Below are positions 1 through 64,000 of a stretch of 64,000 nucleotides of DNA, in pieces. The DNA is from Loxodes magnus. Lineage: Eukaryota > Ciliophora > Karyorelictea > Loxodida > Loxodidae. Each line of letters starts with the position of its first letter. Position 1 is the stretch's first letter. The notes beneath the pieces were generated by a model. The model searched no databases. It was not told the DNA's origin and was given only the letters and a program-made list of their open reading frames with translations. A program made the translations under genes and the position numbers. The stretch lies in assembly GCA_946699065.1 (NCBI GenBank), contig CAMPDV010001994.1:1-64000 (forward strand), in the 5' to 3' direction.

Positions 1-1016
1 GGTTTAAGAATTTGATGTATAAGTCTAGAGACTTAAAGTCTGTTATGTGTTTTTAAATTTAGGGTTTTAAGTTTGTATTAATGTTTTTTATAGGTACTTA
101 TACTTATTGGGTTAAAGTTTGTTACTCCAATTTAAGAGAGTTTATGTTTAATTAAATCTTAATTTTCTACTCATAGTTTAAAGGAGATATATCGAATGAA
201 TTTTAGTTACTCAATACGAAGATACGAGGTAAGAATTGCTTCTATTTATTTAATTAGCTTCCCTTTTAATCATATGATTTGCATCATTGTCTTAAACCAG
301 CTATTAGCTCCATAGCTTGTGTTAAATTAAGGATTTACAAGAATAAAAGTAAAAATAAGGAGTAGAAGTTTTAGCTTTATAAGAATAATTGGAAGAAGAA
401 AATTAAAGTAGAAGAACTTAAATGTTGGACCTATTTTACAATAACGAATATCTAATTATACTCTTTTAATTCTTATTGGCTAAGGCTCAAAGAAGGGGAA
501 TATTCATCTTTAACCTTTCTAAAAGATTTATTTATTTAAGCAAGTTTTTTAAATGAAATTGATCAATTGAAGTTAATTAAGTACCTGCACTATAATAATA
601 TCTCTTACTTTTTTATGGATGGTTTCTTTCGCTTTATATAGAGAATATTTACTTTTTTCCACTTTAGATTAAACTAGTAGAAAGATATTAAGGAACTATA
701 ATCTGAAATCAGTTTGTCTATCATAGCAAGAAAAATAAAAGCTGAATGTTTTTGTGAGTCTTTTTTTGATTGGCACAAGTAATTTGTAACAGTTTTAGAA
801 ATAAAGATATCTTACTCTTGAACTAGTTTCTATGCTTGTTTTAATCCAAGATAATAATTAAGATATTGACTGAAGCATAATACCTAGTTGAAAAATAAGA
901 AGCTGACCTATTTACATAATTCTATAAAAAAGCTTTAATCTTCTGTACAAATCTTAATTTAATTTCCAGTTATAAGCCTTAAGCTTTTGAAAATTATTGA
1001 AAAAACATCTAAAATT
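1..1016. repeat. 1-kb direct repeat, copy A1
   Basis: Positions 1-1016 match 51489-52504 in the same orientation. I saw one substitution (C at 279 against G in the other copy) and no indels. The match begins at or before the left edge of the window, so the true repeat may be longer. It ends abruptly after a shared AAAATT at 1011-1016; beyond that the two copies have unrelated sequence. Such high identity means a very recent duplication, conversion or assembly effect. The repeat carries part of a coding-like stretch described separately. Confidence 0.9.
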
Positions 1017-2300
1017 CAGTAAGATGAGTTTAAACAATCATTAAGACATACTAATGATATTAGGCCAATACTCTAGATTGAGTGACATTATGAAATTTAT
1101 TGATTCTAGTCTTTAAGTGATTAGCTAGGTATACAATTTTACTAAGTAAATAGTTAAAAGTATTTAAGATGCTAATAGAGATCATAATCAACATTATAGT
1201 ATTTTAGCTTCTTATTTAGATCCTAGCAATTTGCAGTTTAATATCTTGCTACATAACCTTTATAAACTTCCCTATTTTCAGTTTACATCAAACACTTTTG
1301 AGTTAATGATAGGAGTAAGGTTAACTGTCTAATTGCATATATTAATTAGCTATTAACTAGATTTAGCTCATTTTTATATATCTAACTGAGTTTAATACAT
1401 CATATATGGCATTTTATCTCTACTTTACTAATAATTAAGAATTATCCCTTCTATAGAGATTTATTAATATCTGGAGTATTAATTACTATATATCCATTAG
1501 ATACTCTTATGTATAATAATATAGCTATCTAAGAAACTCTATTTTTAAGAGATTTATCTCAAATGAAAAACACAAGCAACCTTCAAAAGAAGCACTTATA
1601 TATATAGCTAGCTACCAATTAATAACCATCAAAGTATTAAAGGAGAAACATATGAAAATGCCATCAATTAGCCATAGGCCTTTATTTCATTATTATCTAA
1701 TTATATGCAAGATTAGCTACGCCTTTATTAACCTCAGCTCTAAAGGACATCTATAAATCAAATTATATACACTTATATCCATCCTAATTAAAAGCCAAAT
1801 CAAACGGATAAGAGATAGTAGAGAGATATTTTAGCCAAATCAAGCTGTTCTTCTTAGTCAGAAGTTAGAATATTGGCTATAAAATTAGAACAAGAAAGCA
1901 AGTTGGCTTCTTAAATTAATAGTGACAAGTATTATTAGATTATTTAGACATCTGTCAAGCATCAAGAATCAACATATAGCTTCTTAGGTAAGGTGTAAGA
2001 AGCTTTGGATTAATATCATGCTCAAAATTTTAAAAAAGATGAAAATGAATCAAGTTAATAGGAAACATTGTAAGTATCTAAATAGGAAAAGCCACTATCT
2101 CTTATTCAAATCCGATTGAATAAATAGTCTAAAATGTGCCTTTGTGATCCATAAAGCAAATTGTAAAATAGAATGTCCTTGTGGAAATAAAGCTAAAGTT
2201 GATTGTCCTTGTAAAAGAATGGATTATATAAGTTTTAAAGAGTTAATAATAGTCTGTTTTTGTTTGAATGGTTTTTACCTAAATCTATATATATGAAGCT
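180..2300 (+). pseudogene. Degenerate unrecognised coding region
   Basis: I do not recognise this protein. On the plus strand, under the recoded table, short blocks have coding-like make-up: Glu/Lys/Gln-rich, with G enriched at codon position 1. Examples are VEVLALQEQLEEEN near 362-405, DIKELQSEISLSI near 680-720, YLVEKQEADLFTQF near 880-925, and a long block at 1861-2100 with GKVQEALDQYHAQNFKKDEN. A Cys-rich end (CKIECPCGNKAKVDCPC) lies near 2162-2215. The blocks sit in different frames, with at least seven frame changes, so this is either a decayed gene or one with introns I cannot place. The minus strand also reads open here, but its composition is less coding-like. Its 5' part lies in the 1-kb repeat. 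Confidence 0.35.
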
Positions 2301-2449
2301 CTATACATTGTAATATTTGAAAAATGAGTTTAAATGACTAATATAGAAGCTTATTGAATAATCATTTATATGATTAATAACTGAGATAGATCTTTTATCT
2401 TTGTACTCTAAAGTTAAAAGTATAGCTTTATACCCTTAAACTTACTTTT

Positions 2450-4330
2450 TAATCAATTATGAGTTTTTCTGATTCTGTACAAGTTAATACCTTGTACAGT
2501 TACCTAGATTTAATTATAACCTTTTGAAGATAAATGATCTAGTAAGCTCACTAAATTAATAATTTGCTATTAAGATGCTTTTAGTATGAATATTAATAAA
2601 GACCCAATATCTTGGAGTTCTATCAAGTATGAACTTAAGCAAAATATCTATAAGGGATTTTTAAGAGAAAATAGATAAAGTTTTTATATAAGAAATTCAA
2701 ATGATTAATAGAGGAAATTTAGGTTTAGCTATTCAATTAGGAGAATTAATAGCAAGATTAAAGTTAAGAACCTGCAGTTAAACAAAAGTATCCTAGAAGT
2801 AGATCAACAAGGATGTTACATTGTCAATCTAAAATTTCTAAAAAGTGCCTTACTAATCATCTAAAATATCTATCAAAAGTCATACCAATTGACATTGTAA
2901 ATAACCCCTAGACTAATTATTTAGACATCAAGCAAGATTTCCAAATGAAAACCTAGAAAGAGTATAAATATGGAAAATAATGGAATAGTAAAGTATTGTT
3001 AAGACATGTTATTAAATAGAAGGATTCGTCAAATGTCTTGTAGAACAAAGTTTTACTAATATTGCTAGTTAGGAAGACAGAAATATGAAAATAATGGATA
3101 TTTTGTGGTAAATTTAAAAATAAAATCTTAATAATTTCTTATTAAGTAAATTATAATAAAACTCTTATAAACATATATCAAATTAATTAGAATGTATAGC
3201 GTTTCTTAGTACTCGTATTTATGCATTAATTTAATTTTCTATAATGACTAAAAGCATTAGAAGTATAACTTAAGATAATCTCTATAATATACTATATATA
3301 TACGTTCTTGATTCAAACTAAAATAATCTACTCTTCTTTCTTAAGTAAATAAAGTTCTTTATTTATCTTTCAAATCTTATATCTCTATATTGTCTAGATA
3401 ATTTATTCTGAAGACAAATTATTTCTTGATCTTACATTTTTTATTCAACTCAGGATGATTCTAATTATCATTAATCTTTTTTAATATTTCTTAAGAATTT
3501 CCTCTTTATCAAACTTCTTTCCTTGACTTCTTAATAATACAAGCTAACCATTAGATATCTGACTTCTTACATGAAAAGAAGCTAGATAGTTATACTCTCG
3601 TTCATTTTTAGAGTTCTTTTAATAAATTTATTTTATTCCCTCAAGTTTAGGGATATAATTTATCTATTGATATACTCTTTATCTTCAAATCCCTATAAAA
3701 TCTCTTAGAACATGAATAACCTTAAAATATTCTGCTATTTATTCAAGTTAACTAAGCTTTTTATATAATAACATTACTTTATTTTGCTCATCAAAGTTAT
3801 TTACCAGCTTCTATTTCCTACAGATTCTAGTCAAACTTTCTTACTAAGCATGTCAAAACACACTTTTAGACTAAAATCAACTAAACTGATTCAAATTTTG
3901 TTAGTAAGTGAATTAAGAGTTGACTTCATTAATAATATCTTACTCCTATTTAGCTTGAAGTTAATCTATATTTTCTTTTCTAAACTTAACGTTCTATTAC
4001 TTACTGAAATTTATTAGGTTTAATTTGCTTCATACTAAATCTGAGCTTTATTATTTACCTAATAGATATCACTAGCTTATTTATATACCTTAAAATATAT
4101 AATTGAGATAGTATATATTATACTTAGCTTTATCAACTTTTATTACTATATTTTCTAACTTTAATTTGCCTATATGCTTAAGCTATACCTTAATACTCCT
4201 TAGATTTTATCAAATACTTATTTCAATATATCTTCCAAACTTAAAAACATACTAAATTATTTACCTCTAATTTTAAATGCAAGTATAGACTACTTAAATC
4301 TAAGTCAACCTAGAGACTATACAACTTAGT
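2450..4330 (-). CDS. Possible unrecognised gene, minus strand
   Basis: One minus-strand frame reads without a frame break from about 4330 down to about 3290, with TAA/TAG as Gln and a few TGA as Trp. A candidate Met codon is at 4250-4248, followed by FLSLEDILKQVFDKIQGVL. Further on come hydrophilic, Lys/Glu/Gln-rich blocks such as QEVKERSLIKRKFLRNIKK (near 3530-3590) and LQNKLSRQYRDIRFERQIK (near 3360-3415). The frame stays open further down to 2450 and beyond, but there it is less convincing. No domain is recognised. TGA frequency is not below chance, so openness is not proof. If real, it is convergent with the degenerate plus-strand region to its left. Confidence 0.3.
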
Positions 4331-4524
4331 CTTCATAAGACTATACCTTTAACTAATAAATATAGTCTAATTAGTACCTCATATTCAGCGCTAAACATTA
4401 CCTAAATATCCTCTACCAGTATAAATGTACTATCAAGCTAATAGATGCAAGATTTTACTCTAGATATTCTTTTAATGCTATATATTTAAAATAAACATTA
4501 TTGATAAAAGTACCTTTTATTAAT

Positions 4525-7130
4525 GTCCATGGTGCATATTTTCTCTACTTCAATTATTTTTATATTCCTTTTCAAGTTTCCTTAATTAATTTCATCTAAG
4601 AAAATATTTAATTTATTTTTCTATCTTTTTTTTGATGCAGTCTAAATTTTCTCCTTGCTTCTTATTTCATTTTAATATAATTATCAATTTCTTAGCATCC
4701 TTATCTAATTAGATATTTTACTTATTTCGCCTTCTATTAGAAATATTTTGTTAGTTTTTTTGTTTCTACTGTATATTATATTGTCTCATTTAATTTGTTA
4801 CAAAGCCACACATCGCTTACGTCGCTTCTTGGATGTATTCTGATCATTTTTCATAGTATGCTTCGCTATCAAAATTTTCGAACTCGCTAAGATCTATTCT
4901 CTAGAATAATTCTTTGAATCTTTCTTGAACCTTTTCTGCTTTAATTTTTGAAAGTTTATCCATTTAATTTATGGGTTTTTTCGATATTCTTCCGCAATTT
5001 TTATCTTTATTTTGTCTGGCTAATGATCTCCTATTTGTCTCTATTGATAGAATTTTGTGCTGATAATGCTAGGAAATATATACTGATCAGTTAAGAAGTA
5101 TTCTACTTTGAATTTTCCTTTTTCTTAAGTTGTGATGAAGGTTGGATATTAATTTGGATCTTTACGATCTAAAAGATAATCTTTTATCAAGTTAAATAAG
5201 TATTAGCCTGCATTATTATGCTCATACGGTAAAAATTGGGGAATATGCATATTAAAATTCCCTAAAATTAAAATTTATCTATTTGGTGCTTTTTTTTAAT
5301 ATTATAGACTTTCATAAAAGGGTATTAGTTAATCAGAGTCGGATGATGTAGTGCAATATACGTTTTTCAATGCCAGCCAATCATGATCATCAAGTGTTAA
5401 ACCATTTAATCTTCCTCCCTAAAATAATTCTGCTTGTCTGAGATTCGCTATATCTAATACCTTAGTTCTGCTGGTAGTTCCATCTTTTATATAAAATCAT
5501 ACTCCTTTGTAGTGTTTATGTGCTCAATTTTATTATAGCTCTGAATCCGTATATATAAGGCATTTCAGCAGTTTATCCACAAATATTCTTAAATCGCCAT
5601 AATTTCTATTTTCTTTTCACACATAAACTTGCTTAATTCTTCCTTGTTTGATTTTATTCCTCTGAAATTTGCTGTGCCTATGTTTAATTCTGTCTATTTT
5701 ATTATATTAGTATTTCCTTGTACTTCCTATTTTTCTTGATCCTCCTACCCTGCATTTTTAGCTTCCTCTTCTTTAAAGTGTGAAAACCAAATCGTTCTAA
5801 TGCTTATTATTTTTCCTGTACTTTTTTCTTCAATTTTTTTACTCAATACTATCATCTTATATATTTTTTTCTATTTTTTTTAAGACAGTGCTGTATTTAT
5901 GCATACTTCCTTTCTGTCACTGTTTTCTAGTTGTTTCAGTTTTTTTTTCATATTTCCTATTTTATTTTCTGTTTTTTGTGACATTGATAGTTTTGCCTCA
6001 GTTTTATTTATTTAATTTTGAAGTTAAGTATCTATTTTAGTCGATCGCTTTTAAAGTAACTTTAGTATGGCTTAAACTTGTTGTCTTTATTAGAATTAAA
6101 AAGTAGCATTTTATTTGAAGGTTAATCTTCTTCAGTTTTCTTCACTTTCTTTTCCTTCGCTATCAATTTCTCTTTACAGTAAGGCGTTTTATTCCTGATT
6201 TCCGAATGCATCAGCCTGATTTTTACTTCCTTAGCATTTTTAATTGCTTCCTTAATGGTTTTTTTTCTTAAGTATCAATTTGTGCTATACCCTTTTTGGT
6301 TACAGTTCATACATTTCAATCTGATGGATGAATCAAGTAAGGGCTTATACCTCCTTCGTCTTGATTATCTAGTATAATTTCTGCATCTTTGATCTCCTTC
6401 AATCCTAAACAATTTTTCATTTTCCCATTGGCTCACATTGTACCTTTTACGGTTCCGATCTCTGTGTACATATTATTTTTCTGTACTGCTATAGATGGGT
6501 TTCTACCTGGCTTAAACTTGAATACATGTTAAATGTTCAGTGAATCGGGTAGTTCTTAATGTTGTAGAATTCCTCTTTATTTCTTTGCTCTGTTGGTATT
6601 ACAACATTTCTAATCTTCTATGTTTAATTATTTCCGAATTGTGTGAGTGTTTCCTTATTTTTGAAGCATATAATAATAATTCCTGTCTGAAGGAGATTCG
6701 CACTCTAAATATTTTACCATATTCTTAATTCAGATATCTGAGAAATGCTTGAACGATTTCATTTTCTTGCATTTCTGCTGGACTGAGTCTTTGGTTGTAG
6801 TAATTTTCTTATAAACATTTATTGAAACAGGTAACTCCTACTCTTTTAGCAGTTTTGAGCTGTGTATTCCCGTCCTCATTTTATGGTATTTGCTCGTTCT
6901 TTTCTTCTTCCATTATAATGATTTGCACAGAGCTGAGATTTGATATGATGTTCTAAATTACCTACTTTTTTGATAGGTTGCCTAGATTTTAGATTTCTAT
7001 CCTTTTTTTCTGCATTACTTCTAGTAGTTATAATATTTTGTGATAGAGACGTTTTTCTTAAAAATAATATCAAAGATATTTTGTAAAGCTCTTTCATAGC
7101 TTTGTTAAATTTAATAAGCAGTCCCGATCC
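4525..7130 (-). mobile_element. LINE fragment: ORF1 region + endonuclease (copy 1)
   Basis: This is a non-LTR retrotransposon piece read on the minus strand. The 5' part, from a Met codon at 7097, gives a basic ORF1-like protein (MKELYKISLILFLRK...). Nearer the 3' end is an apurinic-type endonuclease. LALKNVYCTTSS around 5340-5370 corresponds to INVYVPTT in the plus-strand LINE at 35985. ILGNFNMHIPQF around 5235-5270 corresponds to the family's GDFN motif, with Asn for Asp. It continues into the linker (QERFKELFQRIDLSEFENF near 4885-4950) and stops at 4525, before the RT. Frames are interrupted several times, so it is dead. The copy at 43365-46030 ends at the same point, so its boundary is that of a segmental duplication. 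Confidence 0.75.
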
Positions 7131-7300
7131 AAGTCTGGCGACATGTGGAATATAGGATATCTACTTGATATAATAGCTTAATATTGTAGTATTTAAGTAA
7201 ATAAAGTAATAATGTAATAATAGATATTTATATACTAATTTTTGATGGTAACTGTTATAAATTAGCTTTTATAGCTTTTGTAGTCTAAATAATAATAAAA

Positions 7301-8695
7301 ATGTAAGCGTTACCAAAATGCTTAATCTGCTTAGAAGATTACAACTTAACTAATGCTCTTCCAACTGTCTTACCTTGTGGACATATTTACTGTGGTTTGT
7401 GTTTGAATACTGAGTACTGATTATAAGGCATAATGTAATGTCCTATTTGTTAAAAAGGATTCCATTTTAGATTTGATGATTTACCTTAAGAAAGTGATTT
7501 AATAAGAATGATATTTTAAAACTAATAATACATATAAAAGATTTAAGATGCTAGATAGAAATTAAAAGAGATAAGGAGGTAAATTATGGAAAAATCTAAA
7601 ACCATTACAACCAAATAATCAAACATTAGTAATACTCTCATAATACCACTAACTAATATCATCATCAATCATTAACCAACATTTATCTACCAAAAATAAC
7701 ACTCAAATATTATCTAATTCTACTAATCACTAAAACCAACTATACTCTAATATAACTCATAACCACCTACAATACTAAAGTCTAAATTAACTTACAATCT
7801 AATAAGATACAAACTATAACACAATACTAAGTAACCAAATATTATTTAGACTAATTAACATAAACTAACCTAACACTTTATATAATCTAACTATATTCAC
7901 TATTTTAATTGAGAAATTTAAAAATTAAGTTTATTTAATATTTAAACAGAGTAATTACGATAAGTCTAAGTTTAAATTATAATTCCAGACAATAATAAAA
8001 GTATAGAATATTAGAATAAGTTATATTTAATTGGATGATATAACTAAAATTAAAAGAAAGGAATAAAAGAAACTTGATAATTTGATTTTGAAGGTAATGG
8101 AATAAAACTTAGTGATCTAAATGAGGGAAGAGGTGGCTTTGGAATAGCAGCTGCTTAAAAATATGTTTATGTGGTTGGAGGAATTACTAATAATTACCAA
8201 CGGTAATAATCAGTAGAAAAGTTAAAGATAGGAAACTAAAGTAAATGATAAAACTGTTCTTAATTTCCATTCTTAATAGCTGAATCAACTTTAGTAGTAG
8301 ATAAAGATGAATAAAATATTTATTCTTTTGGAGGGTTAAATTAGAAAGGATATACTTTAAAAGATATATGAAAATATAACATATAGAATGATAGATGAAG
8401 TAAGTAAAATTTGAGTCTTCCTGAAGCTGTTGTTAGGCCTATAGTTTTTTTAGAACCTTTTATCATATTTGGAGGTATGAAAAATGCATTTACGAAAGAA
8501 TATTCAAGAAGAATATATAAAATAAGCAAAGAATAATGACAATAAAGTTAAATTTTTAAAAATGTTTTAGCTTTAACGGAGATGAAAATAAGAAACAACT
8601 ATGGATATGTTTTTGCTTTAGAATAGGAAAGAGTTTCAATAATGAGGATTGATTTAGAAAAATTGAGTTATAGAAGTATTAGAAGTAATAACTGA
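7301..8695 (+). CDS. RING-finger / Kelch-repeat protein, paralogue 1
   Basis: A complete 464-aa gene under the recoded table, ATG 7301 to TGA 8693-8695. Residues about 7-52 form a C3HC4 RING finger (CLICLEDYN, LPCGHIYCGLCLNTEYW, QCPICQKGF), the E2-binding module of ubiquitin ligases. A Gln/Asn/Ile-rich linker of about 170 residues follows. The C-terminal half has Kelch-type blades (YLIGWYNQNQ, VYVVGGITNNYQ, IYSFGGLNQKG, FIIFGGMKNAF), usually substrate-binding. TGA encodes the expected Trp in TEYW, KETW, SKWQN, DIWKYN, DRWSK and EQWQQ. The paralogue at 46192 has identical length and the same stop. Probably a cytosolic ubiquitin ligase subunit (inferred). The first blade has GW where Kelch normally has GG, so this copy may be the less conserved one. 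A LINE fragment lies just upstream in the opposite orientation. Confidence 0.9.
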
Positions 8696-9052
8696 TAAAC
8701 ATAATAATAATATCTATTTTATTAATAATATTTAAAATAAATATAATTTAATATGTAAAGAAGTAGTTAAAAGATCTTTAATTAGTTAAATATATTACTA
8801 CTTATTAAAATATTTAAAGCGTCTGAAATAAATGAAGAATAAGATTTTATCTAAACATCTTTAAAAGTCTATTATTCAAATATTATCATTATTCAGATAC
8901 AAATATATAGCTTATAATATACCAAAACATATTCAACATAATCAAAAGAACTATCTTTAAATACATCCTTATATTAAAATTATACAAGTACTACTTAGAT
9001 TACTCTATTATTTATCTAATCAAATCAAAACTATAATAAAATAATAAATAGA

Positions 9053-9466
9053 TAAAAATGATTATAGAGCGCATAGCACCTCATTGGCGCGCATCTCTTT
9101 CAATTTTAATATTTAATATTAAGAAAAATGTTCTCATGTTTCTTGTTAAAATTCTAGAGATCTGATGACTAATGTCAGCTTCTCCAAATGGGGAATCTTC
9201 TTATTATAAATTATTCTAAAATCTTGAATCGAATATTTCAGTCTTCTTGAACAAAGTCCAAATAAGAGATAGTTATTAAGTCGGTAATTAGAAGCCCCGT
9301 CAGTCAAACTTTCATACTGCTAGAGAGAACTCTCGGGGTAAGTTAGGTATGCTTCAACGGAGCTTATCCGCCCTTTTACGTGGTGGCATCTAGTGCGAGA
9401 TTACTCGCAATGCAGTATACACTGCACCAGATTGCCTACTAATTTGTCTGACGCGGCCGACATCCA
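9053..9466 (-). mobile_element. SINE family 1, copy 1 (absent from paralogous site)
   Basis: An island of about 410 bp, richer in GC than its surroundings, oriented on the minus strand. It begins GGATGTCGGCCGCGTCAG at 9466 and ends with the tail module GAAAGAGATGCGCGCC...GCGCTCTATAATC near 9053, followed by an A/T-rich run. A second, diverged copy lies at 57825-58238 on the plus strand. The corresponding place in the segmental duplication (near 47935) runs straight from AAACTATAATAAAATAATA into ATTAAGCTATACC with no insert. Imperfect 15-bp flanks (TATAATAAAATAATA / TATAATATATAATAG) look like target-site duplications. No ORF is expected. The polymerase III origin of the 5' end is not clear to me. 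Confidence 0.8.
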
Positions 9467-9479
9467 TTTTATATAATAT

Positions 9480-10635
9480 ATAATAGTTAAGCTATACCTA
9501 CATCTAAATACTAGTTAAGTATCACTACTATCATCAAGTCAAAATCTTAAACCCTTAGATACATTATTCCTTTAATTATTTAAACTAAAATCTATATACT
9601 TAAAAATCCCTTCTATATCCAATAATAAAACCAAGTCATTATAACACCTTAACTCTCGATAAAAACTCAATCATAAGATAAGATAATATAATAGATTATC
9701 TAGACTTCAACATTATTAGTTTTGTTACAAATCAAAATTTTTGTTAAGTTTAATAAAATTCACCTTCTACTTTAAATTTGTTCCAATCTTCGTTAGCTAC
9801 ATATTCTTTGAAGCTGGTTAAGGTAGATAATGATATAGGAAAAATAAGAAGTTAAATTAAGTTGTGGATATGTTGCTAATACTTAAAAGAAACGTTTAAG
9901 AAATGAATTAAAAAAGTATCAAAAATAAATTTAATGAGATAAAGAAAATATTGTATACTAACATAAGATAACAAAAAGGAGATAATGGATTGAAAAATTT
10001 AACATTTTCATGGACTAAATAAATAAAGGTAATTTGAATAGCAAACAGATATGTTTTCACCATTAAACTGTAATTATCTTACTATTTAATATCTAATTAA
10101 AAGGTAAGAACATGAATAATTTCTTTAAACTTAAGAAAATATTTTAGCTATATTAGCCTATTTGATTAACTCTTACTTTATAAGTTATTGAGAAAATACT
10201 TTTGAGTAAAGAAAAGTGACTTTAATTCTATAACTAATCAATTAAATATAATAATTAATTAAATCCATTATAATGATAGTATTGAAGAAATACTAGCTAA
10301 TAAGCAAAATTTACAAAACTTAAAATAAACTTTAAAACTATAAGCTGATAACTTAGTAAATATATTATAAATTATTAATCAAATGCATAATATTTACATT
10401 TTTCCTTTAAATTATCTAAATTAGTCTTTATTAGTAACTAAAAACAATCAAATCATAAATACGCTATTTATTACCATAGTTGAAACAGAATATAATAGTA
10501 AATACTATAATATGTAGCCATATCCAAAATTTAAATACTAGTTTTTATTACTATAGTCATAAATATTTTACTCCAATATAATTATATTAATATCAAAATA
10601 TCATTCATAATTCATTTCAATTTACCTATCTAAAC
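9480..10635. other. AT-rich interval without recognised gene
   Basis: Up to about 9735 this is the downstream flank of the segmental duplication (compare 47937-48190). From 9735 to 10635 I see only AT-rich sequence, with no motif, repeat partner or frame that I can support. Confidence 0.5.
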
Positions 10636-10639
10636 CATT

Positions 10640-11465
10640 TTTCAAATTAAATGGCAGAAGCTCTCAAGAAGGGTTTTTTCCAGCTCCATAGAAAAAGGAA
10701 AGAAAACCAGAGACTGCTAATTCTTCTTCTACCACGTCTTCTTTAATAACATAATAATTTTCTTAGGCTCTTTAACCCCAATATTTAGAAAAATAAAGAT
10801 AATCTTAAATTGAATAAGAAATTAAATCAACAGAAACTAACTAAAGCAAGCGAGGCTTTTTACTCCCATAGTTACAATCAATCAAATACATGAAAAGTGG
10901 TAACTAAAAATAATGTAGAAATAGAAAAATGATGAATAGCTAATAATAGAATAACTTATGAAATCTATTCGTAACCTTTAAGAAGAAGTTGAAATATTAA
11001 AGAAAGAAAACCAAAAATTATTATAGATAAGTTAAAAAAATGAAGAAAGATTAGTGAAACAGGAAATCTAAGTTAAAATTTTTGGAGAAAAAAGAATTTA
11101 ACTTTAGCTGAAAATAAAATGAAACTAGATTACATAAAACCCATAGAGATAACTCCTCCCAGAAGGATCGTCAAGCTGTACTACCTGTGCAAATTAAGAT
11201 TCCACATATACTAGAGATGCAGGATATATTTGGATAAGCAGCGAAGAAACAGTGAAGAGATTTGGAGAGAACTGTCAATGATTTATTTAGACATTGAAGA
11301 CTATTTAGAAGGAGGTTTTTTCAAGGGAGTGTCAAAACTCCAAAAAATTTAGGATTCCCGAACTTTTATTTTAAACCTAAAAGAAAGAACTATGGAGGTA
11401 TATATTGAGGGGTAAAATCCTCTGTAGATAGGAAAACTTTAATTTAGTATATTATTATTATTAAA
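10640..11465 (+). mobile_element. Zinc-knuckle ORF element, degraded copy
   Basis: A retroelement fossil related to the intact ORF at 19075. It opens with an ATG near 10651 and the start MAEALKKGFFQLHRK, similar to MKGLKKGFY of the intact copy. It has a coiled-coil-like middle (LQEEVEILKKENQKL), and near 11180-11230 a knuckle-like block in which the first Cys is replaced (YYLCKLRFHIYQRC against CYFCKSTNHLYRRC). It ends in a short ATT run at 11446-11461. It is broken, with roughly two or three breaks. No reverse transcriptase is attached. It is tail-to-tail with the next element. Confidence 0.6.
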
Positions 11466-11789
11466 AATAGTAAATATTATAATCTTAATTTAAACTTACT
11501 TAGTCTGCTTTTAAGGCTATTTTTGGGAAATTATGTTGTAATTAATATCTTAATTTATATTCTAATTATGTTTTGTTTAAAGATAAAATATTTTCATTTA
11601 AAAATTCAAAAATATCATTGAAAAAAGTAAAAAATCATACCGCTTCTAAATAAAATCAAACAAAAAAAATCCTCAGATACTAAAATATAAAAGAAGGAAA
11701 TAAATCAATCATGTTATAAAAATTAATTAAAAATTAACCATTCATAAACATAACATAGCATAATTTATTAAAGTGACTTCACCTTTATT

Positions 11790-12570
11790 TGGTTTGCCAC
11801 TAATTAGTTTATGAGTTTTAAGATGTAAATGAATCGTTCAGGTCTTCTTCAGAGCTTGCTTCTTCTATTACATATCGTGTTGTACAGATTTTACCTTTCT
11901 TGATCTTAAGAAGTCTTCTTCAATCTCAATTAGATCCCAACATCTTCCTCGTCCTTCTTTTTTGAACATTTACTATATCCAATAGTAATTAATCTCCGCC
12001 GTATAATTTTTCATGTAAATTCTTCCTTCTGGAGAACAGTATAATTTTGTTATATTATTTCATATCTTTCAAGTATTAGATTCTTGCTTCTTCTGAAAAT
12101 ACCAGCATCTTCTAAAGATGTGTCCAACCTTTAGCAATAAAAACATCTTTTTTTCGATATTTAGAATTATGTCCTATTTTTAAGCATTTTTAGCATTTTT
12201 GGAATTTTAAAAAATTGACAATTTTTTTCCAATCCGTAAAAGAATTTAAATTTTATCCTTCTATTACCATAGGATCATTATTAAGATTAAAATTGTATGA
12301 TTTATTAATTTTTACTATTTTTTGCTCCATTTTTTCCAGTTTTTAATTACCTTGCAACATCAAGATTTTAGTGCTTATTTCCGTTTTTAACCATTAATTT
12401 TCGTTTTGTAATTATTGCACAGTAAAAGTTAGAGAATTTAATTGTTAAATCAAGTCTAGAAGTGATTGTTGCATTTTTTGTTTTCCGCTTCTAGGGAGTA
12501 TATTTCGATTAAAGAGTTTTATTTTTCGATTTCCTGTTAGTTTTTGGTCAATTATTTCTTAGGAGCCATT
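11790..12570 (-). mobile_element. Zinc-knuckle ORF element, degraded copy (minus)
   Basis: The same family on the opposite strand. It starts at ATG 12570 (MAPKKQLTKNQQEIEKQNS), followed by a predicted coiled coil and a CCHC-like knuckle split by a break (KRCFYC / GHIFRRCWYF near 12090-12130). Then comes a block matching the intact copy (KLYCSPEGRIY against KLYCNKDGQIY). It is broken, about two breaks. The family may be a LINE ORF1 or a gag-like protein; the sequence does not decide. Confidence 0.6.
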
Positions 12571-12594
12571 TTATTTTATAAATAATAAATAAAT

Positions 12595-12940
12595 AAATTT
12601 GGTTATAGAGCGCGTAGCACTCTCGTTGGTGCACAGCTCTTTAAAAAATGTTTCATACTGACAAGAATGTTTGTTACTGATAAAATTATCAGATACTGGT
12701 AGATCTTGTACAATACTGGTATAATTATTCAGTACTGATAAAAATGTTCAATACTGATATAATTTTAGAATACTCGTAATCTTTAATACTTGCTTGAGGT
12801 CCAAGGACATGGCAGGATTGTGTCTCATTGCATCACCAAAGCAGAGGACGATATGTGTCAATTATGGGTACTTAAATTCCCAACCTCTGATGAAGATGAC
12901 CTTGTTGTTCACCTTCGAACAACTATGGCGGTTTTAAAAA
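12595..12940 (-). mobile_element. SINE with family-1 tail but a different body
   Basis: On the minus strand the 3' end at about 12600-12645 is the module AAAGAGCTGTGCACCAACG...GCGCTCTATAACC followed by AATAAATAAATAAAT. This is nearly the same tail as SINE family 1. The body differs: it holds five or six short units of the form ATACTGATA(A)AA-TGTT at about 12650-12780, then a GC-richer 150-bp block (12785-12935) with no match elsewhere in the window. Read as a non-autonomous retroposon that shares its 3' tail with other families. Confidence 0.6.
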
Positions 12941-13451
12941 ATAGTATATAATAATTATTATTAATAATTAATAATAATCAATATTAAATATCAATCATAA
13001 AAAATAAATAAAATACTTAATTAAAATTTTTTATTTATAATCAAGATTATAAACTAACTTAGCATGTATAAATAAAATTTTAACTACTCCACAAAAAAAA
13101 TGAAAATTTATACTCAACTTGAAATTTTTACAAAATCTAAAAATAAATCTATAAAATTTTATAGAATAAAATTAAACTTTAATTTATTATACGTCTTCAT
13201 TTAACAAAATTATATTTTTAATATTTTAAATATTACCACTTTAAATCACATACCTCACTAATTTCAATAACCTATATTACTCAACCTTTTTTATTAAACC
13301 AATAATATTTAAGAATATACAACCTTTTAATAAATAAAGCAAATACTTCATATAACAAAAAACATTATTACCATTCAACATTCATTTAAATGCATAACCA
13401 ATATCTTATATCTTTAATCGTAAAATTTAATTAAGTCAAATAGCAAGTTAC

Positions 13452-14526
13452 TCAACTCGAAACTCTCCACTTTCTTATCGTATTTTCCATCCTCCTCCCG
13501 ATACCAACCATCTATTATCAACACTCAATGCTATAGAATATATTGATACTGCATGCCCTTTTAAAGTCTATATACACTCACCCCTATCAAAGTTCCATAT
13601 CTTGATTGTTCTGTCACCAGAACCAGAAAATATAACACTTGAATCAACACTTAACTGAATACTTGATATAACATCTGCATGACCTTAAAGAGTACGAATA
13701 CACTAACCAGAAGAGAAGTCCCATATCTTAATAGTACTGTCACCAGAATCAGATATTATATACCTATTATCCTTAGACACTATCACCAATAAAACTAAGT
13801 TTGAATGCCCAGTAAGAGTTCGCACAAGCTGACCAGTCTAGAAATCCCAGATCTTTATAGTTGTATCAGAAGATCCCGATATAATATATCTAGAGTCATA
13901 GGAGAGTACTACCGAGTAAATGAAAGAAGTATGTCCCGTTATAGTTTTTATGGAGATCACCATTGAGGAAATTTCAGATCTTTATGGTTTTGTCATAAGA
14001 TCCTGATACGATATAATTAGAGTCAGGGGAGATTACTACCGAGTTAACATATGAAGTATGACTCGTTAAAGTTCTTAAGAGAGAACCAGTCAATGAATTT
14101 CAGATCTTTATGGTTTTGTCAGAAGATCCTGATACTATATAGCTAGAGTCTGAGGATATTACTACCGAGAAAATTGAACCAGTATGTCCCGTTATAGTTC
14201 TTAGGAGACCACCTGTTTGAAAATTCCAGATCTTTATCGAATATTCAGGATATCCTAAACCTGATACAATTCAATTCAGGTCACTTGATATGGCTACTGA
14301 GTAAACAACTGAAGTGTGACCAGTGAGGACTTAGTCTAAAAAATATTAAAGAAATACCTTTACTTTGGTCATAACTGATCTTATTTATTAACTTTTAGTA
14401 GCATAAGTTGGGCAGAATTTCATACTTAAAATGAAGTAGAGATATTTTCCCTAAAATATGGTTTCTCGCTCTTAAGAGTTTTCTTAAAAAAATACTTTTA
14501 GTAAATTGCTTTTCTTTTTTCTCCAT
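13452..14526 (-). pseudogene. WD40-repeat protein, copy A
   Basis: A minus-strand gene, ATG at 14526 to TGA at 13454-13452. A leader of about 60 residues (MEKKEKQFTKSIFLRKLL...) is interrupted by a 22-nt intron (14357-14336, GT...TTTAATATTTTTTAG). Then follow at least seven WD40 blades with GH and IW signatures (LTGHTSVVYSVAISSD, SGSSDKTIKIWN, GSGDRTIKIWNF). Two single-base frame changes interrupt it, near 13950 in the third blade and near 13490 in the last blade, so it is probably a pseudogene. TGA stands for Trp in several IW positions. WD40 domains are protein-interaction propellers; no specific partner can be named. The last blade ends in NTIRKWRVSS. Confidence 0.8.
14336..14357 (-). other. 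Short spliceosomal intron (22 nt) in WD40 copy A
   Basis: On the minus strand: GTATTTCTTTAATATTTTTTAG, phase 1. Removing it joins SYDQSK to DQVLTGH, the start of the first blade. Copies B and C have 20- and 19-nt introns at exactly this place with the same CTTTAAT core. Confidence 0.85.
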
Positions 14527-14924
14527 TTTAATTTTTATAACTTATTTCAATAACTATTTAAATATAATAACTCAATTAATTTTACTTACTTAATTTCAAT
14601 ATAATTAGGCAATTAAATTATTTATTAAGCATACTTATAAATATCTTATTTCTTAAACATTTATTTTTCTATTTTTGTCTTAAAACGAGACAAGATATTA
14701 AACTAATAGTATACAAACTTTTACAATTTTAATTATTTTGTTTCTTTTACTTTTAAATAAAAGGATAAATTATTATTTAAAAAGTTTTATAAAGAAGAAT
14801 TATATCCTTATTATAATAACTTTAATATGCATTTATTAATTACAATTTATTTTGGCTTTAAATCAAAGACTTTTAATAAGAAAACTTTATTTCGTTGTAG
14901 ACCCTTTTAAATGATAAATAAAAT

Positions 14925-15832
14925 ATTACAATTCTTTTAAATCTACTGTTATTAATTATTGCTTTTCACTTACATTTAATCAAAAAAAGTGAGCTCTTTA
15001 AGCTTTTACTAATTAAAAGAAATGAAATAAAATAAGATTCTTATTAATTAGCTTAAATAAATATTAAAAACATCAAATTACTTAAAAAAAAGTATTTTTA
15101 GTATTTATAAGATAAACTCTTTTAATTGCCCACTTTCTTACTATTTCATTAAAACTTTTTATTTATAAAGGTCTCTCTTAAAATAATAAACTAATATAAT
15201 TTATTTTAATGTTGATTCTAAGCAAAATATATAAATGTAATAAATAGAAGTAGTAGAAAGTAAATATTTAAACTAACTAGAAATGGTGTATCACTAATTT
15301 TATCTTACAATTATTAAATAGTAATATTTAATTTTATTATTAAAATAAGCTTTAATATGTTTAATTATGTCTATTAAATACTTAATATTTTATCCTTTTA
15401 GCTTTATTAGTTATTAATTAATTTCTCTTTAATTAATAAAGATATTAGATTAGTTATAATAAATAGATTTAGATAACTTTCTCTTTTTATATCAAACTAA
15501 TATTATATTTATTATTTATGTTATTTTTGTAATTATCATTTCAATCTAATAATATCTAAATTATTCTAGATTATTTAAAGATAAAAACTTAATTCTATTA
15601 TTCTATACAAATCTATATTATATTGCTAACACTATTAATACTCTCTTTCTTAAAATAACTTGTTTGTTACTAAGAAAATTAAAAGCTTTTTTAAGAATGA
15701 AAGCATATTTTTAATATCTTCTATTATTATTTTCTAAATTAATAGAAAGAGTAAACTTAACATAATATGCTTATTTGTAATAAGCATGAGATAATATAAG
15801 TATTAGATTAGCTAATATAAGCTATTTAAAAC
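14925..15832. repeat. Long inverted repeat, left arm
   Basis: Matches the reverse complement of 29888-30575 closely; for example CAAATCTATATTATATTGCTA and AGTATTAGATTAGCTAATATAAG occur in both. The arms enclose 14 kb. The left arm lies just upstream of WD40 copy A, and parts recur upstream of copy B (near 37900), so the arms seem to be the 5' flank of a dispersed WD40 unit. The left arm carries an extra 219 bp. Confidence 0.8.
15248..15466. mobile_element. 219-bp insertion in left arm with 9-bp duplication
   Basis: The left arm has AATAAATAG at 15239-15247 and again at 15458-15466. The right arm has this 9-mer once and lacks the 210 bp between. The insert is AT-rich, has no ORF and no obvious terminal inverted repeats. 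A small non-autonomous transposon or internal eliminated sequence is possible. Confidence 0.55.
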
Positions 15833-16084
15833 TAAAATTAATGCTACATAAATCCTGAGTCTAGTTGACTTTAGTCATAAGATTTAAAAAGAATACAGTC
15901 TTTAGTAATAATGAGAAAGGATTTAAATAAACATAATGAAAGTGAGAAATAAATTAAACCTACAAGATAAGAGTTTTAAATCTTAAATTTAATTAAAAGA
16001 TTCAAGAATATCATTTGTAATCTAGAATGAAATAGCTGCTAAATAACAATTTTTCTTAATTTTTTATTTTAATTTTAAATTCAA

Positions 16085-16400
16085 AGAGTTTTTGGACTGC
16101 AACTTTTTGTAGTTTAACGACCCCAACACTCCCTTCATGGGATAACGGGGATATCCTGTTGCTTTCGAAAAGCAGCTGCCAGGGAGCTCCATCGCTATGG
16201 GCAGCCAGGCTTCAAGCCCCTACCAGGAGTGGATAATCAAGAGGAAGGCGTTCCCTTGCAAAGGTTGACTTTGACCAGGGGCCTTCTCAGCGACAGGAAT
16301 GGAACTTGTTCCTAGCCATAAAACCAGAAAGTATGATTCAGAAAGTCAATCTCAGCTTCCACCATCTTTTTAATTATCAACAATTTTTCTTAATAAATAA
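16085..16400 (-). mobile_element. SINE family 3 (GC-rich), copy 1
   Basis: A GC-rich island in AT-rich surroundings, oriented on the minus strand by comparison with 55780-56095. Conserved blocks include TTTCTGGTTTTATGGCTAGG, GGGGCTTGAAGCCTGGCTGC and CAGGATATCCCCGTTAT. The 3' end has CTCTTTGAATTTAAAATT, a degraded version of the tail CTCTTTTAGTTGAAATTAAT seen on the other copy. The body contains possible self-complementary stems, which suggests a structured small-RNA ancestor I cannot identify (not 5S rRNA; not the 28S region present at 41.5 kb). Confidence 0.7.
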
Positions 16401-16569
16401 AATAATAAATTGCAACAAAAAAGCATGCTTGATATTTAAAAAATATTAAAGTTTCCAAGTAGTTACAGATTGAATATTGAGTATGGTTTAACAATTGTTT
16501 CTATAGATAAAATATAATAACAAAAGTTTTATAGAAGAATTAAAAATTATATAATTCCAGTGTTTCTAA

Positions 16570-18490
16570 ATAGAAAAAAAGAAGTCACTAAAATTTTATT
16601 AATCGAAGTCTTAAATAAAAAGCTGCGATTAAATTAGAAATGTACATGTCCAAAGTGATTGCCAAAATGTCTACTTTGAACTTATAAATCTAAGAATTGT
16701 CCTTTTGAAAAAAACAAAAACATGTAAATCCTTCTAGAACTACAAGTATTCAATGGCTTTTATAAAATTTAGATTGAAATATTCATGCAATAGTTTGAGA
16801 TTTAAATTTTCTTAGGAATATGAAAAATTGCTGTCTTTTTCTCCAACTTTGCAATATCTTAGATTGAATTTGCTGCTTCATTCACTACACTATTCAATAG
16901 GCATAAATTTAAACCCCAAAATTACAAAAGCATTCATACTTTAGTCTCTTAAAAACATTATCAGTTTAATCCTTTAAAACTCTATCTGCTTAACTTCCCT
17001 TTACTTAATTTAGATAATACTACTCTATTTTGATTTTCCTTATATTTCTAAGCTAAAATAAACCTAAAATATTAACTACCATAAAAAAACTTTAAAGCTT
17101 AATTTTATTTTTAAATTAGTTTAATATACTTATTAACAAATATCTTGCAAATAAAAGCTTAGATGAAATATATCGTATATTTAAAGGTTTAATGTATCTT
17201 GTTAGTTTATTAAGATACATAAATAAGAAGTATTATACAGAATTAGATTATCTTTAATTAAAGATACTGAGTCTAGTAATCTTAATAATTTATTGTTTAA
17301 CTAGTAATGCTCCAATATAATAAATAATCAATTAAATAATTTAATTAATTTATTAACTCTGAGGCTAGTACTTTAAAGTTGTTTTTTGGACAGCTTGAGC
17401 TTGCTTTCTTCTCTAATCATTTCTATTTACTGCTCATTGATATGTAGTTCCTCGCTCTTACACTTAATTTGTCTTTCTTTAACATAAATTTTTTAATTAG
17501 ATAAGCTGAAAAAAATTGAACCAACAACTAAACTATCTTAATTTATTCATGTAAGGAAGCAGCTACTTTGAAGGTAAATCTACTTTCTAGCCTCAATATT
17601 ATAAACCTTTAAAAAAAGAATAATATGAAGTTGTCTATTTTATTTTACGAAAATCTTAAAAATAAATCTATCAAATGTTTTTTGTTTTAAACTCTAGATT
17701 CTACTTATTAGGTAAGTAAATGATATGCATGTTTCTTAATCCTTAAATCTTATAGCTTAGATTTTTTTTTCTTTTTTCTTCCCTTTTAAAGAAAGTTGCT
17801 TAGTGTCTTTTTACTGCTAGATTAAACTTCTCATTGTAGCGTAGCTCCGAGACTAAACTTGCAATTTAAAAAATTGAAAGCAGGCAGGTTAAGCATTTTT
17901 TACTAGTCAGCTTTACTTGGCAGTTATATTCAGCATGTTAAAAACAATAGGAGACTCATTGAGATTCTTTAATTTTTAAAATCTTGCGTTGATGGGATAT
18001 ATTCCTATACTTTTTTCTTTTTTTTAATTCCTTTAGCTCAAACTATTCTTTCATAGTAATAATTCTTCTAAACCTCTGATGGTTTTATCAGTTAATCTTT
18101 AAATTATATTTAGCTTCTTTTCAAATCTATCAGTTTATATCCAATGAGATCTGGATTAAAAGTTAACCGTCTATTTCGTTTCTATCTTTGAAGATATAAC
18201 TTTATTTTAAATATAAAGTTTCATACTGGGAATTTTTTATTTTTGGTATTTCTTCTTTTTCTACTTCTTTGATTTTTATCTAGGTATCAGGCTTAATATT
18301 ATATATATCAAAATATAGCGAAAAAACTTTAAAAGCTTGATTAGTCCTCTATATATTTAATTTTTCTGTTTATCAAGCATTTCTAACTACAAACATATCG
18401 CAATTCTAGCAATGAAGTTAAGTAGAAATCAGACAGCTATTTAATGTTCTCCGCAGCCTTCATCAAAGAGTTAAAAATTTTTAGCATTCC
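16570..18490 (-). CDS. Unrecognised Lys/Glu/Gln-rich gene(s), minus strand
   Basis: Not recognised. One minus-strand frame is coding-like and unbroken from about 18420 to 17525: a Cys pair (LHCQNCDMFVV), then KIKEVEKEEIPKIKNSQYE, KEQFELKELKKRKKYRN, a second Cys group (YNCQVKLTSKKCLTCLL) and KREEKRKKNLSYKIQGL. In a neighbouring frame it continues as YVKERQIKCKSEELHINEQQ and IREESKLKLSKKQL (17350-17470). A further block at 16580-17000 reads NSVVNEAANSIQDIAKLEKK and DLQVQSRHFGNHFGHVHF. Gln is written TAA/TAG and G is enriched at codon position 1. The frame changes could be short introns or decay. The blocks may belong to one coiled-coil, Cys-containing protein or to two genes. Confidence 0.45.
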
Positions 18491-19074
18491 TTAGAGAAAT
18501 TAACATCACTAATAAGAATCTCTCGTTTGGAAGTATTTGAGGCTTTCAAATATTTCTTAGATGAATTCATAGACAAAGCCAGTCAAGCAACTAATGACAA
18601 ATATAAAATTGTCCAAATACCTCGCTTTATCTTAATTTTAAGCACATTTTTAGTGTCCATTATTTGCTTCATTCAATATTCTCTACTTTTTACTAAAATT
18701 TGGTCTATAGAAATTGATATCTGACTCTGTCTTTCATAGCACTCTTTCTTATTAAGATAGAATTAACTTTTTATCTTGCAGATTTTTCAATTACAGTTCC
18801 TTTATCACCATACTAAGATCTGAGGAATTCCAATCAACGACTTTAAGCAACTTTTTAAGCTTCCCATATTACTAATCTAGACTAAGCTTTTATTAGATCT
18901 CACTATCTTGAGTCTACTCAACTAGTTGCTATTCAAACGTAGTAACCTAATTAAACCTCACATACTATAACTACAAATAATGCTAAACCTTAACATACTT
19001 AAAAGAATCAAAAGATTCTTATTTTAATAGCAACTTATTTTAACCTAAATAGACAAATAATAATTTTAAAAAAT

Positions 19075-19950
19075 ATGAAAGGCTTAAAGAAAGGTTTCTA
19101 CATCACCTCCAAGAAATAGGAGAGGAAACCAGAAGCCACTCTTAATCAGTCGTCTTACACTTAACCCTAATCTTCTTCTTAATAAGACTAAACTCCGGTG
19201 AAGTAATATTAATCTTCCTTACCCAGGGAAGAATACCCAATTGCTAGGACAAGCCATGAACTCACTCCGTCAACGCAGGAAAAGCCAAGGAAGCAGCCTA
19301 AGTCGGCTCTACATTAGGAGGTGTCGGAAGTTTATCCATCCGGGTAGTTGAGCATAGAACAACTAATCAAGGTAGTCATAAACCTATAAGAAGAGGTTAA
19401 GAAGCTCAAGAGGGAAAATACGAAGCTAATGGATTTAATTGAGCAACAGGACTCAAGAGAGCTTCGAATGGCAAATTGGGAAAGGGAGCTTGACACTCTC
19501 TGGAAGTATCAGTAGGAAGAGTTGAAACAGATGAGCGCCTCAATAAAAACGATACAAGATTAGAATAAGGAAATAATATTAAGTTAGAGACATGAAATTC
19601 CTAAGATCGACAAAATGGAAATAGAAGAAGAGCAGGTAATCAAGATGGAGCCGGCTAGAAAGATAAAGAAGAAATGTTACTTTTGTAAAAGCACGAATCA
19701 TCTGTACAGAAGATGTAAGAAATTCTAGAAATTCAAGAAAGAATACTGAATTAAAGAAGAAAAGGAAAGGAAGAAACTGTATTGCAATAAAGACGGACAA
19801 ATATACAAGAAAAAATAAAAACAATCAAGAACTTCAAGAATAGAGAAGATGAGAATTGGGACAAGAGAGAATCAAGAAGAAAAACCACCAAGATTAAAAA
19901 ACTTTTATTTTATGCGGCGGCTTGAAGCTAATGCAGAACATTTAAATTGA
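19075..19950 (+). mobile_element. Intact zinc-knuckle ORF element (young copy)
   Basis: A complete 291-aa reading frame under the recoded table, ATG 19075 to TGA 19948-19950, with no breaks. Residues 1-100 are basic and Pro/Ser/Gln-rich (MKGLKKGFYITSKKQERKPE). Residues about 105-165 form a coiled coil (INLQEEVKKLKRENTKLMDL). A CCHC knuckle (CYFCKSTNHLYRRC, C-x2-C-x4-H-x4-C) lies near residue 205. A basic tail follows, with KLYCNKDGQIYKKK and LKNFYFMRRLEAN. The end runs into repeated TTGAA units. GC content is far above the surroundings. At least three broken relatives lie in the window. Architecture is that of a LINE ORF1 or gag-like RNA-binding protein. No reverse transcriptase adjoins it, so it is an ORF1-only element or a truncated one. 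Confidence 0.8.
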
Positions 19951-20880
19951 ATTGAATTGAATAGACAAATAATTAGCTATTACAGTAGCAAGGATATAAG
20001 ATTAACAACCTAGCTTTAATTAACTAATCACTATATCCTAATTTTAATAGCCTAGCATTATTATATTACAGTAATAAGACTACTAGCAACCCTTTATTTT
20101 AACAAAGTAGGCTATTAGTATTATATATTTAGTGCTCTAATTTAAAGATTTATAAGAGATATACTTATAACATTTAAATAATTGTCTACCATGTATCTTA
20201 GTAATAGCACATCTATATACTATTGTAGAACTTTTAAGTTATAAGTGGAAATAGTTAATATACTTAATTTATTATATGTTTGGCTATTAAGTAATATAAT
20301 GCTAAAAAGGCTAAAAACTTTTTAAAAAACTAATAATAAATTTGATCCTTCAAACAAATTCCTGGAATAGAAATTCTACGCAAAAGATTTACCCAATAGG
20401 TGGAAAACTCTAAAGAACCTTAAATGATTATTTCTTTTATCCATAGGGTATTAGCAAACAGACTTGGATAATATTTTACGACTTTATAATTATAATAGGT
20501 TAGATAAAAAGTGAAGATTAGTAAGATTCTTAAGAAATAATATAACTAGGAATAAAACTAAAATATCAATTACATTTTGAGGGTTTCTAATGGTTATTTA
20601 CTAATAAGTATCAAATAGCATTTATTTGATAATTATAAACTTGATAGTGCTTATTTAATATAATATAGAGAAGGTATTAAAACACTTTGTTAAAAGTAAT
20701 AATTAGTTAAACTTAGATAAGTAAAAATAATAATAGAAAAGGAAGATTGATGATTTGCTATTAAGCTTCTTTTATTAATTATAAACTTAATTAATTAATA
20801 TAAGGCATATATTAGACCAGGTAATAGGACAAAAATTACTACGATTAAAAGAATATAGTTTTATCATGATTTTTGCTTAC
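19951..20880. other. AT-rich interval without recognised gene
   Basis: Between the zinc-knuckle element and the next minus-strand gene I see only AT-rich sequence with many small palindromic AT runs, and no motif or repeat partner I can support. Confidence 0.4.
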
Positions 20881-21701
20881 TAAAAATTAGTAAATAATAG
20901 AATATCATTAAATTTGTTTTTTCTTACACTTCTGATGTTTCCTTCTTAAAATAAGGATAATTTTATTTTTCTGGTATTTGACAATTGTTTTTTTCCCTGA
21001 ATCGTAACATCTAAGGGTTTATCACCTCGACAAATATGTAAAAATTTCGGAAATTTTTTTGTTCTTCTTTATTTTAGCTCTCATTTACTAATGAAAAGGT
21101 TTTTTTATAAATCTGCACCTTAAATAGTAAATTCTACCTATCTTTGTCTATTCCTTCATATCTTGTATATGCACAATTGTTTAAGCTCTGTGTTATTCCG
21201 TAATTTTTTATACTCTTCTAAATAGTCAGAGTTAGTTTCAATTACCTTCTAGAAGTTATGTAAAGAAAATGCCCGCTTACTTTCTCTGCTTTTACTCAAA
21301 AGGATGTTAATTTCTTCTATATCTTTCTATCTATATTTATAATATCGCTATTCATTCTATTAGCTGTTGCTAACTTATTTGGCTTCACTTTATTTATTGT
21401 CAATCTTTTCTGAATTAATGTGGATTATAATATTTTACTTTAAAAGCTTTTTTACTGCAAAACATAATGGCTTTCTTTGGTTTATTCTTACAGTTTTATT
21501 CTCTATGGAGCAAATTTTCTTTTAAAGAGCACAAATTTTTTCATTGATCGCTATTTCTTTTTGAGTCTTGCCTTGCTAACATATTAATCCTGTCTCATCA
21601 TTATACCAAGAAACCTTTGGTTTTTCTTCTCGTTTTGGTATAAAATTCAGACCCGCTTACAATTCCACGAAAGACTCTCATATCTGTTAGTAAATTTACA
21701 T
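20880..21701 (-). CDS. Unrecognised hydrophilic protein, single frame
   Basis: Minus strand, Met codon at 21701-21699, one unbroken frame of about 270 codons. The start is MQIYQQIWESFVELQAGLNF, then KREEKPKVSWYNDETGLICQ, EKICALQKKICSIENKTVRI, RQKDIEEINILLSKSRESKR, ETNSDYLEEYKKLRNNTELK and near the end FLHICRGDKPLDVTIQGKKQ. Make-up is strongly coding-like, with frequent Gln as TAA/TAG. The middle (about residues 40-160) looks like a helical coiled coil. In-frame TGA codons (for example 21083-21081) read as Trp, because coding-like sequence continues past them; the true stop is unclear, so the 3' limit is approximate. No known family recognised. It lies tandem with, and downstream of, the next minus-strand gene. 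Confidence 0.55.
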
Positions 21702-22059
21702 TTGAAGCTATTTATTCTCTCATCAAATTTTTAGAAAAGCCTCAACATCTGTTATAAGCATAGTTCAAAGATCAAATCAAAAATTTAATTTCTATTTTTA
21801 TTTAATTTTCTTACAGCTGAAATCATAAGTAAATTAAGTCAGGTTGCTACAATCTTCAATGTCTTTATTTTTTATTCTATAAAAATAAGAAAAAAACCAA
21901 ATTTTATTTAAAAAATAGATTTAAATAAATCAAAAAGTAGATCTTTCTTGAAGGAATATCTTTAAATAAATACATTAAACTGCAATAATAATAAAAGCTA
22001 GAAATTTAGCTTTCTAGACTAAAATGAGAAGCCTATTTTTTAATTACTAGAGAGGTAGA

Positions 22060-23711
22060 CTAGAATATTATTTTATATATCGACTCATTTATAAGGCTAA
22101 ACATTTAAAAGTACAAGAAAGATATGAATGTCTAAAAGTACGTTATGCATAATCCAACTGACTTTATGATTTCATTTATTTTATCTGATATTTTGGAAGC
22201 ATATACAATCATCTTTCGCATCAAAAGTTATTAAATCAAACTCCATTCAAATTTACTTTACTTAATGTATTGCTGACAATGATCTAAGATTATCTATCAA
22301 TGCGTTTATTAACAAATGAATCTCTGCTAATTTCTAGTTTTCCAGCAATCCTATGAACTAATATAACTAAACTAATTAATAATTTTCTCTTTTCTTTCAA
22401 TTTTCCTTTAATTTACTAACATAGCTTCTTATCCTTCAAATAATCTCTCCATTCTCATTAAATGCTAATTTTCTAAGTTCTTTAGATTGTTTTAAATAAA
22501 TTAACTTCAGCCTATTATCTTAGTAGGCGGCTAATATTATTGCTCATGTTATAACTAGATATAAAATTATGCTAATGCTTCCTTATAAGTATATATCCTA
22601 TCTTATTAATAAAAGTGTAAGTTTTTAGTTTTAATTGATCACCTTTCTTAAAATAAAAATAATGTTAACTTATTTATTTAGTTTCTTTAGACAATGATAT
22701 ATAAGTTTTGAGCCTTATGTTTGAATATTCTTAATTAAGTGTATCTTGCAATACTTTACTATAATCTATTTACATACATACAAAACATTACTTTTATTAT
22801 AATTTACTTATGAACATTAAAGTCAGTTTCATAGTATTTGACTATTCATAATATTAGCAAGATATTTACTTATATCAATATAGCTTATAGAAATTTATTG
22901 GATCAGTATTCTTTATCCATTATACTGCTAAGACAAGTCTTCTATGATATTTCCTTTTTTGCACTAAGATATATTTTACTTTTCTAGATTATCAGTTTAA
23001 CGCTCTTCAATTGTTGTAAAGTTTTCAAAATTTTGTTTTTTCAATAGATTATACTTGCTTATTTGAATCCTTTACTTTATATTTGACTTATTACCTTTAG
23101 TTTCTTTAAGTGCTTTTTAATTAGAATCTATTTGGTTTCTTAACTTTTAATATAACTAATAAATTTACTAAAGTGACTATAATTCTAGTCTTTTAGCTAT
23201 CTATTTTATGTTCAATCTTGCCAAATTTTTTAATAAGTAAGCTTCTAAATTCCTTAAAGTGAACTTACTCTTGGATTTGTTTTATACTTCCTTTATTATA
23301 TACTAGATTCTCTTTTTCTATTAATCATATACCTTTTTACTTTACTAAATCCTTTAGTAACATTTATTGAATCCAAAAGATCCTTATAATCTATCTTTCT
23401 TATATCCTCCAAATTGAGATGTAATGAAAGAGAAAATTTTTAATTATTCAGTTTAATATGATAATAGTTAAGGATTAGATGCAGCAAAATAATGTAGCCT
23501 ATCTAAGATTCATCTCCCTTTAAGGAATTTTATATATTGACTTCATCAGATTCAACTCAATAATCTCGAAATGCAAAATTAAGATAGCTCTAAGTATGAA
23601 ACTTGAATGATTTATGATCACAATAAAGCTCAGTCTTAAATGCTCAATTACAAATGTAGACATATAAGCTCTATAGATACTATCATCTAAATAATCAGAT
23701 TTATTATACAT
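22060..23711 (-). CDS. Unrecognised coiled-coil protein, minus strand
   Basis: Not recognised. A single minus-strand frame runs from about 23510 to about 22060 with strong coding character: KKRIQYIIKEVQNKSKSKF, LRNLEAYLLKNLARLNIKQI, KRLELQSLQQIYQLYQKLRN, NFENFTTIEERQTDNLEKQN, GNIIEDLSQQYNGQRI, KQSKELRKLAFNENGEIIW, AEIHLLINALIDNLRSLSAI, EFDLITFDAKDDCICF. The central 150 residues look like coiled coil. An upstream block from Met 23711 (MYNKSDYLDDSIYRAYMSTF) is in a frame one base away, so either a short intron or a frame error lies near 23400-23520. Trp is mostly TGA. The stop is uncertain. It may share a transcription direction with the gene at 20880-21701. Confidence 0.55.
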
Positions 23712-23849
23712 GTTTCATCAAAATTTGTGATAGCCAAGACTTTTAAAATTATAGAAATTACTTAAAGCATTGTTAGATTGTAAATATTTTTGCTTAAAAA
23801 GCTAATAAGTTCTGCTTATAATTTGCTATAAAAGCAATTATTTATAAAT

Positions 23850-26185
23850 ATGACTTAGAAAGCTTCTTGCTTTTTATGTATTATGATCGATACTACTGGA
23901 TCTATGGGAGATTGGATTGCTTGCTTGAATAAAGTGATTCCGCAATTTATTCGTATTTCAGCTTTGACAGGTGCTTTTACTGAAATTTGTATAATTTCCT
24001 ATAAAGACTATGATAAGCCAACTAAAATGATAGTTACTTCTACTGATTGATGTTAGCCTAATGATACTTCTTTAACTAAGTTTGCTAAGGAAATGAAAGC
24101 TGATGGAAGTGGTGGAATCCAGAAGCGGTAAAAACAGCTTTATATTGATTAGTAAAGCATCTACCTGAAAAAACTTAATAAAAAATCAGAAAAAATCTTC
24201 TTATTACATATGACTGAGGTGTCAGCTCATGAAACTTCTATTACCTTAGATAAAGAGGGATAATTGAATAAAAAAATCTGGCTACCTAATTTGATTGAAC
24301 AACAGTTACTAAGTCGATAATTAGAGTTAAATCTATCTCTTATAATTGTTTCTCATCTTTAGTCAACTTTAATTTGTATGCTTCATTAGCAGAATCTACT
24401 GATGGATTTTATATTCCAGCTAACAAAAATTAATTGGAAACTGATATTATTTCTATTTTTAATGGATGGTGCTGAATAATAAAAACTATATGACAATAGA
24501 GTTCTTAAGCAAAAGTCAAAGAGCATAATTAAATCTGAAGTGGATTTGATGAAGAATTATAATCTTATTACAAGACCAAGTTCTATTAAGCAACCACTAC
24601 TCGAAACACTCCTTTAAAGTTCCTTATATAGATTAAATTCAGATGAATCATATAAGACTATGGTATTTAAACTTTTATCTGATATCATTCAGGATAATAT
24701 TATGACTCTTACAGTTAATAAGATCTTTGGTCGAATATAAAGAAAAATTCGCACGACGAGAAAAGATCCAAGAAGAGATGAGCTCATTAATTTAGTTAAT
24801 TAAAGAAAAAAATTACTTAGCCAAGCTCAAATAAAGATATTTGACTCATGACTACAATAATCATACAACATGCTTGAAGAGGTTTAAAAGGAATTTGAAA
24901 GTCTTGTGAAGGAAATTAATTTAAATTGATGTATTGAATTTATGAGAGACATTAATGATATTTCGTAGCCTTCTGATATGGTGTAACTTTTGAGATTATT
25001 AAGTTCTTCAGATCAAGCTTACATTAAGAATGTGTTTGCAAGATTAACTGTTAATACAGATAAAATATACGACCTTAAATTAGAATCAGCATTACCATTA
25101 AAGATTTCTTCTGCCCGCATATTTTCACTGATACTTCACTTAGCAGCTCCAGGAACTAGACTTTCAGGTAGGAGATTTCAGGCCATTTTAGCAATGATAG
25201 CTCTTGGAACTGTGTTAGACGCTCAAGCAAGAGACTTTTTAACAAAATATAAAGGAAAATGGTTAAATTGTGAAATTAATGAGAAATCCTAAGCTGAAAT
25301 TCCTGAAAACTTCTAATTGAGGTTTTTATATTTGTGCAAGGATGTCGGAAAGGATTTCTTAACTAAAAGTGAGTTTGCTAAAATTTAAAGATTAACAGAC
25401 TTATCACTTTGCAATCGAATTAAAAAAGTGAACGTTAATATTTTATATGCTTCTACATAAAGGTCTTAATGGAATATATAGGACCAGATCATCATATGAT
25501 TTGTAAAACATGTAATAAATCAAGACCTCTTTCGTTAATATTACCTAAGAAACAGTGTTGTTATTGCTATCATAGTGAAGAACCAAAAGAAGTGGCAACA
25601 CCTTAAGCTACTTATTTGGTAAGATGTACTGTCTGTAAATCATGATATTCCAGAGACAGACTTGCGATAGTTCTGAGTAAATCAAAATGTCATGCCTGCT
25701 TAAATGGAATGAAAAATTAGGCAGCTAAATGCTAAAAGTGCAAAGATTTATTTGTTACGTATAATGGTCTTCCTGGAGGTGTATGCAAAGTATGTGAACT
25801 TGATAAGGCTGGACTTGATATGCCTGAACTGAAAATCACTTATTCAGAGGAAAATAAAACAATTAGATAAATTTTTGAAAATTGAGATCCTTCAATAGTT
25901 AATAAACTAGTCGATTTTACTTGAATTAAAGGATTTAAAAATTTAATTGAAATGGACTTAAAGTTGACTGAAATACAACCAATTGACCCTGAGCAAGTGA
26001 AAAAAATGAAAGTATTTTATAATAATAAGCAAATCTTAAATATGTCTGACATAGTTGATAAGATTATAAATGTTACTAAGTCTCATTATATTCAACCATT
26101 AAATTGCGATTTATGTTGCGAACCTAAATCAAAAGATAAACTTGGTAGAGCATGTAGAAGAACTGGATGTGATAGAGTTATTTAA
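23850..26185 (+). pseudogene. vWA-domain protein with Cys-rich C-terminus, frame-broken
   Basis: ATG 23850 opens a von Willebrand factor A domain: CIMIDTTGSMGDW carries the MIDAS motif D-x-T-G-S. Next come ICIISYKDYDKPTKM and, in another frame, NPEAVKTALYWLVKHLPEK. A helical middle follows (24600-25450, for example DELINLVNQRKKLLSQAQIK and LSGRRFQAILAMIALGTVL). The C-terminus (25465-26185) has many CxxC pairs (ICKTCNKS, RCTVCKSW, KCHACLNG, KCQKCKDLF, VCKVCELDK, CDLCCEPK) and probably binds zinc. Frame changes occur near 24116, 24215, 24300-24360, 24500-24600 and 25455, so it is likely a pseudogene, though the long middle and end blocks are well kept. TGA is Trp (for example NLNWCIEF). No TGA is in frame after the last Cys block; reading runs straight into the SINE. 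Confidence 0.7.
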
Positions 26186-26284
26186 CTTTATAAAAAAATT
26201 TAATTTTACAGTCTTAGAAGAGAGCTTCATAACTTACTTCCATTTGATCCTACTCTCTCCTAAACTAAAAGAATTGCGTAGAAC

Positions 26285-26600
26285 TTCATAACATTTCAAT
26301 GGTTCGTAACTCTTTAATAAAAATTTTTAAAGCTAAAAAAATTATTACCGAAGTCTTCCAGAGGGCTAGCATTCTCTTATGAGTCTTGTCTTCTAAAGGA
26401 CCGTGATTGGAATACTACCTTAATCTTAGTATCTGGCATCTTTCAACATTAACACCACTTGATGTCTTTTCAGTCTTGTCTTCTCTTAGCTTCTACCAAA
26501 ATTCTTGTTCAGTTCTTCGCCAATGGGGTATTTTCTGATCCAAAAATTTTAGTCAATCTCAGTTGTGGGATTGATCCTCCTGATTTAAAATAAATAATGT
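26285..26600 (-). mobile_element. SINE family 2, copy 1
   Basis: About 310 bp, alignable with 38262-38582 in the same orientation. Shared blocks include GAAGACTTC, AGAAGACAAGA (twice) and CCAGATACTAAG on the minus strand. The minus-strand 3' end has AAAGAGTTACGAACCATTG, related to the AAAGAGCTG tail of family 1. It sits about 100 bp after the last Cys block of the vWA gene. Confidence 0.7.
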
Positions 26601-28120
26601 ATAATAAATGAATATAAGATAAAATATTTTAACAATAATGTATTTAAATTTAAATTTTTACAAAAATATGAAAATTCTATTTTTAATTTTTAAATAAATA
26701 AAGAAAAAACATACTAATTTTTCTATAAGTTTAATTTTCTCAATTAATTTACCAAAGTTTGTTTAAATCTTAAGTTTAAAAATTTTAGCATCTATCGAAT
26801 ACATATTTTTATGTAAAAATAAAGACTTTTAGTTATTTTTGTTTTTTGAGTTCTTGATGTTCCAGACAATGGAGAATTGACTTCTATAAAATCCTTGAAT
26901 TTAAATTACAACTTTCAGCTAATCTCTTCAATTAACTTCAATGCTTTTAAACATCTTATTTGGAATATTCTTTTCTGCTTAAAAATTGTCTCTTTAAGTT
27001 AGTCCGAGTATTTTTAAGGATCGACATCTCAGCATGATACCATTTAAGAATTTTAAGTGGAGCTTGAAATTTACACCTTTAAGTTTTATTTAAATTAAGT
27101 TATAATTATACATATTAGTGATATTAAAGTATTCTTATCTTAGTCTTCATTTGTTACTTCTAATATTTATATTATTCTATCAAGAACTAAATCTCTTCCT
27201 CAATCTTGCAAGTTAACTGTTCACAACTTATTTATGATTAATATCACAAAAATAGAAGGTTTTACTGATTCTATAAATCATTTATAATGACATTTAATCT
27301 CTAGAGCTAATACAATCGCTTAGTAACTTTTATTAAGTTGATAATGATTTACTTGCTTCAATAAATTAAGGATTAATTTTTTTCTTATTTTAATTAATTT
27401 AATTTAAAAATTAATAAAATATAAGTGTCTATTTATTAAAATAGAGCCAATAAAAGAGTTCATTAATAGCCCTTCATTACAGTGAAGTCTTAAATTATTA
27501 AAAATTAATAAAGTAATTTAAGCTTTTTAAGTAAACAGAACATAGATAGTCCAAGACTCCAATTATAAAAAAAATTAGCCTGAATATTTACCTATACAGC
27601 TAAACATTCCTATATATCTCATTGGAGATTAGATGAGAAGTAAAATTTATAAAAGACGGAACTGTATAAAAAGTGTAATAATATGAAAGATAATCTATAT
27701 TGCAAGATGCATAAATAATAAAAGAGTAAGTATTTGTAAATTTAGAAAAAATTAGAAGCATAAAGCTAATTAGAATCTTAATTAGTAAGATAATAAGACT
27801 AATTAGTTCATCAATTGAAGAAACTTTTAATAAAGAAAGTAAAATTTATAATAAATCAGAGGAATATTAATTATTAAGGAAATTTAAGAAGATAAGCTAA
27901 TTCCTATAGATACTAAAAGATAATAGCCTACTTATATAAATTAGTCTTCATTGATCTTCAAATTAATATCCTAAGATTTATTCTTAGATATTATATTTCT
28001 CAGCTGTTGGAATTTTTTAATGCAAAAATTATAAAGTTAAGAAATAGAAGAGCTATGAAAATGTATAAATTTAATTGAGAAACACTAAGAAATAAAAAAT
28101 ATGCAATTAATTTTGCTAGA
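26600..28120. other. AT-rich interval, nothing firm
   Basis: No motif recognised. A Lys/Gln-rich plus-strand stretch near 27680-27830 (KKLEAQSQLESQLVRQQDQL) could be coding, but low complexity and the lack of closed frames make this weak. Confidence 0.3.
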
Positions 28121-28129
28121 ATAAATAAA

Positions 28130-28860
28130 GGCAAAAAAATAAATTAAAATTTAGCTTTGAAAAAACTCTAAAGGCTTAAATAAGCCAAAACACGCACTCA
28201 AAATTATCATAACATCTTTATAAATCACAATTAGAGATCTAATTCTTGCTCTTTTAAGTTTTGTTCGAATTTCTACAGTGATATATCGAACGTAAGTTCT
28301 ACTCATTAGAAACAAGTATTGCTTGAATTTATGGTTATTCAACTTTTTTTCTAGTTTTATTTTCATAGTTATGTTTATATTCAGCATGCATTATATTTCT
28401 TTTTCTTTTAGCGCTGATATCTAGCAGAAAAATTACACAAAATAACTTTATCTAAATATTTATGCCTTCTTTTAATTTTATAGCACCTTAGTTTTTTTCT
28501 TAAATTTTTCTTTTTATTATTGTTGTTTCTCTCATTTTATCTTTTGTTTTATTTTATTTATCTTTCCTAAAATTGTTTTATGCAATAGCTATTCCATACA
28601 ATTTTTCAGCTTTTGAAGTTAATTTTCATCAAAATTGCAACCTAAAATTCCAGCTGTAACTTAAATATAATTTACTTAGTTATAAATTTTCTAGATGTAA
28701 TTTATTTTGGTTGATTTAATGAAGTTCTTATTTTATTAGATTATAGATTTTCATTAGCTTTTTTCATATCATGCTGTTATCCTTTTCTTGAATAATGTTT
28801 AACTAGCTTTAATTTTATTGTTAAACAGCAACACCTGGAATTATTAAAAATGAGATCCTT
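28130..28860 (-). CDS. Possible basic protein, single minus-strand frame
   Basis: One frame reads unbroken from about 28690 to 28150: VTAGILGCNFDENQLQKLKN, EQLLHKTILGKINKIKQKI, KEKFKKKTKVLQNQKKAQIF, then MLNINITMKIKLEKKLNN (Met at 28387), LMSRTYVRYITVEIRTKLKR and IRSLIVIYKDVMIILSACFG. Only one TGA (as Trp) lies within. The first half is Lys/Gln-rich and probably coiled coil. No family recognised; the start and stop are not fixed. Confidence 0.4.
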
Positions 28861-29887
28861 AATTATATAGTAAAATAGCTTATTAATAGTATAAATTGTT
28901 AGTCTTAGTTAAGAGATGTAAAATAGTCAAAGCTAAAGGCTTAATATTAAGAGAGATAGTAAATTTAGTATAAATAAGTAATTTTGAAAAGTTTAATCCA
29001 TAACTATTATATAAGGTAGCCCGTTTTTAGTTGTTAGAGACTTAATTTTAGTTTGAAATAGATTGATTAAAATAATTAGAAACTTAATTTTAGTTTATTG
29101 ATTTTATAATGGTAATAGACATGAGTATCTGATTAGTAGAAATGAGATAATGCAATCTAATACAATTTAAATAAAGATAAGGGGTTAAAATAAGATATAA
29201 TTTTAGATTATGCTTGGCTTTTAATTAAGCATAATATAATGAATTAATTAAATAAAAATTTTACGCTAAATTTTAGTTCTTAATTCATTTTCACTATCCG
29301 TTAATCTTTTTTTCACTTATCTTAGATTATATTCAACTTTCTCTAAAATTCCTCTTGTTCTCCATTGCTTAGTTTCTATTTTCTTTGTTTAGTTAATTCA
29401 TTATATAATAATGTATGTTCATTAGATCCCAAAAAAAATATTTGCCAATTACTTTTTAATATGATAAAATTCTTTCAATGTATCTTTTCTTCCTTTTTTT
29501 AATATTTCTTTAATGTAATATTTTAATATAAAGTCTATTTATTACTTCAGTTTTTCTTATTGATTACGTATTCAGTAATCAAATTTGTAACTGCCTCATA
29601 TATGTGTATTAGTTCAAAGTTTAGTAGATATATTAGCTCTAACCTGTTATTGAGGTAAATGTTGTACAATTAAAATTTACATATTTCTCTTTCTTCCATA
29701 TATTATTCTCATGTACTTATGATATTAATTTCGTCTTATACTCCAGTATTGCAGAATTTGCAAATTATGATGTGCTATAAAGCAAAACATGAAGTATTGC
29801 TGATTAGGAACATTAAGATATAGAATAATAGTAGATTAATAAAATAAAATATATTAAGAGTAAATAATAATCTGTTAGATTATTTTT

Positions 29888-30575
29888 AAATAGCTTATAT
29901 TAGCTAATCTAATACTTATATTATCTCATACTACAAAGAAACATATTATGTTAAGTTTACTCTTTCTATTAATTCAGAAAATAATAATAGCAGATAGTAA
30001 AAATATTCTTTCTTAAAAAAGCTTATAATTTTCTTAGTAACAAACAACTAATTTTAAGAAAGAGAGTATTAATAGTGGTAGCAATATAATATAGATTTGT
30101 ATAGAATAATAGAATTAAGTTTTTATCTTTAAATAATCTAGAATAATTTAGGTATTATTAGATTGAAATGATAATTCTAAAAATAACATAAATAATAAAT
30201 ATAATATTAGTTTGCTATAAAAAGAGAAAGTTATCTAAATCTATTTATTACATTTAGATATTTTGCTTAGAATCAACATTATAAGTAATAAATTTTATTA
30301 GTTTATTATTTTAAGAGAGACCTTTATAAATAAAAAGTTTTAATGAAATAATAGTAAGAAAGTGGACAATTAAAAGATTTTATTTTATAAATTCTAAAAA
30401 TGCTTTGTTTTAAATAATTTGATGTTTTTTAATATTTATTTAAACTAATTAATAAGAAATTTATTTTATTTCATTTTTTTTTATTAGTAAAAAGCTTAAA
30501 GAAATAATTTTTTTTGATTAAATGTTAGTGAAAAATAATAATTAATAACAAGTTTTTAAAAAATTATAAGATTTT
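29888..30575. repeat. Long inverted repeat, right arm
   Basis: Reverse complement of the left arm at 14925-15832, without the 219-bp insert. It ends at about 30575, immediately before the LINE fragment. It shares blocks with the flanks upstream of the WD40 copies, but no WD40 gene follows it here. Confidence 0.8.
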
Positions 30576-30599
30576 ATTAGTATAAGAATTGGGTATTTA

Positions 30600-33500
30600 A
30601 CAGTTGCTTCATGCTATTTGCCTACAAATGAAAAGCCAACAAAGAACTTGCTTATGAATATCTTTCTAATATAATAATGACAATTAGAGGCCTACTATTC
30701 TTTGTGGTGATTTCAATGCTTTACTTCCTAATTTGGGCAGTAATTAATCACAAATTAACAATAATACTTAAAGACTATTAGATTTCATAAAAGCAAATGA
30801 CCTAATAGTATTGAATGATTAATAATACAACACATTCACTCATAGAGTAAACAACTAAAATTACTGTAATGATTATTTCCTAGCAACTAAACACTTGAAT
30901 ATTGATGATTTCTCTAATTTTTGTGTGATTCAAAATTGGGGTTTTCATACTGATCATTTCCCATTAATTATTACTCTATGATTTAACTAGAATATATCAA
31001 AATTAAGAATATCGTTTACTCTTTAAAATTTCAAAATTGTAGGATCCTAATGTAAGAAGATAATATCAAAATCTTTATTAGGGATAGTTCTCCCAATTTA
31101 AACAAATAGAATAAAATAATGTTGAAAAGTAGTACTAATTTATCTGTGATTTAATTAATATTAATGCTCAGATTGCACTTAGCAAGTGTACAAAAAACAT
31201 TATTATCAACTTCCAGTTCATCTAAATAACATAATATTTAATACTCAAATTCTTTAAGCTGGGCCTCAAAATTAAGAAATTCTCAACTTATCAACAATAA
31301 AAAATACTAATTTTGGAAATTAAAAAAGACATAAGAAAAACATCAAAATCTTAATAAGAATGCATAAATAATGTTCAAATAAGCAAAAACTTTAATTAAT
31401 CCAAAATACTAATTAGATTCATTTTAATTATCAGTAGCAATAGCTATTTATTTCAAATTCACAAAATTCACTTTTTCACAAACATTCAAATTTAAATAAA
31501 GAAGAGATTCAAAATTCAAATACAAACATTAATACAATATATCAAAATTAACCTCTATTTTTATCCTTCTTTATAAGAAACGCCTCTTTTAAAGAATCTC
31601 AAATTCAAAAAATAATCAATCAATTACCAAATACCAAAGCCTCAGGTAGTGATGCTTTAAAACCAGAATTCATTCAATATGGAGGATAGGAATTACATAG
31701 TATAGTTACAAGCTTTAGTAACAATATGCTAGGAACACACCAAATTAATTTAAAAGAATTCATATTTTACCTATTTTCAAAAAAGGAAGTAAAAGTGTCT
31801 CAAGAAATTGAAGACCAATAGCCCTACTGAATTGTTTACTTAAAATGAAGCATTAACTTAAAGACTATATAATCTAATATATGAAAGAAATATCATTCAT
31901 CAAGCTTAATTTGGCTTTTATCGGAAAATATCTAAATTTGAACAATTTAATAGATTATTGACTTGCATCGTAGATGGTCATAAAAAAATAGTTAATTGCT
32001 ACTCTAATAGACGTGGAAAAAATGTTTAACAGTATACCAAGGAAATTGCTATTTGACCATCTAAGAAGACTTAGATTACCTCTTGGATTGATAATGGCAC
32101 TCGAATCTTCTTACGAAATTTTGATGCTAAGTTCCTTATTGATGGTGATATTACAAAATCACTTAAGTTAAATAACGAAGTATTATAAGGATGCAGCCAT
32201 GGACTTATACTTATGATAGGGTTATTAGATTCTTAGAAGAAATATAACATAAATATGGCTATAATATCTGCTAGAGAAATAGTGGTTCGTGGCTTTTCAG
32301 ATAACTTAATTGAGCTTTCTAATTCATAAAAAAATGCATAAAAATTAATAGAAGCCACTAAAATAATATTTTTTTGAGTAAAACTAAATATAAATGTGGA
32401 AATGTGAAGTAATTTAGTTATTAAAAAAGAAAGAAAATAAATTTAAATATTAATGGAATTCCTATTGTTTAAAAGGTCGAAATTACATATCTTGGATATA
32501 GATTGGAAAATAAATAAAATTATAAACTACACTTGTAAGCAAAGTATCTGAATTCAGAGTAACAGTTTTGAAAGCATCAGCAATTCTTTCTAAGTACGGA
32601 GTAATATCACCATTCAATTTTAGAACACTTTGCAGAACATTTATTTTGACTAAAATTAAGTATGGAAGTGATATAACTCCTTGAAGTATCATTTCTGGAC
32701 TTAAAGCAATGAAAAATAAATAACTAAATTACAAAGACTCATTTCAAGGAAGGCATTTAAATCTCCTTTATCGGCATTAAATGAATCTTACTTCATTGAT
32801 CTTAATTGACTTCCGTTTACACACATGACAATATTAAAATTCATGCGTTTTTATTTTGAGTTAGAATAAATCAGTAGAGAAAATCTGAACTCTGATATAG
32901 CATTCTTGTTTTCTAAATGCAAGCAGTAAAATTTGCTATATATGAAATACATAAATAAAAGCCTTGAATAATATAAAATTGATATTGAAAGTATGACAAA
33001 TATAAAATAATTTAATAAAATATTATTCTAAGAGTTAAAATTTTTTTATAAGAATGTTTATAAAGGAAGGCACAAATGCTTATAGCTTAAAGATACATGT
33101 AATCTATTTGAAATAATCAAAGTGTGTTTCCTGAAATAACTTATACTAACTTTAACAGACATATAATATAAGACATAACTTCTATTTTCAAACTGAGGAC
33201 ATTCACCTATAATTTCTAATACGAACTTGGTTTGCGTCACACAAGCACATAAAATGGAATTGATTGTGCATGTGGTTTAGCTCATGCCGAACTCGATCAT
33301 ATATTTTAATTTACTTTATATAAAGATGTCTTTTAGGAAATATCTAATCGAAAAATATTTAATGACAAAGATTATAAAAAACTAATTCTGTACGATTAAA
33401 TCTATATTAATTCAAACTTTGCAAAAAGTAAAGCCCCTAAGATTGATAAATATATTAAAAATTTTCATAAAAAATTGATTAAAAAAAGGATAGAAATTTT

Positions 33501-33795
33501 AAAATTTAATAACTGAAACAAAAAGATAAACTGATGAGAGAATAAATATAATTTAAAAAAGAAACTTAAGTGATGGTTGTGAAAATAAATAAGAAGAAAA
33601 TGAGAGAACACAATTTAGAACTAATATAGAAGAAAAAAAAGAACAGAAGCAGGAAATATTAACTAGAGGTTGATAATAAACTTGCATAAACTCTTATATT
33701 TAACATAATTCGCATGAAATATAACTATAAGTAGTGCAATTATGTCCCAATACTCAAAGTATGGAAATTTTTTTATCTTATTATTATTATTATCG
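30600..33795 (+). mobile_element. LINE: endonuclease C-terminus + reverse transcriptase, 5'-truncated
   Basis: A non-LTR retrotransposon ORF2. At 30697-30980 is the end of an apurinic-type endonuclease with intact CGDFNALLPNLGS and, later, GFHTDHFPLIITL (the SDH-type motif). The RT follows: NTKASGSDALKPEFIQYGG at 31630-31690, GSKSVSRNWRPIALLN near 31790-31835, TLIDVEKMFNSIPRKLL near 32005-32060, FSDNLIELSN near 32296-32325 where most RTs have YADD, and thumb INLNINGIPIVQK, ITYLGYRLENK near 32440-32520. A CACGLAHAELDH zinc motif lies near 33262, and the ORF ends at TGA 33514-33516. A TTA/ATT run at 33775-33795 closes the 3' end. Several frame changes and the altered catalytic box make it inactive. 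Its 5' limit abuts the inverted-repeat arm. Confidence 0.85.
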
Positions 33796-34259
33796 CTGAG
33801 TTATTTAATTTATTCCTTATACTATTACAAATAATAGGCTTTTTATTTTATTTATTATCCTTATTACTCTAATAAGTCAATATAACTTTTATTGTTGTTT
33901 TCCAACTAAACATCAGCAGTTTTTAACGCCTCTTACTCAATAACAAGATTCTTATCTACTCTTAGTAATCGAGATTCTCTTATTATAACTTTTTTAACTA
34001 ATTTTATAATTAAGTGATTGTTGGTTAACTAACAGTAAGTTCCTATTGAAGATTTACTTATTTCTATTGAAGCTCTTAAATTTCTTAAACATATTAAATC
34101 CATTTGATTTGTAGTTAGCTATCATTATTCAGTAATTAATGAGTAACATAGAAGATTAGAACAACGAATTACTAATACTTAGAAGATAACTTATTTGTAG
34201 CAAATTAATAACGGAAGAATAACTCTGAACTTAATCATAATAAAATTTTAAATACGACA

Positions 34260-34710
34260 CAAAAATGGAAATAGAAAAAATACCAATAGATTAAAAACAG
34301 AATTGAATCCAGAAGGAGAAATGATTGCTACAAGTTTCATTAAAAGATTAGAAAATATAGAAAATAAATTATCATAAAAAAGAACGAAATAAAGACAATA
34401 ATACAAACTTTTTGATGTTGCAAATCAAATCAACATATTTTAAAAAACTGTTGATAATGAAAGAAAATAAACGAATAAGAGCAGAAAAGAACATGGAGAC
34501 AACTCAATAAACTATGAATAATTCCAACAGGAATCTACAAATAAAAGCTTTTTGCAAGACCACTTGAACGGTTACAGTGGTAACCTTCCACTTAATAAAA
34601 AGGTCGTGGATCACACCCACGTTAAAAAAACTGTCCGCAGGAACTGGTTGCAATTCCAGAGAATGCAAAACTCTACTAACTTTAAGTATATTATTATTAT
34701 TATTATTATT
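34260..34710 (+). mobile_element. LINE 3' end fragment with ATT tail
   Basis: The stretch ends in a GC-richer 150-bp block (34550-34680) followed by eight ATT units (about 34683-34707). This resembles the microsatellite ends at 11446-11461 and 33775-33795. It is probably the 3' UTR of a LINE or a related short element, followed directly by the 5' part of another LINE copy. Confidence 0.5.
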
Positions 34711-34719
34711 ATAAATTCT

Positions 34720-36400
34720 CTAAGATAAACAATGGCAACATTAATTTTTTGATATTTTTATCAAGAAGAGAAATATTAATAAATACTACAATAATAATAG
34801 CTACTTAATTCACTACTTTTAAGTATTTAAAAAAATTTAGTTCCAACAGAAAAACAGTTAAAAGCCTTCGAAAATACAAAAAAACAGTTTTACATTCAAT
34901 AAAGGGAGCAACATGACTTTATGTAGAACTATCACATACCTAGAATTATCAGAAATCACTTATCCAGAAAATATTCCTATTTGACTAGATGAAAAAAATT
35001 ACGTGTAAAGTTAAGCCATTCGGCAATAAATGATGAGTAAACTGTCTAAAATTGGACACATCACTAAATGTTGAAGAAGATAAAAAAGCAATAAAATTAA
35101 TAATTAATTGTGCTGAATTATCAAAAAAGCGTTAAAACATGTAACATGAAATAGCACGTTAAAATAAAAGATACATAAATAAAAATAGAAAACCTAAAGA
35201 AATGCTAAAGAAATTATAAAGGCAAGTAGCAAGCAAAAATTTGAATCCTAAAGTAAAAATTTGCTTAACTAATTATTTAAATGATACACTAGATAGGCAA
35301 TAATTGAAAGAATAATAAAAGATCTTCCAACTGAATGAATACTGAGATAAAATGATTAAAGCTACCTAAGATCTATGGAAAAGCCAAAGTTTAACACCAT
35401 GAGAGAAAAAATGAAATTAATAGAACTTGTTGAAAAAAATAAGTTTCTATAAGTAACTAGCTCACTTCCGTATTAATAGATGAAACTATTTTAATAATAA
35501 TCCAAAAAAATTTTCTCAAAAAAATAGCATACATTAAACTTAAACATACATAAACATTAGAGCAATTTGGTTTTGAAAAAGACTAAGCAAGTGACACTAA
35601 TTTGATATTTGATACTAAATAGAAAGAATCAAATAATGAAGATAAGAAAATTTGAATATTTGAAATTAATAAAGTATAAGAACTGATAGTGTAAGAGGAA
35701 TCAAGTTGAACAAAGAAGAGTTAAGTAAATTTATGCTTGAAAAAATATAGATATTATGGTGACTCAAGAAATGTTTAATGATTCAATTAAAGATATGCCC
35801 TAAATAATCGGATATCGCGTAGTTAAAATGCCAGGAGCTAGACTTAGTAAAGGAATGATTTTATATATTAAAGAACTATTTTTATACAAAGTTAAAGAGC
35901 ATGATGCAAATGGACTAAAATAAAATGAAATACTCGAAGGCGGCAGAATAATTTGTATGAATCTTGATGATAGATTTAAATTTATCAATGTATATGTGCC
36001 TACAACACTCGAGTAGGAATAACTAATCTCTTTCTATGAAACCCTAAAATAATTCAAAAACATAACAAATAATTTAAGTTTATAAAATACTATAATATGA
36101 GATTTAATGCACATATACATAAATTCTACCAAATTAACAGAATAATAGCTATTAAAAATGATGAATTAATTCAAACTAGAATGGAATGATCCAGGAAAAG
36201 ACCTAATCTTGATTACTACAACAGGAAAAAAAAGTTTAAAATTGAATATTTTTTAACGGACTAATGAATTAGTTGAGCATAATTAGCATAAGAATTTTTA
36301 AGGAAAGAATGTTAGATGATTATTAATCTGAGTAATTAGTATTTAAATTGGTAGAAAAAAGCAGATATAGATCATAAAATATTATTAACTAAAAAAGCTT
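34720..36400 (+). mobile_element. LINE: ORF1 region + endonuclease N-terminus
   Basis: The plus-strand piece starts around 34720, matching 48510-49160. The first 1 kb is Lys/Gln-rich ORF1-like sequence (VPTEKQLKAFENTKKQFY). At 35745-36160 comes the N-terminal half of an endonuclease: IDIMVTQEMFNDSIKDMP (the usual catalytic Gln/Glu region), YRVVKMPGARLSKGMILYI, DDRFKFINVYVPTTLEQEQL, ISFYETLKQFKN, and a degraded GDFN box (MRFNAHIHKF near 36090-36120). It breaks off without RT. It is frame-broken in several places. Together with 30600-33795 it covers most of one LINE family. Confidence 0.75.
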
Positions 36401-36514
36401 AAAAGGTTTTTATATTTATAAATTTTTTTATAAATACTTACATGAATTTACTTAATTTTATCAATTTAAGAAGTAAATTGTAAAAATTTATAAGTCTTAA
36501 ATATATTTACTTGC

Positions 36515-37317
36515 TCAGTTAGTAATCTTCCACTTTCTAACTGTCTTGTCATTAGCTTTAGATTTTAACCACTTATTATTTCTACTCAAAGCCACAGTAT
36601 TTACTTTATCTATATGATCTTATAAAGTACATATACATTCCCCCTATGAGAAATTTCGTTTCTTAATAAGTTTACCTTGATTTCCTGATGTTATGAACTT
36701 ATTATCCTCAATTATTAACACTTCACATAATGATTTTTTGATATTGTTCTTATAAATTATCCTGTCTAGAAATTCTCTATCTTAAATGATTTATCACCAG
36801 ATCCAGTTACTATAAAATTATTATTTTTTGATAGCACTATAGATTATACATAATCTGAATGGTCAATTAAAGTTCTCGTACAGTTTCCAGTCTGGAAATC
36901 CCAGATCTTTATCGTTTCATCGTCAGATGCTGAAATTGATCATTTCTGATCATTTGTTATTACTATCGATATAATGTAATCCGTATGTCCATTCAAAGTT
37001 CTCGAAAATCTTCCAGTCTGGAAATCCCAGATCTTTATCGTTTTGTTTCCACTTCCCGATATAGATCATTTCTAATCTTTTGCCATTGCTACCAAATTAA
37101 CTGCAAACGAATGTCCGGTCAAATTTTAGTCTAAAATATTAAAGAATTACTTTTAGATTAGTCGTAGATAATTTTATTTTAAACTTTTAAAAAGCTCAAG
37201 TTTGGCAGTTTTCATATTTAAAAAGAAAAAAAGATATTCTGTCTAGGGATATGCTTCTTTATCTTAAAATTTTTCTTAAAAAATAATTTTAACAAATTAT
37301 GTTTCTTTATTTTTCAA
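36515..37317 (-). pseudogene. WD40-repeat protein, copy B
   Basis: Minus strand, paralogous to copies A and C. The initiator ATG is TTG here (37317-37315). A 20-nt intron sits at the shared position (37150-37131); splicing joins IYDQSK to NQNLTGH. About five blades follow: [61 protein letters not shown] frame change near 36720 precedes the last blades, which end NDKTVRKWKITN and TGA 36517-36515. The lost start and broken frame make it a pseudogene; it is shorter than copy A. Confidence 0.8.
37131..37150 (-). other. Short intron (20 nt) in WD40 copy B
   Basis: On the minus strand: GTAATTCTTTAATATTTTAG, phase 1, at the same position as in copies A and C. Confidence 0.85.
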
Positions 37318-38261
37318 TTTTTATTTTATAAATTATTTTAATAATTCAATAATAAAATAATTCATCTTATGAAAATAATTTTAATTACTTTAAATAAAAC
37401 ACAATTGAATATTTAAATTATTTATTAGAATCTTGGATATAAGCACTTTAATATTAAAAAATAATTTAAAAAATTTATTTTTTCCTTTCGATTAGACTGA
37501 TATAATTTAAAATAGTTAAGCATAATAAAGTTTTACTATTTTAATTATTTTTATTTTTTGCTTTTAGTTTATTTTATCAAAAGTAATATGCAAGAATTTA
37601 TATTCTTATTATAGTAACTTTGCTATAATTTTATTGATAATAGCTTATTTGAGTTTTAAATCTAGATTGTTTAATAAAAAAGGGTAGATTTCTTTTATAA
37701 TTAGATTGAATAATAAGTAAAATATTAGATTCTAATGTATTGAAAATAGGTGGTATTAAGAATAGTTTTTCCTTTGCATTTAATAATAAATTAGTGATAT
37801 AATATTTGATTATTTTAAGAAAATTAGTTAAAATGGTAACTATAGTAAGTAAAATGTATAGTTTAAAGTATTAAATTGTTTATTTTAGAAATTATTATTT
37901 AATTATCCACTTTCTTATTACTAATTCATTTAAACTTTTTATTTAACTAATCTCTTCTTTTATATTTACAAAAGTACTTTATTACTTATAATTCATATTT
38001 AACCTAACCTAATTTCCTTATACTAATTTAATTAAAAAATAAAATAAACCAAATAAATAAGAGTATCACACAGTGAAATGCTTACATTATTTCTAATTCT
38101 AGTTTACAAATTTAAAACCTTTATTAAATAAGCTTTACTATGTTAACTACTTCTATTAAGAAGCTTCAAATTACTATTTACTAATTTATAGTCTAATTTT
38201 AGTTTTTATTTAAATTTAGAAAAAATAAATATCTTTAAAATAAATAATTAATAGATAATAT

Positions 38262-38582
38262 TTGAAGCAGCACCTCAATGTCGATCAGCTCTTTAATAAA
38301 GATTTTTAAAATAAAAAAAATTATTTTCTGAAGTCTTCCATAGTGCTAACATTCATTTGCGAATCTTGTCTTCTATAGGGTTATTATCTGAATGCTCCTT
38401 AAGAAACCTTAGTATCTGGAATCTTTCATCATTAAAACTACTTGATACCTCTTCAATCTTGTCTTCTCTTGGTTCCTATCAAGATTCTTGTTCTTTTCTT
38501 CGCTCATGGGGTACTTCCTGATAACATAGTTTAAATAAACTTAGTTGGCGGATTGTTCCTTCCTATTTAAAATGAAATAAAT
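38262..38582 (-). mobile_element. SINE family 2, copy 2
   Basis: Aligns with 26285-26600. On the minus strand the 5' side has CAATCCGCCAACTAAG and the 3' end TTAAAGAGCTGATCGACATT, followed by GAGGTGCTGC, close to the family-1 tail (CAATGAGGTGCTATGCGC). Its 5' end adjoins the coding-like region at 38590. Confidence 0.7.
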
Positions 38583-39084
38583 AATACATATAGAAATTTT
38601 TGAACCTATTCTTCAAACTTTGTCTTCGGTAAAAGTATTTAAAAGTTACTAAGAAATAAAAATTCGTAAGGTTGAATATTTCATATTTTAAGAGCTATTT
38701 AGTAATAAAGAAATAAGAGAAAAGCTATTAGCAGTATAAAAGGAATTTTAAATAAGAAAAGCAGCTTCTATAATCAAAAGAAGGTATTAAAAACTATTTA
38801 GAGCCATACTTAAGTATAACTAAAATCAATCTTTAAGTATTTATTTATGAGTTAAGGTTATTAATTATTAAGAGCCTATAATCTATTGGCTTTTAATAAT
38901 AGTATTAGAGTAAAAATGAAAAGGAAAAGATTATGTAATCTATGTTCTAAAATTGAAGAGAAAGTATAAGATTAGCATTCAAGATATAATAGATAAATTT
39001 GATTAGAGATGTAATTCTTTATTTTTATAAGGGTAATAACAGTACTGTGATATAATCTGAGATTTATTAAAGTTCGTTTGAAAA

Positions 39085-39534
39085 ATGAATGAAATAGATA
39101 TACAATAAGTATTGTTAGATTATAAGCCTTAAAGCTTAAATAATGATAAACTATTAGCTAGTTTGTTATTATTTATTGGTTCGTTGTTGCATCCTTATCG
39201 TTCATATCTGTAATCTGAGTCTGCATATAAATATTTAGCTCTACTATTTAATTTATAAAGGTAGTTAATAAGAATATGCAAAACAAATAGATTTGAAAAC
39301 TATGATGACTTTTGCCTTGAAATAGATTTGATTTAGTTAGTTAGTTCCGAACTAGATATAAATAATTGGATTTAGTTTGATTTAAATAATTTGTATTAAG
39401 TTGCTTATTTTAAAAATGAAGAGAATGATATAGCTGCATTAAATGAATTGCTTAATTAATTAGATATATAACTCCTTTTTGTTGTTAATGAAATTGATTA
39501 GTGTTATTTTATTGTTTTTATAGTGTAAAATTGA
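39085..39534 (+). CDS. Unrecognised small protein (or C-terminal exon)
   Basis: ATG 39085 to TGA 39532-39534, 149 aa with no internal TGA: MNEIDIQQVLLDYKPQSLNN, LLASLLLFIGSLLHPYRSYL, SAYKYLALLFNLQRQLIRIC, NYDDFCLEIDLIQLVSSELD, AYFKNEENDIAALNELLNQL. Composition is acidic and leucine-rich and looks helical. The same frame stays open upstream to about 38590, including KAASIIKRRYQKLFRAIL, which resembles a calmodulin-binding IQ motif, so the real gene may be longer and cut by the SINE at 38582. No family recognised. Confidence 0.5.
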
Positions 39535-40306
39535 ATTGGTAACTAAAATATAGGGAATCTATAAGCATTATTAGTTATTAAAATAATCATATTAATTAAT
39601 TTTTTCTTTATATTTTTTATTTTAATTTTATAATTTTTATTCCATTTTTACCTATTTCTATGTAATTTTCTAGTGAAAAATAATGGTGATATTGAATGTA
39701 TTTAGAAACAAATATTCTAAATTTGTCTAAATAATTTTAAGTTCTTAATTACCTTATAATACCTTAAATTATTTTACTTTTATCTTACTAAACTTTTATT
39801 ACTGCATTTTTTATGTTTCCATCATATTTTTTAAGATTAGCAGACTATTAATCTGATCATTTTGTAATTTATTAAATAAATAGTCTTTCAAATTGATGAA
39901 ATTATAATTTTAATATTTTCATCATTTTTGCTGATTGACAGTTTTTTAAATTTGCAAAATAGTAATTTAATAGCTATAAGTTTCCTATAGTACGTTTTTC
40001 TATTAAATTTAGTTAAATCTTTATTTATTAATTAATAATCAATATATTGCATTTAAGATTATACCTTTAATACTTTATAAATACCTTAAACAATACTATT
40101 TTAACATAACTATCTCAAATTCAAAACTACATTCAATTACCAAAATTACTCATCTCATATTCAAAAACTAACAATAGTACACACAAACCTACAAACACAT
40201 AACCATCCAAAATTAACATACACAAATCTACACTCAATTCCTTAATTCATTACCTAAATTAAACATTTTTACACCAAACTTAAACAACACCCAAATACTT
40301 AGAGAA

Positions 40307-40940
40307 ATGGCTAAAACATTTTAGTCCTTATAGACTAAATTTAGGATCTGGAAAAATATATGCTCTTGCTGGGACCATGAAAATAAACACAATAAAAAAG
40401 GATCTTATACAGCACGAGGACGATAATGAAATCCACATAGTGGATAGATAAGCGAAAACAAGAAATAAACAGATTTTCTACAGATTTAATTAAGAGAATT
40501 TTGCCTATACGAAAATTAAATTATCCATTTAGAAAATTAAGAAAAAAAATCTAAAAAAATAGAATTGAAAAGCATAATAAGTTAGACTATTCCAAGTGAT
40601 GCTATATTAATAGAAATTAAACAGTCAACAATTAAAACTTAAACAAATTTGAGCCATAAAAAGATTAAGAATGTAGAATTTGCAATAAGATAGGACTCTA
40701 TTGGAAAAAATGAAGGAAAGAGAAAAAAACTGAAAGATAAGTATTGAAATATGATGATCTCCATTTATTCAATATCGTTCAGAAACATATATAAGAAGAA
40801 GTAAAGAAATTCTAATTTGTTCAATCAATCCTTAAAATATGAAGTCTGGAGTAGATAGAACAACAAAGGAATAAATATTAAGGTAGGAACGAAGTGAAAA
40901 ATATTATTATAAAGGATTTATTTAACAAATATTGATTTAA
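40307..40940 (+). pseudogene. Possible coiled-coil / Cys-His ORF remnant
   Basis: ATG 40307 starts MAKTFQSLQTKFRIWKN, then a Cys/His cluster (ICSCWDHENKHNKKG) and a coiled-coil-like stretch (YENQIIHLENQEKKSKKIEL). A frame change near 40730 leads to DDLHLFNIVQKHIQEEVKKF. The architecture recalls the zinc-knuckle elements, but the knuckle spacing does not match CCHC, so membership is uncertain. Confidence 0.35.
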
Positions 40941-41499
40941 ATTTCCTTTTTAATTAAATACAGCCATTTTTATAAAAGCAAGGTTGAATATTTGCAAAAT
41001 GATGATAATTAAATTTGCCAGTTGTAAAATAATAAAAATGAATATAAATTTGTATTTAAGCTTAATAATGTTAGCAAGTATATGGATGTTTACTATATAC
41101 ATTAAAAGTATTAATAATAAGAAAATGTAGAATAAATTTATAATTGTAAAGCTATATTTTATTTAATAAATTATTGTATATAAATATTTTTTTATTTAAA
41201 TATAAAAAGCAATAATTTAAGTTGTTAATACTAATCAAATATTCAAATATTATCCTTAGTTTAATATCTTATTTTCAATATACAATCGTACCTGTCTCTA
41301 GTTTATTCAATCATAGCTTTTAATTTTAGTCTATCACTTTTATGCATATTATTATTTTATACATTTCTAGATCAAACAATCCAATTCCTAATTTTTACCT
41401 ATCATTTTCTTATAACGTATTTATTACCCAGCAGAACCAGCTGATACAAGTATATTAACTAAAGGTGCTAGAGTAACTGAAATAACTAAAATATCTTAC

Positions 41500-42272
41500 T
41501 AAAAGTAAGTAAAGCAAATAAGGAGAGTAAAAGCCCTGTAGAGAGACAAAGAAGAGATAGATCGGGTGATCATGGAAAAGTCTTAGCTGATCATAAGGCA
41601 AGCTTACTCTTATGTGTACAACTCCAGGTCAATATTTATTGGTCTACAAAGGATCTATCCTTTCTGCTTGTATGTGATTACTCGTTCTATTCTGTTAACA
41701 GAAATGAGGAGAGCTTGGGGATATAAAAAATATTGTTTTCATAAGTAGATAGAAGGTATCGCTCCCAGATTAGATTCTGACTTAGAGATGTTCAGTCATA
41801 ATCTATACAGATGATAGCGTAACCAAACGGGCTGTTCAACCAATGGCAATACCAGTGATCTGGACCAACGGTTCCTCTCGTAGTGAGTTGGATTATTATG
41901 GCGATGCAGTAATCAATACAATAAAATTAAACTGGCTCACTATGGTCTAAACTCAGCTCACGTTCTCTTTTGACGGATGAACAATACGACACTTGGTGAA
42001 TTCAGCTTCACAATGATAGTAAGAACCGACATCGAAGAATCAAAAGGCAACTTCACTATGAACACTTGGCTGCCACAAGCCAGTTATTCCTGTGGTAATT
42101 TTTCTGACACCTCTGGCTTAAAACTTGTAAAAGGTAAAGGATCGATAGGCCATGATTTCCCAGTTCATCCTGACAATGAGAGGTTGAGCGAAGCCAGCTT
42201 TTCCCCTTTTGGTCTATGAGCGGTTTCTGTCCGCTCTGAGCTGGCCTTAGGACACCTGTGTTATCTTTTAGT
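41500..42272 (-). pseudogene. 28S rRNA 3'-region fragment, diverged
   Basis: The plus strand reads as the complement of the 3' part of eukaryotic large-subunit rRNA. Recognisable blocks are CTTGGCTGCCACAAGCCAGT, GATTCTGACTTAGAG, CACTTGGTGAATTC, AACTCAGCTCACGTTC and AAAGGATCGATAGGCC. The sarcin-ricin region is mutated: GTTCCTCTCGTAGT where rRNA has CTCGTACT. Many other conserved positions differ too, so this is not a working gene. No 18S, 5.8S or spacer is seen beside it. The short open frame at 41977-42219 is only an antisense shadow of it. At 42258-42290 it runs into TCTTTTAGTTGAAATTAATT, a tail also found on other retroposons here. Confidence 0.85.
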
Positions 42273-42289
42273 TGAAATTAATTTAATAG

Positions 42290-43365
42290 TTCTGCACTTA
42301 CGTAATAGAAATTATCCCTTTTTATCTATCACTTTAATGATTTTAATGATAATTTTATTGAGATACTTCACATATCCCTTATCCTAAATACAATATAAAG
42401 TTAGAGACTGATAATTATCTTTACTTATACTAAATAGTTTTTAATATTCTCTGGTTATTTTATGAAGGAACGCTTTGCAATTATTAGGCTTTAGTGTAAT
42501 GATGCTATGGTTTCTACATTTTAACTTTTATTAAAGCTTATAAATATCTTTCAAACATCTCTTACAATTGATTGGCATTCTAACTTGTTAGGCCTTTGAG
42601 CTCTTGATGAAACAGTTGCTGACATAATTAAGACTTAGCAGATTGAGATTTTATTTGAATCTAGTAAAAATAAGTTTAATATTATTCACATAGATAACTA
42701 CTATTTAAAATGAAGGAAATAAAAGTGGCTTAATTAACTATAATAGGCTATTTATTAGTTAAGATATAATTAATAGTTACTTTTAAAATTATACCATTAA
42801 TGCAAGAAATTTCCCTCTAATTTGTTATTTACTTATACAAACTTAGTTTGCAAACATGTACATAGAAACTGATAAAGAGAAGAGCAAGATTATTTAAAAA
42901 TAGTACCATATGCTTAGAATTATAATAAATCCTTAAATGCTTTAACTATATCTTACAGATTTTAGAAGCTAAGTATTTAATAACCTCAACATTACAAATA
43001 TCCAATTAGACTAACCTATCAAATTTATTACCAAGTACTTTCTAACCTAGAATTCATGCTTCATTCTATAATGTATACTCCATATATCAAGAGGATAAGT
43101 TAGAAGAGATATTTAGCTATTGTATTTTCTTAATTGAGATGGAGTAGTAAGAAAGATATTTGAGAGCTTTTAGTAATTTAAAATAAAAAACAGATAAGAG
43201 GAGACAAGGAATGGAAATAGTCTTAGAACTCAGCCTTTAAATCCTAATCTCTATCTTTCTTTATAGTAACATTCTACTTGAGATTATAAGAGATTTAATG
43301 CTTTTATATAGCAGGTAAACTTTCCTCTCTACTTTCCTTAAAATTCTGCATATTCTTTTCGTTTA
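42290..43365. other. AT-rich interval without recognised gene
   Basis: Between the rRNA fragment and the segmental duplication I see no motif, repeat partner or convincing frame. Confidence 0.45.
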
Positions 43366-46030
43366 TTAATATCCATGGTGCATATTTTCTCTACTTTAAT
43401 CGTTTTTATATTCCTTTTAAAGTTTTGCTTAAGTTTCCTTAATTAGTTTCATCTAAGAAAATATTTAATTAATTTTTCCTATCTTTTTTTAGATGCAATA
43501 TAAATTTCTCCTTACTTCTTATCTCATTTAATATAATTATCAATTTATTACCATCCTTATCTAATTAGATATTTACTTATTTTACCTTCTATTGAAATTT
43601 TTTCTTAGTTCTATTATTTCTGCTGTATATTAGTATTTTATCATTTAATTTGTTTTACAAATCCACATATCGCTTAGGTCGCTTCTTGGATGTATTCTAA
43701 TCATTTTTCATAGTATGCTTCGCTATCAAAATTTTCGAATTCGCTAAAATTTATTTTCTCGAATCATTCTTTGAATTTCTCTTTAACCTTTTATTGCTTT
43801 AATTGTTGAAATTTTATCCTTTTAATTTATGGAATTTTTCGATATTCTTCCGCAATTTTTAATTTTATTTTGACTGGCTAATTATCTCCAATTAGTCTCT
43901 ATTGATAAAATATTGTGCTGATAATGCTAGGCGTAATGAATTAATCCGCTAAGAAGTATTTTATTTTGAATTTTTCTTTCTTTTATGTTGATGAAGGTTG
44001 TATCTTGATTTGGATCTTTACATTCTAAAGATAATATTTCATCAAGTTAAATAAGTATTAGCCTGCATTATTCTGTTCATACGGTAAAAATTGGAGAATA
44101 TGCGCATTAAAATTCCCTAAAATTTAAAATTCTCTGCTGCTTGCTGTTATTATATTTTATTATAGACCCTCATAAATGGGTATTAGTTAATAATATCCGA
44201 ATGTTATAGTGCTATATACGTTTATCAATGCAAGCCGACCATCAAGTGTTAAACCTATTAAGCTTCCTCTAAAATAATTCTGCTTGATGGAGATTCTCTA
44301 TATCCAACACCTTGATTCTGCGGGTAATTCCATCTTTTATAAAAATGCTACTCCTTTGCAATGTTTTGGTCTAAATTTTATTATTGCTCTGAATTCATAT
44401 AAGGTATTTCAGCAGTTTGATCCGCAAATATTTCTTAAATCGCAATAATTTCTATCTTCTTTTCACACATAAAATTGTTTAATTCTTGTTTTATTTTATT
44501 CATCTGACGTTTGCTGTGCCTATGTTTAATTCTGACTATTTTATTATATTAGTATTTCCTTTTACTTCCTATTTTTCTTGATCCTCCTATCCTGGATTTT
44601 TAGCTTCCTATTCTTTAATAGAGAGAAAATCAAATCGTTCTAATGTTTATTATTTTCCTGTAGTTTGATCTTCAATTTTTTTACTCAATACTATCTTCCT
44701 TACCGTTATATTTTTTTTCTATCTTTTTTTGAGATATCGTGTTGTTTATGCATATTTTCTTCTTGTCACTGTTTTCTAGTTATTTCAGTTTTTTTGCTAT
44801 ATTTCCTATTTTACTTTCTGTTTTTTTGTGACATTGATAGTTTCGTCTCAGTTTTATTATTTTATTTTGTAGTTAAGTATCTATTAAAATCGAACACTTT
44901 TAAAGTAACCTTAGTATTGCTTAAACTTGTTGCTTTTGCTTAAAATTCAAAGTAGCATTTTATTTGAAAGTTAATCTTCTTCAGTTTTCTTCGCTTTCTT
45001 TTCCTTCGCTATCTGTTTCTCTTTATAATAAGGTATTTTATTCCTGATTTCCGAATGCATCAACTTGATTTTATATTTCCTTAGCATTTTTAATTATTTC
45101 CTTTATAGCTTTTTTTCTTAAGTATCAATTTGAGCTGAGCCCTTTTTGGTTACAACTCATACATTTTCAAATTGATGGTTAGCGATACAACGATACATAT
45201 ATGGGATTTCCAGACTAACTAGTAAGTGATTTTCTTTTCGTCTAACTTATCTAGTATACTTTCTGCATCTTTGATCTCCTTCAATTCTAAATAATTTTTC
45301 ATTTTCCCATTGTCTCATGTTGTACCTTTTACGGTTCCAATCTCTATACATACTATTTTCTGTACTGCTCCAAATTGGTTTCTACCTGGCTAAAACTTGA
45401 ATACATGCTAAATATTCAATGAATCAGGTAGTTCTTAATGTTGTAGAATTCCTCTATGTTTCTTTGCTCTGTTGGCATTAAAAAATTTCTACATTTCCAT
45501 TGTTAATTGTTTGCGAATTGAGTGAGTGTTCCCTTATTTTTGAATCATATAATAATTATTCCTGTCTGAAGGATTTCACACTCCAAATATTTTTACCATA
45601 TTCTTATTTCAGATATCTGAGAAATGCTTGAATTATTTCATTTTCTTGTATTTCTGTTAGACTAAATCTTTGGTTGTAGTAATTTTCTTCTAAAAATTTA
45701 TTGAAGCAAGCAACCCCTACTTTTTTAGCAGTTTTGAGCTGTGTATTCTCGTCCTCATTTTATGGTATATATTCGCTCTTTTCTTCTTCCATTATAATGA
45801 CTTGCACAGAGCTGAGATATGATATGATGTTCTAAATTACCTACTTTTTTGATAGGTTGCTTAGATTTTAGATTTTTATCCTTTTTTTTCTGCATTACTT
45901 CTAGTAGTTATAATATTTTTCGACAGAGACATTTTTCTTAAAAATATTATCAAAGATCTGATTAAGTTGTAAAGCTTTCATGCCTTTGTTAAATTTAATA
46001 ACCAATCTCGATCTAAGATTGGCGTCATGC
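43365..46030 (-). mobile_element. LINE fragment: ORF1 region + endonuclease (copy 2)
   Basis: Duplicate of 4525-7130. The endonuclease blocks are better kept here: LALINVYSTITF near 44190-44225 and LGNFNAHILQF near 44085-44125, the GDFNAH box with Asn for Asp. It ends at the same point before the RT. It is frame-broken. Confidence 0.75.
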
Positions 46031-46191
46031 AGAATGTGATATTGCTACTTGATATAATAGCTTAATATTGTACTATTAAATAACTACTATAAATAAAGTA
46101 ATAATGTAATAGTTGATATAATTGAGTGTATTTTTGATGGTAACTGTTATAAATTACCTTTATAGCTTTTGTAGTCTAAATAATAATAAAA

Positions 46192-47586
46192 ATGTAAGCG
46201 TTACCAAAATGCTTAATCTGCTTAGAAGATTACAACTTAACTAATGCTCTTCCAACTGTCTTACCTTGTGGACATATTTACTGTGGTTTGTGTTTGAATA
46301 CTGAGTACTGATTATAAGGCATAATGTAATGTCCTATTTGTTAAAAAGGATTCCATTTTAGATTTGATGATTTACCTTAAGAAAGTGATTTAATAAGAAT
46401 GATATTTTAAAACTAATAATACATATAAAAGATTTAAGATGCTAGATAGAAATTAAAAGAGATAAGGAGGTAAATTATGGAAAAATCTAAAACCATTACA
46501 ACCAAATAATCAAACATTAGTAATACTCTCATAATACCACTAACTAATATCATCATCAATCATTAACCAACATTTATCTACCAAAAATAACACTCAAATA
46601 TTATCTAATTCTACTAATCACTAAAACCAACTATACTCTAATATAACTCATAACCACCTACAATACTAAAGTCTAAATTAACTTACAATCTAATAAGATA
46701 AAAACTATAACACAATACTAAGTAACCAAATATTATTTAGACTAATTAACATAAACTAAGCTAGCACTTTATATAATCTAACTATATTCACTATTTTGAT
46801 TAATAAATTTAAAAATTAAGTTTATTTAATATTTAAACAGAGTAATTACGATAAGTCTAAGTTTAAATTGAAATTCCTGTTGGTAATAAAAGTATAGAAT
46901 ATTAAAATAAGTTATATTTAATTGGAGGATATAACAAAAATTAAAAGAAAGGAATAAAAGAAACTTGATAATTTGATTATGAAGGTAATAGAATAAAACT
47001 TTGTGATCTAAATGAGGGAAGAGTTCACTTTGGAATAGCAGCTGCTTAAAAATATATTTATGTGGTTGGAGGAATTACTAATAATTATCAAGTTTTATAA
47101 TCAGTAGAAAAGTTAAAGATAGGAAACTAAAGTAAATGATAAAACTGTTATTAATTTCCATTCAAAATAGCAGGCTAAACTTTAGTAGTAGATAAAGATG
47201 AATAAAATATTTATTCTTTTGGAGGTGGAAATTAGAAAGAATAGATTTTAAAAGATATATGAAAATATAATATATAGAACGATAGATGAAGTAAGTAAAA
47301 TTTGAATATTCCTGAAGCTGTTGCAAGGCCTATAGTTTGTTTAGAGCCTTTTGTCATATTTGGAGGTATAAAAAATATATTTACGAGAGAATATTCAAGA
47401 AAAATATATAAAAGAAGCAAAGAATAATGGCAATAAAATTAAATTTTTAAAGATGTTGGAGCTTTAACAGAGATGAAAATAAGAAATAACTATGGATATG
47501 CTTTTACTTACGAATAGAAAAAAGTTTCAATAATGAGGATTGATTTAGAAAAATTGAGTTATAGAAGTATTAAAAGTAATAACTGA
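46192..47586 (+). CDS. RING-finger / Kelch-repeat protein, paralogue 2
   Basis: Complete, 464 aa, ATG 46192 to TGA 47584-47586, the same length as paralogue 1. The RING finger and linker (residues 1 to about 185) are virtually identical at DNA level to paralogue 1. The Kelch half differs at many residues yet stays open, and fits the Kelch consensus better: YLIGGYNKNQ, IYVVGGITNNY, IYSFGGGNQKE, FVIFGGIKNIF. All the internal TGA-Trp codons are retained. Probably a functional ubiquitin-ligase-type protein whose substrate-binding propeller has diverged from its twin. The upstream flank is the opposite-strand LINE fragment, so any promoter must lie in the short 46030-46190 gap or within LINE sequence. 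Confidence 0.92.
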
Positions 47587-48199
47587 TAAACATAATAATA
47601 ATATCTATATTATTAATAGTATTTATAATAAATATATCTTAATATATAAAGAAGTAGTTTAAAGATCTATAATTAGTTAAATATGTTACTACTTATTAAA
47701 ATATTTAAAGCGTCAAAAAACAATAAAGAATAAGATTTTATCTAAACATCTTTAAAAATCTATTATTTAAATATTATCATTATTCAGATACAAACATACA
47801 GCTTATAACATACTAAAACATATTCTTCATAGTCAAAAAAGCTATCTTTAAATACACCCTAATATTCAAATTATATAAGTACTACTTAGATTACTCTATT
47901 ATTTATATAATCAAATCAAAACTATAATAAAATAATAATTAAGCTATACCTATATCTAAATAATAATTAAATCATCACTACTATCATCAATTCATCATCT
48001 TAAAATCTAAAATACTTTATTTTCTTTATTTTATTTTAACTAGCTACTATATATACTTAAAAATGACCCATAGCTTATAATGAAATCAAGCCATTTTAGG
48101 ACATATTCTCTCGATAAAAACTCAAATATAATAATTTTTCGAGATTAATATGATAGACATTAAACTATACTCAGTTACATCTAAATAAAGTTTTTAGAA

Positions 48200-49160
48200 A
48201 GGATGTTTAATGGTGAGAAAAAGTAAGAAAAATAGATGAACTAATAAAATTAACAGAAATAAAATATTTTAATGAGCAATTTTTTGAAGAAAATAAAGAG
48301 AATAAAATAGAAAATTTCGTCTAAGAAATAGGAATAATCAATCGATTATAGAGAGACATTTTAAACGTTACAACTCAAGCATAGAAAAATAAAATAACAT
48401 TTGCATTAATGGAACTCTTGAATATTGTTAAAGAGAATTTGGATAATATATAGATTAAGTACGAATAATAGCAACTGGACTTATTCTAACTGTTTTATTT
48501 GATTAAGAATAAATTAATAAATTCTCTAACATAAAAATAATAATATTAAACTTTTTATATTTTAACAAGAAGAGAAATATAAATTACTACGTCAGCAATA
48601 ATAACTACCTAATTCACTTTGGTAAAACAAAAGCTTAATTCTAATAGAAAAATAGCTAAAAGCCTTCACAAAAATAAAACAAAAAGTTTTACATATGTGT
48701 AAAGTTAAGTCATTTGGCAATATTATGATGTGTAAACTATCAAAAAATTAGATACGATACTATGAATAAGATAAAAAGGCAAATAAAATTAATAATCAAT
48801 TGGGTTGAAAAATAAAAAAAAGTAGTAAAATATGTAACAAGAAATAACATGTTGAAATAAAAGATACATAAATATAAATAAGCCACCTAAAGAAATGCTA
48901 AATAAAGGATAAGAAGATATAAAGATTGGTAGCAAGCAGAATATTTAGTTCTAAAGAATAAAAATTGCTTAAATAATTATTTAAATTGCACCTGAGATAG
49001 ATAGTAACTGATAGAATAATAAAAGATCCTTTAATGAATAAGCACTGAGATAAAATGGCTTAATTACCTTAGATTTATGGAAAAAACTTAAGTTGAGCAT
49101 TATAGGAGAAAAAAATGCTATTGTCAAAAACCCATTGAACAAAATAAGTTCCAAAAAGTA
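48200..49160 (+). mobile_element. LINE ORF1-region fragment
   Basis: From about 48510 this aligns with 34720-35420 (shared blocks such as AAGCCTTC, AAGAGAAATAT and AAGTTAAG around matching spacing). The preceding 48200-48510 part is a Lys/Gln/Asn-rich coiled-coil-like stretch (TFALMELLNIVKENLDNIQI) that may be the same element or a flanking one. It is broken and ends before any endonuclease. Confidence 0.55.
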
Positions 49161-50120
49161 ACTGTTATATTTTTTATCACTCCAATCTTTTTAAATAATT
49201 GTTTAAATCTCCAATTCGAAAAGATAATCCTTTTAATGTATTTACAATTAATTTAGTTGTTTGCAAGAGATATAGCTTTACTTTTTGAATGTGAATGATT
49301 AAATTCTTTATAAAAATTTTGTTTTTCTTATTTTTATCTTTAAGATCCTATTTATATTTCATTTTTCATTTAGTTTGTTAAAACTTTCTAATCAAATTTT
49401 TACTTCATTTCATCTTACAATTTATTACTTATTTACAACTCTTTCTTATAAAATTATTAGCTCATCAAACTGAGATAATACAATCTCCAAGATCTGCAAC
49501 CCTTCGAATCATAGATCACCTAATGATAAGACCTTAATAACTTCCCTTTATCGTAATAATTAGAGCAAATTTTTTAATATTTTCTATAAATAATGAGAGA
49601 AGTATATGAATCTAAAAAGTAAAAATAATTAAATTCATTTTTTCTTATGTTTGTTTAAATGTTTAGCAATTAATTAAGCAAATAAGCAGCATTTACTTTA
49701 AAATTAAGTAATAAATCTTTAATACAGAATTTAGCTTAAAAGCTTCTACACTTCTATTTAATTAAGAAAAAAACAGAAAATAAAATATAAGAAACTAGAA
49801 ATCTTAATTAAATAAACCATGAATAAGTTATGATTAAAGCTATACACAATCCAATGGAGATTTTGTAATTTAACTTAAATAATAATAAAATCTAAAAAAA
49901 TTAGATAATTAATCAAGTAATTAAAAGAAGATCAATTATATGCTGACTGTGTAGAAGGCTAGGAAACATAAAATAAAGATGTTTGAGATACAAAAAAGTA
50001 GAAAAAAGGTAAAAATAAATAATTTCTTAAAAAACCTAACTTAAATTTATTTTGCGTTTAAAAGGACATATAAGAAAGCAGAAACTTATCTTTAAAAAGC
50101 AGATATTGGTTTAGTACGGA
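49160..50120. other. AT-rich interval without recognised gene
   Basis: No domain, repeat or convincing coding stretch seen. Confidence 0.35.
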
Positions 50121-51480
50121 CGGAATAAGTAAATCGCTAAGAGTCAGATAAATCAGGAACTTTATTTTCCTCTAGAAGTGAAAGGTACAATAAATCTTTT
50201 GTCTACATAAAAATCCATTAGTTGAATAGTGAGTAAACTACTTGCAGATATTAAATGGAAAAGTCCATATTAATCCTTCTTTTGTAATCACTTGCTCATA
50301 ACATAATCATAGTTAAATATACTTGCGCCTGTATAAATATTTTGCTTGATTTTGTAAAATACTAAAATATAATTTCTTACATTTATTATGTGAAATAAAA
50401 TTCTCTTCCCTTGCAATATCCATCTACTCAGCTTATATAGCTACCATCTGTATTGCAATAATCATGAAATTGGTAACTTGTTTTAACTTTGAGAGAGTGT
50501 GTCTGTTGCATTTGGAGGTAAGATAATATCTTTAAATATCTCAACTTTATAATCCTCTATACTTCCTACTTAAATTAGCTTAAATTTCAAGATATTATAT
50601 GTCTTGAACTTAATACTAATCATTTACTTTTAGTCTATTTAATTTAAAGAGATCTACTCTAATACTGAATTTAAAGATAGCTATAACAATAAAATTGATA
50701 TTTTACCTCACTCAAAGTCACTCTATCACCGAACTAGAATCCAATAAGGTCATAAAAACTAATTTTTCCAAAGACTACGAGAATTTCTGTAGCTAAGAAA
50801 TAAAGCAAATCCCTTTTTGTAGATTTAAGGATAGTTGGCTATGGTCTAAATCCTTTAAGAGTAATCTTTGTTAATAAGTAAGAAAAGGTTAGTGACTCCA
50901 TATTTTACTATAGTTGATGAATTTTTTTGTTTAGATTCAAGATTCAAGAACTTTTTGGGATTGATTCTGAAAAATTGTTCATAGTTAAATCCTGTTAAAA
51001 TACTGACTGCTTCATTCTATTAATTAGATTCATTTAAAAATGTAAGATTAGTCCAGTTGTAGTATTATATAAAAGCAAAGAGTTTGCATTTTCTTAATCA
51101 AAGTACAAACTAAGTAGTATTAGTCCATTAGCGTTATAAACTGCTTTAGTCTGAATTAGTTATAGACTTCTGGTCCATTAACTTAGAGATATAAAAACTA
51201 ATCTGCATTGATTAATTATGTAACATAGTGCTGTCTCATATCTAAAGCCTCTCTTCTATTTAACTGTATTTACTTGGTTAATGTTTTGACAATTTGAAGT
51301 AAGGAGAGTGAATTAGGTTTTAAGATAGGAAATATTGTGGGAGTACTTGAATCTATGATTTACATAATAATGAGGATGAAAAGTGGATATATTGATTTTA
51401 TGATGGTAAATGGAAATTTGCATATAAATATGAAATTAAAAGGTATCTTTGATGATGTTAAATTTTGAAGGCTCTAAGAT
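50120..51480 (-). pseudogene. Degenerate unrecognised gene, possibly extracellular
   Basis: On the minus strand, blocks in successive frames look coding: DQFLYLQVNGPEVYNQF, NANGLILLSLYFDQENANSL, EAVSILTGFNYEQFFRINPK, LFLLINKDYSQRIQTIANYP, LVVFGKISFYDLIGFQFGDR, EDYKVEIFKDIILPPNATDT and FHDYCNTDGSYISWVDGYCK. There is beta-strand-rich alternation and N-x-T/S sites, which suggests a secreted or surface protein. One junction (near 50700-50675) has a possible 26-nt GT-AG intron that restores frame, but other frame changes remain. The family is not recognised. The 1-kb repeat copy A2 begins at its upstream edge. Confidence 0.4.
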
Positions 51481-51488
51481 TAGGTTTT

Positions 51489-52504
51489 GGTTTAAGAATT
51501 TGATGTATAAGTCTAGAGACTTAAAGTCTGTTATGTGTTTTTAAATTTAGGGTTTTAAGTTTGTATTAATGTTTTTTATAGGTACTTATACTTATTGGGT
51601 TAAAGTTTGTTACTCCAATTTAAGAGAGTTTATGTTTAATTAAATCTTAATTTTCTACTCATAGTTTAAAGGAGATATATCGAATGAATTTTAGTTACTC
51701 AATACGAAGATACGAGGTAAGAATTGCTTCTATTTATTTAATTAGCTTCCCTTTTAATGATATGATTTGCATCATTGTCTTAAACCAGCTATTAGCTCCA
51801 TAGCTTGTGTTAAATTAAGGATTTACAAGAATAAAAGTAAAAATAAGGAGTAGAAGTTTTAGCTTTATAAGAATAATTGGAAGAAGAAAATTAAAGTAGA
51901 AGAACTTAAATGTTGGACCTATTTTACAATAACGAATATCTAATTATACTCTTTTAATTCTTATTGGCTAAGGCTCAAAGAAGGGGAATATTCATCTTTA
52001 ACCTTTCTAAAAGATTTATTTATTTAAGCAAGTTTTTTAAATGAAATTGATCAATTGAAGTTAATTAAGTACCTGCACTATAATAATATCTCTTACTTTT
52101 TTATGGATGGTTTCTTTCGCTTTATATAGAGAATATTTACTTTTTTCCACTTTAGATTAAACTAGTAGAAAGATATTAAGGAACTATAATCTGAAATCAG
52201 TTTGTCTATCATAGCAAGAAAAATAAAAGCTGAATGTTTTTGTGAGTCTTTTTTTGATTGGCACAAGTAATTTGTAACAGTTTTAGAAATAAAGATATCT
52301 TACTCTTGAACTAGTTTCTATGCTTGTTTTAATCCAAGATAATAATTAAGATATTGACTGAAGCATAATACCTAGTTGAAAAATAAGAAGCTGACCTATT
52401 TACATAATTCTATAAAAAAGCTTTAATCTTCTGTACAAATCTTAATTTAATTTCCAGTTATAAGCCTTAAGCTTTTGAAAATTATTGAAAAAACATCTAA
52501 AATT
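51489..52504. repeat. 1-kb direct repeat, copy A2
   Basis: Near-identical to 1-1016. Beyond 52504 the sequence is unrelated to what follows copy A1. Confidence 0.9.
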
Positions 52505-53135
52505 ATAATTCGCTATTGCTATTATTATAATATGGAAATATTAATAAAATATAAGCATTAAAAAATATTAAATTTTCATTCATTTTTAAGCTAATAATAA
52601 AACTAAAATAATTTCCTTTAAATAAATGTATTAAGTCTAAATAAGAGCTTAATAAACTGAGTAATTATAAGCATTAAATTACTATCTATTTTAACAAATT
52701 TTATCATTTTATTAATTTTACATTGATTCCATTCAAATAAGCACTTTAATTTTAATTTATACTATAATTAATAAAAATCTATAATTTTTATTTTAGTTTA
52801 GAAAATGGATTAACAAAGTTGTTAAAATAATTTGATTCTTAGAAAATAATTCCTAAGATAATTTAATGTAGCTAAATTAATTAAGTATGTCTTACAACCA
52901 AAAATAATATTAGAGTGTAATTACAAAATAATATAGGAAAAATAGAAGAATAATTTAAAATTTAAGTAATTTAGTACAAAATTTATAAAAAGCAATATAT
53001 TTACCATCATAAACTAGATAATAACAAGAAGAAAGAGTAATATTGTTAAATATAATTATAACTAAATAGAAATACGTGCAAATAAAGTAAATAATTTAGA
53101 AATATAATAATATTATTTTATTTAAAGGTTTAAAA
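52505..53135. other. Very AT-rich spacer
   Basis: No feature recognised between repeat A2 and the next element; almost pure A/T with short runs. Confidence 0.5.
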
Positions 53136-53139
53136 AAGG

Positions 53140-53935
53140 ATTTTTATTTCCCCAGGATTTCCAACTTGTTTGAAGCGGCCCAGATTTTTTGACATATTTG
53201 GTTTCCACTGTCTTTTTGGTAAAGAAGATTATCCAGAAACTTATTCTTCGTATGAGATTCCTCAACAAAATTTTATTTTATGCACTCCTGATTTGGTAAG
53301 ATAGATTTTTGTTAATGCTTTTGCTTCCTCATATTTTTGTAGTTTTTTAATTTTTTAACTGTTTTTAATTAAATGTCAGCTTGATTGACAATATCAATAT
53401 TCTTCCTGCTAATTGTTCTCTTTGTTTTTTTCCTAATTGCTTTACAATATCTTCAATTTTTTTTATAATGGTATCTTAATCTTTATTAATCTCTTATTAA
53501 TCCTGACTATAAGGAGCTGGTACGTGTGATAATTAATTTTAGTTAGCTTCTATTTCAATTTTTCATATGAAGTGGTGGAAGTTAAGTCTGAGATAAGATT
53601 TATTCTCGCGTAAAATAATTTTTTTACTAATAATTCTTTAAGTTAATCGATTTCAATGTTTGTTGGTCGTAATTGGTTAATATTTCTCTTATCTAATTTG
53701 AAAGATTAAAGATTGTTTCTTCTTGTTTAACTATGACTTATTCTAGATTTTCAATTTTCTCCTTTTCTAGATTAGAATATTCGGGATTTACCATGAACTT
53801 GCCTTAAGAAGGATATGAAAGAGCTTGATTAATCGATAACCTACAGTTTTTATTTTCAGATCTTAAGGAATTTTCTTCTAGCCTTCTTGATTTCTCTTTT
53901 TCATGATGTCGTCCAATGCAAAATTCCATTTTTTT
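53140..53935 (-). mobile_element. Coiled-coil ORF element, probable relative of zinc-knuckle family
   Basis: Minus strand from a Met codon near 53929 (MEFCIGRHHEKEKSRRLEEN), then SNLEKEKIENLEQVIVKQEE (coiled coil) and, in another frame, VPAPYSQDQQEINKDQDTII and IVKQLGKKQREQLAGRI. GC is raised at its 3' end (53140-53240). No clear CCHC knuckle was found, so membership is tentative. It is broken, about two breaks. Confidence 0.4.
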
Positions 53936-53989
53936 ACTTATATTACTATTCTTATAGGTAATCCTTGAATTAGGTTATATTACATCTTC

Positions 53990-54530
53990 ACATTTAACTT
54001 TATTTATTAAATGTTTTTTAATAAATAGTTAACAATACAATACTTCTTAAATAAACACTTATTTATTTATTTTAGTTACTAATAAAGAATAATTTTATTA
54101 AAGATAATTTAAAGGAAAATTAATTAATTAAATATTATACATTTTATTAATAATTTATAATATATTTATTAAGTTAGTAGCTTATTATTTTAAACTTTAT
54201 TTTAACTTCTCAAAACTAAATTTTCCTTATTAGCTAGTATTTTTCTACTCTAAATAAATAGCTTTAGTTTAAGATTGTAACATCCTAAATCAAACTTTTT
54301 TGTTAATTAAGCTATTCTTTTTTTTATTCTTTTCAAATGTTTAAACCTTTTAAAAAATTCTCTTATTTTGCTTGTTAAAATAAAACTTAAATCTTCAATT
54401 TTATTTAGAATTATCTAACTGTTCCAATCCTTCTTCTATATTTCTTGTATTATGATTATAGCTTGATTTTAATAATTAAATCCTTAAATTGTAAATTAAA
54501 AGTTTTAATATTTATTACTTTCTCTCAACT
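53990..54530. other. AT-rich flank of WD40 copy C
   Basis: No feature recognised; AT-rich sequence downstream of the WD40 pseudogene. Confidence 0.4.
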
Positions 54531-54534
54531 TACT

Positions 54535-55458
54535 ATTTTCCACTTTCTCACAGTATTATCATATCCTCCTGATACTATTCATTTGTTGTCCTTATCAATG
54601 CTATAGAATTTATATAATATTCATGGCCTTAAAGAGTCAATATGCACTCACCTGTACTAAAGTTCCATAACTTGATTGATTTGTCCCATGATCCAGAAAT
54701 TATAACACTTGAAGTATTACTAAGTTGAATACTTGATACAGTATTTGAATGCCCTTGAAGAGTTCGAAACCGCTGACCAGTTGTAAAATCCCATATATTG
54801 ATCTTTAATCATAACTCTCTGATACAATTTAGTTCTGGTCACTTGATATCATTACAGAAAATACAGAATCTGCATGTCCCTACAATGTACTCTTATGCTA
54901 ACCAGTTGTAAAATCCCATATATTGATCGTCTTATCATAACTTCCCGATAAAATTCATTTCTGGTCACTTGATATCGCTAAAGAATATACACCATTCTTA
55001 TGTCCCTACAAAGTACATTTCAACTAACTAGTTGTTAAGTCCCATATCTTTATCGTACCATCAGAACATCCTGATACGATTCATTTTCGGTTTATTGAAA
55101 TCGCTACAGATAACACAGGATTTGTATGTCTCTTCAAAGTACTCTTACACTAGCCAGTTGCAAAATCCCAAATCTTTATCGTATTATCACTACTTCCCGA
55201 TACGATTCATTACTGGTTAGTTGATATCACTACAGATAATACAGGTCCAGTATGTCCTTGTAATATTTTATCTAAATATTAAAGATTTACCTTTAGTTTT
55301 GTCGTAGTTTATTATATTTTCGAGTTTTTAAAGCACAGATTGGGTAGAATTTCATATTTAAAAACAAGAAGAAGTATTTTACCTAGAGTGCTATTTCGTT
55401 ATTTTAAAAGCTTTCTTAAAAGGATACTCTTAATAAATTGTACTTCTTTATTCTCCAT
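54535..55458 (-). pseudogene. WD40-repeat protein, copy C
   Basis: Minus strand, ATG 55458 to TGA 54537-54535. The leader MENKEVQFIKSILLRKLLK is followed by the shared intron (55290-55272, 19 nt). Six or seven blades follow: LQGHTGPVLSVVISTNQ, SGSSDNTIKIWDFATG, SGSYDKTINIWDFTTG, GSWDKSIKLWNFSTG and final GGYDNTVRKWKIVS. One base is missing in the leader just before the intron compared with copy A, and frame changes occur near 54810 and near 54610. Probably a pseudogene. Trp of W-I-V-S positions is TGA. Confidence 0.8.
55272..55290 (-). other. Short intron (19 nt) in WD40 copy C
   Basis: On the minus strand: GTAAATCTTTAATATTTAG, at the shared phase-1 position. Confidence 0.85.
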
Positions 55459-55779
55459 TTTAACTTTATAATTTACTTTAGCAATTGTTAAATTATAGCA
55501 ACTCATCTAATGAAAATAATCCCCTAATTAATTCAGAACAATTAAGTATTAAAACTATTAATTTATTAATTATGCTTATAAGTACATTATTATTAAGCGC
55601 TATTTTAATACTTAAATCCTTTTAAATTATTTAAATATAAAAATATCTTAATTTTCACTTTATTTTTCATATTAGAGAAATTAAATATAATGCTTATCAA
55701 TTTAGATTTTAATCTTTAGCTATAAGAAAACTTTTTAGCCTTTATTTGAAGAGATCATTGAGTTGTTCATTGAATAATT

Positions 55780-56095
55780 TAAAAGATAGTGAGATCAGAA
55801 TGACCTTAGTGACTAAACTTTCTGGTTTTATGGCTAGGAACAAATTCCTTTCCTGTCGCTGAGAATTCCTTGGTTAGAGTCATTTTCTGAAGGGAACGCT
55901 GTCTTTGAGATTATCCACACTTGGTAAGGGGCTTGAAGCCTGGCTGCTCATAGCGATGAAGCTACCTAGCAGCTGTGTCTTGAGCATAACAGGATATCCC
56001 CGTTATTCCATAAAAAGAAAATGTTGGGTCGTGCAATCAGAAAGTAGTTTCCGGTTCATTGACTCTTTTAGTTGAAATTAATTAATTAATTAATG
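55780..56095 (+). mobile_element. SINE family 3, copy 2
   Basis: Same body as 16085-16400, inverted relative to it: TTTCTGGTTTTATGGCTAGG, GGGGCTTGAAGCCTGGCTGC and AACAGGATATCCCCGTTATT are retained, with scattered changes elsewhere. The 3' end is GACTCTTTTAGTTGAAATTA followed by ATTAATTAATTAATG, a tail of ATTA units. Confidence 0.7.
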
Positions 56096-56776
56096 AGTTG
56101 TTCATTAAAAAAATGTATATATATTAAAAATAACTATTAAATGATGAAATTTTCTATAAAATAATCAATTTTAATCTCAAGAAAAGAGCTTAAAAAAATG
56201 ATGATCAAAACACTTTTACTTTAATTAGTTCTTATAGTTACTATTTAAAAATTTTAAAACTTAATTGTTGTTTATTTAGATTTTTATATAAAATGGATCT
56301 TTAATCTTTACTTTAAACTAGTTTTATTCTTGGTTAAATTTCGAATATGATTGTTAATATAGTCAGTATTTTTTAATAAGTCTTTTTAGATTAGCTACCA
56401 ACAATTTGTTAATAATTCAAAAATTAATAGGCGATTTTTTTCATTTTTTATCCGATCTTTTTCCCTGTAATGTATTTTTCTTTTTCATTTTTTAGATTAG
56501 TTTTTCATTTGATCTAACATACTTTAGAGCTTTTAATAATCTTTATTCTTAGTTTCAAATATCTCAACATTCTGATCATAACTTTATCTTCAGATGAGGA
56601 ACTTAATTCTTCTTATTGCTATTGAATTTTCTGCATTTCTTTCTCCTCTTTTTTCCTTAAATTTCTAAGTTTAATCTTTGTAATACGAGCAAGTTTATTC
56701 CATTTTTTAGTTTTATTATTTTGCATTACATATTATATTAAATAAGAAAATCTAACAAATACTAAAACTGATTAAA

Positions 56777-57725
56777 ATGGGGAAAAAATCAGGAATCTAA
56801 ACCTTAAATTCTAACCTAAAGATCAATCTTAAGTCTTAGTTAACTAACAAGAACCAAGAATTTAAAAAAGATAAATCTACTCCTGTTAGGGATTGGGAAA
56901 TACTGAACTTCCTAACAAACTTAAAAAGCTTGAGAAACCCCATTAGCAGGGCATTATTTAGCTATATTCTTTAATTGAGAAAATTAATACAGAAATTTAA
57001 ACTCTGAAAGCAGAAAACTTAAATCTTAAGCTTCTTTTGTAAAATTAAAGAAGGAAGATAAAAGCTAGACAAGTTAATTTTTGCTTTAAATTGAAGCCTT
57101 AGCTTCCAAATTTGTATTGATAGAAAAAACTTAGCAGCAAATCGTAGAAAATTGAAGAAGAAGTCTAATTACAAATTAAAAAGCACTAACCTCAAAGAGA
57201 TAAAATGGAAATAGAATAAAAAAGGCAATCACAATAAAAAATTTACTTCAAACCCTTTCTAAAGCGTTGCTATTGTTGTCAAAAGATTGGACATTAATGG
57301 AGATAATGTCTAAAGCGAAGAATAGTGTTTGAGCAGCTCCGAAAAGAATTTGGAACATCAAGGAGACTAAATTAAAACTGCTTTAGAGGTATTTATAAAA
57401 AGAAGCCAGTATTAGTAGAATCAAGTTGAACATTAATCAAACAGGATCTTGGCAACTAATATTAGCTTAATAAACAATTTCAAAAGAACATCGATGATCT
57501 TAGGATTTATTTAGAGAAGCTGGAGAAAAATTGCAAGAAGATGGAAGAACAATTCTATTAGGTTATAAAAGAGAAAGAAGATTTATCTCAGTTTGAAATT
57601 GATTCAGATGAAGATATATACAGTTGAGCGAAGTATTTAAAAACTTTTATATTCTTTAATTTTAGGAAGCGTTTCCTCTAATTAAAGATGAAAGTATCTC
57701 TTTTGGTTAAAATTAATTAATTAAT
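56777..57725 (+). mobile_element. Zinc-knuckle ORF element, degraded copy
   Basis: Starts at ATG 56777 (MGKKSGIQTLNSNLK). It has a coiled coil (SLIEKINTEIQTLKAENLNL) and a full CCHC knuckle (CYCCQKIGHQWRQC, its Trp written as TGG) near 57260-57305. A Glu-rich C-terminus follows (LSQFEIDSDEDIYS). After the ORF come a degraded block and the tail CTCTTTTGGTTAAAATTAAT with repeated AATT units at 57690-57725, matching the SINE family 3 tail. It is broken, about one break. No reverse transcriptase attached. Confidence 0.65.
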
Positions 57726-57824
57726 AATAATCAGATAAATTTAAATAAAAGCAATGCAAATATATTAAGAGGATTTTAAAGAAATTCTTCAAATATATTA
57801 GATAGAATTTAAATATTAAATAAA

Positions 57825-58238
57825 TGGATGTCGGCTGCTTTCAGAAGAACTAGTAGATAGACTGGTGCATTATATACTCATTGTGAGTAGTCTCGCACTA
57901 GATGCAACCACGAGGAAGGGTGGGTAAGCTTGGCAGAGAAAAATGCTAACTTGCCCGAGTGTTCTCGTTAGCAATATGAAAGCTTGACTGACGCACTACT
58001 AATGACTTAATTACTAATTCTTATTTAGATTTTATTCAAGAAGACTAGAGCATTTTATTCAAAAATCGAGAATAATCTTTAATAAGCAGGTCCCCATTTA
58101 GAGAAGCTAGCGTGACTCATGGATGACTAGAATTTTAGCAAGAAGTATAAAAACATTTTTTAAAATTAAATATTAATATTGAAAGAGCTGCTCGCCAACG
58201 AAGTGTTATGAGATCTATAATCATCTTTATTAATTATA
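57825..58238 (+). mobile_element. SINE family 1, copy 2
   Basis: Begins GGATGTCGGCTGCTTTCAG, has GAGTAGTCTCGCACTAGATG near 57885, and ends with GAAAGAGCTGCTCGCCAACG followed by AAGTGTTATGAGATCTATAA. Roughly three quarters identical to the copy at 9053-9466, so an older insertion or a different subfamily. Confidence 0.75.
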
Positions 58239-58249
58239 AATTTTTTATT

Positions 58250-61200
58250 AATAAGTAGTTTAAAAAGCTAGACAAAACACCAAATTTTATATACCAATAT
58301 GAAAAAATATTATAATTTACGTTAGATTTAAAAACATTTTCTATGCCTTATTTTAAAAGTTTCTAGAATAGAGATATTATAAATATAACATTCAAATGCA
58401 TATAATGTGATTGGTTGATATTATATACAAGAGAGAGTGGAAAACGTTTATAAAAGTTTTAAAATATAGAATTTATAGGGGTTTCATATTTAGTGACTGA
58501 ACAAAAGATTCTGGGTTATTAAAACTTTCTGTAATTGGTTTCAAATTCCACCACTTGGTAACGCAAAAATATAATCTTCTGAGTTCATAAAGATATTGAA
58601 AGGTATAAAAATTCAAATAAAACCAATAGAAAATTTAATTATAAATGCCTAAATAAACATAGACATAAGTTTAAATAAAGCCTGATTTTAATTCGAAAAA
58701 GCTTTATAAAAGAAACGAAAAAAACGATAAAAAATAGAGCATTCATTAAGAGACTGAATCAAAATAAATATAAACAAAAAATTTTGGTTTTATAAGGAAA
58801 TCAAAGTTTAATAGTTTAAATTTTAAAAATTTGCAAAACTCTTACAAGTTACTTTAAAGATCAATATCCTTAGAGTAATAAAAAAATTTCAATTAGTAAA
58901 TTTATTGCTTTAAATCTCAAAAATTTTAAAGCAAAAATTATTAATTTTAATATTCTTAAAGAGTAGATTTTCTAGCTAAAACTAAAAGAATTAAAAATTT
59001 AAATTAGTATTAAATAAAGATTTGAAAAAGTAGATTTAAAGCTAAGTATTATTTAAAAAAATAAAATGTGTTCAGAGTGTAAATGAGAATCTAAGTAGAA
59101 GCATCTTCATAGATAGTTACTAAAAAGCAAATCAGAATTCTTTTTTGCAACAGTGAATGAATAAATTAACTAAGTTTAAAGTATAAAAATAGGATAATGT
59201 AATAATTAAGTTGGCCATGTGGAATCGATTCATTTAATAAAATTAAAATATTATAAAAAAGCCCAGCAGAATAGAAGTAGGAGCTATTAATAATTGATGA
59301 AGTATAGATTATAAACAAAACTTCAGTTATGATCTTTTAATTTCAAGTTTATCTTTTTTCAAGTTTTAAACATTCTTTTTGCATCATCTACCACTATAAA
59401 TTTCATAAACTTAAAATTCTCAAATCTATAAAAAATAAAAACTTACAAAAGCATTCCATGATATGATAAAATTTAATCTTTCTTGAATAAATTCTAGAAT
59501 CCTGGTTATTAAAAAGCTTAACTTTATAAATTATTCACTTATTTCCTTTTGATTTTTTATAAGTATGTCTATGCTATTTGCTTACACAAATATTTAATAA
59601 TTAGCAAGCCTTATCATAGGAACTTTAAAAAGACTGAAATAGTAACTTAATGTCTTAAATTTATATTTAAAAGGTTGTATAAGATACTTATAAAACGTTA
59701 ATGGAAGGAGTTAATTATAGAATGTGATTGTATGTGATCTTATAATACCAAGCTTTATCTTTATTAATAAAGTTAATAGTAAGATAAGATTAGATTGGTT
59801 TAAAATATCTAATAATTAGCATCTTTATTTTTAATTTTAAGCTGATAAAAAGCAAACATATTTTGTGATTTTTCTATAGTCATGGATAAATAAATCTTTC
59901 ACAAAGAAGTTATTAAATATAAGAATAAAGTTTAGATCGTAAAGCATTTCGATAAGTTTGGCTTAAAATATTAAAAATGCTCTAAGAAACCAAGCTAGCA
60001 AGCAACTTAGTAAATGATTGCTATAATATTTTTTATTTATTTTTACTTTAAATAAATTATTTCCCTAGTGATTTTATTTAAACGTATAGAACTTAAATTC
60101 AGCTTAGTTGAGGAAAGCAATCACTTAAAATGTAAATAAAGAAATAAAATGTAAAAATAGAAAATGATTATATACATTAGAGACAAATAAAAAAGTGTTA
60201 AATTGCTATATACTTAAATAACTGTGATGATGAATTATTAAAAATCTGGTTTCTGATTTATAACTGAATGATTATACTTTTACATTCTGCTTTTTCATTT
60301 TTTCTCTAAATATAATACTCTTTTCCTTCAAGTTATAAAACTTAACTTTTGAAAGCATCAAATCTAAATAATCAAACCAATATTTCATTCTCTTTATTTA
60401 AATAAATTTCCCAAAATTTTAGCAAATTTCTGGTAGAGAAGCAAAGAATTCTTAAAAATATTGACTTAAAACTTTAAAATACGTTTAGTATAGCGATATA
60501 AGACAATTTTAGCAATTTGGCTAAATTTAAAGGACAATCACAGATTTCTTTAGCCATAAAGATCATCAATTTAAATCCTCTTTATTTATCATTATTCTTT
60601 TATTATATATCTTTAAGCTTCTTAGAATAGAAGATCTTACAAGAAAGTTAATTTTAATCTTTCAATTGTTTGGAAACATTTGATTAATATTCTAATATTT
60701 TAGCTTTATAAAGGAAAGCTCTAGATTAAAATAGAAGATGAAGTTGTAATGTTTTTAAATCTGAATATCTTATATTTCCTAGCAAATGAATGGTATTTCT
60801 TTGAGAAAGTTAAAACTATTTTTTAAGCTAGAATATAAATGAATTTATCTTCACTAAATGTTAATTTTTTATGAGTAATCTTTCGTAATATAAGCATATT
60901 AGATATATTGTTAACTATTATTTAGTAAAAGAAATGAGTCTTATCTCTATATTATTCCAACTGCTTTAAAACTCACTTCTTTTTGTTCCGACTATCTGTT
61001 TTTAATACCCTCTTTAAGCTGTAAAAATGGAATCTAAAAGTAATAATTAAAAAGCAATGCTTAATCCTTTTGCTTGAGAATGCTTTCGCAGGTATATAAA
61101 ATCCTTCATTCAATTTATCATCTTTAATACATGTTGACTTAATATTTCAACTTTTTTCTTTCAATTAACTTAATTTCAATTTACCTCAAAGAATTGTGGT

Positions 61201-61405
61201 TGATTTAAAAGAAAAGCTTAATAAATAAAAAATTCAAAACTTTACTTTAACAACAAATGAAGGCTTTAAAGAAAGGAAGAATTTTTAAACTAAACCAATT
61301 CAGGTAAAGTTTACCTTAAGTGTAAGATTCCTTATTGCGAATATAGATTTAACAGTAGAAGTTGAATTTTCTTTAATTTCTAAATAAATAGCAATCTTAT
61401 TTTAA
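58250..61405 (+). CDS. Possible long unrecognised coding stretch
   Basis: One plus-strand frame (codons starting at 58262) gives plausible protein for long stretches: NFIYQYEKILQFTLDLKTF, IQCDWLILYTRESGKRLQKF, KICKTLTSYFKDQYPQSNKK, KMCSECKWESKQKHLHRQLL, and at its end RIVVDLKEKLNKQKIQNFTL, GFKERKNFQTKPIQVKFTL, IANIDLTVEVEFSLISKQ. The last 250 bases have clear coding bias; the middle does not. The same frame could be joined to the Cys-rich gene by a 23-nt GT-AG intron (61410-61432). It may be a separate gene, the 5' part of the Cys-rich gene, or partly chance openness. Confidence 0.3.
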
Positions 61406-61407
61406 AA

Positions 61408-64000
61408 ATGTAAGTGACTCTAATTATCTTAGCCTGTCTCTTATAAGTAAAATCCTAATATTACTAACTCATTGATTCTATCACTGCTTTATAGTTCACT
61501 GGTAACGCAGTTACTGTTACTTTTGCATAGTTTTCCTATGACCCCAGTGTAAGTTCATAGAATTCGTGAGCTTTAACTGGTTGATTAAAAATAAAATGTT
61601 CAAAAGATCATTATAATAGTATTATAGAATTTCAAACCGGAAACTTCAAAATGGTTTTTTGAATAAGATAAGATAATAAAGATAATTAAATTTCTTGAGA
61701 TTTACCAGATTCAGAATTTTGATTTGAGGAAAGAACCAATGCTTTAGGATGTAATAATTGATAATTCCATCTTATTCAAATGACAAATAAACCGAAATTA
61801 TCGTGATGCAATAGTATACAATATTATGAGTAGACCACTTTCATTTGTGCAACTGCGAGTAAATAGTCAGGTTGAATTTTATTAGATTCTTCATCTGTCA
61901 TGAAAATTGGAAACGGGGAAAAATGAACAGGATATCCCTTTATTGGATAAATGTTTGATTTAAGATTTTGAGGCAACAACAAATGATTTACTAATTAAGA
62001 GTTTAGCGATCTTGCCTAATAAAGCCCTTGTGTTCTAAGTTGCTCTTAGGGTTATTGCACTTCTCCTTTAACAGATTCCTGTACTAATAATTGTGATCCT
62101 AAATGCTTAGCATGCTCGAGTACTGGACCTAATTCTTGCTGAACTTGTAAAGCAAATTAATATTTAGATACAACTTTCTATACTTGTAAGTGTAACTCTG
62201 ATTCTTGAAGTACAAATTCTAATCCCTTTACATGTCAATAGTGCCAATAAACCATGAATAAATGCTAAACTTGCTCTGATGGTTCAACTTGTTTATCATG
62301 CTAATCACCTTATTATCTTAGGCTTGATGGAACTTGCTAAACTGATTGTAGTTCAAGTCAATAAGATAAGAACGGAGATCATTAATGTTAATTATGTAAT
62401 TAAGCCCTTCCTAACTGTCTTGATTGTAATTTAGCTGGAACAGTATGTAACTAATGCGATACAGGATATTTCATTTAAGACAACACATGTTACCTATGTT
62501 CATCTTATCTTAATGATTGCGTAGCTTGTTCTGACAAATCTACTTGCACTAAATGTTCAACTAAATATCTTTACTCTGGCCAATGCTAAAATACATGTCC
62601 TTCTACTTAATAAGATAAGAACGGAGTTCGAATTTGTAAGGTATGCTCATTAATCTTAATGAATTGCTTAGAGTGTACATTGGATGGTTTGCAATGTACA
62701 ATATGTATCGACGGATACTATGTAGGAACGGATTTCCAATGTCATTAATGTTAAGACACTAATTGCTAAACTTGCTTAAAAAAAGGAAATGTTTGTAATG
62801 TATGCTTTAATCCTTGAAAATTAGAAGAATCTATAAGCAAATGTTCTAGTAACTATCCTATTACAGAGTAAGACACAGACGGGGACAGAAAATGCAAGCT
62901 TTGTAGTGCTGTACTTAGCAATTGCTAAGAGTGTACTGAAGATGGTATTTAATGTACTAAATGCATAACAACTAGCGTGCTTGAAGCAGACAATTTTTGC
63001 TATCTTTGTAATTCAATTGATATTAACTGTATAAGCTGCTCTGACAAAAATACGTGTACAGAATGTAACATTCCTTTTAAACTTTCATAAAACAAATGCA
63101 CAAATAGCTGTCCTATTACAGAGTAAGACAGTAATAATGATGGAGTTTGTAAAAGTTGTAGTTAAGAACTCTACAATTGCCTCTAGTGCAGTTAAGATGG
63201 AAGCGTAAGTTTAAATTGTGAAAAAGGGTTTTATATTAATAGTCAAGATTAATGTGAGATATGCTCTCAGAATATTTAGAATTGTAGCAATTGCTCTTTA
63301 AATGGATCAGTATGCTTCAACTGCTTTTCACCTTTTAAACTTTAAAGTAATTTATGTGTAGATGAGTGCTTTAAGAATTATTATTACGATGCTTAAAATA
63401 TCTGCTAGTTTTGCAATAAAAATCTAACTTAAAATGAATGCAAAGACTAATGCTCATAGTTTGAATAAGACACAGACAAAGATAATGTTTGTCATCCTTG
63501 CAATCTAATTATCGATAATTGTTAGAAATGTCATGAAAGTTATGATAAGCTTATATGTGATGCTTGCTATACTAATTATGGACTAGGAGAAAATACGTGC
63601 TTTTTATGCAGTGAAATCCACTAAGACTGTACCAAATGTAATTAGAAAGGTATTTGTCTAGAATGTAGAAGTCTTATGCTTTCTAATAATACATGCTAAA
63701 CTTAGTGTGATGATACTTAGCAAGATTACGATAATGACTAAATTTGCTTACCTTGCAGTTAAGAAATATGAAATTGCAGTAAGTGTGATAAAATTGAACG
63801 ATAATACATTGATTGCTAAAATGGATTTTACTTAGATACTAAAAAAACTTGTATATCTTGCTAAGAAATACATTATAACTGTATTTCCTGCGAAGATGAA
63901 GATAATTGTTTAAAATGTGAAAATCATAAATTATCCTAGAACACATGTGTTCAGAAGTGTCCTGCTACAGAATAAGATTAGTGAAGCTTAGGAATATGTG
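61408..64000 (+). CDS. Secreted Cys-rich repeat (furin-like) protein, partial
   Basis: From ATG 61408 one frame is open to the window end (864 codons). Residues 1-17 form a good signal peptide (MQVTLIILACLLQVKS). Residues about 25-210 are a beta-rich, lectin-like or laminin-G-like region (AVTVTFAQFSYDPSV, WALTGWLKIKC, EFWFEERTNALGCNNW, SGWILLDSSSVMKIGNG). From about residue 210 on come Cys-rich units typical of ciliate surface proteins: C-x2-C pairs about every 10-15 residues with the recurring phrase CP-x-TEQD-x(3,5)-C-x2-C, for example CPITEQDSNNDGVCKSC. TGA is Trp at SCWTC, NPWKL and EIWNC. Probably a cell-surface or secreted protein. Alternative start: the ATG could lie inside a 23-nt intron (61410-61432) joining it to the upstream frame. 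Confidence 0.85.

Follow-up and report, generated by a model that had tools for sequence, protein, structure and literature searches.

TGA codons inside and at the end of genes in Loxodes magnus, and a RING-Kelch family with constant and hypervariable halves

Parduczia sp. is a karyorelict ciliate. In 2016, UGA was described as ambiguous in this organism (PMC4967479). For Loxodes magnus, the paper on its assembly (PMC11441545) gives the code as NCBI table 27, in which UAA and UAG specify Gln and UGA is either Trp or the sole stop. It also gives mean lengths of 53 bp for the 3' UTRs, which are short, and 19.3 bp for the introns. UGA has been reported to be read by a tRNA-Trp whose anticodon stem has 4 bp, and this form has been reported for Loxodes too (PMC13092985). 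The table 27 reading for L. magnus is already known as a published case and is not new.

The window analyzed here is the whole stretch of 64,000 nucleotides of L. magnus DNA that carries the features in Table 1, and genome-wide searches were made in the organism's own assembly (705,730,643 bases in 7843 contigs). Judged from its sequence, the nuclear code of the window is almost certainly table 27, where TAA and TAG encode Gln, and TGA means Trp inside the gene and stop at its end. No codon is a dedicated stop under this code, and termination must therefore depend on position in the mRNA. A standard-code reading would truncate the genes examined here. The RING-Kelch gene family, rather than the code, may be the newer observation.

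TGA codons in the RING-Kelch copies and their family

The window contains two RING-Kelch genes (copies 1 and 2) whose proteins are 90% identical. The initial annotation had described two intact paralogues with the same final TGA, and this description holds: both are intact frames of 465 codons once TAA, TAG, and TGA are read as sense, each closing in a TGA that is followed by TAAAC. In both copies, Pfam assigns residues 7-52 to a RING finger and residues ~205-417 to Kelch repeats, so that the two domains are on one chain. That the two copies share their internal TGA codons proved true in part. Copy 1 has eight (codons 40, 204, 246, 259, 316, 357, 366, and 413) and copy 2 has five (codons 40, 259, 316, 357, and 366); five of the eight in copy 1 recur, but codons 204, 246, and 413 are TAA, GGA, and TGG in copy 2. 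The internal TGAs had also been placed where Kelch and RING proteins have Trp. Codons 316 and 366 do fall on Trp of solved Kelch chains (in an alignment in which TGA was entered as W and not masked), but codon 246 falls on a Kelch Gly.

Table 1. Coordinates of features in the window; family counts refer to 22 distinct ORFs unless stated otherwise.
Feature	Position	Strand	Remarks
RING-Kelch gene copy 1	7301..8695	+	464 residues and terminal TGA under table 27; translation, Pfam RING and Kelch
RING-Kelch gene copy 2	46192..47586	+	464 residues and terminal TGA; translation, Pfam
Internal TGA, codon 40	7418..7420	+	in RING finger; TGA in 22/22
Internal TGA, codon 204	7910..7912	+	family: TGA 12, TAC 5, TAT 3, TTT 1, TAA 1
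Internal TGA, codon 246	8036..8038	+	second Gly of Kelch Gly-Gly; GGA in the other 21 ORFs
Internal TGA, codon 259	8075..8077	+	family: TGA 17, TGG 5
Internal TGA, codon 316	8246..8248	+	Kelch Trp; TGA in 22/22
Internal TGA, codon 357	8369..8371	+	TGA in 22/22
Internal TGA, codon 366	8396..8398	+	Kelch Trp; family: TGA 5, TGG 17
Internal TGA, codon 413	8537..8539	+	TGG in copy 2; family: TGA 10, TGG 12
Terminal TGA, codon 465	8693..8695	+	followed by TAAAC; TGA in 22/22
Constant block, leader and RING half	7268..7800	+	nucleotide diversity close to zero (28 distinct sequences)
Variable Kelch half with hypervariable codons	7841..8692	+	family diversity
Possible LINE-type endonuclease remnant (Exo_endo_phos_2)	5113..5364	-	E 1.5e-4, below curated cut-off; divergent neighbour

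In the ordinary ciliate code (NCBI table 6) TGA would be the only stop, and the RING-Kelch copies would be decayed pseudogenes or would carry introns over their internal TGAs. The number of internal TGAs is compatible with this reading, as 8 and 5 are observed where base composition predicts 8.9. The count alone is uninformative and therefore the argument rests on the conservation of the TGA codons and not on their number. The TGA at a Gly site in copy 1 (codon 246) would also suit table 6, as would the dN/dS of 0.65 in the Kelch half (codons 181-464, 22 ORFs) if the copies were decaying. The version with introns is opposed by the sequence around the TGAs, since seven of the eight internal TGAs in copy 1 lie in no GT..AG stretch of 15-30 nt. 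Codon 40 is the only internal TGA with such candidates (27 and 29 nt), and removal of the 27-nt candidate, which keeps the frame, would leave just three residues between two RING cysteines.

The conservation of the TGA codons was followed through the RING-Kelch family. When the organism's own genome was searched at the protein level, at least 91 near-full-length relatives were scored. Thirty loci were retrieved, one of which (L009) is copy 1 of the window, and the 32 entries compared correspond to 31 loci. Some of these may be alleles or duplicate contigs, given that the ORF is identical in four loci from different contigs. Codons were compared in 22 distinct ORFs of 1395 nt, a set that omits L018 (1404 nt) and L028 and L029 (end strings not found); all three belong to the set of 28 distinct sequences used for indels and diversity. 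Codons 40, 316, 357, and 465 are invariably TGA, and codons 259, 366, and 413 are exclusively TGA or TGG. The other columns with TGA are mixed, including codon 204 (Trp, Tyr, Phe, or Gln), codon 231 (hypervariable), and codons 246, 254, and 311 (mostly GGA). The columns restricted to TGA and TGG argue against table 6.

The distribution of indels argues in the same direction. The alignment of the 28 distinct sequences covers the ORF together with 1500 nt before it and 350 nt after it, and ten entries at the alignment end (9045) were omitted as artefacts. The ORF has a single distinct indel (9 nt, in the variable half) compared with 113 in the upstream region 5951-7267 (14 of which are multiples of three), two in the leader (7268-7300), and 20 in the region downstream of the ORF. 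The open frame of the RING-Kelch family is more than chance. Based on these observations, and on intact tubulin and actin genes in which invariant Trp sites hold TGA (described below), table 6 is a very improbable code for the window. The next in-frame TGA past the terminal one was counted in 30 of the 32 entries, with copy 1 entered twice: none occurs within 200 codons in 17 of the 30, it lies at 109-190 codons in 12, and it lies at 14 codons in one. The karyorelict code is expected to deplete UGA in roughly the last 20 codons; in the same 30 entries, all of a single family, the last internal TGA is at least 52 codons ahead of the end.

Codon meanings in independent genes, tRNAs, and release factor

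Genes outside the RING-Kelch family also have TGA at Trp sites and at their ends. A beta-tubulin gene (L077), translated with TGA masked as X, aligns without gaps to PDB 6u0h and its three X fall on Trp101, Trp344, and Trp397. Within the aligned part, TAA and TAG fall on Gln of 6u0h in 14 of 14 cases. The acidic tail of L077 is followed by a terminal TGA. In an actin gene (L075), a masked TGA falls on Trp of the motif N-W-D-D-M-E-K-I-W, and a TGA stands directly after K-C-F, where the PDB chain ends. Each of these two genes contains both meanings of TGA. Seven actin/tubulin-type loci were additionally compared with in-genome TGG paralogues (actin L060 and alpha-tubulin L058). Leaving aside a TGA at what is presumably the end of L080, 12 of the 20 internal TGAs fall on Trp. 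Three more are at an alpha-tubulin Phe site that is Trp in beta-tubulin 6u0h, and the remaining five are on Q, G, I, A, and H. These five, together with RING-Kelch codons 246, 254, and 311, are TGAs at non-Trp sites and count against table 27. Alpha-tubulin and actin genes are present as tens of nearly equal-scoring copies (C64:618455-934632; C266, C437, C524, C707, and C711).

A terminal TGA follows G-E-R-T in 5 of 5 canonical histone H3 loci, K-C-F in 6 of 6 actin loci, and the acidic tail in 6 of 6 alpha-tubulin loci. Closely similar copies make up all six of the alpha-tubulin loci and four of the actin ones, which are therefore not independent. Six variant H3-like loci without the conserved C-terminus and one H2B-like locus were excluded from these counts; the H2B-like locus also has TGA after its last residues. 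These ends bear on a Condylostoma-type code (NCBI table 28), in which some genes would also end at TAA or TAG. Such ends are found in none of the 17 loci with a defined C-terminus (5 H3, 6 actin, and 6 alpha-tubulin) and in none of the 22 distinct RING-Kelch ORFs, and UGA is named as the sole stop in the main text of PMC11441545. Table 28 could still apply to genes beyond those examined, but it has no better prospects than the ordinary ciliate code. Selenocysteine at the internal TGAs is less likely still: TGA is the usual codon for this residue, but homologues have Trp at these sites, TGA alternates there with TGG, and TGT and TGC are absent from the TGA columns.

Table 27 was also considered for other genes of the window, in which the initial annotation had seen agreement at the I-W-D/N motifs of WD40 copies and in a Cys-rich gene. 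The WD40 stretches are on the minus strand (13142-14320, 36487-37416, and 54499-55557). Their I-W-D/N motifs, as counted by a script, have TGA in 2 of 14 cases (13974 and 14100) but TGG in the other 12, and the TGA-rich WD40 site is K/Q-W-I-V-S-G, with TGA in 4 of 5. The Cys-rich reading at 25469-26389 contains TGA in frame and gave no Pfam match, and speaks neither for nor against Trp. A long coding-like stretch at 61498-63978 contains many TGA codons and has no Pfam match.

A Gln-type tRNA pattern matched 260 places genome-wide, compared with 0 matches for the reversed control. Four tRNA-Gln-type loci were scanned, and the anticodon is TTA in three and TTG in one. The anticodon-UUA tRNA-type genes (L064-L066, C214:232596-237602) lie partly in a tandem array with units of ~275 bp. 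A Trp-type tRNA pattern matched 127 places, and the anticodon is CCA in all 100 matches listed even though the pattern would also match TCA. The anticodon stem has 4 bp, with the top pair broken (A.C or T.C), in 97 of the 100 matches listed of 127, all of them on tandem arrays of C67 and C148. A full 5-bp stem, which counts against the proposed decoding, is present in three of the 100 matches listed of 127, all on C110. Two of these three genes have flanks that are 78-90% identical and may be copies of one repeat. Loci L068-L073 (C110, C67, and C148) are tRNA-Trp(CCA) genes, with long tandem arrays of the 4-bp-stem form. C196 contains two genes of eRF1 type, in which R-A-Q-N-I-K-S and F-L-C-E-N-T-F are present.

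The initial annotation had proposed a karyorelict-type code. This proposal is supported, in gene sets that are small and chosen, by beta-tubulin and actin genes that each have TGA both where Trp is invariant and at the C-terminus, by TAA and TAG on Gln throughout L077, by the anticodon-UUA tRNAs, and by tRNA-Trp(CCA) with a 4-bp stem. In the proposed mechanism, tRNA-Gln-type genes whose anticodons match UAA and UAG would have these two codons read as Gln. Within the coding sequence, UGA would be decoded as Trp by tRNA-Trp(CCA), for which most of the listed genes have the loosened 4-bp anticodon stem, and the terminal UGA would act as the sole stop and be released by eRF1. The codon meanings, the terminal codon of the examined genes, and the tRNA gene sequences come from this analysis. 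The role of the 4-bp stem as the UGA reader is taken from papers, as is the switch between the UGA meanings, which would be closeness to the poly(A) tail. The RING-Kelch genes of the window are presumably transcribed and translated.

Constant and hypervariable halves of the RING-Kelch family

The RING-Kelch family units in the window are at 7268-8692 and 46159-47583. A RING stretch of 100 nt (7421-7520) has 280 exact places genome-wide. A Kelch stretch of 74 nt has one exact match and 48 matches with up to three mismatches, a contrast that is partly by choice since the Kelch stretch is shorter and includes hypervariable codons 346 and 350. Nucleotide diversity per 60-nt block in the 28 sequences is 0.000-0.002 at 7301-7780, 0.09-0.32 at 5801-7240, and 0.026-0.117 from 7841 onward. 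Synonymous divergence among the 22 ORFs is 0.000 in codons 1-180 and 0.096 in codons 181-464. The dN/dS of the Kelch half is not above 1 and the case for diversification therefore rests on single codons. At least five amino acids occur at 18 codons (eleven at codon 205), and counts of extra amino acids at the single codons of 181-464 are over-dispersed (mean 0.78, variance 2.0). Biallelic site pairs fail the four-gamete test in 277 of 454 cases at less than 100 nt and in 871 of 1437 cases at wider distances, suggesting that the copies have recombined or undergone repeated change. The signature of a diversity-generating element (adenine-only changes) was rejected, as the hypervariable codons change at other bases too.

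Certain offsets from the Kelch Gly-Gly pair were assumed to be the ligand-contact positions of Keap1. When four blades are placed relative to Gly-Gly, mean entropy is 0.84 bits at these offsets compared with 0.27 bits elsewhere, a result matched by 3 of 20000 random sets in a test that was not blind, with the offsets set after the variable positions had been seen and the sites placed by repeat position alone. The pattern fits a constant E3 half homogenized by gene conversion and combined with a diversified binding face. It was observed in 28 sequences and in genome-wide counts, while any function assigned to the family is inferred. Provided that the pattern holds, the pairing of a constant effector half with a hypervariable binding half at hundreds of places would be the layout of a recognition repertoire. 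The family may, as a tentative suggestion, be a huge repertoire of this type, with 280 identical RING halves (presumably through gene conversion) and about 18 codons diversified on the presumed Kelch ligand face. It is similarly conceivable, without being favored, that each copy marks its own target for ubiquitination, for instance in self/non-self recognition or recognition of intracellular parasites. Extensive genome editing was not detected in this ciliate. A limited literature search of open papers, including the main text of PMC11441545, found no description of a RING-Kelch repertoire in Loxodes.

The minus-strand regions 4516-7196 and 43362-46080, which hold the weak LINE-endonuclease match, form a repeat with the RING-Kelch gene in a head-to-head arrangement. 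More than 1 kb of the endonuclease-side flank adjoins the gene in 32 of 32 entries. Pfam detected no reverse transcriptase near the endonuclease match, which was the single hit in the frames translated there (three minus frames each of 4600-7260 and 43450-46150; three plus frames of 8700-12000), and no match in the three minus frames each of 1500-4700 and 40300-43500. The window also contains a fragment of eukaryotic LSU rRNA (41559-42281, minus strand), which has three Rfam matches and is not a whole gene, and a direct repeat of 1016 bp that is 99.9% identical (1-1016 and 51489-52504).

Comparison with described systems

The codon meanings are the same as those of L. magnus table 27 in the main text of PMC11441545, with no difference found. 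They are also like the code of Parduczia sp. and Condylostoma magnum in PMC4967479, where UGA is Trp internally and stop terminally. According to that text no tRNA-Trp(UCA) was found in C. magnum, and there is likewise none here among the 100 matches listed of 127. C. magnum also terminates genes at UAA and UAG in the same account, whereas no such end was seen among the genes examined here. The 4-bp-stem tRNA-Trp genes have the same top-pair break and the same anticodon CCA as those in PMC13092985; here, 97 of the 100 listed are in the C67 and C148 arrays and the three with 5-bp stems are on C110.

The RING-Kelch proteins share the RING finger with RING-type E3 ligases, and they share Kelch blades with a Gly-Gly pair and Trp with Kelch proteins such as Keap1. 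Unlike Keap1-type Kelch proteins and RING E3s, the family combines RING and Kelch on one chain and has 280 RING places. It differs further from both in that the RING half is near-invariant while the Kelch half is hypervariable.
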